Source: Selaginella tamariscina (lineage: Eukaryota; Streptophyta; Lycopodiopsida; Selaginellales; Selaginellaceae). From it: DNA of 64,000 nt. This document shows, in pieces, positions 1 through 64,000 of the stretch. A program made the position numbers and the translations under genes. A model generated the notes under the pieces. The model was given only the letters and a program-made list of their open reading frames with translations, ran no database searches and was not told the origin of the DNA. The stretch is from positions 151,740-215,739 of the forward strand of contig PUQB01000369.1 in the NCBI GenBank assembly GCA_003024785.1, in the 5' to 3' direction. Positions within the stretch are counted from its first letter, which is position 1, and each line of letters begins with the position of its first letter.

Positions 1-708
1 ATGGAACAAATATATTAGTTAAATTTATTATAATTTGAATATGTATATTAACTTTTAATGTCCTCACCCTAAACCTTGTACAATTGCGAACTTAGGTATA
101 TGTATATATATATAATAAACTCAAACTTACATGGTGCAAATGCTGGAGAAAACCTGGTGACTCGACGAGGATGTTCGTTTTGACATCCATCTACAGATTC
201 TACTGACTCCAATGCCCTAAGTATATCTCACAATGTACTTAGTAGCAGTTTAATACAACTCTTAAGTTTTTTAGTTGTTGTTATGATTAACAAGATTTAA
301 AGAATGTTTATTTATGTAGTGTAGACATATGTGTTATTCACAATGAAACGGTATGTGAACATTTTGGAAATTGATAACCTTGAAATGTTTATTTATGTAG
401 TGTAGACATGTGTTATTCATAATGAAACGGTATGTGAACATTTTGGTTGACATTGCATCCATAACCTCACTTTTCGTATAGTGGGTTTCTCCAGGTAACT
501 TGTAAGCTTAAATAGGTCAGTTTGTTTTTTACATTACTAATCTTGCTTTCACCAAGATAACATATGTATCAAAATCGCGATGTGATTTCCACAGTATATC
601 ATTAAATATTTAAAACTTTTAATAAATTTATAATCCAAATAAAACTTTGCACTACAAAATTATTTCTATTTGATAATTTAATTAGAAATGCATTATATAT
701 TATTAAGT
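1..708. repeat. Flanking module M, 5' flank of outer Ty3 copy 1
   Basis: AT-rich, no gene. It matches 28651-28990 (ATGGAACAAATAT, then the ACCTGGTGACTC and ACGAGGATGT segments) and, from about 450, matches 27833-28060, 32045-32336 and 50636-50880 (TTGACATTGCATCC onward). The same sequence therefore flanks both outer Ty3 copies, showing that the locus was duplicated together with the element. A short internal direct repeat (TGTTTATTTATGTAGTGTAG) occurs near 305 and 385. The last bases, AAGT, are the left half of the outer Ty3 target duplication. Confidence 0.7.
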
Positions 709-845
709 TGTAAGATCCATGTGTACGGCTACATGCAACATATTATTATTATTGTAGTGGATTTTGAGATTAGTTTCAATTTGGACCACTCACTCATGTA
801 TACAATATACACATTTTTATATTCTAACCTTCATGTTGTTGGAGT
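709..845 (+). repeat. 5' LTR of outer Ty3 copy 1
   Basis: It aligns with the 3' LTR at 24113-24260 and with the 5' LTR at 32337 (shared TGTAAGRTCCA start and GGACCACTCACTC core). The right boundary is approximate because the 5' LTRs diverge from the 3' LTR near the end. Sequence 846-1001 is the element leader, with no gene. Confidence 0.65.
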
Positions 846-1001
846 GAAGGTGAGGGGCACTTTTAATTGTCCTTACATAGCGCTTGGATTTGTGTTTCTT
901 TAGATCTTCTTTGTCTTCTTAGATCTAGATTTTTCATTGTTTAGATATGTTCCGTCCTTGTAAATTTTTCTTTTCTTCTTTTTCATCATGCACAACATAC
1001 A

Positions 1002-2822
1002 TGTCATAGTTTTTATTATGACTCGACCCTTTACTTTGGACGTTGACTGTTGTTACCTACTGTACTATGTTGATGGACCCTAGATGTAGTAGGAAACAGG
1101 CCCGCTTAGTGCACTTGGGTATCTGGTGATGGTCCGGCCGGGTGTCATTAGGTATTTGCAAGAAACTCTAAGCGAAGCTAGAACTTACCTTCTAAAAACC
1201 CACCCCCAATTTTGACGTCCCGAATAGGCTGATTGGTCTTTGCAGATGAGTTCGGCGTGTTAAGTAGGGTTAGGAACACCCCTAGGGTTGACCTAACCCT
1301 AGGGTTGCCCTAACCCACGCCCTAAAACCCCACCCCCTTGGGTAGGGTTTAGGGGTAAAAGTAAGGGTGAGTTATAGGCTCATATTGCTAATTTATCTAA
1401 GGGGCTAGAATTCAGTGCTAGCCCACTAACACAAATAGGAAAAGAGGGGGGCTCCATCACATAAATAAGGTAGAGTATACGTAGGAGAGCTCCTGGGTTC
1501 ATGAATGAGTTCGTTGCTCTTCTGCCGGTGCAAGCTTCAGCTTGTGTCGTTAAGGTACAACCCTCTGTTGTGCCCCCTAACTTCCAGATGCCAGGGGTAC
1601 GTCCCACCTTCGGGGTAGCTTACCCTTAACGTTGGCAAATCCATGCCTGGGAGGACTTGTCGGAATGCACGTTCCAAGAGGTAGAGGTTGAGGCTTGTCT
1701 CCAGCCTCCTCCTCCATGTCAAGCTAGGTGTAGCACTCACGGCCAAGCAAGGCACATCCGTGTCCTTGTCCAACTGTGGGCGTGGGATCTTGTTTGACAG
1801 GTTCACGTTACTTGGTTCCTGAGGGTTCATTGAGGGGTTCTAGAGTTGGCATTTAGGAACCACGTTTGTGGTACTTGGTGCAACTCTTGAATCTAAGGGC
1901 TATGGTATGATAGCCCACATCATGGAAGGCAGTGTCACATGGAGATGTGACACTAGGCTAAACGTCACATGGTACAACGCCCGAGGCACGCCCTTTGGGG
2001 TTATGTCATGGGCTTGTTGCTAAGGGGTTGGATACTCTAGCAAACAGGCATGCTTGTGCTTGCACTAGGGTGCTAAGCCTTGGGCATCCGCTTAAGGGAG
2101 ATTAGGTTTCGTAACTAGGTGTGCTTTGGCACACTTGGCTAGGGGAGTGTTCTCCTTGGAATCCAGGGGTTGAACAACCTAAGCTCATTAGCAGAAGCCC
2201 TTTCGTAAGGCACTCGCAAGGTCATGACCAACACCGCACCACCGGTGGCCAAATGATGACGCGCAGCGGCGCCATATCGAGGATGATCCTTGTGTCCTTC
2301 CTGTCCTGCTGGGCGAAGCAAGAACCTCGTCGAAGCCGAACGAACAGAGCGGCGAAGAAGTGCTTAGGGTTATTCCAAACCTAGCCTTAGGGAGTTTGCT
2401 TAGCAGAACACTCGTGTCCGCCTACGGCGCACACTCGTGTCCTCACTAAGTACTAGCCCTAGGTCTAGGGTATAACTTGGCCACTCAAACCCTTAGGGGT
2501 TAGTCGTGGTTCAGGGTACCCCTTGTGCCCTAAAGGGGTTGTACTCCCGGATGAGGGTGATTTCTCAAGGGGTAAGTGACGATGCCTTAGCTCTGTCTAG
2601 GGGTATGTGTGGAACACACGTCTCCTTGATGGGGGTTAGGGCATGAGCCTATCTAGGTCTTCTAGGGCAAAACCCTAAGTCTCCTGTCCACTTGGGCATT
2701 AGAGTCTAACCTTAGGGGTCGTTGGGGTTGTTCTGGGAAACTTAGCGTTGCTCACACAGGGTGATAACGCCGAATGGCCACCTGGCAGCCACGTGTTGGC
2801 CCTTTGGGTTAAAACTCTGACA
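1002..2822 (+). repeat. 5' LTR of LARD copy 1
   Basis: This 1821-bp LTR is GC-richer than its surroundings. It holds a run of CCCTAGGGTT-like repeats at 1275-1360, a telo-box-like TAGGGTTTAGGGG at 1343, a G-run next to CACATAAATAAGG near 1459 (possible TATA region), and a perfect stem GTGTCACAT/ATGTGACAC at 1932-1952. Compared with all other LTR copies it carries an extra GC-rich block of about 134 bp at 2227-2360. Open frames on either strand here are chance frames in non-coding repeat. Confidence 0.92.
1343..1470 (+). promoter_or_regulatory. Candidate U3 promoter segment of the LARD LTR
   Basis: It contains TAGGGTTTAGGGG (reverse of the plant telo-box AAACCCTA), then a G-run followed by CATAAATAAGG, which resembles a TATA box. 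The same arrangement is present in the LTRs near 6965-7095, 36800 and 42220, with the G-run varying in length. Promoter function is inferred from position and motif only. Confidence 0.4.
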
Positions 2823-2824
2823 AT

Positions 2825-2837
2825 TGGTATCGGAGCC
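2825..2837 (+). other. Primer binding site, initiator tRNA-Met type
   Basis: TGGTATCGGAGCC begins two bases after the 5' LTR. The plant initiator tRNA-Met consensus site is TGGTATCAGAGC, one mismatch over 12. The second copy has TGGTATCAGGAGCC at 38185. Confidence 0.85.
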
Positions 2838-5800
2838 TATTCTCTACGGTCAGTAGGACTACCTAAAGTGTAGTGTATTTTAGGGTTTAGTTAGTTCTAA
2901 ATTCTTGAAGTACTTTATCACTTTCGGCTAATGTCTGAATTCTGCGTGGAGAGTTGGTCCTGAGATCTATAACTCTTCAGAGTACACCTACTTCATAAGT
3001 GGGTGTGGGTTATGGACTTAGAAGGTAGCACTTGGAAGTCAGCTTCCAAGTTGTATGCCAGGTTATTTTACCTTATGGTTGTCCAGGTTACTTTACCATT
3101 TACTTCCACAAGACAAGGCATGTTAGTTTGTTCTGGCTTACAAACTAAGTCTTGTGAGATGGGCCTTGTGATATCCTATTTACACATTATTGAAAATTTT
3201 TCTTTTTCTTTAAGGTGTTTGAATTTGGGATAACACATGATTTGAGAACATGATATGTCCATTGAGTTTTGGCTTAGGTCAAGATTCAATATCGGATCCA
3301 ACTGTAGTGTTCAAACGGGGAAAGACTTATGTTCAGAAGTGCATCTTTGACTTCGGGAGAAGGGGCATATTCAAACATAAGAATGAACACTACATTTTGA
3401 CATAAAGTGTAAAATAAGCTCTTATTATAGTGCATGTTTCCGAGAGTGTAACTCTAGAAGCAGACTATGGTGATGAACTTATAATACAACGAATGTCGAA
3501 TATTAACATATGATGAATATGTTAAGCAGTTGGTTCGAAGATCCAATGTAATCAAAGTATTGTCCGATGGACGTAATATTTTGATGACGCTAGCTGCAAG
3601 TAACATTAGGTGAAATAGTTTACTAAGTTCAAGTCGTTTGATTTGAACAAAGTACAACTTGAAACCTTAGTTGGTTGTAGGCGCGCACTTTGTATTCAAG
3701 TTAGCTAACTCAACTAACTTGATTATGAAGTTATCTCATGTGGATCTTAAGAATGGGATAGAATAATATATTTTGGCAGTAGACGGATTTAATGTTGCAT
3801 CCCTATCAATGCAACTTTTGGGATAGATGGCATGATCTATCAGAAAGAGTAATGTTGGAAACATACGTTTACATTTTCAGTTTACTGAGTAATAAGGACT
3901 TGCATAGTGAAGGCGTTCGGCGCACACTTGTGCATTTTCATTATTAACTCTTTAATCTTGAAATCTGTAATGTTGTTTGCAATGTGGGGATAAGCTCTTG
4001 AACAAGGGTGATTCCTTGGTTAGGAAGAGCATGATTTGGGATTCTCCACTCTGCTTATTGACTAAGTAAGGAAACTTGCTAAGTTTAATAAGTTATGTGT
4101 GGTGGTGTCAAATGAGTCGGAAGTTAGTCGAGTATACATTTTGGAGGTTTAAGTGCATGTACCTCCTCAGAGAGTCGGTGTTCGATGAGAATTGAAAGTT
4201 GATATTGATTTTCAATATCAATTTTATTTTAGAGTCGAATACTATTATTAAAAAACGGTTTCTTGACTCTGCATCATGGTCAAATGTGGGCACTTAAAGA
4301 ACAAATAAAGTATGTATTTTTCAATCTTTCGAAATATTGAAAAAATAGAACTATTCTTGACTCAAGGTTTGATTGTATTCCTTGGGTTAGTTGTTAGTTC
4401 TATCTCAAGGTTTGATGGTGTTCCTTGAGTTGGTTCAATATTCTTGTAAGTATGATATTGTGTAGCGGGATTAGCTCAAGAAGATGGTGTCCCTTCTTGA
4501 TGATAGTTCAAGGTTCCTAACGTATGCTCCAATATCCAGTTGAAAATATGAGGTTTCCTATCACCTCATTCATTGAGATATTCATATCTTAGACTTTGAA
4601 AGTATTTATGACAGTCTTTTAAGATTGATTATAAATGACTTGTCAAAGTAAAGTATGGTATCTCTTTAATATTGAGTTTGGAGCGCTCAATATCGAAACT
4701 TGGTTATGATCACATGAGGTGGCCATAATCATATAATAGAAAGACTCAAGCAGACTTGAGTTTAACACTTTGGTAAGGCACTACCTTAGTGTTATAACTT
4801 GAAACATGTTTTCAAGTTACTTGAGAAATGAGGCGTTTCTCAATACATTGCTTGAGGGGCAATGTGGTACTTTATAAATTACTAGGTGTTTAATGGATAA
4901 TGTATTTTAGTTCAACGTATTGAATTAAATATCTTATTCATGTTTGGGGAGATCTACTGAATTATGAGATATAACTAAAACATGAAGTTATGGTGGCACT
5001 TTAGTGTCATGATAACATTAGTGTGGAAAATAATATCTTACTAAATCAGTTAGATGAACTAGACACTAGTTCATGATTCCTCTTAGTCTCTGAACAAGTT
5101 CATCGGAATACTGTCATAACATTATAATTCCATCTCAAAACTGAAGTTTGGTTCATGTAAACTAAAACCATGTCTATATTGTAGTTGTAGCATTTCGATA
5201 GATTGATATGATTGTAAGTTTATATCCGCTAGTATAACAGCTAGTTGGTAAGCTTAGGATTTGAACGTTAAAACGATCATTATCCATTCGAGAGTATCAA
5301 TATCGAAATTGCAACTGTTTATAGAATAAGGATTAGTTTAAAAAGATGTTTGTCAAAACACTAATTGCTCGAATTAGTGAAAATGCTATACTTCGGTATA
5401 GTGTTGAGAAACATTTACAAAATCAATTCAGGAGTTGGAAATAAATATAATGTTACGGAGGCGTGCAGTATTCTGAGTTTAGAGAGACTCTTATCATGGA
5501 AACTAAGTTTTGAAATATAGTATTTTTAAACTTAGTGAGATAAAGAGTTAGGAAGTATTGAATGGCATCTAGTATGATGTGCTCTTTGGGGAATGAGTAC
5601 AATGAAAGTGACAATTAAGAGACGTGTTATCTAAGGTCGTCGATTGAGGCGCTAGAGATGGGTTGAATTTCCTGGTTTCCACATTAGTTTCTAAGAAAGG
5701 TATGTTAGCTTATCTGGTCCCTGAACTGGTTGGTGTTATGAAAGAGTACAAGCTAGGTTACGAAAGACGAATGGTAGAGCTATCACACTTGGTTGTAGAT

Positions 5801-6611
5801 TTGACTCAATTTGGTTCCTGTTAGGAATAAATTATGTTAATGACACACCAAGTGGATGGCATTTGGGAGATTGGTATGACCTTGTTGTATACATGTGTAC
5901 AGCCATGCGCCTCTGTGATCGCCTCTGGCCAGATTGACATGTCTACAAAGAATAGGGTTTCAGGAATAGTACTCTAGTATCGGAAAAGAGCTTGATTCCG
6001 ATAAAGTCTCATACCTAGTCTGACGTAACTATATACTAACAAGGGATAGGTATAGTAGCAGACCCTTATGTAAAGGGGTAATGAGAAACACCGAGGGATA
6101 CAGAAAAGTGAGGCTATAATACCATGACATGTGGAAATGTGGAACAATTGGAGAAACGTGAAGGCGTTTGGTTAAGCACTTGAGATGGACGTCAAAGTGC
6201 TTGTTGTGTGCTAAGACGATAGGGTCGTCAATAGTGTTTGATATAAAGGAATAAAGCAAGTCTTTATTTCTAATTAACCAAGGGGCGCGGCAACAACACT
6301 AACTAGAGGCCTCCAATATAAATTCTAGTTAAGTAAAGAAATTAACCAGTGTTGTGTGCGTCGGGTGACAGACTTTGCAGACGTGCAAAAGGTCTCCAGG
6401 TGACTTCATGTCGCAGGTGGTGCCTCCGGCAGCTAGGTTTACGACTCAGTGAACGACGGTTCTGAAGTACTTGGCTTCGCGTAATGCAAGGGGGGTAATG
6501 AAATTATGTGAACTTTTGGCTAACTCCGCATAGAGTGATAGTTATTGGTTTAGTTTTTTCTAACATTATCTAGTCTTGGAGTTGGACGTCAACGAGGACG
6601 TTGACATTTTC

Positions 6612-6625
6612 AAAGGCGGGGAGTG
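6612..6625 (+). other. Polypurine tract of LARD copy 1
   Basis: AAAGGCGGGGAGTG lies immediately before the TGTCATAG start of the 3' LTR, as expected for the plus-strand primer. The same tract precedes the 3' LTR of copy 2 at 41815-41828. Confidence 0.75.
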
Positions 6626-8319
6626 TGTCATAGTTTTTACTATGACTCGACCCTTTACTTTGGACGTTGACTGTTGTTACCTACTGTACTATGTTGATGG
6701 ACCCTAGATGTAGTAGGAAACAGGCCCGCTTAGTGCACTTGGGTATCTGGTGATGGTCCGGCCGGGTGTCATTAGGTATTTGCAAGAAACTCTAAGCGAA
6801 GCTAGAACTTACCTTCTAAAACCCACCCCCAATTTTGACGTCCCGAATAGGCTGATTGGTCTTTGTAGATGAGTTCGGCGTGTTAAGTAGGGTTAGGAAC
6901 ACCCCTAGGGTTGACCTAACCCTAGGGTTGCCCTAACCCACGCCCTAAAACCCCCACCCCCTTGGGTAGGGTTTAGGGGTAGGAGTAAGGGTGAGTTATA
7001 GGCTCATATTGCTAATTTATCTAAGGGGCTAGAATTCAGTGCCAGCCCACTAACACAAATAGGAAAAGAGGGGGGGGGGGCTCCGTCACATAAATAAGGT
7101 AGAGTATATGTAGGAGAGCTCCTGGGTTCATGAATGAGTTCGTTGCTCTTCTGCGGTGCAAGCTTCAGCTTGTGTCGTTAAGGTACAACCCTCTGTTGTG
7201 CCGCCCTAACTTCCAGATGCCAGGGGTACGTCCCACCTTCGGGGTAGCTTACCCTTAACGTTGGCGAATCCATGCCTGGGAGGACTTGTCGGAATGCACG
7301 TTCCAAGAGGCAGAGGTTGAGGCTTGTCTCCAGCCTCCTCCTCCACGTCAAGCTAGGTGTAGCACTCACGGCCAAGCAAGGCACATCCGTGTCCTTGTCC
7401 AACTGTGGGCGTGGGATCTTGTTTGACAGGTTCATTACCTGGTTCCTGAGGGTTCATTGAGGGGTTCTAGAGTTGGCATTTAGGAACCACGTTTGTGGTA
7501 CTTGGTGCAACTCTTGAATCTAAGGGCTATGGCATGATAGCCCACATCATGGAAGGCAGTGTCACATGGAGATGTGACACTAGGCTAAACGTCACATGGT
7601 ACAACGCCCGAGGCACGCCCTTTGGGGTTATGTCATGGGCTTTGCTAAGGGGTTGGATACTCTAGCAAACAGGCATGCTTGTGCTTGCACTAGGGTGCTA
7701 AGCCTTGGGCATCCGCTTAAGGGAGGTTAGGTTTCGTAACTAGGTGTGCTTTGGCACACTTGGCTAGGGGAGTGTTCTCCTTGGAATCCAGGGTTAAACA
7801 ACCTAAGCTCATTAGCAGAAGCCCTTTCGTAAGGCACTCGCAAGGTCATGTGCTTAGGGTTATCCCAAACCTAGCCTTAGGGAGTTTGCTTAGCAGAACA
7901 CTCGTGTCCGCCTACGGCGCACACTCGTGTCCTCACTAAGTACTAGCCCTAGGTCTAGGGTATAACTTGGCCACTCAAACCCTTAGGGGTTAGTCGTGGT
8001 TCAGGGTACCCCTTGTCGCCCTAAAGGGGTTGTACTCCCGGATGAGGGTGATTCCTCAAGGGGTAAGTGACGATGCCTTAGCTCTGTCTAGGGGTATGTG
8101 TGGAACACATCTCCTTGATGGGGGTTAGGGCATGAGCATGTCTAGGTCTTCTAGGGCAAAACCCTAAGTCTCCTGTCCACTTGGGCATTAGAGTCTAACC
8201 TTAGGGGTCGTTGGGTTGTTCTAGGAAACTTAGCGTTGCTCACACAGGGTGATAACGCGAATGGCCACCTGGCAGCCACGTGTTGCCACGTGTTGGCCCT
8301 TTGGGTTAAAACTCTGACA
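6626..8319 (+). repeat. 3' LTR of LARD copy 1
   Basis: This 1694-bp LTR is collinear with 1002-2822 but lacks the 134-bp GC-rich block. It ends CTCTGACA and is followed by the ATACA duplication. Confidence 0.92.
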
Positions 8320-8324
8320 ATACA

Positions 8325-8905
8325 AATCCTTTGTTTTTGGAGCAGCTATTCATGTAGTTGTTGGATGCCATGCGGATGCAACTGAACAATCACTTTCAGT
8401 TGATGACAATGTTCACAGCCCATGGTACTACTCCTCTGCTTTTGTTGCGAATCCTCGCGTCCGATTTGATTTCTTTCGCAAAAATCCTGTGGATGATGTG
8501 TACAATTGATTTGACCACTTCACCATGGTCATCACATATCATTTATGGGACGATGCTTGATATTTGCGACTTGTTTTCAAGGGACAGCATCGCAATGGTA
8601 CAATGGTTTGAACGTTGCAACTCATGGGAATTGGAGTATTCTTCCAATGATCTTCAAACGTGCGTTTGGGCATGCTGATGATTATAACGATACTTTTCAG
8701 CAATTCCATATATTCTTCAAGAGCCATATGAATCGATGTAGTTCGGTGTTCACTTTCGGAGCTTTTTGCTGCGTGCAGAGCCTAACATGTTGGAGCACCT
8801 CAGCGATTGGCACAATGATATGAGTCATCGCCTCTCCAACTTGTAGCTTCATGTTCTCTAGTTCCACTTCATGTTGGGGATGGTCTTGCTTCGATGGAGG
8901 TTGAT
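8325..8905 (+). pseudogene. Outer Ty3 copy 1 gag, first part (broken)
   Basis: Codons here match the gag of copy 2 at 32579-33000: a segment with the CHADA(T/I)EQSLS motif, then the PWYY and NPRVR(F/L)DFFR motifs, a WFDHFT-like stretch and QWYN. Gag forms the virus-like particle of the retrotransposon. In-frame stops (for example at the WFDHFT position, where W has become a stop) and frameshifts are frequent. The reading is cut at 8905 by the small Ty3 element inserted in reverse and resumes at 12559. It would sit in the cytoplasm if made, but no intact product is possible. Confidence 0.75.
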
Positions 8906-9112
8906 TGTTAGGCACCACTATGTACAAACTAGAGACCCTCACAAAACCACCCGACCTTCCCCAAGTTGTCTCTAGTCTCCACACTTGTTCTTTAAAAGGC
9001 TTCCAATATTCGGGTGCCCTTAATTCTCTTAGATCTAGGTATAGCTCTTTAGAAATATTCTAGCTTATACCTTTCTAGGAATATTCTTTGATTCGTTATA
9101 CGGGTCATAACA
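8906..9112 (-). repeat. LTR of small Ty3 element (3' LTR in element orientation)
   Basis: It nearly matches 12346-12553 base for base, including the shared CTTCCAATATTCGGGTGCCC and TTAGATCTAGGTATAGC blocks. Confidence 0.9.
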
Positions 9113-9306
9113 ATCCTCCCCCCATTAGCAAGTCCTTGTCCTCAAGGGCAGTATAACTTACTCAACTGGTCCTGTATCATTAGCCTTGTACATCCACAAA
9201 GAATCTACCGGGACTTGTTCCTTATGAGTACTTTCTTTAACTGGCTAACATGAAACACTGGGTGCACCCTCATCCTTCTGGCAACCGTAGTTGATATGCC
9301 ACCTTA

Positions 9307-9921
9307 TCAATACTCTAGAATCTCATTAGGACCTGAGTACCTAGGAGATAACTTATCATTGTGTCCCTTCCGTAAGGCCACAACAGTGTTCCGCCTTACA
9401 TGTGTGGCAAATATCACTCGGAGATATACATAATCTCCCACCTGGAACTCTTGGAAGCTTCTGTGCTCATTAACAAACTTGATAGCTCGGCTCTGAGCTG
9501 CTTGTAAGTTCTTCTTGCACAAACTCTGAATGTTTCTAAGCTCAACACTTAGATCTTTAGCTTCCTCATCCATGTTGCCTTGAACTTTCTTACTTGTTAA
9601 ACCCAACTCAAAAGCTGTCTTGGTATGCTGTCAAACATAGCATAGTATGGACTCATTCAATGCCATTATGTCCTTGGCAATTAGGTGACAAAGTCCATAG
9701 AGATACTGCCCCATCACCTGTCCAGAATAGACAATGGTACTAATAGCCCACCTGGTTTCTCCCTGGGCACCTTTACTTGCTAACACTTGTCACAAGTCAT
9801 GTAGTACTATATGATATCATCTTTCATATTCCTTTAATAGAACCTCCTCTTGATCAACTCATACGTTTTCCTCTCCCCAAAATGACCAACCTCCGGGTGA
9901 TCATGATGGAAATATAGTACC
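9307..9921 (-). pseudogene. Integrase remnant of small Ty3 element, catalytic core deleted
   Basis: The C-terminal integrase part is open (VNEHRSFQEFQVGDYVYLRV, then a KLSPRYSGPNEIL-like stretch), typical of the region after the DDE core in plant Ty3 elements. Upstream, on the minus strand, the zinc-binding segment and the start of the core (SMDFVT-like) are recognisable with stops. The start of the core then joins almost directly to the C-terminal segment near 9610-9660, so most of the DDE core is absent. Integrase inserts the cDNA into the genome. This copy could not encode an active enzyme and would have needed one from elsewhere. Confidence 0.75.
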
Positions 9922-11308
9922 TAGTTGATCAAATGGTCCACACGAGGAAGATACACATGGCCATTGTAATACAAAACTCCATCCTGAAATGAGAATGGTT
10001 GCTCTAACTGTCCTCTGAGTTCCTGCACCTCGGCGTCTTGTCCTTGAGCATGTTGAACTACCTGGCTAAACTCATTGACCGTCCTTGTTAATGCATTACA
10101 TAAGCGTGTTTGGAATTCTCCAACTACGGTGGCTCTCCTAACACATGACAAAGCATCTGCCACCACGTTAACCTTCCCCGCATGATGCTCAATAGGAAAT
10201 TTGCCAAACTCCATGACCTTAACCATCCAGTGAGCTTGTCAACAACTCTTTCTGTGTGAACAAATACACCAAAGGCTTGTGATTTGTAAACACCTTGAAA
10301 CTTGCACCATAAAGATAGTGCCTCCAAACTCGTAATGCATTAACAATAGCCAGTAATTCTTGCTCATACGTTGAGTACCATTGCTCTACAGGATTCAAAG
10401 TATGACTCTCATAAGCAATAGGCCTTCCCTCTTGCATAAGTACAACTCCAATGGCCACTCCACTTGCATCACACGATACCTATAAGGTTAGAGGGATCTG
10501 CAATACATAAAACTGGTGCACGTATCAAAGCTTGTTTTAAATCTTGGAAACTACTCTTCTCTCAAGCACTTCATGCAAAGGGAACGTCCTTCCTCAGTAA
10601 CCTAGTTAACAGAGAAGCTTTCTTGGCATAATCCTTGACATACCACTGGTAATAACCAACTATGCCTAAGAAACTCCGTAACTCTTCTGCATTGCTAGGA
10701 ACTGGCCATTGCTCCACCACTGCCACCTTCTATGGATCAGTCTTCACTCCACTTGGCGTCACAATGTGACCCAAATACTCCACTTCACACTGAGCAAATG
10801 CACATTTGCTCTTCTTTGCATAGAGCTTGTTCTCCCTCAACAACTGAAGAACTCTTCGTAAATGTTGCAGATGCTCCATATTCTTACTGTAAATAAAAAT
10901 ATCATCGAGGAAGATCTCCACAAAGTCATATAAGTAGTCACCAAACACCTCAGTCATCAACCGAGTGAATGTGACTGGGGCATTTGTTAAGCCAAATGGC
11001 ATAACAGTGAACTTGAAATGCCCAAAGCTAGTGTTGAAAGTAGTTTTGTAGATATCTGCCTCCTTCACAGCAATCTAATGATACCCACTATGCAAATCTA
11101 TCTTGGTGAACACTCTGGCTCCACCGAGATAATCCATGATAGTATCTACACGTGGCATGGGCATCATGTCCTTCACTGTTTGCTTGTTGAGAGCTCTGTA
11201 GTATATGCACATCCTCATGGTGCCATCTTTCTTCATGACAAGGAATACTGGTGCATCAAATGGAGATTTGCTCAGTTGTATGAAGCCATATTCCAATAGC
11301 TCCATCAC
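9921..11308 (-). pseudogene. Reverse transcriptase-RNase H of small Ty3 element
   Basis: On the minus strand the reverse transcriptase shows [10 protein letters not shown], a [11 protein letters not shown] stretch, MPFGLTNAPVTF and the active-site variant FLDDIFIYS (YVDD box), then VEYLGHIVTPSGV. RNase H follows with GVVLMQEGRPIAYES and a TYEQELLAIV stretch. Then comes the linker and the start of the zinc-binding domain (LYYNGHVYLPRVD). Reverse transcriptase makes cDNA and RNase H removes the RNA template. A stop near 11069-11074 and frameshifts near 10460-10730 and 10220 split it into four open pieces, so it is inactive as it stands. The catalytic aspartates seen are intact. Confidence 0.88.
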
Positions 11309-11599
11309 TTGTCTCTTAACCTCTTGCTCCTTAGCATGGCTAATCGGAATGGCTTACAGTAAATGGCTTCATACCCTGTTCCAACACAATCTCATGCTCC
11401 ACACCTCTTGCATGTGGTAAGCCATGAGTAACTCGGGAGGGAAGACATTAGCAAACTCCTCGCACAACAGCTTTGCTCAAGGTGACAGTAAAAGAACTTG
11501 TTTGGAGACTCAAGCTTTGTTCCAAACCAAATGTCTTTCACTTCACTATACTCAAGCTTCATGTGCTTGGTGCTCCACTAGATCTTAGGATCCACACGC

Positions 11600-11965
11600 A
11601 CTAGCTTCGCAAGAAAGAAAGTCTCCACCAATTGGGTTTTGCCAACCTCTAGCTGTAACTCCTCCATATAAGCATTGTAGCTCCTGAACCCTCAATCTCA
11701 TATTGAGGCACAGTCTTCATGCAACTCCACCAGCTGGGTTTTGCCAACCTACAGCTGTAACTCCTCAACACAAGCACTGTAGCTATGTGTGATAGATGAG
11801 CCCTCAATCTCGTATTGAGGCTCTTCGTGCAGCTCCACCAACTGGGTTTTGCCAACCTCCAGCTGTAACTCCTCCACACAAGCACTGTAGCTCTATGTGA
11901 TAACTGAGCCCTCAATCTCGTATTGAGGCACTGTCTTTGCCCTCAAATTCATATTGAGGCACAGT
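11600..11965 (-). repeat. Tandem repeat in the protease/gag region of small Ty3 element
   Basis: About three copies of a unit of roughly 115-125 bp, each with CTGGGTTTTGCCAACCT or close variant, AGCTGTAACTCCTC and CTCAATCTCGTATTGAGG. The last motif is itself a small inverted repeat. The open frame across it on the minus strand is repetitive and not recognisable as a domain. Confidence 0.75.
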
Positions 11966-12114
11966 CTTTGTGGGCAAGCTGCACTACTCCACTAACTTTG
12001 TTGACACAAAGTTATCGCTACTCATGCTATCCACAAGGACTAGCATTGGATGCTCACCAAGTCGTCCCTCCACCACAATAGCACGTGTGTGTGGCTCCTC
12101 CCGTGCCATGCAGT

Positions 12115-12345
12115 TTACCTATTAAGCAAGAACAAATAGAAATTTACCTTGTGGTTTAGAGAAGTCTCCTTTGTGCTCCTCTCCACACTCCATCTCCTGA
12201 AGCTTCTTAGGCATCTACTTGTCCTTGCCACCAATGAAACCCTTCCTTGGACAATTTGCCTTTCAGTGTCCAACATCTCCACACAGGTGGTATTATACTC
12301 TCCTTCCCACCAGGCACTCATCTCAAACCTTCCTACGATACCAAT
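12115..12345 (-). pseudogene. Gag zinc knuckle remnant of small Ty3 element
   Basis: On the minus strand a C2HC zinc-knuckle-like stretch reads LCGDVGH, a stop, KANCPRKGF. The first cysteine of the knuckle is not in its normal place and an in-frame stop follows the histidine. The main part of gag upstream is missing: only about 100 bp separate this from the LTR. Zinc knuckles bind element RNA during packaging. Confidence 0.6.
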
Positions 12346-12553
12346 TGTTAGGCACCACTACGTACAAACTAGAGACCCTCACAAAATCACCCGACCTCCC
12401 CGAGTTGTCTCTAGTCTCCACACGCTGCTCTCTAAAAGGCTTCCAATATTCGGGTGCCCTTAATTCTCTTAGATCTAGGTATAGCTCTTTAGGAATATTC
12501 TAGCTTATATCTTTCTGGGGAATATTCTTTGATTTGTTATACGGGTCATAACA
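12346..12553 (-). repeat. LTR of small Ty3 element (5' LTR in element orientation)
   Basis: It pairs with 8906-9112 and is flanked on the right by the TTGAT target duplication. The sequence just left of it, read on the minus strand, begins ATTGGTATCGTAGG, a partial initiator-Met primer site. Confidence 0.9.
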
Positions 12554-12558
12554 TTGAT

Positions 12559-13837
12559 GCTGCCACTACACATGTACCAGCACAAGGTTGGGGCCGTGGA
12601 CGTGGACGTTTAATTTGTTTTTAATCGTGTGATGAGGTTGGACACACGTATCGGCGTTGTCAATGTTTTCCCAATTGGCGTCCTCCATTTCCGGGATGGA
12701 GGCATTGGCGCCAACAACGTTTGGTTGGTGTTACTGTAGTGGAAGGTCTTAATGCAGTGGATCTTTCAGGAAACGAAGAATTGCACAAGTAGAGGAGGGT
12801 CCTTATATGAATAAGTTGGTGACCCCTTCGTGTTTCTTTCAGGAGTATCATCAAGGGGTTCCACTCGGCACCAATTCATCCGGCCTTTACTTTTCAAGCT
12901 CAGTTCAATAACATGACATGTCCTGTTTTTCTTTCATTATTGATTGATATAGCTTCGAGTTTGTCTTCTATTCCATAGTCTATTGCTACACGTTGTAATC
13001 TTCATTTATGTTGTGCAGTCGAACCAATCTTCATTCTTTATGGCAACAAACACATTCATGCTTGTTCGTGGGATGAGACTGACATCGTTGTTTATGTGGA
13101 CGATCGTGAATTTGAGCTTTAATCTTTGCGGGTGGTGCCAAATTAAGCTTTTGACCTTATTCTTGGTATGGATTAGTTGAGTTGCAATCAAGTGTGATTT
13201 TGAAAAGTCTCACATCACCTTATTCCAATTGGGGATGCTAAGCTGATCAAGGTATCTATTCAGCATCGATCACTGAAGGAACTCAAGATCTTGTAGTCAG
13301 ATGTTAAGAAGATGTTTGAGAAGGGTGTTATCCAAAAGTCTCAAAGTGTGCGAACCTCATCTTGTGATGAATTCGAATGGGAGCAGTCAGTTCTGCATCG
13401 ATTATCGCCCATTAAATGATGTAACTATCTTGGATGTTTACCCATTCCTCATATTGTAGATCTTCTAAATTGACTAGGGTAGAGCCGTTGGTTTACTAAG
13501 CTAGATATCGCATTTGAATATTGGCAAGTTTTGATGGCTAACATGGACATTCCCAAGACTGCTTTTTGGACACCATTTGACTTGTATGAGTTCTTGACGA
13601 TGCCTTTCAATTTGAGCAATGCTCCAGCGACTTTCTAATGTATGATGGACGAGGTTCTTTGTGATATGTTGGAGGTGACTCATCAACGATGTTTTAATCC
13701 ACTCAGAAGGAACATGGGAGGAGCATGTCTGTGATGTACACAAGGTTTTGGATCGGTTGCGAAAAGTTGGTTCAAAGTTAAAGCGGTCTAAGTGTATGTT
13801 TGGATCTAAGGACACCACTTATCTTGGCTATCGCATT
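12559..13837 (+). pseudogene. Outer Ty3 copy 1: gag zinc knuckle, protease and first half of reverse transcriptase
   Basis: Resumes the outer element after the reversed insertion. It contains a CDEVGHTYRRCQ zinc knuckle (first cysteine pair degenerate, with a stop), a protease region matching 33598-33807, and reverse transcriptase motifs in shifted frames: FCIDYRPLND, FTKLDIAFEYWQVLMA and PFDLYEF. The YVDD region reads as a FIND-like variant, as in copy 2. It stops inside the TTYLGYRI segment at 13837, where a solo LTR is inserted. Many frameshifts and stops; no activity is possible. Confidence 0.78.
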
Positions 13838-14445
13838 TGTTAGGATCATAGTTAGACATTGATAGGATTTCTTGTTATTTCATGGGCAATATAATGGGAA
13901 AATACCAAAAACAATATATATTGTTGAAAACCGAGAGTGGGAAGGATATATCGGAGTACGAGTTATTAACGTAATACTGCAATACGAGTTATCATTGCAA
14001 TACGATACCAGCAAAGTACGGCATGTTTGGATAAGGATAAGAAGGAGTTACAATAACTGAATGGATAAGGTTGAGAGGCAGTTATGATAACTGCTAGTAT
14101 GGGACTTAGAGTACGGGTATAAATAGACCAGATTAGGACTAAAAGAGTATCCCGAGTATACTGTTATTTTGTACCATGTGCCGTGCGCGGACATAATATA
14201 AGTTTCCTTTCTCTCTCAATACGTCTATCTCTTACTCGTATTTCTATTATTGGTATACTATTCTTATTCCCAGTACTGTGACGGGATTCATAGTACTGCT
14301 ACCTGCTATACACCTTGCCATCCTTACTCTTTCCCGACCTTCTGATGTCTGATTTCTTCTCTATCTTATTCCGGTAGACCCTTAATACGGGTTTGTCGAA
14401 GGCAATCTTACCTATGTGCAGATGGTCGGATTTGAAGGTTCAACA
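13838..14445 (+). mobile_element. Solo LTR (TGTTAG...CAACA), probably Copia-type
   Basis: This 608-bp insertion begins TGTTAGGATC and ends GTTCAACA. The reverse transcriptase reads GCATT before it and CATTTCTCG after it, giving a 4-bp CATT overlap (5 bp if one T was lost). The uninterrupted sequence is seen near 34770. TATAAATAG at 14118 is a good TATA box, followed by CT-rich and tandem TATCTCTTACT-like sequence. No coding region or second LTR is present, so it is a recombination remnant. The superfamily guess rests on length and ends only. Confidence 0.82.
14118..14126 (+). promoter_or_regulatory. TATA box of the solo LTR
   Basis: TATAAATAG lies in the middle of the solo LTR, where a U3 promoter is expected. 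A transcription start would be expected about 30 bp downstream. No start site can be proved from sequence. Confidence 0.5.
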
Positions 14446-15052
14446 CATTTCTCGTGAAGGTTTGCAAGTTGATCCTGATAAACTTGTTGCAATTCTGAAG
14501 TTCCTTACGCCGAAGTATGTGAACGATGTGCAACACTTTCTTGGCAAGATATAATATCTTGGCCATTTTGTGAATCATCTTTCAGATCATACTACACTGT
14601 TGTGAAGCTATCCGTGTCATCTTTTGTCTAATCTAAGGATTGCAAGCACGCATTTGTAAATCTTAAAAAACTGTTGATGACTCCTCTAGTTTTGGCATAT
14701 CCTAATTACACTTGTCCCTTCATCTTGTGCATGGATGCTTCTGACATCAGTCTCGAGAGCGTATTGATGCAGGAGAGTACGAGTGTACCTGGTCAACGAC
14801 ATCCTATTGCATACATCAGTGATATGTTGCAACCAGTAGAGGTGAACTACTCCACAACAAAGAAGGAATGTCTAGCAGCCGTTTGGGGTTTTCAGAAGCT
14901 CACTACCTACCTACATGATTCTCGAATGCTCTTGGAAGGCAATCATGTTGTAGTCACTTTGTTGTTGAAGAAAAAGAACTTGGTTGGTTGTATTGCTCGG
15001 TGAGTCTTAAAACTTTAAATTTAAAACTTCGAGGTTGTTCATTGCCTAAGGA
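14446..15052 (+). pseudogene. Outer Ty3 copy 1: reverse transcriptase end and RNase H
   Basis: After the solo LTR the sequence continues with REG-like codons, VDPDKLVAIL-like codons, then an open stretch at 14674-15003: PLVLAYPNYTCPF, LCMDASDIS, HPIAYISDMLQPVEVNYST and TKKECLAAVWGFQKL. These are the RNase H domain of Ty3 elements, with the first catalytic aspartate in MDAS. The domain ends in a stop at 15001, and the element is then broken near 15053 by a large insertion complex. The matching unbroken sequence is at 45000-45400. Confidence 0.8.
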
Positions 15053-15061
15053 GTTATACAT

Positions 15062-15082
15062 GTTGTAACTAAAATGGGCATG
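15062..15082 (+). repeat. Putative terminal sequence of element X (partial copy)
   Basis: GTTGTAACTAAAATGGGCAT plus one G is identical to 51222-51242. Here it sits at the junction with broken RNase H sequence of outer Ty3. There it sits at the junction with the third B3 module. The two copies face opposite gene orders, as expected for terminal inverted repeats of one element. Confidence 0.6.
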
Positions 15083-16113
15083 ATACATGAAAATGAGAAT
15101 ATAAAATAAATTACTAATTAATACTTAAGTTTTAATTATTAATTAATTATTTAATTAATATGTAATTAAGCCTTAAATATTAATTAATTAATAAATTAAT
15201 CCTTCAATAACCTTACTTAGTAAGGAATATTCCTAAAATATCTTAAAATATTCATATTATTCTTCGTTTTAAAAATAGTTTACAATAATTAAAAAATACT
15301 ATCAAATATAATTATAAATGAAATCATTTCCTTATCAACATGTTAATTTTTTATAAATATTTTCTTCCTAGCCATACAGAGAAATTTCCTCATTTTATCT
15401 AAATCATCACTCTCCGGATTAATCAAATCATTTTGGTCAATATCTTGATGTTGTTGCCACCACCTAACACTCTCACAAATGCAGTTAGGAGTTGCTATCC
15501 TTGTTAATACATAAGATGTGATAAGACCAGGTCTGCATAAAGGCTCATCTAAAAAATGACGTTCCTTAAGAATAATATTGTAAAGCACTCGGTTGCTATC
15601 CTTCATTTTATAAAACTTAAAATCACGAGAAAGAAAAGCGTCAAGAAATGTTTGATACGGTGGATACTGCTCACAAAAGTTTTCGAGATTCTTCTTTTTA
15701 AGGCACGTATCCAAGTAGTTCACTAGCTCATCCATGATATCGGTATCAGAATATGGGTCAAAAGTGATTGGATGAATACAAGTAATGTTTTGGTTAAGCA
15801 TAGCCTTCTGAGAAGAGTCGTCTACCACTAAGATATGTGTGTTCTTCATTATCCTTAACTGATTGATCTCCCCATGAAGTCCAATTAATCTTTCATTCTT
15901 GAAGAAGTATGGCTTGCTTTCCTTTTCTTATATGTGAAATTCGAGAGGTTTATAACATATTCGCTAGTCAAAATTTAATCTTTACGAATCACCTCTTCTC
16001 AACACTACATGTTTCTTAAGCAAATTCAGTAGCAATGTCAAGTTGTGAATCTGCATGCATGACCAAATCCCACAAGTGCACCCTCTCCTTAAGCTTTTGA
16101 AAGAGACGGTTCA

Positions 16114-16294
16114 TGTCATAACCTTTCCCTCTCCCCTTAATGCCAACTAGGCAAAGGGCCAATAAGGACCAATTGGTATTTATGAGAGGGCCCCTGGTCA
16201 TGATGACCCAGGTCTGCTTGGGTCTTTTTGCCCATATCCCACATATCCCACAATCTTTACCCAGGTAGTCAACTCACCGGGTTAGAACTATGAT
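16114..16294 (-). repeat. TRIM LTR (3' in element orientation)
   Basis: Matches 17059-17229 (CATAACCTTTCCCTC, GAGAGGGCCCCTGGTCATGA, ACCCAGGTAGTCAACTCACC). On the minus strand its first bases read TATCATAG instead of TGTCATAG, a mutated terminus. Confidence 0.85.
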
Positions 16295-16359
16295 ACTCTC
16301 CACCCATTTGAGAAAGTGGATGCCCTCATCCATAGACTTCAAGGGGTTGCTACTATGCC

Positions 16360-16935
16360 TTCCTCCAGAGGTGGAGCCAGAGGCATTTTTACTCATGCCC
16401 TTCCTCTAGAAGGTGCAGCCAGAGGCGTTTCTACTCACGCTTAGCTCTACTTACGCTTGACTCGCAACCCAACCCAAGCTTCTGGAGGAGCCAGAGGCGT
16501 TTTTACTCATGCTTCCTCTAAAGGTGGAGCCAGAGGCGTTTCTACTCACGCTTAGCTCTACTTACCTTGACTCGCAACCCAGCCCGCTTCTGGAGGCCAG
16601 AGGCGTTTTTACTCATGCCCTTCCTCTAGAAGGTGCAGCCAGAGGCGTTTCTACTCACGCTTAGCTCTACTTACGCTTGACTCGCAACCCAACCCGCAAG
16701 CTTCTGGAGGAGCCAGAGGCGTTTTTACTCATGCCTTCCTCTAGAAGGTGGAGCCAGAGGCGTTTCTACTCACGCTTAGCTCTACTTACGCTTGACTCGC
16801 AACCCAGCCCGCAAGCTTCTGGAGGAGCCAGAGGCGTTTTTACTCATGCCCTTCCTCTAGAAGGTGCAGCCAGAGGCATTTCTACTCACGCTTAGCTCTA
16901 CTTACGCTTGACTCGCAACCCAGCCCGCAAGTTTA
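16360..16935. repeat. Tandem repeat array inside the TRIM
   Basis: About five copies of a unit near 115-120 bp, each made of two related halves: AGCCAGAGGCGTTTTTACTC and AGCCAGAGGCGTTTCTACTC, joined by TTAGCTCTACTTACGCTTGA and CCTCTAGAAGGTG. Copies differ by small indels. The open frame at 16677-16895 is a by-product of the repeat. Confidence 0.85.
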
Positions 16936-17029
16936 CTCGCATCACAGAGGTGATCGAGGGTTTAGTTAGGCAAGGACAAGTGCGCCAACCTTAGTGGCGT
17001 GAGCTTTACTCAAAGTTCATCCCCTGATG

Positions 17030-17058
17030 AAATCGAACCGGGACCGCTTTGATACAAA
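17030..17058 (-). other. TRIM primer binding site with extended tRNA-like similarity
   Basis: Read on the minus strand from 17058: TTTGTATCAAAGC, close to TGGTATCAGAGC of initiator tRNA-Met, then GGTCCCGGTTCGATTTC, which resembles the complement of the tRNA T-arm. The resemblance runs about 30 bases rather than the usual 12. Confidence 0.65.
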
Positions 17059-17229
17059 TGTCATAACCTTTCCCTCTTCCCTTATGCCAACTAGGCAAAG
17101 GGCCAATTGGTGTTTATGAGAGGGCCCCTGGTCATGATGACCCAGGTTTGCTTGGGTCTTTTGCCCACATATCCCATATCCCACAATCTTTTACCCAGGT
17201 AGTCAACTCACCAGGTTAGAACTATGACA
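17059..17229 (-). repeat. TRIM LTR (5' in element orientation)
   Basis: This 171-bp LTR reads TGTCATAGTTC...GGTTATGACA on the minus strand, with a TGTCATA/TATGACA terminal inverted repeat. Confidence 0.88.
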
Positions 17230-17400
17230 GTTCAACCCTGGACGAAAAATAATATCATATCGAAATTTACTATGACAAGGAATGAAATCTCCTTATTTGA
17301 TTTCTTTTTTCCTATCCTCGGGCCTTTGTCGATGAAGCAGAACACCATTGACATCCAACAATACAATATGGCCATGGGTAACATGGGGTAGCGTTGCCTC

Positions 17401-17920
17401 TTGAATTCTTTTTCAACTCACTTGTTTGCTCTCTTTCACATTTATCTGTTGACACTATATCGTTGCCTATGCCTTTATCATTTATCATTTAATTGTACAT
17501 TATTCTTACAAGATTCAAATATTGTAGGCACTGAAGAAAGTGATTTCGGAACTGAAGCCAATAGAAATGGTGATGAAAAAACTGAAGTGGTCCCCATAGT
17601 AACAATGTTTTGAGCTGCATTATTATCCATTTCCTGCATGAACTCTGTCATTCTGACATGTGGCACAAGAAATTTTTGCCAAACCCCTCTTTTACCTCAT
17701 GACAATGCTAAAAATCCATGTTCTCAACTGTTTTATTACATTTGCAAAATGATAGTTAGTTGACCTTATAATTATCAAGGTATATTATTTATCTTGTTAA
17801 AGTGTGACCCATGTTTGAACTAAAAGCTTCATTAATTCTTGAGAATTTATTTTCTGTACAAATATAAACGAAATATACAAAAATGCCTTATGTTACACTC
17901 ATTTACAACTATTCGTCACT
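17401..17920 (-). other. Spacer upstream of phosphatase pseudogene, possible 5' exon
   Basis: Mostly AT-rich. An open frame at 17478-17666 on the minus strand ends at CTTGTAAGAAT, a good splice-donor shape, and could be a leading exon of the phosphatase gene. It shows no known domain, so this is only a possibility. Nothing recognisable lies in 17667-17920. Confidence 0.3.
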
Positions 17921-19192
17921 CTAAAAACTCATTAACAATTCTTCTTCGCTATTACCTTTTAAGTGAGGCGAAGAAGGTCTAAGCCGCTTGTGAGATGGTT
18001 CATGATCTTCCATATCTTCTGTTGATGTTTCCATGAGTAATGGAGTGTGTGAATGTTCTATACTCCTCGAGATAACTTCTGGTCTAATATCTGATTAAAA
18101 TTCGTCCTCAAACTCCAACATTGAACCAAATTCTCTTCAGAGCTATCGCACTTCTCGGGATGGAATTTTCCCAAATACTCCTGTATGGGTTTGTTGGGGT
18201 AGTCAATTGGAACCTCTCTATCCACTTGTTCAAGTCCTCAACTATGGTCTTATCCTTTTCAACAGCAAACACACATTTATTCCGAAGGTAACACTCCTTC
18301 AAGACGAACCCCCTAATGAAGTAGTCAAAAACCCATGCATCACTGTGAGGACCCCTGATTAAGTTGACGATGCTCCGTGCCGCTTGACTTGTAATGTTTG
18401 GATAACATACATTGCCAAATACGTCCCTCTCAGCTATCGGTGTATCAAATGGAGGTTCAGGCATGTTGGAGTGCAAACAAATGCATGGCCAGTCATTTAA
18501 AAATTTGAAATTGTTTGGCGCATTCCTAACAACCAAGTGAACAACCGTATCAATGCACTTAGGATCAGCATCATTCATATAAAATCCTATCCAACAATGT
18601 CTATTCTTCTTGGCAAAGGCGAAGGCAAAAGTATCGGTGACATGAGCAAGAATCAAGAAATAAAATACCTGAAAACGTAGGTATCAGTGAAGATTGCAAG
18701 CATGAATTCAATAATAAATACCTTCTTTGTACATGCTTGCACGGGTAAGTTTCTCCACCAAATCCTCTAGTGTCCTGTCTATCGAAGGATTTTTTGACAC
18801 CCGCCGATCCATCACGAACAATTGAAACGGTTTCCTATAAGCAGTAATGTTACCCCATAAAGTTTCCGAATCTAACAACAAACATCTGTAGGGCTTGTCA
18901 TGATTCGTAGCATCCTCCTTTATAAGGTTCAACTCGGTTCTCCGTTGCTGAAGAACTGCTATAAGAGAAGGCATCATCGCAATGTTCTCCTTTTTGGCGT
19001 TGGCGTGCAATAGATTCTTGCCCAAATCTTCCGATTGATTCACCCATTTGACAAACATATCATCGTTTGTCACATGCAAATATTTGCTGACCTCTTCGTA
19101 TGTTGAGGCCAAGGTCCAACCTAGTTTGTGGCAGTGTATTCCCAACCACTCCTTGAAGTGCCTGACCGTCTTCAACTCCATTGCCTTGACAT
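17921..19192 (-). pseudogene. Methyltransferase-like C-terminal half of element X protein (partial copy)
   Basis: Near-identical in protein sequence to 62795-64000. From the minus strand: MELKTVRHFKEWLGIHCHKLGW, a LLLDSETLWGN segment, FLILAHVTDTFAFAFAKKNR, VVHLVVRN, then WVFDYFIRGFVLKECYL and VFAVEKDK. The order fits the beta-class DNA methyltransferase fold with motif IV first and motif I last; motif IV reads DSETLW rather than D/N-PP-Y/W. The small intron of the other copy is at the same place (about 18657-18709). The acidic tail runs on to a stop at 17921 but in a different frame from the body, so at least one indel is present. The N-terminal ParB part is missing. Confidence 0.65.
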
Positions 19193-19379
19193 TAAATATA
19201 TCACTTGATAATTATATAATGCATTTCTAATTAGATTATAAAATATATTATCAAATAGAAATAGTTTTGTATTGCAAACTTTTATTTGGATTATAAATTT
19301 ATTAAAAGTTTTAAATACTTAATAATATAGTTATTATTTATGTGGAAATATCATATCATGATTTTGATACATATGTTAC

Positions 19380-19450
19380 CTGTTTAAGCTTACAAGTTAC
19401 CAGGAGAAACCTGCTATACGAAGGCAAGGTCATGGATGCAATGTCAACCC
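19380..19450 (-). other. Conserved exon-like block of module M
   Basis: A block with GCATCCATGACC and GCGGGTTTCTCCTGG on the opposite strand is the best conserved piece in all module copies (near 460, 27840, 32050, 50640). Its conservation suggests it was once coding or functional. No domain is recognised. Confidence 0.35.
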
Positions 19451-19594
19451 CAAAGCCACCCAAAATAAGAAGCCAAGGGTGCATTACCACAGCCATCAGC
19501 ATATATCTTTAAAATACTGCATTATCAAAATTCCCTAGTTTTATGTGCCTAGTGAAATTTTTCACAAATAATATATTAAAATTTTTCTTTGCTG

Positions 19595-19662
19595 GTCTCC
19601 ACGTGGATCCCGTGTGAGCAAACGTGTACACCACGTGCGTGGACTACATGTGTATATAAAAG
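19595..19662 (+). promoter_or_regulatory. B3 gene promoter: two G-boxes and a TATA box
   Basis: CACGTG occurs at 19600-19605 and 19632-19637, and TATATAAAAG starts at 19653, about 110 bp before the ATG at 19766. G-boxes (CACGTG) bind plant bZIP and bHLH factors and often mediate light or abscisic-acid responses. In copies 2 and 3 the TATA and most ACGT cores are kept, with base changes in the G-boxes. Confidence 0.55.
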
Positions 19663-19765
19663 AAGGATCTTGTTTTGGCTAACCCTATAGGACTTTAACT
19701 TCTTTCTTTTGTAATTTCCCTTTCTCTTGTTATATAGAACCAGGAAGATCACGGTTAGAGGCGTA

Positions 19766-20339
19766 ATGGAGAAGTTAATGGTACTAGCAGATGTTGCATG
19801 TTACTTATTAGAACATCCCGATGCACCTCACAATTTTGAACCTATACTGGACAAGGACAAAGTACCATGCCCTACCAATGGTATAGATTTCAATCTTGTC
19901 CCACATGTTGACAACAAGATTGTCCCTTGTCACAAAGACAAGATACCCACAAATACAGATACTCCAAAGGCTGCCAACTCATCAACCAAGTTCAAGTTGG
20001 AACCAGAAATCTCCAAGTGGTCACAACTCTTTGCTAAGCAGCTTACTGTAACTGATGTGAGCGTAGTGCATAGCAAGATGATTGTGCCCATCAAGAGCAC
20101 AAAAAAGCTACCTAAGTGTGAAACCACAAAGGTATTAACTTTTATTGACGAAGAGGGCGAATCCTGGGAGATTGGTGTCAAAGTATAACAAGTATAACAA
20201 CAACATCAACTTTACCAAGAAATGGATTAAGTTTTTAAGAAAGAAAAACCCCAAGGAGGGGGTTGTTCTCAGGGTGTATATGTACAATAGACATATGGGT
20301 GGGAAGCCATTATATGGGATCTCTCTTGAAAGAATGTAG
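19766..20339 (+). pseudogene. B3-domain DNA-binding protein, copy 1 (frameshifted)
   Basis: From ATG 19766 the protein reads MEKLMVLADVACYLLEHPDA, a linker with PCPTNG and FNLVPHVDN, then a B3-like domain: WSQLFAKQLTVTDVS, MIVPIKSTKKLP, VLTFIDEEGESWEIGVK and, in another frame, FTKKWIKFLRKKNPKEG. B3 domains (ABI3/VP1, RAV, ARF and relatives) bind DNA in plant nuclei; the E.W and F.K.W..F stretches are their typical strands. At about 190 codons it is a short single-B3 protein. One extra A near 20178 breaks the frame within the domain; copy 3 is in frame there. The start at 19766 was chosen because an ATG follows the TATA box at a reasonable distance and is shared by all three copies. Confidence 0.72.
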
Positions 20340-21193
20340 ATTACTATTTAGCAAATAAATATATCACATATCCTAAAACTCTTTAACTGAAATGATTACG
20401 TATTAAGTAAATTCTTATCAACAATTCAAAAAATCTTTATAAGACTATAATGAGGTCATATTACTGGTCGATGTACTCTTTCAACCATTCATACCATCTA
20501 AATGATTTAGACAAGAAGGTTGTTTGTGTCTTTGACATGAATTGAGATACTTTAAGAAATATAATTGCTCTTTAAATAATATTATATTTATTAATCATCA
20601 ACTACAAAATCATGTAGGAATATACTTATAATTTAAAACTTTATAAATGGATTATCTTAAATTCACATGAAACTATTTAGACTCAACTTTACTTAGAGTT
20701 TGCATTTTATGTGGGTATGTAATATTTGTATACACCCCAAAAGTTAAGGTTTTTATTATTAACAACGTATTGTATGCTTATGGTCAAACAAGATGTAAAA
20801 ACTTTAGGTTATGACTAAGGTAACTAAGGTAGAGTCTTCTGCTCATACTCTAGCACTACATATACGTCCTTATCAATTTAATAAAAATACTTAATCATCC
20901 TATTTAAAATTTTAAACTTATGAATAAGTTACAACAAAAATAAAAAATCTAGAAGACATTGCAAGGCAAGAAGTGGGCTTTTATGTATAAATACGATATA
21001 GTAAAGATTCATCTTAAATGTGAGAATAAATAAAAAATTGAAGATTTACATATCTACCCAAGTGTTAACAGAGTATGTGTACAAAATGAATGCGTTTTTA
21101 CCATAATTTAAGAACCAAAGAGCCAGTAACTATTAATTATACATGAATATATGAGACAAGAATATGTAAATAATAATTTGATTTCATATAGAT

Positions 21194-21224
<31 letters not shown>

Positions 21225-22060
21225 ATTATATGTGAAACATATATATTAAGATGGGTTAGATAATTTGTTTCTAAATTTTTCATCTTTAAGTTCGTGAAAC
21301 AATATATATCAAAAAAATGTGTTTATATCTTGGGGTGCATATATGTATGTTTAAACATATATGCTATATTGATGTATAACATACATATACATATATTCAT
21401 ATATATACACACACACACTTGTGTATATATGTTAATGTAAACATAAAAAACATATAGATCCATAAAGAGTGATGCAATTCACTATTTGCATTAATTTGCA
21501 TTACAAGAGTTTCAAACAAATACTTACTTAAAATGTACATCGTTGAGCATGTATGTTATTTTGCCTCATAATCTTTAACATTTTGTCTACATTTGAAGAC
21601 ATGCCAAATATATGAACAAATATGTACATAGCTTTTGCACGTGCACATACACATACATATGCCTTCATACACACATGCTTACTTCAAATTATTTATTCTT
21701 CAAAACTTAAAGATTTGAATTAACTTCTTAGCATTCCCTTTACAGTGGCCTATAAAACTAAATTGAATATTCTCATAGCCATGAAAGCAATGAAGCCTAT
21801 ACTTATATATTTGTGTGCTAATATATGTTATATGTGGTTGAATGTGAACATGTATATAATGTGTTGGATGCATGTATGGATTAGATGAATATACTAATTA
21901 TGTGCAACGTGAATTTTATTTGAAAATACATTAATCTAATTCCTACATATATAAATCATGATTGACATATACACATGCATGTATACATTAAAATAGTTAT
22001 CTCTGACTTTTTGCAATATTGTCTTGACCACAAAGAATGTGCTCGCTACTAAATATACTT
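20340..22060. other. AT-rich part of module arm, no gene
   Basis: AT-rich sequence with TATG-type simple repeats, including a (TA)n run at 21201-21224. The same sequence recurs reversed at 25095-26935 and 47870-49700. No gene or RNA is recognised. Confidence 0.7.
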
Positions 22061-24112
22061 AGGCATTTATTCTATGGCTGATGCTGACGCTCTTTCTCAA
22101 GCTCCTCTTCCACCTTCTCTCTCTTCTTATGTTACCTTTTCTCTCTTCTTCTGTTCCTGAGGAGGCAGTTGCTCCAGCATCAGTGAATTTTTTGAACGAG
22201 GATTTGGTACCATCAGGAGTGTTGTGTTTGATATTCAATGTCTGCAAGGTGTAGAGTTAGATTTGTCGTCTTTGGATGAGGTTCAAGAAGGGATTCGAAG
22301 GTTTCATGATGGGTTTGAGAATCTTGCATCACTTATTGATGACTTGCCTTTCATGCACTTACATTCGTAATATCGCCTTCAGGATGACATTCTTTATTTT
22401 GTGTGGACTGATTCGGATGATCATTTGCTGTTGGTGGTGCATTCGGTTTTCGTTCCATGCTTCCTCCACACTTACCATGACTCTGCTATTCTTGGCGGGC
22501 ACATGGGACATCGTCATATAATTGAAAAGCTGTGCATCTTTCTATTGGCCAAAGTTGCAAGGAGATGTGATTCGATATGTGCAAAGTTGTGTGTGTTGCC
22601 AAGCTTGTAATACTCCCCCATGTACTTTGGAAGGACTATTGGAGTCAATTGCAGTTTCTCATCTGTTTAAGTTGGTGATATTTGATTTGATAGGACCTTT
22701 TCCATGATCAACTACTAACAACGAGTACATTATTATTGATTTTGACTACCTAACTAGTTGGGTGGAAGTTGATGCTTTTGCTAGTGCAACTGCCTCTGTT
22801 GTTGGTTAGTTTCTCTTTAATTGGGTCATGTTTTAGCATTCTTGTAAGCAAATTCTCTCAGATAATGGTTCTATGTTTATGACTGAGGCATTTCATGTCT
22901 TGACATCTTAGTTGGGGATATGCCACACCTTCACAAGTACTTATCATCCTCAGGCAGATGGTTTGGTGGAACAGCTCATTATGACTTTCAAGGGGATGAT
23001 CGCAAAGTACGTGAACTTTCAACATTCAGATTGGGATGGTTATTTGCCGTCTCTTTGATATGCTTATGTCATTGGAATACAGAGTTTTGTTAGTACTTCA
23101 CCATATAAGCTCTTATATGGTCATGATCCGTTGTTGCCGATGGAGTTGGATTTACCTTCTTGCTTGCCACGAGTTATTGATGCTAGGTCCTAGGACCGAT
23201 AATTGACGAGCATTCTTCCATTGGGTCAAGCAAAGTCTACACAACACTTGGGCCGCATATAAGTGGGACAAAAACGACGTTACAACTCTCATCATGGTCC
23301 ACCTGTAGAGTATAAGGTGGATGAGTTGGTGTTAATTCGTTTTCCCAAGCTTACGGTACGTGGTTTAATTAAGAGTCCCTTACTTAGTGGAAGGGACAAT
23401 ATCGAGTGATGCAGCAGGTGTTAAGCCATGATCCAAGAGTAAGGAGACTTGACTCGAGAGCAGGATAAGGACTAGGAACAAGACATGAATAGGACAAGAA
23501 CCAGGAGCAAGACAGGAGTAGGATAAGAACTAGGAGCAAGATAAGGAGAGAATAGAAAGTAAGGAGCAAGACAAGAATAAGATAAGATTGATCGTAGAAA
23601 GACTGGTGTTACTAATAATTAATTGTACAACAATTAGGTCAGAGCTTTTATGCTCACAACTCCAAGAGCTAATCTGGTCATGAGCTAAAAATGGTGACCC
23701 TTATCCTGTAGCATATCCTGTAGGCATATTCTGTAGGTATATCCTATAGGCATATCTTGTAGGCATATCCTATAGGCATATCCTGTAGGTATATCCTATA
23801 GGCATATCTGTATCCCGTATCATGTATCCTATATCCTGTATTTTGTATCCAGAATCCTGCATCTTGTATGGGTTGTGACAGCAGGTAGGATCGCAAGTTT
23901 ATGAGGTTCGACACGACATTCAACCCGATCCTTCAGAGATTGTGCATATGCAACGATTGAAGCATTTTGTGCAATGATTAAAACGTTTTGTGCAATAGGG
24001 TCAGGAACAAGTTGTGCCGCCTACAAATCCACCAATGCCTCCTCTTGATGTTCCTTCAAATCCGGGAGAGAACCCTAACCACCTTCCATCCTTTCGAGAG
24101 AGGAGGGGATGA
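22061..24112 (+). pseudogene. Outer Ty3 copy 1: integrase and 3' coding end
   Basis: Resumes at MADADALS-like codons after the large insertion. The zinc-binding HHCC domain is readable (HDSAILGGHMGH and SCVCCQACNT), then the integrase core in broken frames: a FDLIGPFP segment, YLTSWVEV, SDNGSMF (second catalytic D), YHPQADGLVEQ (last catalytic E), and then SPYKLLYGHDPLLPME and HHGPPVEYKVDELVLIRFP. In-frame stops occur at several points in the core. The integrase cannot be active. A solo LTR interrupts the tail at 23419-23880. The polypurine AGAGAGGAGGGG just before 24113 is the plus-strand primer. Confidence 0.82.
23419..23880 (+). mobile_element. Solo LTR with perfect GCAGG target duplication
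   Basis: This 462-bp insertion begins TGTTAAGCC and ends TTGTGACA. GCAGG is found at 23414-23418 and 23881-23885; the uninterrupted site is at 46680. Inside are two internal simple repeats: GAGCAAGA/AGGATAAGA-type purine repeats (23455-23585) and a TATCCTGTAGGCA-type repeat (23700-23860). Confidence 0.85.
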
Positions 24113-24260
24113 TGTAAGGTCCACGTCTATAGCTACATGTACACATACTATTATTAGTGTAGTGGATTTTGATAACCGTCGAATTGGTTTCAATCTAGAC
24201 CACTCACTCCTGTATATAATCTAATACAATATACACATTTCTATATTCCAATCTCTCACA
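24113..24260 (+). repeat. 3' LTR of outer Ty3 copy 1
   Basis: This 148-bp LTR reads TGTAAGGTCCACG to CTCTCACA and is followed by AAGT. Nearly identical to 46915-47062. Confidence 0.85.
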
Positions 24261-25094
24261 AAGTGATATTATTAATAATTAGTATTCGATTATAATGATT
24301 TGAAGGATGGCTGGAGCATATGCAAACCCCTAACATCCATCTTTTGGAATCTCTTCTCTTTATGCAAGAATCTCCTAGTTGGTTATTCAAAATGGTTGGT
24401 TTTAAGTTTAAAATAAATACACACACATGAAGTAATGACAAAGGACTTACACAAGAGGAACTAAATAGGTACGCATTTACAACAAAATGTGACTTATTTT
24501 ATTCAAGTCAAGACAAATTATTAGACATGCCAACTAAAGCTTGATGGATAAAGATTTGTTGAACTATGAGCCTTTTAAAGCATATATATGCACAAGGGTT
24601 TAGGTTTTTGACATGTGCATGTATGTATCAAATTCTTTATAGCAACTATTGGCTGGCAATTGCTTATTGTTGGATTCCTCCTTAACAACTACTCGCCTTT
24701 GTTTCAGAAACAAACACAAGGCCAAGCACTGCAATTCCTGCAAGCATCAAGAAAGTCCATAGGAAGCTCTGTGTGATAATGAGTTTTGAAACTCAATTTG
24801 CATTAGTTGCAATTGTTTTCCTGCATATTCTAGTATGGAACAAATACATTTATTATAATTTGTAATTCACAAGAATCGAATTTTATGTGAATAAACTTTA
24901 ATTGTTTTCACCCTAAACCTTATGCTCAAGTGTACAGAGAGAGAAATTATATAACAATTGCGAATTGAGGACATGAGTATCCATGCATATGTATATATAA
25001 TAAACTCAAATTTATGTGGTGAAAATGGTGGAGGTGACACGACGAGGATGTCCGTTTTTTTAACATCATCTTAGATTCTCCTAACTTAAATGCC
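24261..25094. repeat. Module M, 3' flank of outer Ty3 copy 1
   Basis: Matches 28070-28840 and 47063-47870 (GTATTCGATTATAATGATTT, AACCCCTAACATCCATC, ATGGATAAAGATT, TTTCAGAAACAAACACAAGG). No gene is recognised. Confidence 0.7.
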
Positions 25095-25848
25095 TAAGTA
25101 TATTTAATAGTGAGCACATTCTTTGTGGTCAAGACAATATTGCAAAAAGTCAGAGATAACTATTTTAGTGTATATATGCATGTGTATATGTCAATCATGA
25201 TTTATATATGTAGGAAATTAAATTAATGTATTTTCAAATAAAATTCCACGTTGCACATAATGTATACATGTCTTTGTAATTTGAATTTAGTATATTCATC
25301 TAATCCATACATACATCCAACACATTATATACATGTCTACATTCAACCACATATATAACATATATTGGCACACAAATATATAAGTATAGGCTTCATTGCT
25401 TTCATGGCTATGAGAATATTCAATTTAATTTTATAGGCCACTGTAAAGGGAATGCTAAGAAGTTAATTCAAATCTTTAAGTTTTGAAGAATAAACAATTT
25501 GAAGTAAGCATGTGTGTATGAAGGCATATGTATGTGTATGTGCACGTGCAAAAGCTATGTACATATTTGTTCATATATTTGACATGTCTTCAAATGTAGA
25601 CGAAAATGTTAAAGATTATGAGGCGAAATAACATACATGCTCAACGATGTACATTTTAAGTAAGTATTTGTTTGAAACTCTTATAATGCAAATTAATGCA
25701 ATTCACTTGTACATTTTAAATAAATATTTGTTTGGGACTCCCGTAATGCAAATTAATGCAAATAGTGAATTGCATCAATCTTTATGGATCTATATGTTTT
25801 GTATGTTTACATTAACATATATACACAAGTGTGTATATTATATATATA

Positions 25849-25880
<32 letters not shown>

Positions 25881-26033
25881 GAATATATGTATATGTATGT
25901 TATACATCAATATAGCATATATGTTTAAACATACATATATGCACCCCAAGATATAAACACATTTTTTTGATATATATTGTTTCACGAACTTAAAGATGAA
26001 AATTTTATCTAACCCATCTTAATATATATGTTT

Positions 26034-26072
<39 letters not shown>

Positions 26073-28060
26073 GTATATCTATATGAAATCAAATTATTAT
26101 TTACATATTCTTGTCTCATATATTCATGTATAATTAATAGTTACTGGCTCTTTGGTTCTTAAATTATGGTAAAAACGCATTCATTTTGTACACATACTCT
26201 GTTAACACTTGGATAGATATGTAAATCTTCAATTTTTTATTTATTCTCACATTTAAGATGAATCTTTACTATATCGTATTTATACATAAAAGCCCACTTC
26301 TTGCCTTGCAATGTCTTCTAGATTTTTTTATTTTTGTTGTAACTACAATGTTTTATTTTTGTTGTAACTTATTCATAAGTTTAAAATTTTAAATAGGATG
26401 TTTAAGTATTTTTATTAAATCGATAAGGACGTATACGTAGTGTTAGAGTATGAGCAGAAGACTTACCTTAGTTACCTTAGTCATAACCTAAAGTTTTTAC
26501 ATCTTGTTTGACTGTAAGCATACAATACGTTGTTAATAATAAAAACCTTAACTTTTGGGGTGTATACAAATATTACATACCCACATAAAATGCAAACTCT
26601 AAGTAAAGTTGAGTCTAAATAGTTTCATGTGAATTTAAGATAATCCATTTATAAAGTTTTAAATTATAAGTATATTCCTACATGATTTTGTAGTTGATGA
26701 TTAATAATATAATTTGTTTAAAGAGCAATTATATTTCTTAAAGTATCTTAATTCATGTCAAAGACACAAACAACAAGCTTCTTGTTTAAATCGTTCAGAT
26801 GGTATGAATGGTTGAAAGAGTACATCGACCAGTAATATGACCTCATTATAGTTTATAAAGATTTTTTGAATTGTTGATAAGAATTTACTTAATACGTAAT
26901 CATTTGGGTTAAAGAGTTTTAGGATATGTGATATATTTATTTGTTAAATAGTAATCTACATTCTTTCAAGAGAGATCCCATATAATGGCTTCCCACCCAT
27001 ATGTCTATTGTACATATACACCTAAGAACATCCCCCTCCTTGGGGTTTTTCTTTCTTAAAAACTTAATCCATTTCTTGGTAAAGTTGATGTTGTTGTTAC
27101 TTGTTATACTTGACACCAATCTCCCAGGATTGCCCTCTTGTCAATAAAAGTTAATACCTTCGCAGTTTCACACTTAGGTAGCTTTTTTGCACTCTTGATG
27201 GGCACAATCATCTTGCTATGCACTAGGCTCACGTCGGTTGCAGTAAGCTGCTTAGCAAAGAGTTGTGCCCACTCGGAGATTTCTGGTTCCAACTTGAACT
27301 TAGTTGATGAGTTGGCAACCTTTGGAGTATCTGTATTTGTGGGTATCTTGTCTTTGTGACAAGGGACAATCTTGTTGTCAACACGTGGGACAAGATTGAA
27401 ATCATATAACCATTGGTAGGGCATGGTACTTTGTCCTTGTCCATATAGGTTCAAATTGTGAGGTGAATCGGGATGTTCTAATAAGTAACATGCAACATCT
27501 GCTAGTACCATTAACTTCTCCATTACGCCTCTAACCGTGATCTTCCTGGTTCTATATAACAAGAGAAAGGGAAATTACAAAAGAAAGAAGTTAAAGTCCT
27601 ATAGGGTTAGCCAAAACAAGATCCTTCTTTTATATACACATGTAGTCCACACACGTGGTGTACACGTTTGCTCACGCGGATCTACGTGGAGACCAGCAAA
27701 AAAAAAAATTTTAATATATTATTTATGAAAATTTTCACTAGGCACATAAAACTAGGGAATTTTGATAATGCAGTATTTTAAAGATATATGCTGATGGCTG
27801 TGGTAATGCACCCTTGGCTTCTTATTTTGGGTGGCTTTGGGGTTGACATTGCATCCATGACCTCGCTTTTCGTATAGCAGGTTCTCCTGGTAACTTGTAA
27901 GCTTAAACAGGTAACATATGTATCAAAGTCGTGATCTGATATTTCCAATAAATAACTATATTAATAAATATTTAAAACTTTTAATAAATTTATAATCCAA
28001 ATAAAACTTTGCACTACAAAACTTTCTATCTGATAATATATTTTATAATCTAATTAGAAA
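25095..28060 (+). repeat. B3 module arm, second copy
   Basis: Inverted relative to 19193-22060 and direct relative to 47870-50880. It contains AT-rich sequence with TA microsatellites (about 25838-25880 and 26038-26066), the B3 pseudogene on the minus strand, its promoter near 27610-27690 and the conserved TTGACATTGCATCC block. Confidence 0.85.
26956..27523 (-). pseudogene. B3-domain protein, copy 2 (frameshifted)
   Basis: Same protein as copies 1 and 3, on the minus strand from ATG at 27523. The start MEKLMVLADVACYLLEHPD and the B3 part WAQLFAKQLTATDVS, KLPKCETAKVLTFID are open. It has its own lesions: a frame change around 27440-27400 in the linker and another near 27140-27120 where EEGESWEIG is disrupted. 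FTKKWIKFLRKKNPKEGDVL follows in a third frame. The lesions differ from copy 1, so each copy decayed separately or carries independent sequencing indels. Confidence 0.7.
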
Positions 28061-28065
28061 TGCAT

Positions 28066-28990
28066 TATATAATTATTAGGTGATATTAATAATTAGTATT
28101 CAATTAGAATGATTTGAAGGATGGCTAGAATAAATGCAAACCCCTAACATCCATCTCCAGGCCCCAGGAACTTGTTCTCTTTATGCCATAATATTAAAAA
28201 TGGTTGGCTTTAAGTTAAAATAATAAACCACAGTATTAAGTACAGTAAGTATATTATTCATGCTACTGAAATGCAACACACACACACATTGCAGAGGCGA
28301 ATCGACAAAGGATTTATTCAAGAGAAACATGCATTTATAGCAAAATGTGACTTTATTTATTCAAGTCAAGACCAATGGATACGGGTTTTGCCTATAAGGA
28401 TTTGCTGAGCTATGAGTCTTTTGAAGCATGGCCGTGGTTTTGGGTGTAAAGGGTTTAGGGTTTATATATGTACATGTATACTAAATTCTTTATAGCAGTT
28501 ATTGGCTGACAACTGCTTCATTCTAGATGGTTGGCCCTTGTTGCTATATTTTCCTCCTGAAACAACTGCTTGACCTGGCCCCTCTGTTTCAGGAACAAAA
28601 TGAAATTTGAAACTCAATTTGCAGCAGGTGCAGCTTTTGCATATTCCAGTATGGAACAAATATATTAGTTAAATTTATTATAATTTGAATTTAATGTCCT
28701 CCCCTAAACCTAAACCTTGTACAATTGTAAACTTAGGTAATAATAAACATGGTGCAAATGCTAGAGAAACCTGGTGACTCCACGAGGATGTCCGTTTATG
28801 AACATCCATTTATAGATTCTACTGACTCCAACGCCTAAGTATATCTCACAATGTACTTAGTAGCAGTTTAATACAAACTCTTAACTTCTTCAGTTGTTAT
28901 GATCTGAAAGATTTAAAAGACACTATGTGGTAAGTGTAAACATATGTATTATTCATGATGAAACGATATGTGAACATTTTGGAAATTAAT
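28066..28990. repeat. Module M with empty outer Ty3 site
   Basis: TGCATTATATAATTATTAGG runs straight into TGATATTAATAATTAG at 28066-28092, where other copies have outer Ty3 between AAGT repeats. This is therefore the pre-insertion form of the site. The rest matches 1-450 and 24265-25080. Confidence 0.7.
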
Positions 28991-30794
28991 AACCTTGAAA
29001 TGTTTTAAATGGGGACTAGGAAACCAAAATCCTGTGCGCTATAGTAAAGACAATCCTTTGTAATCTTGCCCCCAACGAATTGACTTTAAAACTACATATA
29101 TAATTATGTTATAAACGAGCTTAAGCTAGACCTAGGAAATCTAGTTTATAAAGAATGTTTATTTATGTTTGCCTTCTAAAATAATTTTTGGAATGAGATT
29201 AATCCATCATGCAGGATATCTTTATAATAATGTAAATTTTATTTTGAGTTTAAATATTATTTAAAAGTGTTAATTATGACTTATGTTTAAGGTATCATAA
29301 AGTAATGAAGTAAGGAACTTTATATCCATTATAAATAATAGCCATTAGATTCATTACGACAAGGAGAATTCAAATTTAAATTATGTGAACATTCTTAATT
29401 TTATTATAATTATATTTTATTTTTAAATATCTTTGACTCGGTGCCTAAATTAACACTTGCAAGAAATTTTGAATAAAGGTCCAAAACATAAGTCATGTTT
29501 CAAATTTTTGTCATTTATTTATAAATTATTATAACAACGTACCCAAAAGAAATAATTTTGTATATTATGTAAATTTAAAAGTAAAGAATTTTAAATTCAG
29601 TAATAAAAACTTAAACTATATTATTTGTGGTTAAACCCTAAATATTGTGGTTAAACCTATATTATTTGTGGTTAAACCCTAAATTATTTATTTTTAAATT
29701 GAATTTTTAACTTAATTATTGATAATTATTATTTTGAACTTAAATCGTACATAACCCAAATTTCTGACATGTTTAAAATGGATAGTGTCACATGGATTTA
29801 GGATGGCAATGGATGTAAGTACCCATGCCATGAATACCATATCTACTTCAGTAGCCTTAATATTATTATGTGGGCTCAAGGATTAATATAAGTATCCATT
29901 TCATGAATGCATGACCTATGTTTACTTCAGTGGCTTTCGATAGTATCACGTGGGGTTAAGGATTTAGGATAACCGTTAGATGTAATCACCTATGTCATAG
30001 TCATGCATGATCCATGTTTAATTCAATTGCCTTCGTAATGGGAGTGAGTTTATGATTTAGAATGAATGGTAAATAGGAGTTAGAACGATTATTAATTAGG
30101 CATTATGACAAACTAACAGACAAACACAATGAACTAACTTATTATATAAAATATTCTAATTCAATTTTAAAATTCATTTAAAAAAAATGATAATTATACA
30201 AAAATTAAATATATTCTATTTTTTAATAAGGGGGCTTTTAAACATATATTCTAAAGATATGCTGTATTCGAATATATCATCTTAAACGCATTCCATTAGC
30301 CCATAGGCATGTATATCACGTAACATGCGGTATACTATATAGATAAAATATGTATATGTATATATTACTGATGTAAAAATAGTTACTAATTATTTTGTAA
30401 ATGATGATTATTAATTAACTTATAGAAGAATATGCCATTCAATGTGGCAGAAAGATTATGAAATACAATTTGTGTTGTGTACAATAATAATATCATCCTC
30501 TCAAGAACTATTCCTGGAGAATATTCCAAGCAAAATCTCTTCTTTTTTGCAAAGCTATATGTACCATTGTAAACCTGCATTAATAACTTATTTTATCGTT
30601 ATTTTAAAGTATATACACATTTAAAAATATATCTTAATTTAATATATGTATAGTTGTGCATGTAAGTATCACGTCTTTCTATCTTCCTATGTGTATATAT
30701 GTAGATACATGCAACCCCTATCAATACATAGATCTTTCTCTCTCTCTCACACACACACACCGCTGGTACGAACGGAGTAGAATATCCATGGGGG
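28991..30794. other. AT-rich sequence, no gene; short degenerate tandem repeat
   Basis: No coding or RNA gene seen. At about 29770-30060 there are three diverged copies of a unit near 100 bp (GTGTCACATGGATTTAGGAT, ATGTTTACTTCAGTGGC, TCACGTGGGGTTAAGGATTT variants). A short direct repeat TTATTTGTGGTTAAACCCTA lies at 29615-29690. Confidence 0.6.
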
Positions 30795-31931
30795 CTATCT
30801 TGGACCGGAGAGTTCAACGGCGTGGAGGTTGTCCGTGGAGTCAACAAGCCAATCAGATCTGTGAGGAATAAACTCCACCTCTTGGTTCCGTACAACTTCA
30901 ACCTTTTGCCACTCTTCCCATCTCTCTGCAAGCCCATCGCCCTCGAGCATCCGTACAACATCCGCCATCTTGAGCCTGTTCAACGAAAGCTGGTTAAAAT
31001 GTCTGTGTGTATATTGATGCGTATATATACGATCCATATCTACATCCGTGCAGTGTGCTATGTGTGTGCCTATGGATGCTGTGGTGTGTTTCATATTATT
31101 AAGTGTGTCCAGTAACCCCCCTCTCTCTTGTCATACATTTATTATGCACATACGGCTGCTGTGTTGTTCTTGCGGATATGGCCATTTACACATTCTCTAT
31201 ACATATAGATGGAGGAAGATCTTTTTGAAGCAAACTTAAGCATCGTATATACAAAGGGAGCAGATTAATCAGATATGAATACACACATTTATCGATTTTC
31301 TTAAGTATAAATATATGGATACATGAACATATATGCATAGTCTTCAATATTTCCATTAAGAAGAGACATATACATATATATACGCACAAGGTGTGTATAT
31401 GTTTTCTTACCAAGAGAGAGAGATAAAGATGTGTGTGTGTGTGCGCGTGCGTACGAACCTGTCGTTTGGTGAAACTTGTGTACACAGGAGTGCCACCTGA
31501 ATCAACTCTTCCACTTCATTTAGATCATACGAGTTTTGTAGATCCGAGTCCACGAGCTGCACCACTTTCTTCTCTCGTAGCAGTCCTTTCACCTGTACAA
31601 ACAGCAACATATATATATATCCAACACGCACATGTACATTTACATGTGCCCATACGCACATAGGAATCGAATATATGCAGATATACACACATAGGTATGC
31701 AGATAAATACATTCGACATGCACGCACAGTCACACACACACAATGTATCCTTTATGGCGTACCCAATCAAGAAGCATCACATCATCATCATTGGCCAGAC
31801 GTGCAAGATCAAAAGCTCTTTGTCCGGTTATTAACTCAAGCATAACCAAACACATCCGTTTTCTCCGAAGACTTTCCAGTAGATAAGTACTCGGGTGCAA
31901 TATGCCACGCACAGCAGTTGTCACATGTGTA
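30795..31931 (-). pseudogene. SERK-type LRR receptor kinase, 3' gene fragment (three exons)
   Basis: Matches the C-terminal end of somatic embryogenesis receptor kinases, plasma-membrane co-receptors in brassinosteroid, immune and developmental signalling. Exon 31931-31763 reads [20 protein letters not shown] codons in a shifted frame and [15 protein letters not shown]; exon 31592-31459 reads VKGLLREKK and [15 protein letters not shown]; exon 30975-30795 reads KMADVVRMLEGDGLAERWEE and ends LSGPR then a stop. Donors (TGG|GTACGC and ACAG|GTTCG) and acceptors (TGTACAG|GTG and GAACAG|GCT) are intact. The extracellular part, transmembrane segment and most of the kinase are missing, and there is a deletion or frameshift around 31880-31845. 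A captured or translocated fragment lying between two module M copies. Confidence 0.85.
31405..31765. repeat. CA/TG and TA simple repeats in SERK introns
   Basis: The two introns (30976-31458 and 31593-31762) are rich in ACACAC, TATATA and CATACA runs. Open frames across them on both strands are low-complexity artefacts. Confidence 0.6.
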
Positions 31932-32044
31932 TCTGTGTGTATTCTAAAGCATATTTTAATAAATGTTGAAGTATAATAACTTCTTTCTCTCTCTCTCTCT
32001 CTCACTCACACACACACACACAACGTACTCCATGTCCAGGAGAC

Positions 32045-32336
32045 ACACCATTATTTTGGGGTTGACATTGCATCCATGACTTCGCTTTTCGTACAGCGGG
32101 TTTCTCCTGGTAATTCGTAAGCTTAAACAGGTCAGTTTGTTTTTTACATTATTAATCTTGCTTTCACCAAGGTAACATATGTATCAAAATTGGGATCGGA
32201 TATTTCTACAGAAATAATAACTATATTATTAAATATTTAAAGCTTTTAATAAATTTATAATCCAAATAAAACTTTTCACTACAAAATTATTTATATTTGA
32301 TAATTTAATTAGAAATGCATTATATAATTATTAAGT
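32045..32336. repeat. Module M, 5' flank of outer Ty3 copy 2
   Basis: Begins GGGGTTGACATTGCATCC, and ends ATTATTAAGT at the TGTAAGG start of the element. It matches 450-708 and 27833-28060. Confidence 0.75.
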
Positions 32337-32490
32337 TGTAAGGTCCACGTGTAGGGCTGCATGCACACATACCATAGTGGATTTTGATATCCATAAGATC
32401 GGTTTCAATCTGAACCACTCACTCTTGTATATAATATAAGGTTTTGGGCTAATACAGTATACACATTTTTATATTTTGAGCTCTTACTTT
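32337..32490 (+). repeat. 5' LTR of outer Ty3 copy 2
   Basis: Aligns with 709-845 and 46915-47062; the right boundary is approximate. The leader 32491-32578 follows. Confidence 0.65.
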
Positions 32491-32578
32491 TGTGAAGGTG
32501 AGGCGCATCTTTAACTGTTCTAACAGAGTGCTCGGATTTGTGTTTTCTTTTATTTTTTTCATTATGCATAACATATAA

Positions 32579-33425
32579 ATTCTTTATTTGTGGAGCAGCT
32601 ACTCATGCAGTTGTTGGATGCCATGCGGATGCAATTGAACAATCACTCTCAATTGATAACAGCGTTCATAGCCCATGGTACTACCTTCATGCTCCTACTA
32701 CGAATCCTCGTGTCCGATTGGATTTCTTTCGCAGAAATCCTAAAGATGATATGTACAATTGGTTTGACCACTTCACCATGATTGCCACATATCATTCATG
32801 GGACAATGCTTGATATTTGCATGAGTTTCCTACTTGTCTTCAAGGGATGGCGTCGCAATGGTACAATGATTTGGACATTGCAACTCATGGGGATTGGAGT
32901 ATTCTTCTAGTAATTTTCAAATGTGTGTTTGGGCATACTGATGATTGTGATGATGCTTTTTAGCAGTTGCATCGTATTCGTTAAAAACCATCTGAATCGG
33001 GGATGTAGTTCGATGTTTGCTTTCGAAGCCTTTTGCTATGTGCAGAGCCTAACATGTCGAAGCGCATCAAGTTAGGTATGTTATGGCCAGCACTTCGTCA
33101 AGACCTTGTGGGGCTTGTGCATGCACTGGCTCCAATGACTCTTGATAATATTATGCAACTGGCACAACAATATAAGTCATCACCTCTTCAACTTGTAGCT
33201 TCATGTTCTCTAGTTCCACTTCATGTTAGGGATGGTCCTGCTTTGATGGAGGCTAATGCTGCCGCTGCACATGTACCAGCACAAGGTTGGGGCTATGGAC
33301 GTGGACGTGCAATTCATTGTTGGGTGTGTGATGAGGTTGGACATATGTATCAACATTGTCAACATTTTCTTGATTGGCGTCCTCCATTTTTGATGGAGGC
33401 CTTGGCAACAACAACGTTCGGTTGA
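32579..33425 (+). pseudogene. Outer Ty3 copy 2 gag with intact zinc knuckle
   Basis: The best preserved gag in the window. Motifs: VVGCHADAIEQSLS, PWYYLHAPTTNPRVRLDFFR, WFDHFTMIATYHSW, a stop near 32811, QWYND in a later frame, then an open stretch 33033-33425 with LVASCSLVPL, GRGRAIHCWVCDEVGHMYQH and a final C. The last is a complete CX2CX4HX4C knuckle. Gag packages element RNA. Stops and frameshifts around 32811-33030 disable it. Confidence 0.82.
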
Positions 33426-33597
33426 CGTCGCTATAATGGAAGGTCTTGATGTGGTAAATCTTTCGAAAAATGAAGAATTGCACGAGTAGAGGGCGAATAA
33501 GTTGGTGACCCCTTTGTCTTTCTTTTGGGAGTATCATCAAGGGGTTCACTCGGCACCAGTTCATCCGGCCTTTACTTTTCAAGTTTAATTCAATAAC

Positions 33598-33807
33598 ATG
33601 ACACGTCCTATTTTCCTTTCAGTATTGGTTGATATAGGTTTGAGTTTGTCTTTTATTCCATATTTTATTACTACATGTTGCAGTCTTCATTTGTGTTGTG
33701 CAATCAAACCAATCTTCATTTTTTATGTTAACGGACACATTCATGCTTGTTCACGAGATGAGACTGACATTGTTCTTCATGTGGACGATCATGAATTTGA
33801 GCTTTAA
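33598..33807 (+). pseudogene. Outer Ty3 copy 2 aspartic protease remnant
   Basis: Open stretch with FLSVLVDIGLSLSFIP, the position of the usual VDSGA/T active site; the triad reads D-I-G instead of D-S/T-G. Followed by FYVNGHIHAC and DDHEFEL. The protease matures the polyprotein. The altered triad and lost frame suggest it is inactive. Confidence 0.65.
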
Positions 33808-34029
33808 TCTTTGCAGGTGGTGCCGAGTCAAGCTTTTCACCTTATTCTTAATATGAATTAATTGACTCGTAATCAAGTGTGACTTTGAAAAGTCTCCCCT
33901 TTGTTTAACTCTCCCTCATCTTTCTTCAATTCCTCTTCCTTCGTTTATATGCTTCTACCTTTGCTTCCATCACTTTTGTTTCACCCTTACTTCTACCGTC
34001 TTTTTTTATGTTCTTCCATTCTCTCTTTA

Positions 34030-35121
34030 GATCCCTCAGATGATTGTTATGAGGCAGTCATTACTCAACTTAAAAAGGAGTATGTTGATCTTTTTAACTT
34101 TGACTTATCGTTTAGAGCCAAGATTGCAACACGTTACCTTATTTCAATTGAGGATGCTAGGCTGATTAAGGTACCTGTTCAACGCCGATCATTGAAGGAG
34201 GTCAAGATTTTATAGGCAAATGTTAAGAAGATGTTGAAGAAGGGTGTTATCAAGAAATCTCAAAGTCCTTAAGTGTGCAAACCTCATCTTGTGACAAAGC
34301 CGGATGGGAGCACTCAATTCTGCATTGATTATTGCCCATTAAATAATGTAATTATCCCAGATGTTTACCCACTTCCTCATACTGTAAATCTTCTAAATCG
34401 ACTAGGGCGGAGCTGTTGGTTCACCAAGCTAGATCTCGCATCTGAATATTGGCAAGTTCTGATGGCTAGCATGGACATTCCCAAGACTGCTTTTTAGACA
34501 CCATTTGGCTTTTACGAGTTCTCGTTAATGCTTTTCAGTTTGAGCGATGCTCCAGCAACTTTCCAATGTATGATGGATGAAGTTCTTTGTGATATGTCAG
34601 AGCTGACTACCGACTTCATCAACGATGTTTTAATCCACTAAGAAGGAACATGGGAGGAGCGTGTCTCTGATCAACGCAAGGTTTTAAATCGGCTGTGGAA
34701 GTTGGTTTGAAGTTGAAGTGGTCTAAGTGTGTGTTTAGATCCAAGAACACCACTTATCTTGGCTATCGCATTTCTCGTGAAGGTTGGCAAGTTGATCTTG
34801 ATAAACTTGTTGCAGTCCTGAAGTTCCTTATGCCGAAGTGTGTGAACGATGTACAATGCTTTCTTGGTAAGGTATAATATATTAGCCATTTTGTGAATCA
34901 TCTTTTAGATCGTACTGCACCATTGCGGGCGTTACTGAAGTCATCCACATCATCTTTTGTTTGATTTAAGGATTGCAAGCACGCGTTTGTAGATCTTAAA
35001 AAACTGTTGACGATTTCTCTAGTTTTGGCATACCCTGATTACACTCGTCCCTTCATCTTGCACGTGGATGCTTCTGACATCGGTCTCAGGGGTGTATTGA
35101 TGCAGGAGAGTACAAGTGTAA
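34030..35121 (+). pseudogene. Outer Ty3 copy 2 reverse transcriptase and RNase H start
   Basis: Motifs in order: AVITQLKKEYVDLFNF, VQRRSLKEVK, HLVTKPDGSTQFCIDYCPLN, FTKLDLASEYWQVLMA, a stop, PFGFYEF, and a YVDD-box equivalent reading FINDVLIH in which the first catalytic aspartate is replaced by N. Then TTYLGYRISREGWQVDLDKL and HVDASDIGL of RNase H. At 35121 the sequence breaks in the VLMQES segment and jumps back to earlier reverse transcriptase sequence. Inactive. Confidence 0.82.
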
Positions 35122-35775
35122 AATATGTGTCGTGAGACTGTCATTGATCAACTTAAGGAGTATGCTGATCTTTTTGACTTTGACTTATCATTCAGAGCCA
35201 AGATTGCAACACGTCACTCTATTCCAATTGGGGATGCTAGGTTGATCAAGATATCTGTTCAGCATCGATCACTGAAGGAGCTCAAGATCTTGTAGGTAGA
35301 TGTTAAAGAGATGTTTGAGGAGGGTGTTATTCAAAAGTCTCAAAGCATGAGAACCTCATCTTGTGATGAAGCTGGATGGGAGCACTCAATTCTGCATCGA
35401 TTATCGCCCATTAAATGATGTAACTATTTCGAATGTTTACCCATTCCTCATATTATAGATCTTCTAAATTGACTAGGGCAGAGTCGTTGGTTCACTAAGC
35501 TAGATCTCGCATTTGAATATTGACAAATTTTGATGGCTAACATGGACATTCCCAAGACTGCTTTTCGGACACCATTTGACTTGTATGAGTTCTTGGCAAT
35601 GCCTTTCGATTTGAGCAATGCTCCAGTGACTTTCTAACAAGAAAGAACATGGGAGGAGCATGGTTGTGATGTACACAAGGTTTTGGATCGGCTGCAAAAA
35701 GTTGGTTTGAAGTTGAAACGGTCTAAGTGTGTGTTTGGATCCAAGGACACCACTTATCTTGGCTATTGCATTTCT
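35122..35775 (+). pseudogene. Second reverse transcriptase fragment of outer Ty3 copy 2
   Basis: Repeats the region of 34045-34770 in diverged form (EYADLFDFDLSFRAKIATRH, FCIDYRPLND, FTKLDLAFEY). A segment containing the YVDD box is deleted near 35635-35640 relative to 34555-34640. It stops in LGYCIS at 35775 where the solo LTR is inserted, and resumes at 44723. Confidence 0.78.
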
Positions 35776-36380
35776 TGTCATAGTTTTTATTATGACTCCC
35801 CTTTACTTTGGATGTTGACTGTTGTTACCTACTGTACTATGTTGATAAGCTCTAGATGTAGTAGGAAACAGGCCCGCTTAGTGCACTTGGGTATCTGGTG
35901 ATGGTCCGGCTGGGTGTCATTAGGTATTTGCAGAAAAATCTAGGCGAAGCTAGAACTTACCTTCTAGAAAACTCTTACCCTGGTTTTCCGTGTCCCGGTT
36001 GGGTTAATGGTTAGTTTCAGTGAGTTCGGCATGTCGGATATGTTTAGAAATGCCCCTAGGTTTGACAGGTTAGGGTTTAGGGGTCGATGGATAACTCACC
36101 AAGTATGTTCCCTCTGGGAATGAGATTTTAGTGCTATCCCACTTAAGTAAACAGGAAAATAGGGGGGGGAGGCCTCTGTCACATAAATAAAGTAGTATAT
36201 AGGAGTGAGGGTTCTTGGGTTCATGACTGAGCTTGTTACTCTTCTCCCGGTGCAAGCTCTAGTTTGTGTCATCAATGTACAACCCTCTGTTGTGCCGCCC
36301 TAACTTCTAGACGATAGGGGTACGTCCCACCTTCGGGGTAGCTTACCCTTAACGTTGGTGAATCCATGTCTGGGAGGTCT

Positions 36381-38182
36381 TGTCATAGTTTTTACTATGA
36401 CTCCTCTTTTACTTTGGACGTAGACTGTTGTTACCTACTGGATTATGTGACGAACCCTAGATGTAGAAGAAACAGGCCCGCATAGTGCACTTGGGTATCT
36501 AGTGATGGTCCGGCCGGGTGTCGTTAGGTATTTGCAAGAAACTCTAGGCGAAGCTAGCACTTCCATTTAGAAAACTCTCCCCCGTTTTGACGTTCCAGGT
36601 TAGGGGTTTTCGCAAAGTATAGCTTGTCAAAATAAGGGTTAGGGACACCCCTAGGGTTGACCTAACCCTAGGGTTGCCCTAACCCCACGTCCTAAACCCC
36701 CCCCTAGGGGTTAGGTTTAGGATTAGGATTGGACAACTCATTTTCTCTAAGGGCTAGCATTTCAGTGCCAGCCCACTTACTCATATAGGAAAACAGGGGG
36801 GGGGGGGCTCCGTCACATAAATAAGGTAGAGTATACGTAGGAGAGCTCCTGGGTTCATGAATGAGTTCGTTGCTCTTCTGCCGGTGCAAGCTTCAGCTTG
36901 TGTCGTTAAGGTACAACCCTCTGTTGTGCCGCCCTAACTTCCAGATGCCAGGGGTACGTCCCACCTTCGGGGTAGCTTACCCTTAACGTTGGCGAATCCA
37001 TGCCTGGGAGGTCTTGTCGGGATGCACGTTCCAAGAGGCAGAGGTTGAGGCTTGTCTCCAGCCTCCTCCTCCACGTCAAGCTAGGTGTAGCACTCACGGC
37101 CAAGCAAGGCACATCCGTGTCCTTGTCCAACTGTGGGCGTGGGATCTTGTTTGACAGGTTCACGTTACCTGGTTCCTGAGGGTTCATTGAGGGGTTCTAG
37201 AGTTGGCATTTAGGAACCACGTTTGTGGCACTTGGTGCAACTCTTGAATCTAAGGGCTATGGCATGATAGCCCACATCGGGGAAGGCAGTGTCACATGGA
37301 GATGTGACACTGGGCTAAACGTCACATGGTAAACACCGAGGCACGCCCTTTGGGGTTATGTCATGGGCTTGTCGCCAAGGGGTTGGATACTCTAGCAAAC
37401 ACATGCTTGTGCTTGCACTAGGGTGCTAAGCCTTGGGCATCCGCTCAAGGGAGGTTAGGTCTCGTAACTAGGTGTGCTTTGGCACACTTGGCTAGGGGAG
37501 TGTTCTCCTTGGAATCAGGGTTGAACAACCTAAGTGTTAGCAGAAGCCCTTTCGTGAGGCACTCGCAAGGTCATGTGCTTAGGGTTATCCCAAACCTAGC
37601 CTTAGGGAGTTTGCTTAGCAGAACACTCGTGTCCGCCTACGGCGCACACTCGTGTCCTCACTAAGTACTAGCCCTAGGTCTAGGGTATAACTTGGCCACT
37701 CAAACCCTTAGGGGTTAGTCGTGGTTCAGGGTACCCCTTGTCGCCCTAAAGGGGTTGTACTCCCGGATGAGGGTGATTCCTAAGGGGTAAGTGATGATGC
37801 CTTAGTTCTGTCTAGGGGTATGTGTGGAACACACGTCTCCTTGATGGGGGTTAGGGCATGAGCCTGTCTAGGTCTTCTAGGGCAAGACCCTAAGTCAACT
37901 AGGGTTATCCCTCAAGGGTTTTGGGGTAGACACTCTAGGGAGACTTAGGCTAAACCCTAAGTCAACTAGGGTTATCCCTCAAGGGTTCTGGGGGCAGACA
38001 TTCTAGGGAGACTTAGGCTAAACCCTAAGTCTCCTGTCCACTTGGGCATTAGAGTCTAACCCTAGGGGTCGTTGGGGTTGTTCTGGGAAACTTAGCGTTG
38101 CTCACACAGGGTGATGACGCCAAATGGCCACCTGGCGGCCACGTGTTGCCACGTGTTGGCCCTTTGGGTTAAAACTCTGACA
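36381..38182 (+). repeat. 5' LTR of LARD copy 2
   Basis: A 1802-bp LTR. It differs from copy 1 by a two-unit tandem repeat of about 68 bp at 37888-38029 (AACTAGGGTTATCCCTCAAG in each unit). Confidence 0.9.
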
Positions 38183-41100
38183 ATTGGTATCAGGAGCCTA
38201 TTCTCTACGGTCAGTAGGACTACCTAAAGTGTAGTGTATTTTAGGGTTTAGTTAGTTCTAAATTTTGAAGTACTCTATCACTTTCGGCTAATGTCTGAAT
38301 TCTGCGTGGAGAGTTGGTCCTGAGATCTATAACTCTTCAGAGTACACCTACTTCATAAGTGGGTGTGGGTTATGGACTTAGAAGGTAGCACTTGGAAGTC
38401 AGCTTCCAAGTTGTATGCCAGGTTATTTTACCTTAAGGTTGTCCAGGTTACTTTACCATATGTTTCCACAAGACGTGGCGTGTTAGTTTGTTCTGGCTTA
38501 CAAACTAAGTCTTGGAAGTGGATCATGTGATATGCTAAGCTTACCCATTATTGAAAATTTTTCTTTTTCTTTAAGGTGTTTGAATTTGGGATAACACATG
38601 ATTTGGAAACAGATAGTGTCCTTTGAGTCTTGGCTCATGTCAAGATTCAATATCGGATCCAACTGTAGTGTTCAAACGGGGAAAGACTTATGTTCAGAAG
38701 TGCATCTTTGACTTCGGGAGAAGGGGCATATTCAAACATAAGAATGAACACTACATTTTGACATAAAGTGTAAAATAAGCTCTTATTATAGTGCATGGTT
38801 CCGAGAGTGTAACTCTAGAAGCAACTATAGTGATGAACTTATAATACAATGGAATGTCAAATATTGACATATGATAAATATGTTAAGCAATGGGTTTGAA
38901 GATCCAATGTAGTCAAAGTATTGTCTGATGTTCGCAATATTTTGATGACGCTAGCTGCAAGTAACATTAGGTGGAATAGTTTACTAAGTTCAAGTCACCT
39001 AATTTGAACCTTAGTACAACTTGAAACCTTAGTTAGTTGTAAGCGCGCACTTGTATTCAAGTTAGCTAGCTCGACTAACTTGATTAAGAAGTTGTCTCAT
39101 AAGAGATCATAAGAGAAACTTCGGATAATAGCTAGAGAATTTCGTTATCTTACCAATATCGGTTTTGGGATAGATGGCATGATCTATTAGAAAGAGAAAT
39201 GTTGGAAACATACGTTTACATTTTCAGTTTACTGAGTAATGAAGGACTTGTATAGTGAAGGCGTTCGGCACACTTGCACATTTTCATTATTAACTCTTTA
39301 ATATTGAAATTTGTAACGTTGTTTACAATGTGGGCATAAGCTCTTGAACAAGGGTGATTCCTTAGTTAAGAAGAGCATGATTTAAGGTTCTCCAGTTTGC
39401 TTATTAACTAAGTAAAGAAACTTGCTTAGTTTGATAACTTATGTTGAGAACTATCAATGAGTCAATAACAAGTCGGGTATACATTTTGGGAGGTTTAAGT
39501 GCATGTACCTCCTTAAGATAGTTTGTATTCGGTGGGAATTAGAAGTTGGTATTGGTTTTCAATATCAATTTCATTTTTAGAGTCGAATACAATTATTTAA
39601 TAGATGGTTTCTTGACTTTGCATCATGGTCGCAAAATGCAGGCACTCAAAGAGCTTATAAAGTAGGTATCTTCAGTTCTTTGGAATATTGAAAAATAGAA
39701 CTATTCTTGACTCAAGGTTTGATAGTATTCCTTAGGTTAGTTGTTAGTTCTATCTCAAGGTTTGATGGTGTTCCTTGAGTTGGTTCAATAATATGATATT
39801 GTGTAGCGAGATTAGCACAAGAAGATGGTGTCCCTTCTTGATGATTGTAGTTCAATTCGTCCAATATCCGGTTCGAGAATTTGAGGTTTCCTATCACCTC
39901 ATCTGTGGAGATATTTATATTTTTAAACTTTGATAGAATTTGTGACAATCTTTTCAAGATTGGTTATAAATGACTTGTCAAAGTATAGTATATCTCTTCA
40001 ATATTGAGTTTGGAGCGCTCAATATCAAACTTGGTTATGATCACATGAGGTGGCCGTAAATAATATAAAGACTCAAGTGGATTTGAGTCTGACACTTTGG
40101 TAAGGCACTACCTTAGTGTTATAACTTGAAACGTGTTTTCAAGTTAGTTGAGAAATGAGACATTTCTCAATACATTGCTTGAGGGGCAATGTGTCACTTT
40201 CTGGATTGCTAGGTGTCTAGAGGAATAATGTATCTTATTCAATGTACTGAACTAGATATTTTATTCATGTTTGGGGAATCTATTGAAATATAAGGTATGA
40301 CTAAAACATGAAGTTGATCTAACACTTCAGTGTTATGATAGCATTTATGTGGAGGTTTATATCTTACTAAATCAATTAGATGAACCAGACACTAGTTCAT
40401 GATTCCTCTTAGTCTCTGAACAAAGTTCCTCGAAATACTGTCGTAACATTATATTTCCGTCTCAAAATTGAAGTTCGGTTCATGTAAACTAAGACCATAT
40501 CTATAATGTAGTTGTAGCATTTCGATAAATTGATATGATTGTAAGTTTATATCCACTAGTATAACAACTAGTTGATAAGCTTAGGATTTGAACGTTAAAA
40601 CGATCATTATCCATTCGAGAGTATCAATATCGAAATTGCGACTATTTATAGAATAAGGATTAGTTTTAAAAGATGTTTATCAAAACACTAGTTGCTTAAT
40701 TAGTGAAATGCTATACTTCGGTATAGTGTTGAAAACATTTACGAAATAGTTTAAGAGTTGGAAATAAATATAATGTTACGGAGGCGTACAGTATTACGAG
40801 TTCAGGGAGACTCTTATCGTGAAAACTAAGTTTTAAAATTCCGTATTTTGAACTTAGTACGATAAGGAGTTAGGAATTATTGAATGGCACCTAGTATGTT
40901 GTGCTCTTTGGAGAATGAGTACAATGAGGGTACTAATTAAGACAAAGATTGTTGATTAGGCATTAGAGATGGGTTGAATTTCCTGGTTTCCACATCGGTT
41001 TGTAAGAAAGGTATGTTAGCTTATCTGGTCCCTGAACTGGTCGGTGTTATGAAAGAGTACAAAGTTGGTTGTGAAAGAAATGGCAGTTGGCAAGACCTTG

Positions 41101-41828
41101 TTGTATACATGTGTACAGCCATGCGCCTCTGTGATCGCCTCTGGCCAGATTGACATGTTTACAAAGAACAGGGTTTTACGACTTGTACTCTTGTATCGGA
41201 AAAGAGCTTGATTCCGATAAAAGTCTCATACTTAGTCTGCGTAACTATATACTAATGAGAGATAGGTATAGTAGCAGACCCTTATGAAAAGGGGTAATGA
41301 GAAGCACCGAGGGATGCAGAGATGTAAAGCTATAATATCGTAACATGTGGGACCATTGGAAAATCAAAGAAATGCGAAGGTGTTTGGTCAAGCATTTGAG
41401 AAGTGCTTGTTGTGCGCTAGATGACAGAGGTCGTCAACATTTAATATTAAGGAATAAAGCAAGTCTTTATTTCTTGTTAACCAAGGGGCCGGCAACAACA
41501 CTAACTAGAGGCCTCCAATATAAATTCTAGTTAAGTAAAGAAATTAACCAGTGTTGTGTGCGTCGGGTGACAGACTTTGCAGACGTGCAAAAGGTCTCCA
41601 GGTGACTTCATGTCGCAGGTGGTGCCTCCGGCAGCTGGGTTTACGACTCAGTGAACGACGGTTCTGAAGTACTTGGTTTCGCGTAATGCAAGGGGGGTAA
41701 TAAATTATGTGAACTTTTGGCTGACTCCGCATAGAGTGATATGTTAGTTTTGGTTAGTTTTTCTAACATTATCTAGTCTTGGAGTTGGACGTCAACGAGG
41801 ACGTTGACATTTTCAAAGGCGGGGAGTG
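38183..41828 (+). other. Non-coding, hairpin-rich interior of LARD copy 2
   Basis: Collinear with 2823-6625. Stems kept include TTGGTATTG with CAATATCAA (about 39547-39569), CTCAAGG/CCTTGAG (39751-39776), AACTTGAAA/TTTTCAAGTT (40124-40146), TTGAGAAA/TTTCTCAA (40148-40171), CATTGC/GCAATG (40174-40192) and CTATAC-TTCG-GTATAG (40711-40726). No coding region. Confidence 0.75.
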
Positions 41829-43602
41829 TGTCATAGTTTTTACTATGACTCCTCTTTACTTTGGACGTTGACTGTTGTTACCTACTGGATTTGTGACGAA
41901 CCCTAGATGTAGAGAAACAGGCCCGCTAGTGCACTTGGGTATCTAGTGATGGTCCGGCCGGGTGTCGTTAGGTATTTGCAGAAACTCTAGGCGAAGCTAG
42001 CACTTCCTTTAGAAAACTCTCCCCCGTTTTGACGTCCAGGTTAGGGTTTTGCAAAGTAGCTTGTCAATAAGGGTTAGGGACACCCCTACCCTAGGGTTGC
42101 CCTAACCCACGCCCTAAACCCCCCCCTAGGGTTAGGTTTAGGATAGGATTGGACAACTCATTTTCTCTAAGGGCTAGCATTCAGTGCCAGCCCACTTACT
42201 CATATAGGAAAACAGGGGGGGGGGGGCTCCGTCACATAAATAAGGTAGAGTATACGTAGGAGAGCTCCTGGGTTCATGAATGAGTTCGTTGCTCTTCTGC
42301 CGGTGCAAGCTTCAGCTTGTGTCGTTAAGGTACAACCCTCTGTTGTGCCGCCCTAACTTCCAGATGCCAGGGGTACGTCCCACCTTCGGGGTAGCTTACC
42401 CTTAACGTTGGCGAATCCATGCCTGGGAGGTCTTGTCGGGATGCACGTTCCAAGAGGCAGAGGTTGAGGCTTGTCTCCAGCCTCCTCCTCCACGTCAAGC
42501 TAGGTGTAGCACTCACGGCCAAGCAAGGCACATCCGTGTCCTTGTCCAACTGTGGGTGGGATCTTGTTTGACAGGTTCACGTTACCTGGTTCCTGAGGGT
42601 TCATTGAGGGGTTCTAGAGTTGGCATTTAGGAACCACGTTTGTGGTACTTGGTGCAACTCTTGAATCTAAGGGCTATGGCATGATAGCCCACATCTTGGA
42701 AGGCAGTGTCACATGGGATGTGACACTGGGCTAAACGTCACATGGTACAACGCCCGAGGCACGCCCTTTGGGGTTATGTCATGGGCTTGTCGCTAAGGGG
42801 TTGGATACTCTAGCAAACAGGCATGCTTGTGCTTGCACTAGGGTGCTAAGCCTTGGGCATCCGCTCGAGGGAGGTTAGGTCTCGTAACTAGGTGTGCTTT
42901 GGCACACTTGGCTAGGGGAGTGTTCTCCTTGGAATCCAGGGGTTGAACAACCTAAGCTCATTAGCAGAAGCCCTTTCGTAAGGCACTCGCAAGGTCATGT
43001 GCTTAGGGTTATCCCAAACCTAGCCTTAGGGAGTTTGCTTAGCAGAACACTCGTGTCGCCTACGGCGCACACTCGTGTCCTCACTAAGTACTAGCCCTAG
43101 GTCTAGGGTGTAACTTGGCCACTCAAACCCTTAGGGGTTAGTCGTGGTTCAGGGTACCCCTTGTCGCCCTAAAGGGGTTGTACTCCCGGATGAGGGTGAT
43201 TCCTCAAGGGGTAAGTGATGCCTTAGCTCTGTCACGGGGTATGTGTGGAACACACGTCTCCTTGATGGGGGTTAGGGCATGAGCCTGTCTAGGTCTTCTA
43301 GGGCAAGACCCTAAGTCAACTAGGGTTATCCCTCAAGGGTTTTGGGGTAGACACTCTAGGGAGACTTAGGCTAAACCCTAAGTCAACTAGGGTTATCCCT
43401 CAAGGGTTCTGGGGGCAGACATTCTAGGGAGACTTAGGCTAAACCCTAAGTCTCTTGTCCACTTGGGCATTAGAGTCTAACCCTAGGGGTCGTTGGGGTT
43501 GTTCTGGGAAACTTAGCGTTGCTCACACAGGGTGATGACGCCAAATGGCCACCTGGCGCCACGTGTTGCCACGTGTTGGCCCTTTGGGTTAAAACTCTGA
43601 CA
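41829..43602 (+). repeat. 3' LTR of LARD copy 2
   Basis: A 1774-bp LTR; it shares the two-unit repeat (43308-43449) with the 5' LTR of the same copy. Confidence 0.9.
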
Positions 43603-44722
43603 GGTCTTGTCGGATTACACGTTCCAAGAGGCAGAGGTAGAGGCTTGTCCAGCCTCCTCCTCCACGTCAAGCTAGTGTAGCACTCACGGCCAAGCAAGGC
43701 ACATTTGTGTCCTTATCTAACTGTGGTGTGGATCTTGTTTGACAGGTTCACATTATCTTCCTAAGGGTTTCACAAAGGGGTTCTAGAGTTGGCATTTAGG
43801 AGCCACGTTTGTGGTACTTAGTGCAACTCTTGAATCTAAGGGCTATGGCATGATAGCCCACATCATGGAAGGCAGTGTCACATGGGAGATGTGACACTGG
43901 GCTAAACGTCATGCGATACAAAGCCCAAGGCATGCCCTTTGGGGTTCTAGCCAACAGACATGCTTGTGCTTGCACTAGGGTGCTAAGCCTTGGTATCCGC
44001 TCAAGGGAGGTAGGTCTCGTAACTAGGTGTGCTTTGGGCACACTTGGCTAGGGGAGTGTTCTCCTTAGAATCCAGGGGTGAACAACCTAAGCTCATCAGC
44101 AAAAAGCCCTTTCATAAGGCACTCGCAAAGTCATGTACTTAGGGTTATCCAAACCTAGCCTTAGGGAGTTTGCTTAGCAAAACACTCGGTTCACCTATGG
44201 CGCACACTCGTGTCCTCACTAAGTACTAGCCTAGGTCTAGGGTATGACTTGGCCACTCAAACCCTTAGGGGTTTGTCGTGGTTCAGGGTACTCCTTGTCG
44301 CCCTAAAGGGTTGTACTCCCAGATGAGGGTGATTCCTCAAGGGGTAAGTGACGATGCCTTGACTTTGTCATGAGGGTATGTGTGAGACACTCTCCTTTGT
44401 GGGTTAGGGCATGAGCCTGTTTAGGTCTATTGGACAGGATCTAAAGTCTACTCGGTTATCCTCTAAGTTTAAGGGATGGTCATTCTAGGGACTTAGGTAG
44501 GACTCTAAGTCTTCTACCTAATTGGGCCTCTAGGGTTCATGGGATGGTCATTCTAAGGGACTAGGGTAGGACTCTAAGTCTTTTGCCTAATTGGGCCCCA
44601 GAGTCAGACTCTTAGGGTTATCTTGGAAGACTTAGCGTTGCTCACATAGGGTGATGACGCCGAATGGCCACTTGGCAGCCACGTGTTGCCACGTGTTGGC
44701 CCTTTGGGTTAAAACTCTGACA

Positions 44723-45355
44723 TTCTCGTGAAGGTTTGCAAGTTGATCCTGATAAACTTGTTGCAATTTTGAAGTTCCTTACGCCAAAAGTGTGTGAACT
44801 ATGTGCAACGCCCGAAGTGTGTGAATAATGTGCAATGCTTTTTTGGCAGATATAATATCTTGGCAAATTTTGTGGATCATCTTTCAGATCATACTACACC
44901 GTTGCAGGCATTGTTGAACCCATCCATGTCATCTTTTCTAGTCTAAGGATTGCAAGCACACATTTGTAAATCTTAAAAAACTGTTGACGACTTTTCCAGT
45001 TTTGGCATATCTTGATTACACTCATCCCTTCATCTTGTACATGGATGCTTCTAACATTGGGTCTTAGGGGCTATTGATGCAGGAGAGTACGAGTGTACCA
45101 GGTCAACGACATACATCAACGATATGTTGTAACCACAAAGGTGAATTACTCCATGACAAAGAAGGAGTGTCTAGCAGCCGTTTGGGGTTTTGAGAAGCTC
45201 ACTGCCTACCTGCATGGTTCTCGAACTCTCTTAGAAGGCAATTATGTTATAGTCACTTTGTTATTGAAGTGGAAGAACTTGGTTGGCTGTATGCTCGGTG
45301 GGTCTTGAAATTTTAAATTTAAAACTTCAAGGTTATTCATTGCCCAAGGAGTTCC
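44723..45355 (+). pseudogene. Outer Ty3 copy 2: reverse transcriptase end and RNase H
   Basis: Resumes with CTCGTGAAGG coding for the REG segment, then a short internal duplication (44785-44840, two GTGTGAA-TATGTGCAA copies), MDASNIG-like codons and an open stretch 45093-45308 with YSMTKKECLAAVWGFEKLTA. Homologous to 14446-15052. Confidence 0.78.
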
Positions 45356-46914
45356 ATGGCTAATGTTGACACTCTTTCTCGAGCTCCTTTTCCACCTTGT
45401 CTCTCTTCTTTGTTCCTGAAGAAACAGTTATTCCAGCATCAGTGAATTTTCTAAACAAGGATTCGATACCATCAGGAGTTGTTGTGCTTGATATTTAATG
45501 TCCGCAAGGTGCAGAGTTAGATTTGCCATTTTGGATGAGGTTCATGAAGTTTAAAAGGTTGACCCATGGATTCGAAGGCTTCATGATGGGTTTGAGAATC
45601 TTGCATCACTTGCTGATGACTTGCCTTTCATGCACTTACATTCGTAATATTGCCTTTAGGATAACATTCTTTTATTTTGTGGGGACTGATCTAGATGATT
45701 ATTTATGGTTGGTGGTGCATTCGGTCTTCGTTCCATGCTTCCTCCACACTTACCATGACTCTCCTATTCTCGGTGGGCACATGGGACATTTTGTGTAATT
45801 GAGAAGCTGTGCAAATCTTTCTATTGGCCAGAGTTGCGAGGAGATGTGATTCGGTATGTGCAAAGTTGTGTGTGGTGCCAAGCTTGTAATACTCCCCCAT
45901 GTACTTTGGAAGGGACTATTGGTGTTAATTGTAGTTTCCTGTTTGTTTGAGTTTGTGGCATTTGATTTGATGGGACCTTTTCCATGATCAACTGCTAACA
46001 ATGAGTACATTATTATTGATTTTGACTACCTAACTCGTTGGGTGGAAGTTGGTGCTTTTGCTAGTGCAACTACCTCTGCTGTTGGCTAGTTTCTCCTTAA
46101 TCGGGTTCGTGTTTTATCATTCTTGTCCAAAGTGGATTCTCTCAAATAATGGTCCTATGTTTATGACTGAGGCATTTTATGTTTGACATTTCAGTTGGGG
46201 ATACGCCACACCTTCACAGTACTTATTAGATGGTTTGGTGGAACAAACTCATTAGGACTTTAAGGGATGATCACAAAGTACGTGAACTTTCAACATTCAG
46301 ATTGGGATGGTTATTTATCGTCCCTTCGATATACTTATGTCATTGGAATATAGAGTTTCGTTGGTATTTCACACATAAAGCTCTTATATGGCCATAACAT
46401 GATGTTGCCGATGGAGTTGGGTTTACCTTCTTGCTTGCCACGAACTGCTGATGCTAGGTCATGGGATCGGTATTTGACGAGCATTCTTCCATTGGTTCAA
46501 GCAAAGTTTGCAAAACACTTGGGCCGCATATAAGTGGGACAACAATGGCATTACAACTTTCATCATGGTCCACCTGCAAAGTATAAGGTGGATGAGTTGA
46601 TGTTAATTCGTTTTCCCAAACTTACAGTATGTGGTTTAACCAAGAGTCCCTTGCTCAGTGGAAGGGACATATCGAGTGATGCGGCAGGTAGGATCGAAAG
46701 TTTATGAGGTTCGACACGACATTCAACCCGATCCTTCAGAGATTGTGCATATGCAACGATTGAAGCATTTTGTGCAATGATTAAAACTTTTGTGCAACAG
46801 GGTCAGGAACAAGTTGTGCCGCCTACAGATCCACCAATGCCTCCTCTTGATGTTCCTTCAAATCCGGGAGAGAACCCTAACCACCTTCCATCCTTTCGAG
46901 AGAGGAGGGGATGA
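45356..46914 (+). pseudogene. Outer Ty3 copy 2: integrase and 3' coding end
   Basis: The linker and the CFLHTYHDSPILGGHMGH zinc-binding domain are open at 45523-45798, then SCVWCQACNT, a FDLMGPFP segment, YLTRWVEV, and core and tail codons in changing frames, to HHGPPAKYKVDELMLIRFP. An unbroken counterpart of the site hit by the solo LTR in copy 1 is at 46680. Stops and small deletions (around 46190-46260) show it is dead. Polypurine AGAGAGGAGGGG precedes the LTR. Confidence 0.8.
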
Positions 46915-47062
46915 TGTAAGGTCCACGTCTATAGCTACATGTACACATACTATTATTAGTGTAGTGGATTTTGATAACCGTCGAATTGGTTTCAATCTAG
47001 ACCACTCGCTCCTGTATATAATCTAATACAATATACGCATTTCTATATTCCAATATCTCACA
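46915..47062 (+). repeat. 3' LTR of outer Ty3 copy 2
   Basis: TGTAAGGTCCACG to ATCTCACA, followed by AAGT at 47063-47066. Nearly identical to 24113-24260. Confidence 0.85.
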
Positions 47063-47869
47063 AAGTGATATTAATAATTAGTATTCGATTATAATGATTT
47101 GAAGGATGGCTGGAGCATATGCAAACCCCTAACATCCATCTTTTGGAATCTCTTCTCTTTATGCAAGAATCTCCTAGTTGGTTATTCAAAATGGTTGGTT
47201 TAAGTTTAAAATAAATACACACACATGAAGTAATGACAAAGGACTTACACAAGAGGAACTAAATAGGTACGCATCTACAACAAAATGTGATTTAATTTAT
47301 TAAGTCAAGACAAATTATTAGACATGCCAATGAAAGCTTGATGGATAAAGATTCGTTGAACTACATATATGCACAAGGGTTTAGGGTTTTGACATGTGCA
47401 TGTATTTATCAAATTCTTTATAGCAACTATTGGTATTCTTGGATTCCGTCTTAACAACTACTCGCCTTTGTTTCAGAAACAAACACAAGGCCAAGCACTG
47501 CAATTCCTGCAAGCATCAAGAAAGTCCATACGAAGCTTTGTGTGATAATGAGAGTTTTGAAACTCAATTTGCATTAGCTGCAATTTTTTTCCTGCATATT
47601 CCAATATGGAACAAATATATTTATTATAATTTGTAATTCAAGAATCAAATTTATGTGAATAAACTTTAATTTTTTTCACCCTAAACCTTATGCTCAAGTG
47701 CACAGAGAGAGAAATTATATAACAATTGCGAATTGAGGACACGAGTATTTATGTATATGTATATATAATAAACTCAGATTTACGTGGTGAAAATGGAGGT
47801 GACATAACGAGGATGCCCGTTTTTTAACATCACTTAGATTCTACTGACTCAAATGCCTAAGTATATCTA
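47063..47869. repeat. Module M, 3' flank of outer Ty3 copy 2
   Basis: Nearly identical to 24261-25094. No gene recognised. Confidence 0.75.
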
Positions 47870-48588
47870 ATAGCGAGCACATTCTCCATGATCAAGACAA
47901 AATTGCAAAAAGTCAGAGATAACTATTTTAATCTATAGATGCATGTGTATATGTCAGAGATGATTTATACATGTAGGAATTAAATTAATGTATTTTCAAA
48001 TAAAATTCACGTTGCACATAATGTATACATGTCTCTGTAGTTTGAATTCAATATATTCATCTAATTCATACATGCATCCAATACATTATATACATGTCTA
48101 CATTCAACCACATATATAACATATATTGGGTACACATACACACAAATATATAAGTATAAGCTTCATTGCTTTCATGGCTTTGAGAATATTCAATTTGGTT
48201 TTAAAGGCTACTTATAAGTTGTTAAATGGTTGTAAAGGGAATGTTAAAAAGTTAATTCACATTTTCAAGTTTTGAAAAATAAATAATTTGAAGTAAGCAT
48301 GTGTGTGTGAAGTCATATGTATGTGTATGTGCACATGCAAAAGCTACATATATAATTGTTCATATATTAATGTAGACAAAAATGTTAAAGATTATGAGGC
48401 GAAATAACATACATGCTCAACGATGTACATTTTAAGTAAGTATTTGATTGGGACTCTTGTAATGCAAATTAATGCAATTCACTTGTACATTTTAAATAAA
48501 TATTTGTTTGGGACTCCGCTAATGCAAATAGTGAATTGCGTCACTCTTTATGCATCTATATACATATATACACAAGTGTGTATGTGTG

Positions 48589-48619
<31 letters not shown>

Positions 48620-50880
48620 ATATGAATATATGTATATGTATGTTATACATCAATATAGCATATATGTTTAAACATACATATATGCACCCCAAGCACTTAA
48701 GGATGAAAAATTTAGAAACAAATTATCTAACGCATCTTAATATATATGTTTCACATATAATTTTATTTATATATAATATATATATATTTATATGTATATC
48801 TATATGAAATCAAATTATTAACATATTCTTGTCTCATATATTAATTTATAATTAATAGTTACTAGCTCTTTGGTTCTCAAATTATGATAAAAATGCATTC
48901 ATTTTGTACACATACTCTCTTAACACTTGGGTAGATATATAAATCTTCAATTTTTATTTATTCTCATATTTAAGATAAATCTTTACTATATGGTATTTAT
49001 ACACAAAAGCCCACTTCTTGCCTTGCAATGTCTTTTAGATCTTTTATTTTTGTTGTAACTTATTTATACATAAACTTACTTTACAATGTTTAATTTATGT
49101 TGTAACTTATTCATAAGTCTAAAATTTTAAATATGAATAACATCAATTCTCTCCTTGTGGGTAAAATGCTTAAGTATTTTTATTAAATCGATAAGAACGT
49201 ATACGTAGTGTTAGAGTATGAGTAGAAGACTCTACCTTAGTTACCTTAGTCATAACCTAAAGTTTTTACATCTTGTTTAACCAAGCATACAATACGCTGT
49301 TAATAATAAGAACCTTAACTTTTGGGGTGCATACAAATACAACATACTCACATAAAATGTAAACTCTAAGTAAAGTTGAGTCTAAATCGTTTCATGTGAA
49401 TTTAAGATAATCCTTTATAAAGTTTTAAATTATAAATATATTCCTACATGATTTTGTAGTTGATGATTAATAAATATAATATTGTTTAAAGTGTAATTAT
49501 ATTTCTTAAAGTATCTTAATTCATGTTAAAGACACAAACAACAAGCTTCTTGTCTAAATCGTTTAGATGGTATGAATGGTTGAAAGAGTACATCGACCAA
49601 TAATATGACCTCATTATAGTCTTATAAAGGTTTTTTAATATTGATAAGAATTCACTTAATATGTAATCATTTGGGTTAAAGAGTTTTAGGATATGTGATA
49701 TATTTATTTGCTAAATAGTAATTTACATTCTTTCAAGAGAGATCCCATATAGCGGCTTCCCACCCATGATATGTCTATCGTACATACACCCTGAGAACAT
49801 CCCCTCCTTAGGGTTTTTCTTTCTCAAAAACTTAATCCATTTCTTGGTAAAGTTGATATTCTTGTTATACTTGTCATACTTGACACCAATCTCCCAGAAT
49901 TCGCCCTCTTCGTCAATAAAAGTTAATACCTTAGTGATTTCACACTTAGGCAGCTTTCCTGCACTCTTGCTGGGCACAACCATCTTTTTATGCAATACAC
50001 TCACATTGGTTGTAGTAAGTTGCTTAGTAAAGAGCTGCGACCACTTGGAAATTTCTGGTTCCAACTTGAACTTGGCTGATGAGTTGGCAGCCTTTGGAGT
50101 ATCTTCATTGATAAGCAAGGGTGTTGGTATCTTGTCTTTGTGACAAGGGACAATCTTGTTGTCAACATGTGGACAAGATTAAAATCTATACCATTGGTAG
50201 GGCATGGTACTTTGTCCTTCTCCAGTATAGGTTCAAAATTGTGAGGTGCACCGGGATGTTCTAATAAGTAACATGCAACATCTGCTAGTACCATTAACTT
50301 CTCCATTACGCCTCTAACCGTGATCTTCTTGGTTCTATATAATAAGAGAAAGGGAAATTGCAAAAGATCTTAAGTTAAAGTCCTATAGGGTTAGCCAAAA
50401 CAAGATCCTTCTTTTATATACACATGTAGTCCACGCACGTGGTGTACACATTTGCTCACGCGGGATCCACGTGGAGACCAGCAAAAAAAAAATTTAATAT
50501 ATTATTGTGAAAAATTTCACTAGGCACATAAAACTAGGGTATTTTGATAATGCAGTATTTTAAAGATATATGCTGATGGCTGGGGTAATGCACTCTTGGC
50601 TTCTTATTTTGGGGCATGTGTTAGTTGGCTTTGGGGTTGACATTGCATCCAATGACCTCGCTTTTCGTTATAGCGGGTTTCTCCTAGTGACTTGTAAGCT
50701 TAAACAAGTTTTACATTATTAATCTTGCTTTTACCAAGGTAACATATGTATCAAAATCGCGATCTAATATTTCCACATAAATAATAACTATATTATTAAA
50801 TATTTAAATCTTTGAATAAATTTATAATCCAAATAAAACTTTGTACTACAAAATTATTTCTATTTGATAATATATTCTGG
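47870..50880 (+). repeat. B3 module arm, third copy
   Basis: Direct copy of 25095-28060. Includes TG/TA simple repeats at 48575-48625, AT-rich sequence, a B3 pseudogene on the minus strand and its promoter, and the TTGACATTGCATCC block at 50636. Confidence 0.85.
49723..50306 (-). pseudogene. B3-domain protein, copy 3 (best-preserved B3 domain)
   Basis: On the minus strand from ATG at 50306. The whole B3-like domain is in one frame: WSQLFTKQLTTTNVS, MVVPSKSAGKLP, KVLTFIDEEGEFWEIGVKYD and FTKKWIKFLRKKNPKEG, ending LYGISLERM then a stop. Upstream, the frame is lost in the linker near 50170-50120 (after FNLVH). Because only the linker is hit, this copy gives the clearest view of the domain. TATA-like TATATAAAAG (minus strand) lies near 50411-50420 and CACGTGGATCC near 50466-50476. 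Confidence 0.75.
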
Positions 50881-51221
50881 AGCAGATGCAAACCCATAAC
50901 ATCCATCTCTTGGAACCTGTTCTCTTTATGCCAGAATCTTTAGTTGGTTATTCAAAATGGCTGGTTTTAAGTTTAAAAGGATTTATACAAAAGGAACTAA
51001 ACAAGTACGCATTTACAGCAAAATGTGACTTAATTTATTCAAGTCGAGACAAATTATTAGACATGCCAAAAGAAAGCTTGATGGATAAAGATTTGCTGAA
51101 CTATGAGCCTTATATGTACAAAAGGGTCTAGGGTTTTGACATGTGCATGTATGTATCAAATTCTTTATAACAGTTATGGGCTGGCAGCTGATTCCTTAAA
51201 CAACTGCTTGCCTTTATGCAA
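50881..51221. repeat. Module M remnant left of element X
   Basis: Matches 24310-24690 and 47110-47470 (GCAAACCC-TAACATCCATC, ATGGATAAAGATTTG, CAACTGCTTGCCTTT). The match ends near 51212 where element X begins. Confidence 0.65.
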
Positions 51222-51242
51222 GTTGTAACTAAAATGGGCATG
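51222..51242 (+). repeat. Left end of element X
   Basis: GTTGTAACTAAAATGGGCAT plus G, identical to 15062-15082. It lies within a few bases of the point where the module M match stops. The other end would be beyond 64000. Confidence 0.6.
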
Positions 51243-51716
51243 GCTATAGTCCCATTTCCTAATAATTAGCAATTTTAGCTATTTAATTAGCATTTTCTAA
51301 TATTAAAGGAATATTCTTTAGAATATATGTTTGAAAAGAGAATATTCTTTAGAATATTCTATTTTGTATTCTACCCTTTAATAAATTATAGCATTCATTG
51401 AACAAAAATTAATAACATTATAAAGTAGAATGTATTAAATTATATAATATATTGCCTAATATAACAATTAAGGAAGAGCATAAGAGGTACATTATATAAA
51501 TATTGATGTTGTTATTAAAATATAATATTAAATATAACATTATTAATTAAAAATTTGTAGTAGTAATAATATATATATAAATCCTATATAATATAGTCAA
51601 TCTTCCATATCATTTTTAAATTTATATAGTTAAGTATACAATTTGGTATTATTATTAAAGAGTTTATAATAATTATGAATATTAAATATATAATATTTTA
51701 TAATTTTGTAATTGCT

Positions 51717-54700
51717 TTAAGCTTCAAAAAACATACATTCCCTTGCAGTTTTGTTAATCGTGACTTTATCAACGCTTCTTGACATCCACCCATATCGAAT
51801 GGATTTAACATTTATAAACATGCTGGTCTTTTTGATTGGGGACCATGTTTTCTCTAGGCATCCATTATATCTTTCGCTCTCCTTCTCGTGTCGCCTTTTT
51901 TGTGGTTTGAACCATGCAACCTTAACAATACTATTTTTTGTGATTACTTCAAGTGTGTCGATAATTTGACCCATCCAAATAGGCTGATTATATGACGCAT
52001 CTGGAGTAATGAGAAATCATTAGTTTTTGAAGATCCTTGCAGCAATCAAAGTATGCTTTAGGTTTTTGGTTCCTTTGTCCAACAAAGTGTGGAGTTTGCA
52101 CTTCCACATCACTACTGGCTTTTATGTCGTTTGTGCTCAGTGATGTCATTTCAATCTCCTCTCGCCACCTTGTTTTAGGCCAGAAAGGTGTTGCAATTCT
52201 GTACTTGTGAAGTAGGCCCTTCCAACTCTCGAAAACAGTCTCCCAATAGTTGACCACATCTTATATAGTTCTGAGTAACCAGTTGCCTTATCAGAATTCT
52301 TTGGCATCGATTTTTGAACCCATGCCACATATTTTTTGATGCCATCAATAATAACCTCTTGTTCCTTGAGCTGGGCACTCAATGGAATAGGGTCTGGTTG
52401 TCCTTCTGGGAGAAGTGGCTTTCCATCCTCTCCACTTTTGAAGAGCATTAAGCCCTCTTTCGGTAACCACTCCTGCTCTGATGGCCGTAACTTGTACTGC
52501 ATAATAGGTATACCATCTCGTATGGAGAAAAAGAATTGTAGCGGCACAAGGTGACCAACTAAAGAATCACTCCCTTCTTTTATATACTCCTTGAGAAATT
52601 TTTTGAAGTCTGGCACCTCAGTCACAAGCAAAGCACAACTTTTTTTGGAGATGCAATTTTCAAAAAGATTCATCATATGCGGTAAGGTAAGTGCACTTGT
52701 CCTTTTTGTAGAGTTGGAGACCTTGCTGAAGAACGCATCAATATCTTCATGAGTGTGACCAACCATAAGGAAACTGAGCGTGATTGTTTCAAACACACCT
52801 TTGGCAACAAGCATTGACAAGTATGCTAGCACATATCTAGAAAATAAAAGTAAGTATGAGCTTGAGAAACCCTTAAGTAAAATGATTTACCTATTTTTGT
52901 TCTCGCCTGCACAATTATCCATCTGTAAAAGCAAATGACGAGGAAGCTTATTTGATGTTGAGGACACATGTACACTATTTGAGCTAGATCCCTCCACTGA
53001 ACCTGAACTCTCAACAGGGCCATCTGTTTTTTGTGCAGGTTGCTGACAATGCCTCTCATATTCCCAAGTAGCCTCAAGTGCAGACGTGTTCATGAGAGCA
53101 TTATGTAAAGGTTGAAGGTGTTGTTTCTTCACTTTGAGATCACTGATAGGACTTGTCTGTGAGTGGGCTTCAAGGTTTCTGAAACACATGGCTAACGACC
53201 CAATAGTGAAATTGGAGTCGCTAGACCAATGTGGAAGTGAAAAGTGTCCATATGACTCACAACCGTGTCCATGTGTTAGCACACCTGTCAATGAAATCGG
53301 AAGTTTCATGACATTTCCAAGGCACTTTGGTGTTGCAAAGAGCTTTGGAATGCTGGTCTTTGAATGATCCATCTTGTCATGGATCAAGCACAGGTACTCT
53401 GATGGGCGTGACACAGAAAGCATGCGGTGTGCATAGTACTGAGACCGGCAAGTTTGTTGTGCAATCATGTGGGCCTCCATCTTCCTTTGAATGGTAGTGA
53501 TCTCCACCAAGGTTTTTGCACAAGCCTCTGCAGCCTTCAATGATGTACAAGTGTCACACTTAGAAAAGCTAGAGTGTTTTGCAATCTCCACATCCTTAAA
53601 ATGAGTATTCCATATGTTGTTGAAGGTACCAGTGCAGATTGCTTGGAGCCCCATCAAACTGAGGCACTTGTTCACAGTTCAACAGTTTCAATTGAGTGTA
53701 GATTGAAGGTAAAACCTTGAGATTTAAGTAAAACCTTGAGATTTTCCCTGACCCCTGCATTTGTGGTTCGGCATTTGTGAGGCATCCTGTCTGCATTTGC
53801 TTCCACAAAAGCCTTGAGTATCTCTATGGCTGCCTGATGTGAGAGCGGGTTTTGACCAAGCCAGTGTTCCCATGAACTGAGGTTCGCGCTCCATCTAGCC
53901 ACTCATCCTCCGACGGTAGAACGTGGTCTTTGGGATCCCGTATATACTGTACCAAGCTTTGAAGCAGATGGCCACCTTATTAAATACCATGGATGTACTC
54001 TGATAACCTGTGTCCGAGGCCATTCCATCAATACACCCAGTTAGTGCAGCATATACAAACTCATGCCTTTGCTTTTGGGTGAGCATACGAAAACATGTCT
54101 ACATTGGGTAATTTCATTCCGGTCTGCCATCTGACAACACTTCTTCTTGCAACAGTCAATCGTGGAAATGCTCGTAACACTTTCGGAAGATGTAGGATCA
54201 TCTTTACCCTCTTGCTGAAACTTGCAGGGGAAGATCTACAACCCATGAATCGCCTTTTTCTTACAATAGGACCAATGCCAAGGAACCTCTTCAAATATGA
54301 TTGTTCTTCCGGGTTGTTATTATTGAAATCCAACCCAGAATATGTTGAACCATCTTGCCGTCTTAATTCAGATGTTCGCCACCTCACGAGGGATCCAGGA
54401 TACAATGTGCCATTAGGTGAAACCTCTGTCACAACTCACCCCGAAGTCGGACCCTAGTTTCTCTTCTGACACTGCTTCCATTGGATTTATAGCTGTGATG
54501 ATGCCTCTTCCGACTTCAATCTCACGAAGAAAGAGAATCACCTCATCCATCACAGCAGGCAAGCCATCATCTGGTAAACTCGTGCTACTATTTGTTTGTG
54601 ACTTGCATATTCTGTGTCAGCCTTGACTTCATTCAAATTCCACAATACAGGAGAACCCTCCTCAAATTCCATTCCCAGAACCTCAACATGCTTGTAAATG

Positions 54701-54836
54701 GTGTTCACCCATACGTACACAAAGATCCTTGGGCAATATTGTGACATGATGCATTATTATCTCGAACTTCCACAGTTCCAGTGCCAACTATCTCGTTGTT
54801 CCGAAGAAGACATACTTTATCTCCAGTATTAAACAT
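51717..54836 (-). pseudogene. Large transposase-like protein with VGHTHEDIDAFFS motif (frameshifted)
   Basis: About 950 codons on the minus strand from ATG 54836. In order: MFNTGDKVCLLRN and a GTGTVEV segment; FLGIGPIVRKRR; KQRHEFVYAAL and a possible helix-turn-helix GIPKTTFYRRR; a Cys-rich segment FSKCDTCTSLKAAEAC; CLIHDKMDHSKTSIP; LLQMDNCAGENKNR, then an intron at 52837-52890; FLMVGHTHEDIDAFFSKV; and a C-terminal GQIIDTLEVITKN-type small domain. The spaced acidic residues (HDKMD, MDNCAGEN, HEDID) resemble a DDE/RNase-H-fold transposase core, and proteins of this layout occur in repeated form in other eukaryotes, but I cannot name the family with certainty. Frames change near 54750, 54550, 54430, 53900, 53690, 52250 and 51980, so this copy is broken or carries sequencing indels. 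Confidence 0.6.
52837..52890 (-). other. 54-bp intron in transposase-like gene
   Basis: On the minus strand the donor AATAG|GTAAAT and acceptor TTTTCTAG|ATATG join GENKNR to YVLAYL in frame. Its retention means this copy did not come from a spliced mRNA. Confidence 0.75.
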
Positions 54837-54985
54837 ATTGTCCTGCACATAAATAATTGTATTATTTATGATATCTGTTTATGCAATATTTCTAAGAAAT
54901 CTGAATTACGGTTATTTAATAATATGCATATGCAATAATACATAATTATGTTTAGAGATAATATCTCATGTTTGATTAATACAAC
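54837..54985. other. Spacer between transposase-like gene and palindrome array 1
   Basis: AT-rich. The minus-strand sequence ends TTTATGTGCAG just before the ATG, which could be a splice acceptor of a leader exon or part of the 5' UTR. No TATA box is obvious. Confidence 0.4.
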
Positions 54986-54990
54986 TGATG

Positions 54991-55710
54991 GGCGGGATTA
55001 ATCCCGCCCACGAATCCCTCCGACGAGGAACGGTCGGCGGGATTAATCCCGCCGCCGACTCAACCCCTTCGGAGAGAGTCGGCGGGATTAATCCCGCCTT
55101 GGACTCCCTCCGACAAGGAAGAGCCGGCGGGATTAATCCCGCGCCTCTTCCTCCTCGGGGGGAGTCCGGCGGGATTAATCCCGCCGACTCTCTCCGACGA
55201 GGAAGGGAGTCGGCGGGATTAATCCCGCCGACTCAACCCCTTCGGAGAGAGTCGGCGGGATTAATCCGCCGGACTCCCCCGAAGGAAGAGCGGCGGGATT
55301 AATCCCGCCGGCTCTTCCTTGTCGGAGGGAGTCCAAGGCGGGATTAATCCGCCCACAATTCTTACGACGGGGAATGGGTGGCGGGATTAAACCGCACATA
55401 ACTCTCTCCAAAACTATGATTTCAAAGAGATCTCGGGATAAATCCTGTCCCCAAATCTTAAAACAGGGAAGTGGTGGCGAGATTAATCCCGCCACCCCTT
55501 CCCTGCCCTCCTAAATGGTTGGCGGGATTAATCCCGCCGACAACTCTTTCTAATAAATTCTGGTAAACTCTTCATCATGAGAAGGTTATCGACGGGATTA
55601 ATCCCGCCACTCTTTTTCAGTGGCGGAGAAGCATTGCCCGGGAGATGGTGGCGGGATTAATCCCGCCACCTCTTCGAAGAGGCGAAAAAGAAATGGCCGG
55701 ATTAATCCCG
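54991..55710. repeat. Palindrome array 1
   Basis: The 18-bp perfect palindrome GGCGGGATTAATCCCGCC occurs at 54991, 55036, 55081, 55168, 55212, 55292, 55521 and 55650. Near-perfect copies are at about 55126, 55254, 55337, 55380, 55476, 55590 and 55693. Spacers in the first half are about 25 bp and related (CTCCCTCCGACGAGGAA and its inverse TTCCTTGTCGGAGGGAG), giving a period near 45 bp. The array lies about 150 bp upstream of the transposase-like start codon. Frames open through it (repeating GGINPA or AGLIPP) are artefacts. Confidence 0.95.
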
Positions 55711-57935
55711 CCGCCCGGTTAACCTAGAATATTAAGTTAAAAGGATATTTAAACGGGATAAATCCCTAACGGAATATATTATAATCCTAATGCATTCCTA
55801 AACCCCTAAAATTGTAATTTTAAGAGAGAATGTAAGAGAGTGAATCTTTTAAGTATTTTTTAAATTTGTTTATAATACTTACTTGTAAACAGCACTGAAG
55901 GCGCCGTGCTTTCCTATAAAGAATAGCACCCAATTTAATCTCGCCCTGAGATGATCACTATGAAGAAAAAAGAAGATCTAAAGAGTGAAAAATACAGAAA
56001 TGAAGAAACCCTTGCCGGAGAAAGAACCAGATCTGAATTTGAGTGGGAAATTAAATGCATTTTCAAATTTACATGTCAGACCGACAATACATATGTCAGA
56101 AATTCAAATTTTTTTAAAAAGAACAGAAATAAAATTTAAGATGAGTTGACACAAATATCCGACACTCTGACATATATACTCTCCAGTTCCAATGAGTATT
56201 TAAAATTGCATTTAATGTTATTCAAGTGATTCAAGCTGTTTAATATTACGAAATTTTAGACTATATTCTACATTCTTAGTATTCAAGTATATTTATATTA
56301 TATATATATATATAAATATATACTTATACAATAAATAAATTGATATATTATTATGTATCATTTAAAATATATTCATAGTCTGTTTATTATTATTATTTTC
56401 TTAATTACTCGAGTATTTAGTTTTCATTTCCTAGTATCAATGGGATATTCTTTAATATTTTATTAATATTTGAAGAATATTCTAATATTAAACCTGATTA
56501 TCATAATTAAATTAGTCTTGTTCTTAATTATTGCAGTAATTATTCTACATTTGTATATATTAATGGGATTTTCTCAATTAATTTGTTATTATTTCAAGAA
56601 TATTCATGTGTTAAACCTTATTATCAATATTAAATTAATACACACTATGAACATATTTTAAATTATACATAATAATACATCATTTTATCTAATATATAGT
56701 CATATATAGTTTTAATAATATATATATTAATATCATTTCCTTAATTACTTGAGTAATTAATCTTCTTTATATTAATGGGATATTCTTTATTATTTTCTTA
56801 TTATTCCAAGAATATTCCAATATTAAACATGATTATGATAATTAATTTAGTTAATTATTTGAGTACTTAATTTACATTTGTATATATTAATGGGATTTTC
56901 TCAATTAATTTCTTATTATTTCAAGAATATTTCAATGTTAAACCTTTTTATCAATATTAAATTAATATATATTATTAAAACTATATATGGCTATATATTA
57001 GATAAAATCATATATTATTATGTATAATTTAAAATATGTTCCTAGTGTGTTTATTAATATTATTTTCTTAATTATTCGATGTTTGTTTTGCACATATATA
57101 TAAACACAATCATAAATTTACACACGCATTACAAGAACTTACAAAAACACATATGCACACACATGCACAACCCTAAACCAAACTGAAGAAATAGGTTGCT
57201 TCTTTATTGAAAACATCATGTTCAACGCATGTATGATATATGTACTCAATCTGTGTGACTGTATGTAACACATTGAATTTACATGTGTAATATTTATATT
57301 AAGCTTGTTGGGAGCAAACCCTAAACCCCCCTAATATGTAACACAATGAATTTACTCATGTAATATGTATGTATGTCTGTGTGTATACACGTGTGCATGT
57401 ATATATGTGTACTCTGTATGTATATATGTGTACTTTCTGTCTTCTCTCATACATACACACCATGCATGATCCATGTTAATATGTACTGTCTCTCTTCTCT
57501 CAAACATATACACCATGCATGATCTATAATATGTACTCGGTCTCTCTAATATTATGTACTAATATGTGTGTATGTCTGTGTGTATACACGTGTGTATGTA
57601 TATATTATGTGTATTAATATATGCAATGTGTATGTATGTATTGATACACATGAAACTTTAACACTCTCATGGACACACACATGTTAAATCCCTGCATGAT
57701 TTATATTTTTGAGGTGTATGTGATACACCCACGCACACGCACGCGCTAATAATATAATGAAAGAATATTTTTAGGGCGAATCTATATTTTATTCTTTTTA
57801 GGGTTTAAGTATATTCTCAGAAGGAATATTCTATTAGGGTTAATATATATATTTAATTCCTTTAGGGTTTAGGTATATTCTTAGGGTTTCAAGAGGCGGC
57901 GGCTGTGAAATCGGCGGCGGCGGCTGTGCACACAG
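55711..57935. other. AT-rich middle of element X, no gene
   Basis: No coding region is supported. It contains repeated AATATTC/GAATATT-type motifs and units with TATTAATGGGA-TATTCTTTA near 56435, 56775 and 56885. An inverted repeat of about 90 bp has arms near 56645-56735 and 56955-57045. Simple TGTATGTATA repeats fill 57350-57660, including two copies of GTGTGTATACACGTGTG. GC-rich GGCGGC runs occur at 57895-57925. Confidence 0.65.
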
Positions 57936-58239
57936 GTGAGATCTGTGTGTGTGTGTGTGTGTATGTATGTATATATGTATAGGAGTGTGCGTATAAATTT
58001 ATTTATTAGTTTTATCTCTCGCACACACACGCACACTCCTGTGTATGTATATGTGTGTGTGGGTGTGTGTTTGTTTATCTGTATGATTTTATTTGTTTCG
58101 CTCACACACGCATACACACGATATACATATACACATATATATATATACCTATATACATATATACATACATATATTATGTGTACCAGTATCTGTAAATTTT
58201 TTTTTATTGATCTATCTCTCCCACACACACGCACACTGC

Positions 58240-58302
<63 letters not shown>

Positions 58303-58367
58303 TATGTGTACCAGTATCTGTAAATTTTTTTTTATTGATCTATCTCTCCCACACACACGCGCACTGC

Positions 58368-58421
<54 letters not shown>

Positions 58422-59052
58422 ATCAATGCATATTAACAAATAGTATACAACACTAGTTTATATATATGCTTATATATTCATATGGGTTATATATCTATAT
58501 ACACACATATATATGTGTGTGTTTATCTGTATAATTTTATTTATTTATTAGTTTTATCTCTCGCACACACACGCACACTCCTGTGTATGTATATGTGTGT
58601 GTGTGTGTGTTTGTTTATCTGTATGATTTTATTTGTTTCGCTCACACACGCATACACACAATATACATATACACATATATATATACCTATATACATATAT
58701 ACATACATACAACACTAGTTTATATATATGCTTATATATTCACAGACTCTCTCTCTTTCTCTATAGATTATATATCTATATACACACATATATATGTGTG
58801 TGTTTATCTGTATAATTTTATTTATTTATTAGTTTTATCTTTCGCACACACACGCACACTCCTGTGTATATATATGTGTGTGTGTGTTTGTTTATCTGTA
58901 TGATTTTATTTGTTTCGCTCACACGCATACACACGATATACATATACACACATATATATACCTATGTACACACATATATTAGGTGTACCAGTACTGTATA
59001 ATTTTATTTATTTATCTATCTCTTGCACACACACGTACACTCCTATACATAC

Positions 59053-59083
<31 letters not shown>

Positions 59084-59125
59084 CACACACACATATATAT
59101 ATGTGTGTGTTTTTATCTCGCTAAC
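57936..59125. repeat. CA/TG and TA microsatellite block with longer tandem units
   Basis: Long (CA)n runs (58235-58280, 58370-58405) and (TA)n runs lie within larger units that repeat: GTTTTATCTCTCGCACACAC plus TTGTTTATCTGTATGATTTT recur near 58005, 58550 and 58835, and TTTTTTTTATTGATCTATCT recurs at 58195 and 58325. Reading frames here encode only Tyr/Ile/Thr/His runs and are not genes. Confidence 0.9.
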
Positions 59126-59133
59126 CCTCGAGC

Positions 59134-60620
59134 GGCGGGATTAATCCCGCCGCCGAGGCCCTTCACGCAGGCTATGGGCGGCGGGATTAATCCCGCCGCT
59201 CTACGACAAACCGAAGAGCGGCGGGATTAATCCCGCCGCCCATGGCCTGCGTGAGGGGCCTCGGCGGCGGGATTAATCCCGCCGCTCACCCATGCCCTGC
59301 GCGGAATGCGGCGGGATTTATCTCGCCGGCAATGGCCTGTGTGAAGGTTCTAATGGGCGGGATTAATCCCGCCGGATTCCGCGCAGGGCATTTACAGGGG
59401 ATGGGCGGCGGGATTAATCCCGCCGCTCGAGGCTCCGAGCCTGCATGGATCCTGCACGGAAGGCTAACCGCCTGCATGACATGTTGCGCGTAAGCGGCGG
59501 GATTAATCCCGCCGCCCAGGGAATTCACGCAGGACATGAACGGCGGGATTAATCCGGCCCCACGCTCTTCGCGGAGGGCGGCGGGATTAATCCCGCCGCT
59601 CAGGCACTTCCGCAGGATATAAGCGGCGGGATTAATCCCGCCCCCACCCATCCCTGTTCAAAAATGCCGCAGCCAATATATATGTGTGAGCGCATGATTT
59701 ACGAGAGGGCGGCGGGATTAGCCTCCGAACCTTCATTACCCGGTGGCGAGATTAATCTCCGAACCTTCATTACCCCATTGGTATGTTGAATCAATCCCGA
59801 CTAACTCTGTCTGAGACGGAGAAGGTTTACAAAATACCAATGGAGGGAACTGAGAAGGGTGGTGGGATTAATTTCACCATCCCTTACATGGTGGGCGGGA
59901 TTAATCCCGCCGCGTACGCATGCCCTGCGCGGAATCGGGCGGGATTTATCCCGCCGCCATTGGCCTGCCTGAAGGGCCTAGGCGGCGGGATTAATCCCGC
60001 AAGATTTCGCACAGGGCATTGGCGTTCGGCGGGATTAATCCCGCCGACTAAGGCCCGAGTGAAGGGCCTGGGAGGCGGGATTAATCCCGCCGACGCCAAT
60101 TCCCTGCGCGGAATCGGGCGGGATTATCCCGCCGCCATTGGCCTGCCTGAAGTGCCTAGGCGGCGGGATTAATCCCGCCCGATTCCGCGCAGGGAATTGG
60201 CGTCCGGCGGGATTAATCCCGCCGCATAGGGACCGAGTGAAGGCCCTGGGCGGCGGGATTAATCCCGCCGAGTCTTCAATGCCTGTTGGAGGAATGAATC
60301 CCGCCACCCTTCCTTTTTCTCCATTGGTGAGTCGGACCAATCCCAAACGTTTCTGTCTGAGACGTAGAAGGTTTTCAACATACCAATGGAGAGAATTGGG
60401 AAGGGTGGGAAATTCATTTAACCATCACTTACATGGTGGGCGAGATTAATCCCGCCTCCTTTCTGGAGTCACTGAAGGGGTGTGAGAAATAAATCCTGCC
60501 CAGTTCTCTCTGAGACCGAGAAGGGTGGCAAGATTAATTCCGCACTCCCGTTCAAGGCCTCCAGAAAGGTGGCGAGATTAATCCCGCCCACTCTTTCAGG
60601 AGGCATTGAAGGGGTGGCGA
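59134..60620. repeat. Palindrome array 2
   Basis: GGCGGGATTAATCCCGCC is perfect at 59134, 59180, 59220, 59266, 59356, 59407, 59496, 59580, 59625, 59894, 60028, 60074, 60162, 60206 and 60252. Degenerate copies are at about 59310, 59542, 59710, 59938, 59984, 60117, 60437, 60569 and 60605. The spacers differ from those of array 1: GAGGCCCTTCACGCAGGC and inverse, and ATTCCGCGCAGGGAATT types, themselves partly palindromic. A 130-bp segment is duplicated (about 59765-59895 and 60310-60440). The array ends about 350 bp before the ParB-methyltransferase start. Confidence 0.95.
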
Positions 60621-60739
60621 GATTAATTTTCCATGTGAATATATATGTGTATTAGTATATATAAGTTGCATATCTCATTTTATTTACTTTTATCATCTTA
60701 TCATAATATTTCGAGTAAAAGCTAGGAATCTATGTAAAA

Positions 60740-60822
60740 CTGTCCAGAGCTCACATTTGTGGTGGTTCTAAAACGAAATGTTATCTTTCTTTTGCACTAA
60801 CACAAATGTGAGCTTCGGACAG
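60740..60822. other. Long hairpin between array 2 and ParB-methyltransferase gene
   Basis: The arms 60740-60761 (CTGTCCAGAGCTCACATTTG and two more) and 60801-60822 pair at 20 of 22 positions around a 39-nt loop. The arm length and loop are like a microRNA precursor or a small foldback element. There is no flanking duplication. Confidence 0.65.
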
Positions 60823-60884
60823 TTAATTACGTCTACTTCTCTCTGTGTATTATTTTTGTATATTCGGGTTTATACAAGTGTGTG

Positions 60885-60968
60885 TGCGTTTTTATATAAT
60901 TTATATTTATAGTGTATTATTTTGCAGAAGGACGATTTGATCAAACAAGGAGATCGAGTCATTAGTAT
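60885..60968 (+). promoter_or_regulatory. Candidate promoter/leader of ParB-methyltransferase gene
   Basis: TTTTTATATAATTTATATTT at about 60889 could be a TATA region. TATTTTGCAG at about 60919-60928 looks like a splice acceptor, so the ATG at 60969 may lie in a second exon. Confidence 0.35.
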
Positions 60969-62350
60969 GGAGTCGTCGTCAAATTCTGGGTAAGAATTAA
61001 AATAAAATCTGTTATACTCGGATACTTGAACTAATCATTTTTGTATTCAGATGTGGAATTGAGTGACATTAAAGACAAGAGCAGGAGAAGAGATGGGCAG
61101 GGGGATTCTGGAATCAACTTGGCCATATTTTAAGATAAATGGGAAGCGCATTGGAGCAACCATGGTTGCTGTCAAATTAACCTCTGTCACATCTCATGGA
61201 CAAGCAAAACAATGGAAAGTAGATTCGCTAGTCAAGCACCCGAAAGCAGGCTGCGAACCCAGATTGGACGATGCTCGACAGATATGCCTTGTTCCATCCA
61301 ATGTCACGTTCTCGGATCCAGAGGTCGTCAGTTACAACATTAATCTCGGGTGGTTTTGTCGACTTGTGGATAATGACGTTCACGTGTTCACTAATGATGT
61401 TGACCTTGGAGTTCTTCTTCAACTCAACGAAAGCCCATCTATGGAGGGGATCCATCTGGATGTTACTTCATCGATCGAGTAGGTGTATTGTCAGGAGATA
61501 TTGCTTCACAATACAGAAAATCAGCAAGTGGAGCAATCTTCCCTCTTCACATTGAAGAAGAACACAGCGACATCATAAGGAGATTGAGAGGGTGGCTCGG
61601 TCTCAGGTTCTCTACAGATCACGTTCAATTTGCTTAGGAAGCTTGGGAGCTGGAAGAGTGTGCCGAGAACACTAGAACAGCTGCAGTCGGGGATCACACA
61701 TGTTGATTCGGATCGCAAAAGAAAATCATCAATCGTTTTGTCAGCTGCACCTGTGGCATCTCATGCTGCAATAAGTCACAAGGAAATGATGTTGGATGAT
61801 AAGATTTATCCTTGTAGGGTTAAATATTGCAGCGTCAACCCAAACTTCAATTACAGGCCACTCAACCAGGAACGTGTAGCTGAGCTCATGGAGAAGATGA
61901 AGGACGACAATTTTATACCGTTCCACATAATGCTGTTTTGTGTCCATACTATGAAAGAAGAAGGGTGCTGACAAAGTCTGGATCACAACACCAGAACAAC
62001 TCATGAAGATTCAGACGGAGAATAAAAGATCTATCAAGTACTACATCATTAGTGGCCAGCACACAATAACGGCAGCCCAACGACTTCTCGATGAACACAA
62101 CAAAGGAACGATGGCAACAAAACTTTCCGAGCATACCCGTGAGAAGCTGACAAAAAGATCGGCGTTTTTAGCTAAGCCGAATCTCACAATCGAGCAGTAC
62201 CATAAGTTATCGGCGGAATGGGACGCTGCCGACACCAACCACTACAACAGCAAAATATGGGAGAAGTTTAAACACACGCGAGCCGTGTGGGAATCTCTTC
62301 AGCGACCACAAAGAGCTACCGCAGGGAATACACAATCTGCGGAATACCGG

Positions 62351-62411
62351 GTAAGCAAATTGTTTGGGCGGGATTTATCTCGCCGGTATATTAATCTGTC
62401 TTTTTCCTCAG
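62351..62411 (+). other. 61-bp intron containing a degenerate palindrome copy
   Basis: Donor CCGG|GTAAGC and acceptor TTCCTCAG|AGAG join AEYR to RVEEIAAVDF in frame. Inside, at 62367-62384, is GGCGGGATTTATCTCGCC, two changes from the array palindrome and identical to the variant at 59310. Confidence 0.75.
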
Positions 62412-63254
62412 AGAGTTGAAGAAATTGCAGCAGTTGATTTTGCCCAGGTGGGCGGGAAGGAAACATCATTTCTGATGATGTTGATTTCTTGCCCCGAAGA
62501 TAGGATCTTTGCCAAATGGTTGGGGATTATGGAATCCTTTTCAAAAGGAACACTGAAGAAGAAGCAGACAAGTGAAGGGGAGCCCTCAGAAAAGTCTGCA
62601 AAGAAACCCAGTAAGACGCCGAAGGCTAAGTCTGTTCAATCTACAAAGGATGTAGACAACGATTTCAAGCTCACATGGTTGAAGCCTTTAAATGGAACAA
62701 CGATGGAGGAGATGGAAGTCTTGGCTGATTTGGTGATCGATGGCAAACTACAAATTAATAACAGCAGCCCAACCTCTCCTTTTCATCTCAAGGCAATGGA
62801 GTTGAAGACGGTCAGGCATTTCAAGGAGTGGTTGGGAATACACTGCCACAAACTGGGTTGGACCTCGACTTCAACATATGAAGAGGTAGCAAATATTTGC
62901 ATGTGACGAACGATGATATGCTTGTCGAATGGGTGAACCAATCGGAAGATCTAGGCAAGAATCTATTGCACGCCAACGCCAAAAAGGAGAACATTGGGAT
63001 GACGCCTTCTCTTATGGCAGTCCTTCAGCAGCGGAGAACCGAATTGAACCTTATAAAGGAGGATGCTACGAATCACGACAAGCCCTACAGATGTTTGTTG
63101 TTAGATTCGGAGACTTTATGGGGTAACATCACTGCTTGTAGGAAACCGTTTCAATTGTTCGTGATGGATCGGCGGGTGTCAAAAAATCTTTCGACAGATA
63201 GGGCACTAGAGGATCTGGTGGAGAAACTTAGCCGTGCAAGCATATACATAGAAG

Positions 63255-63307
63255 GTATTTATTATTGAATTCATGCTTGCGCTCTTCACTGATACCTACT
63301 TTTTCAG
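63255..63307 (+). other. 53-bp intron in methyltransferase-like part
   Basis: Donor GAAG|GTATTT and acceptor TTTTTCAG|GTATTT join IYIEG to IYFLILAHV in frame. The partial copy has an intron at the same position (about 18657-18709, minus strand). Confidence 0.75.
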
Positions 63308-64000
63308 GTATTTATTTCTTGATTCTTGCTCATGTCACCGATACTTTTGCCTTCGCCTTCGCCAAGAAGAATAGACATCGTTGGACAGGATTTTATATGA
63401 ACGATGCTAATCCCAAGTGCATTGATACTGTTGTTCACTTGGTTGTTAGGAATGCGCCAAACAATTTCAAGCTTCCAAATGACTGGCCAGGCATCTGTTT
63501 GCACTCCAACGGCCCTGAACCTCCATCCGATACACCGATAGGTATGAGTGACGTATTCGGCAATGTACGTTATCCAAACATTACAAGTCAAGCGGCACGG
63601 AGCATCGTCAACTTGATCAGGGGTCCTCACAGTGATGCGTGGGTTTTTGACTACTGCACTAGGGGGTCCGTCTTGAAGGAGTGTTACCTTCGGCATACAT
63701 GTGTGTTTGCCGTTGAGAAGGATAAGACCATGGTTGAGGACCTGAACAAGTGGATAGATTGGGTCTCAACTGAGTACCCCAACGATCCATAAAGGCGTAT
63801 TTGAGAAAGTTCCCTCCAGATAAGTGCGATAGCTCTGAAGGTGAATCTGGTTCAATCTCGGAGTCTGAGAACGAACATCAATCAGATATTAGACCGGAAG
63901 TTATCTCGAGGAGTACAGAACATTCGCACACTCCAGGACCCATGGAAACATCAATAGAAGATGCAGAAGATCTTGAACCATCTCACAAAGCGCTTAGACC

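Follow-up and report, generated by a model that had tools for sequence, protein, structure and literature searches.

The right part of the window (the whole stretch of 64,000 nucleotides that was analysed) almost certainly belongs to a single transposon built from terminal inverted repeats (TIRs), 4-bp target duplications, two genes, and arrays of a palindrome. With about even confidence, we regard it as a DDE transposon that is Sola-like in its 4-bp duplication and whose intronic palindromes would regulate the element itself. Across its copies, this DNA transposon is 13.6–14.8 kb long. The left end of the window copy, previously placed at 51222 in a sequence-only reading, was corrected to 51216, while the element extends beyond the window edge; collinearity with other copies located its right end 5,812 bp further on, with the stretch between being partly N. 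There, the sequence ATGCACGTTGTAACTAAAGTGGGCATG pairs with the left repeat, so that 27-bp TIRs are found at both ends (25 of 27 positions alike), and the element ends are ATGCA. Among the 15 copies with both ends recognised, eight revealed an exact 4-bp target duplication, as opposed to 0 of 210 mismatched cross-pair controls; duplications of 2, 3, 5, and 6–8 bp were detected in one, two, one, and none of the 15, respectively. Inverted repeats, a duplication of fixed length, and a DDE transposase with a predicted RNase H-like fold, as expected for a TIR cut-and-paste transposon, were all identified. The genome (300.7 Mb) appears to belong to the green-plant lineage; in it, 27,128 exact copies of the palindrome were counted (none for the reversed control pattern), as were 3,160 sequences resembling the element ends, and the transposon is abundant and apparently recent. 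The features located in the window are summarized in the following table.

Features of the transposon and of a second, truncated copy in the window
Feature	Position	Strand	Remarks
Transposon, part within window	51216..64000	.	Flanking 4-mers CTTT/CTTG, 3/4 match
Left terminal inverted repeat ATGCAAGTTGTAACTAAAATGGGCATG	51216..51242	+	Boundary common to aligned copies
DUF7869 (DDE) transposase, coding region	51717..54836	-	PF25273 matches; open exons in other copies
Transposase exon 1	54842-52891	-	ATG at 54836
Transposase intron	52890-52837	-	Conserved in 9/9 copies
Transposase exon 2	52836-about 51717	-	
Inferred 5' leader intron, transposase gene	54843..55882	-	GTAAGT...GTGCAG; holds array 1
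Palindrome array 1	54991..55712	.	Beside transposase gene
Inferred 5' leader intron, second gene	57936..60927	+	GTGAGA...TTGCAG; holds array 2
Palindrome array 2	59134..60588	.	Degenerate units reach about 60633
Second gene	60928..64000	+	ATG 60968; several exons; continues past window
Second-gene intron	62351..62411	+	61 bp; holds one variant palindrome GGCGGGATTTATCTCGCC at 62367-62384
Second element copy, 5'-truncated	15056..19196	-	3' part of second gene, NIF-region exon, right terminal repeat
NIF-region exon of truncated copy	15343-15927	-	Exon present in 8/10 other copies searched
Right terminal repeat of truncated copy	15056-15082	-	Position located in window

Profile search assigned the left gene to DUF7869 (Pfam PF25273, E-values of 1e-25 and 3e-13). 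Its frame in the window copy is interrupted by single-base indels, and the exons are open in other copies. In total, 146 DUF7869 relatives were found, the best with 51% identity and those of the liverwort Riccia with 32–35%; residues D482, D660, D700, and D702 are invariant among 45 aligned relatives. In the predicted core, the invariant Asp residues are set in the strand order of RNase H/DDE enzymes, and the predicted fold matches Mos1, RSV integrase, and TnsB. Based on this model, the left gene product is a DDE transposase, which would act on the 27-bp ends and make the 4-bp duplications; its structure was predicted and its footprint observed. It also seems to bear an extra Tudor/KOW-like domain at the N-terminus and a BAH-like domain at the C-terminus. 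The earlier proposal of a mobile system, in which palindrome arrays of its own accompany the transposase gene and another gene, is supported.

The second gene is under purifying selection, with a pN/pS of 0.23 between subfamilies (40 synonymous and 34 nonsynonymous changes). The N-terminal and middle domains of its product had been labelled as a ParB-type protein and methyltransferase, and searching Pfam, PHROGs, PDB sequences, and 5.8 billion proteins gave no family match for either. For the ParB/sulfiredoxin fold, searches of Pfam, PHROGs, and PDB sequences left only a by-eye likeness to a motif (SGQHT..AA). No DNA methyltransferase profile matched either; DPPY is a motif that might be expected in such an enzyme, and its possible position reads DRRV in both window copies. 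Exons downstream of the second gene, beyond the interval covered by that reading, encode an FCP1/NIF phosphatase-like domain. A piece of copy E5, consisting of the preceding exons plus the last exon with X at two breaks, matched the Pfam NIF profile with 38.3 bits (cut-off 21.8, E-value of 1.3e-9), and the last NIF-region exon searched alone gave no NIF match. Judged from sequence, the C-terminus of the second protein is probably a CTD-phosphatase-like domain. The catalytic motif of NIF/FCP1-like phosphatases is DxDx(T/V); it is absent here, with DVNGV standing in its place in the two copies read.

Arrays of the palindrome GGCGGGATTAATCCCGCC sit between the two divergent genes. With up to three mismatches allowed, 37 matches were found in the window versus 0.01 expected, and none of 100 shuffles reached as many. 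The earlier observation of two large divergent genes with two arrays of one 18-bp palindrome is confirmed. Checks that could have refuted the earlier reading mostly favoured it. Array loci were examined in the window and, with eleven loci, on contig C1; among these 12, the array was accompanied by both genes in eight and by one or both in 11, while in the twelfth, where degenerate sites are clustered (L029), neither gene was present. Conversely, at the array positions expected from 20 DUF7869 matches on 20 contigs, at least two sites (up to four mismatches) were present in 16 and at least one exact site in 13.

Since splice signals are conserved, both arrays and one further site could be placed within introns. 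For the transposase leader intron, the donor is intact in nine of nine copies and the acceptor in 8/9, i.e., in the alignments reaching that far; for the second gene, the donor GTGAGAT is kept in 8/8 copies despite diverged flanks, as is the acceptor (8/8). The single palindrome in the short second-gene intron is identical in all eight copies reaching that site, in both subfamilies. Both arrays thus probably lie within the first introns of their genes. Their distance to both genes is near-fixed across copies, the site of array 1 nearest to the transposase start lying 153–155 bp away in 8/9 copies and about 137 bp in E3.

Such constant placement, and the fact that intronic enhancers near the transcription start are common in plants, would also fit binding sites of host transcription factors, multiplied by the element for its own expression, e.g., in S phase. 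Each palindrome half contains TCCCGCC, which we take to be the core of plant E2F sites, so that two cores stand head-to-head around TTAA. E2F sites favour TTT before CCCGCC, however, whereas AAT precedes it here, and the symmetry is preserved over all 18 bp, the central TTAA among them, beyond the need of one half-site. We consider this explanation improbable.

Within the window copy, pairwise identity is 0.94 for palindrome sites versus 0.61–0.65 for the spacers. This conservation argues against a neutral palindromic minisatellite spread by slippage and merely carried along by the transposon, as does the recurrence of both separate arrays and the single intronic site at matching positions in many copies; array size that varies from copy to copy and degenerate units at the array edges would suit such an origin, which we hold to be decidedly unlikely. 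RNA hairpins in pre-mRNA introns, controlling splicing or feeding small-RNA production, are a very unlikely alternative, even though the sites appear to be transcribed, are intronic, and can each form a 7-bp stem: the TTAA that would form the loop is conserved at least as well as the stem, and symmetric changes were uncompensated in 265 cases and compensated in nine, a count in which the limit of three mismatches somewhat disfavours compensated pairs. Because changes are rarely compensated, it seems that the 18-bp sequence, and not the hairpin shape, is what is retained, the most changeable position being C14/G5.

Spacers occur in both orientations: among 1,004 pairs, 62 direct and 23 inverted pairs were at least 80% identical (0 and 0 in shuffles), one inverted pair being identical over 27 bp. 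This could point to arrays that aid transposition as internal transposase-binding or recombination sites, pairing the ends or causing inversions. Yet, the sites start 3.8 kb from the left end in the window copy, no cluster was found at a terminal repeat in the copies examined, and ordinary recombination or template switching is enough to account for the flipped spacers, since the palindrome makes any two sites both inverted and direct repeats. A role in transposition appears quite unlikely.

As the preferred reading, the arrays in the leader introns would serve as sequence-specific protein-binding sites, through which the element would control transcription of both its own genes; such binding for self-regulation we rate, from the sequence pattern, as only slightly short of an even chance. 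By analogy with TNPA, which binds the subterminal repeats of En/Spm, the accessory protein encoded by the second gene would be the most likely binder, an assignment that is tentative. It might then, which we regard as unlikely, slow or stop RNA polymerase II from arrays downstream of both promoters via its CTD-phosphatase-like domain. Such a brake on the element's own genes would let copy number limit the supply of transposase.

The TNPA repeat system of En/Spm is the nearest analogue. As far as the sections consulted describe them, En/Spm and Tgm-type CACTA elements carry arrays of short motifs able to form palindromes and an accessory DNA-binding protein that can block RNA polymerase (PMC2613891). 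Compared by description, our element shares arrays of short palindrome-capable motifs and an accessory protein, whereas its arrays lie internally in leader introns instead of subterminally. Membership in CACTA/En-Spm was rejected based on the ATGCA ends and 4-bp duplication instead of CACTA ends and 3 bp. According to the parts of the literature consulted, the Sola superfamily displays 4-bp target duplications (AT-rich in Sola2 examples), a DDD transposase, and TIRs of variable length, with some elements exceeding 15 kb, and Sola1 occurs in the moss Physcomitrella (PMC10741241, PMC9033089, PMC3627910). The likeness to Sola concerns the shared 4-bp duplication as described there; those excerpts mention neither palindrome arrays nor a NIF-domain gene. 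Fungal transposons with TET/JBP genes (KDZ, Plavaka, and others) likewise combine a transposase with a second enzyme gene, although the transposases differ, duplications are 8 bp in Zisupton and 2–3 bp in Plavaka versus 4 bp here, and the excerpted descriptions contain no palindrome arrays (PMC12730594).

DUF7869 proteins of the same family were found in the liverwort Riccia, molluscs, echinoderms, and metagenome or transcriptome contigs, and no paper of the literature searched names the family. Here, one member could be linked with delimited transposon ends and a 4-bp duplication, which suggests a function for the family. Moreover, with one palindrome arrayed in both leader introns and many near-identical copies in one genome, the element lends itself clearly to tests of whether repeated sites let a transposon control itself.

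The overall interpretation of the sequence-only reading was partly supported; TIRs, target duplication, intronic arrays, NIF domain, and genome-wide copy number were not part of it. The window additionally harbors the second, truncated copy listed in the table, in which positions 17976-19196 revealed 90.9% identity to 62781-64000 of the first copy.

The sequence-only reading had placed the 18-bp palindrome GGCGGGATTAATCCCGCC in two arrays between divergent genes, and this was borne out by 37 matches (≤3 mismatches) against 0.01 expected. In the 300.7-Mb genome (1,391 contigs), the exact palindrome occurred 27,128 times and a reversed control pattern not at all. Loci were sampled from the hundred palindromes listed first genome-wide, all on contig C1 in eleven loci, plus the stretch after the window; the 12 array loci were the window copy W, the further copies E1–E8 and E10, and two loci in the stretch E9, all from one genome. 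The proposed association of arrays and genes mostly held: 8 of the 12 loci had both genes, and 11 had one or both next to the array. In the sole exception, where E9 ends (L029), a cluster of mostly degenerate sites had neither gene. E2 and E3 retained a single gene, each with its own array, while part of E4 and part of the sequence after the window were N-stretches. In 8 of 9 copies the transposase start and the nearest palindrome were separated by 153–155 bp (c. 137 bp in E3); on the other side, the distance to the second-gene query start was 439–445 bp in 7 of 8 (478 bp in W). A genome search with PF25273 gave 300 matches, the best listed, with 150 of 4,249 candidates scored, and gene counts are lower bounds. 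For 20 of these matches, ten from the top of the list and ten from lower ranks, each on its own contig, a 351-bp stretch was taken where the spacing in the window and E5 predicted the array. Again in line with the earlier reading, these stretches contained at least two palindromes (≤4 mismatches) in 16 cases, one in 1, and none in 3; at least one exact palindrome was found in 13 of 20.

In the window, 23 of 36 sites were perfect and mean pairwise identity was 0.94, spacer identity in the two arrays being 0.65 and 0.61 (shuffled 0.52 and 0.57). The window and the other fetched array loci together gave 305 sites with ≤3 mismatches (124 perfect). In these, the central TTAA varied no more than the stem, and changes in symmetric pairs were uncompensated in 265 cases versus 9 compensated, both results being flattered by selecting sites by likeness under this mismatch cap. 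Spacings below 100 bp were 44–46 bp in 138 of 244 cases, and, of 1,004 spacer pairs, 62 were recurrences in direct and 23 in inverted orientation (none of either kind after shuffling). The palindromes are most economically explained as putative protein-binding sites through which both genes would be co-regulated; candidate binders are an accessory protein, which we favour, the transposase, or a host factor. The commonest site changes were C14 to T (36/305) and its mirror G5 to A (29/305), which could reflect a modified base at that position or a tolerated variant. They outnumbered transitions at the CpG positions of the palindrome. Scattered clusters of diverged sites were seen in L028 and L029, both from the E9 stretch, and the symmetric variant CCGGATTAATCCGG occurred there five times; judging from this variant, other subfamilies may carry coherently changed forms of the palindrome.

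Both arrays fall between the donor and the acceptor of the respective leader (see table), and the conserved splice signals suggest splicing across them. The second-gene acceptor TTTTGCAG was intact in 8 of 8 copies. A predicted 61-bp intron of the second gene holds one further site, always the variant GGCGGGATTTATCTCGCC, which was identical in 8 of 8 copies. Excerpts of PMC2613891 describe, for En/Spm, arrays of a motif to which an accessory protein binds, with TNPA binding able to block RNA polymerase as well, and, for Tgm elements, subterminal repeats able to form palindromes; as described there, those arrays are subterminal, whereas the ones studied here are internal and putatively intronic.

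Pairwise alignment revealed a common left end, ATGCAAGTTGTAACTAAAATGGGCATG, and a common right end, ATGCACGTTGTAACTAAAGTGGGCATG (reverse complement). The target duplication test started from 26 candidate copies (twenty further pairs of ends plus W, E5, E7, E8, E10, and E1), E6 being left out because its flanks are the same as those of E7; 11 whose left end was not recognised in the fetched sequence were dropped. Among the other 15, eight displayed an exact 4-bp duplication (CAAT, AAGA, TAAT, ATTG, GAAG, AAAA, ATAA, TTAT), W and E5 matched at three of four positions, and five did not match, compared to 0 of 210 mismatched end pairs. One strand held 1,551 end-like sequences (≤2 mismatches) and the other 1,609; since only 2 positions of the search pattern distinguish left from right ends, this count includes both and would represent roughly 1,600 element equivalents, including truncated ones. 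The ends were 13,554–14,796 bp apart in 5 of 6 two-ended C1 copies, E10 measured c. 14.4 kb by pairwise alignment, and W, partly N, spans c. 18.6 kb. E6 and E7 (L014–L017) lie c. 19 kb apart and have their flanks in common, so that a duplication probably took in both the element and the sequence around it. The common ends, the target duplications, the number of copies, and the fold of the transposase identify the element as a DDE DNA transposon. By description, it has the 4-bp duplication and acidic triad in common with Sola elements, which also occur in a moss, according to excerpts of PMC10741241, PMC3627910, and PMC9033089. Relatives of the transposase include liverwort proteins, which together with a B3-domain-like ORF in the window (see table) suggest a green plant lineage for the genome, though DUF7869 also occurs in animals. 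Among the publications listed by the literature searches, titles and abstract beginnings contained no prior description of such an element.

Variants common to at least two copies were distributed over codon positions 1:2:3 as 36:36:67 in the second gene (one-sided P 0.0002) and 14:13:25 in the transposase (P 0.02). This third-position excess was absent in both genes among variants seen in one copy only (18:22:26, P 0.18, and 28:33:17, P 0.99, respectively), the pattern that recent decay or sequence error would give. Between the two subfamilies, the second gene had 40 synonymous and 34 nonsynonymous fixed differences (pN/pS 0.23); the transposase, with few sites, had 5 and 12, respectively (0.65). 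Exons further downstream on this strand revealed an NLI-interacting-factor (NIF, FCP1-like) phosphatase domain (E 1.3e-9, piece of E5); the last exon of this region was present, in part incompletely, in 8 of the 10 copies searched and gave no NIF match when searched alone. Exon order and splice-like joints point to the NIF exons as part of the second gene, whose ParB and methyltransferase labels are still motif-level impressions.

Positions of features in the window and in two fetched loci
Feature	Position	Observation
Transposase leader acceptor TGTGCAG/	54843	intact in 8/9 alignments, those reaching it
Transposase leader donor CAA/GTAAGT	55882	intact in 9/9 copies
Second-gene donor CACAG/GTGAGAT	57936	GTGAGAT intact in 8/8 copies, preceding G lost in one; surroundings diverged between subfamilies
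Large repeat	19198–28086	inverted arms 19198–21407 and 25872–28086, 95%
Further copy of this repeat	c. 47851–50876	
ORF in this copy	49723–50178	B3 DNA-binding domain-like, 29.7 bits, below Pfam cut-off 30.1
115-bp tandem repeat	16373–16931	inside truncated second transposon copy; flanked by 88% direct repeats
Large repeat units	1002–8321, 36381–44722	several, c. 84–98% identity
Second-gene fossil	L019, c. 3700–5600	diverged relative, 29–50% identity
Diverged DUF7869 piece	L025, c. 1650–2170	39–50% identity

Within the stretch fetched, no repeated palindrome of ≥12 bp was found near the L019 fossil. By their look only, the several large repeat units of the window are probably retrotransposon-related.
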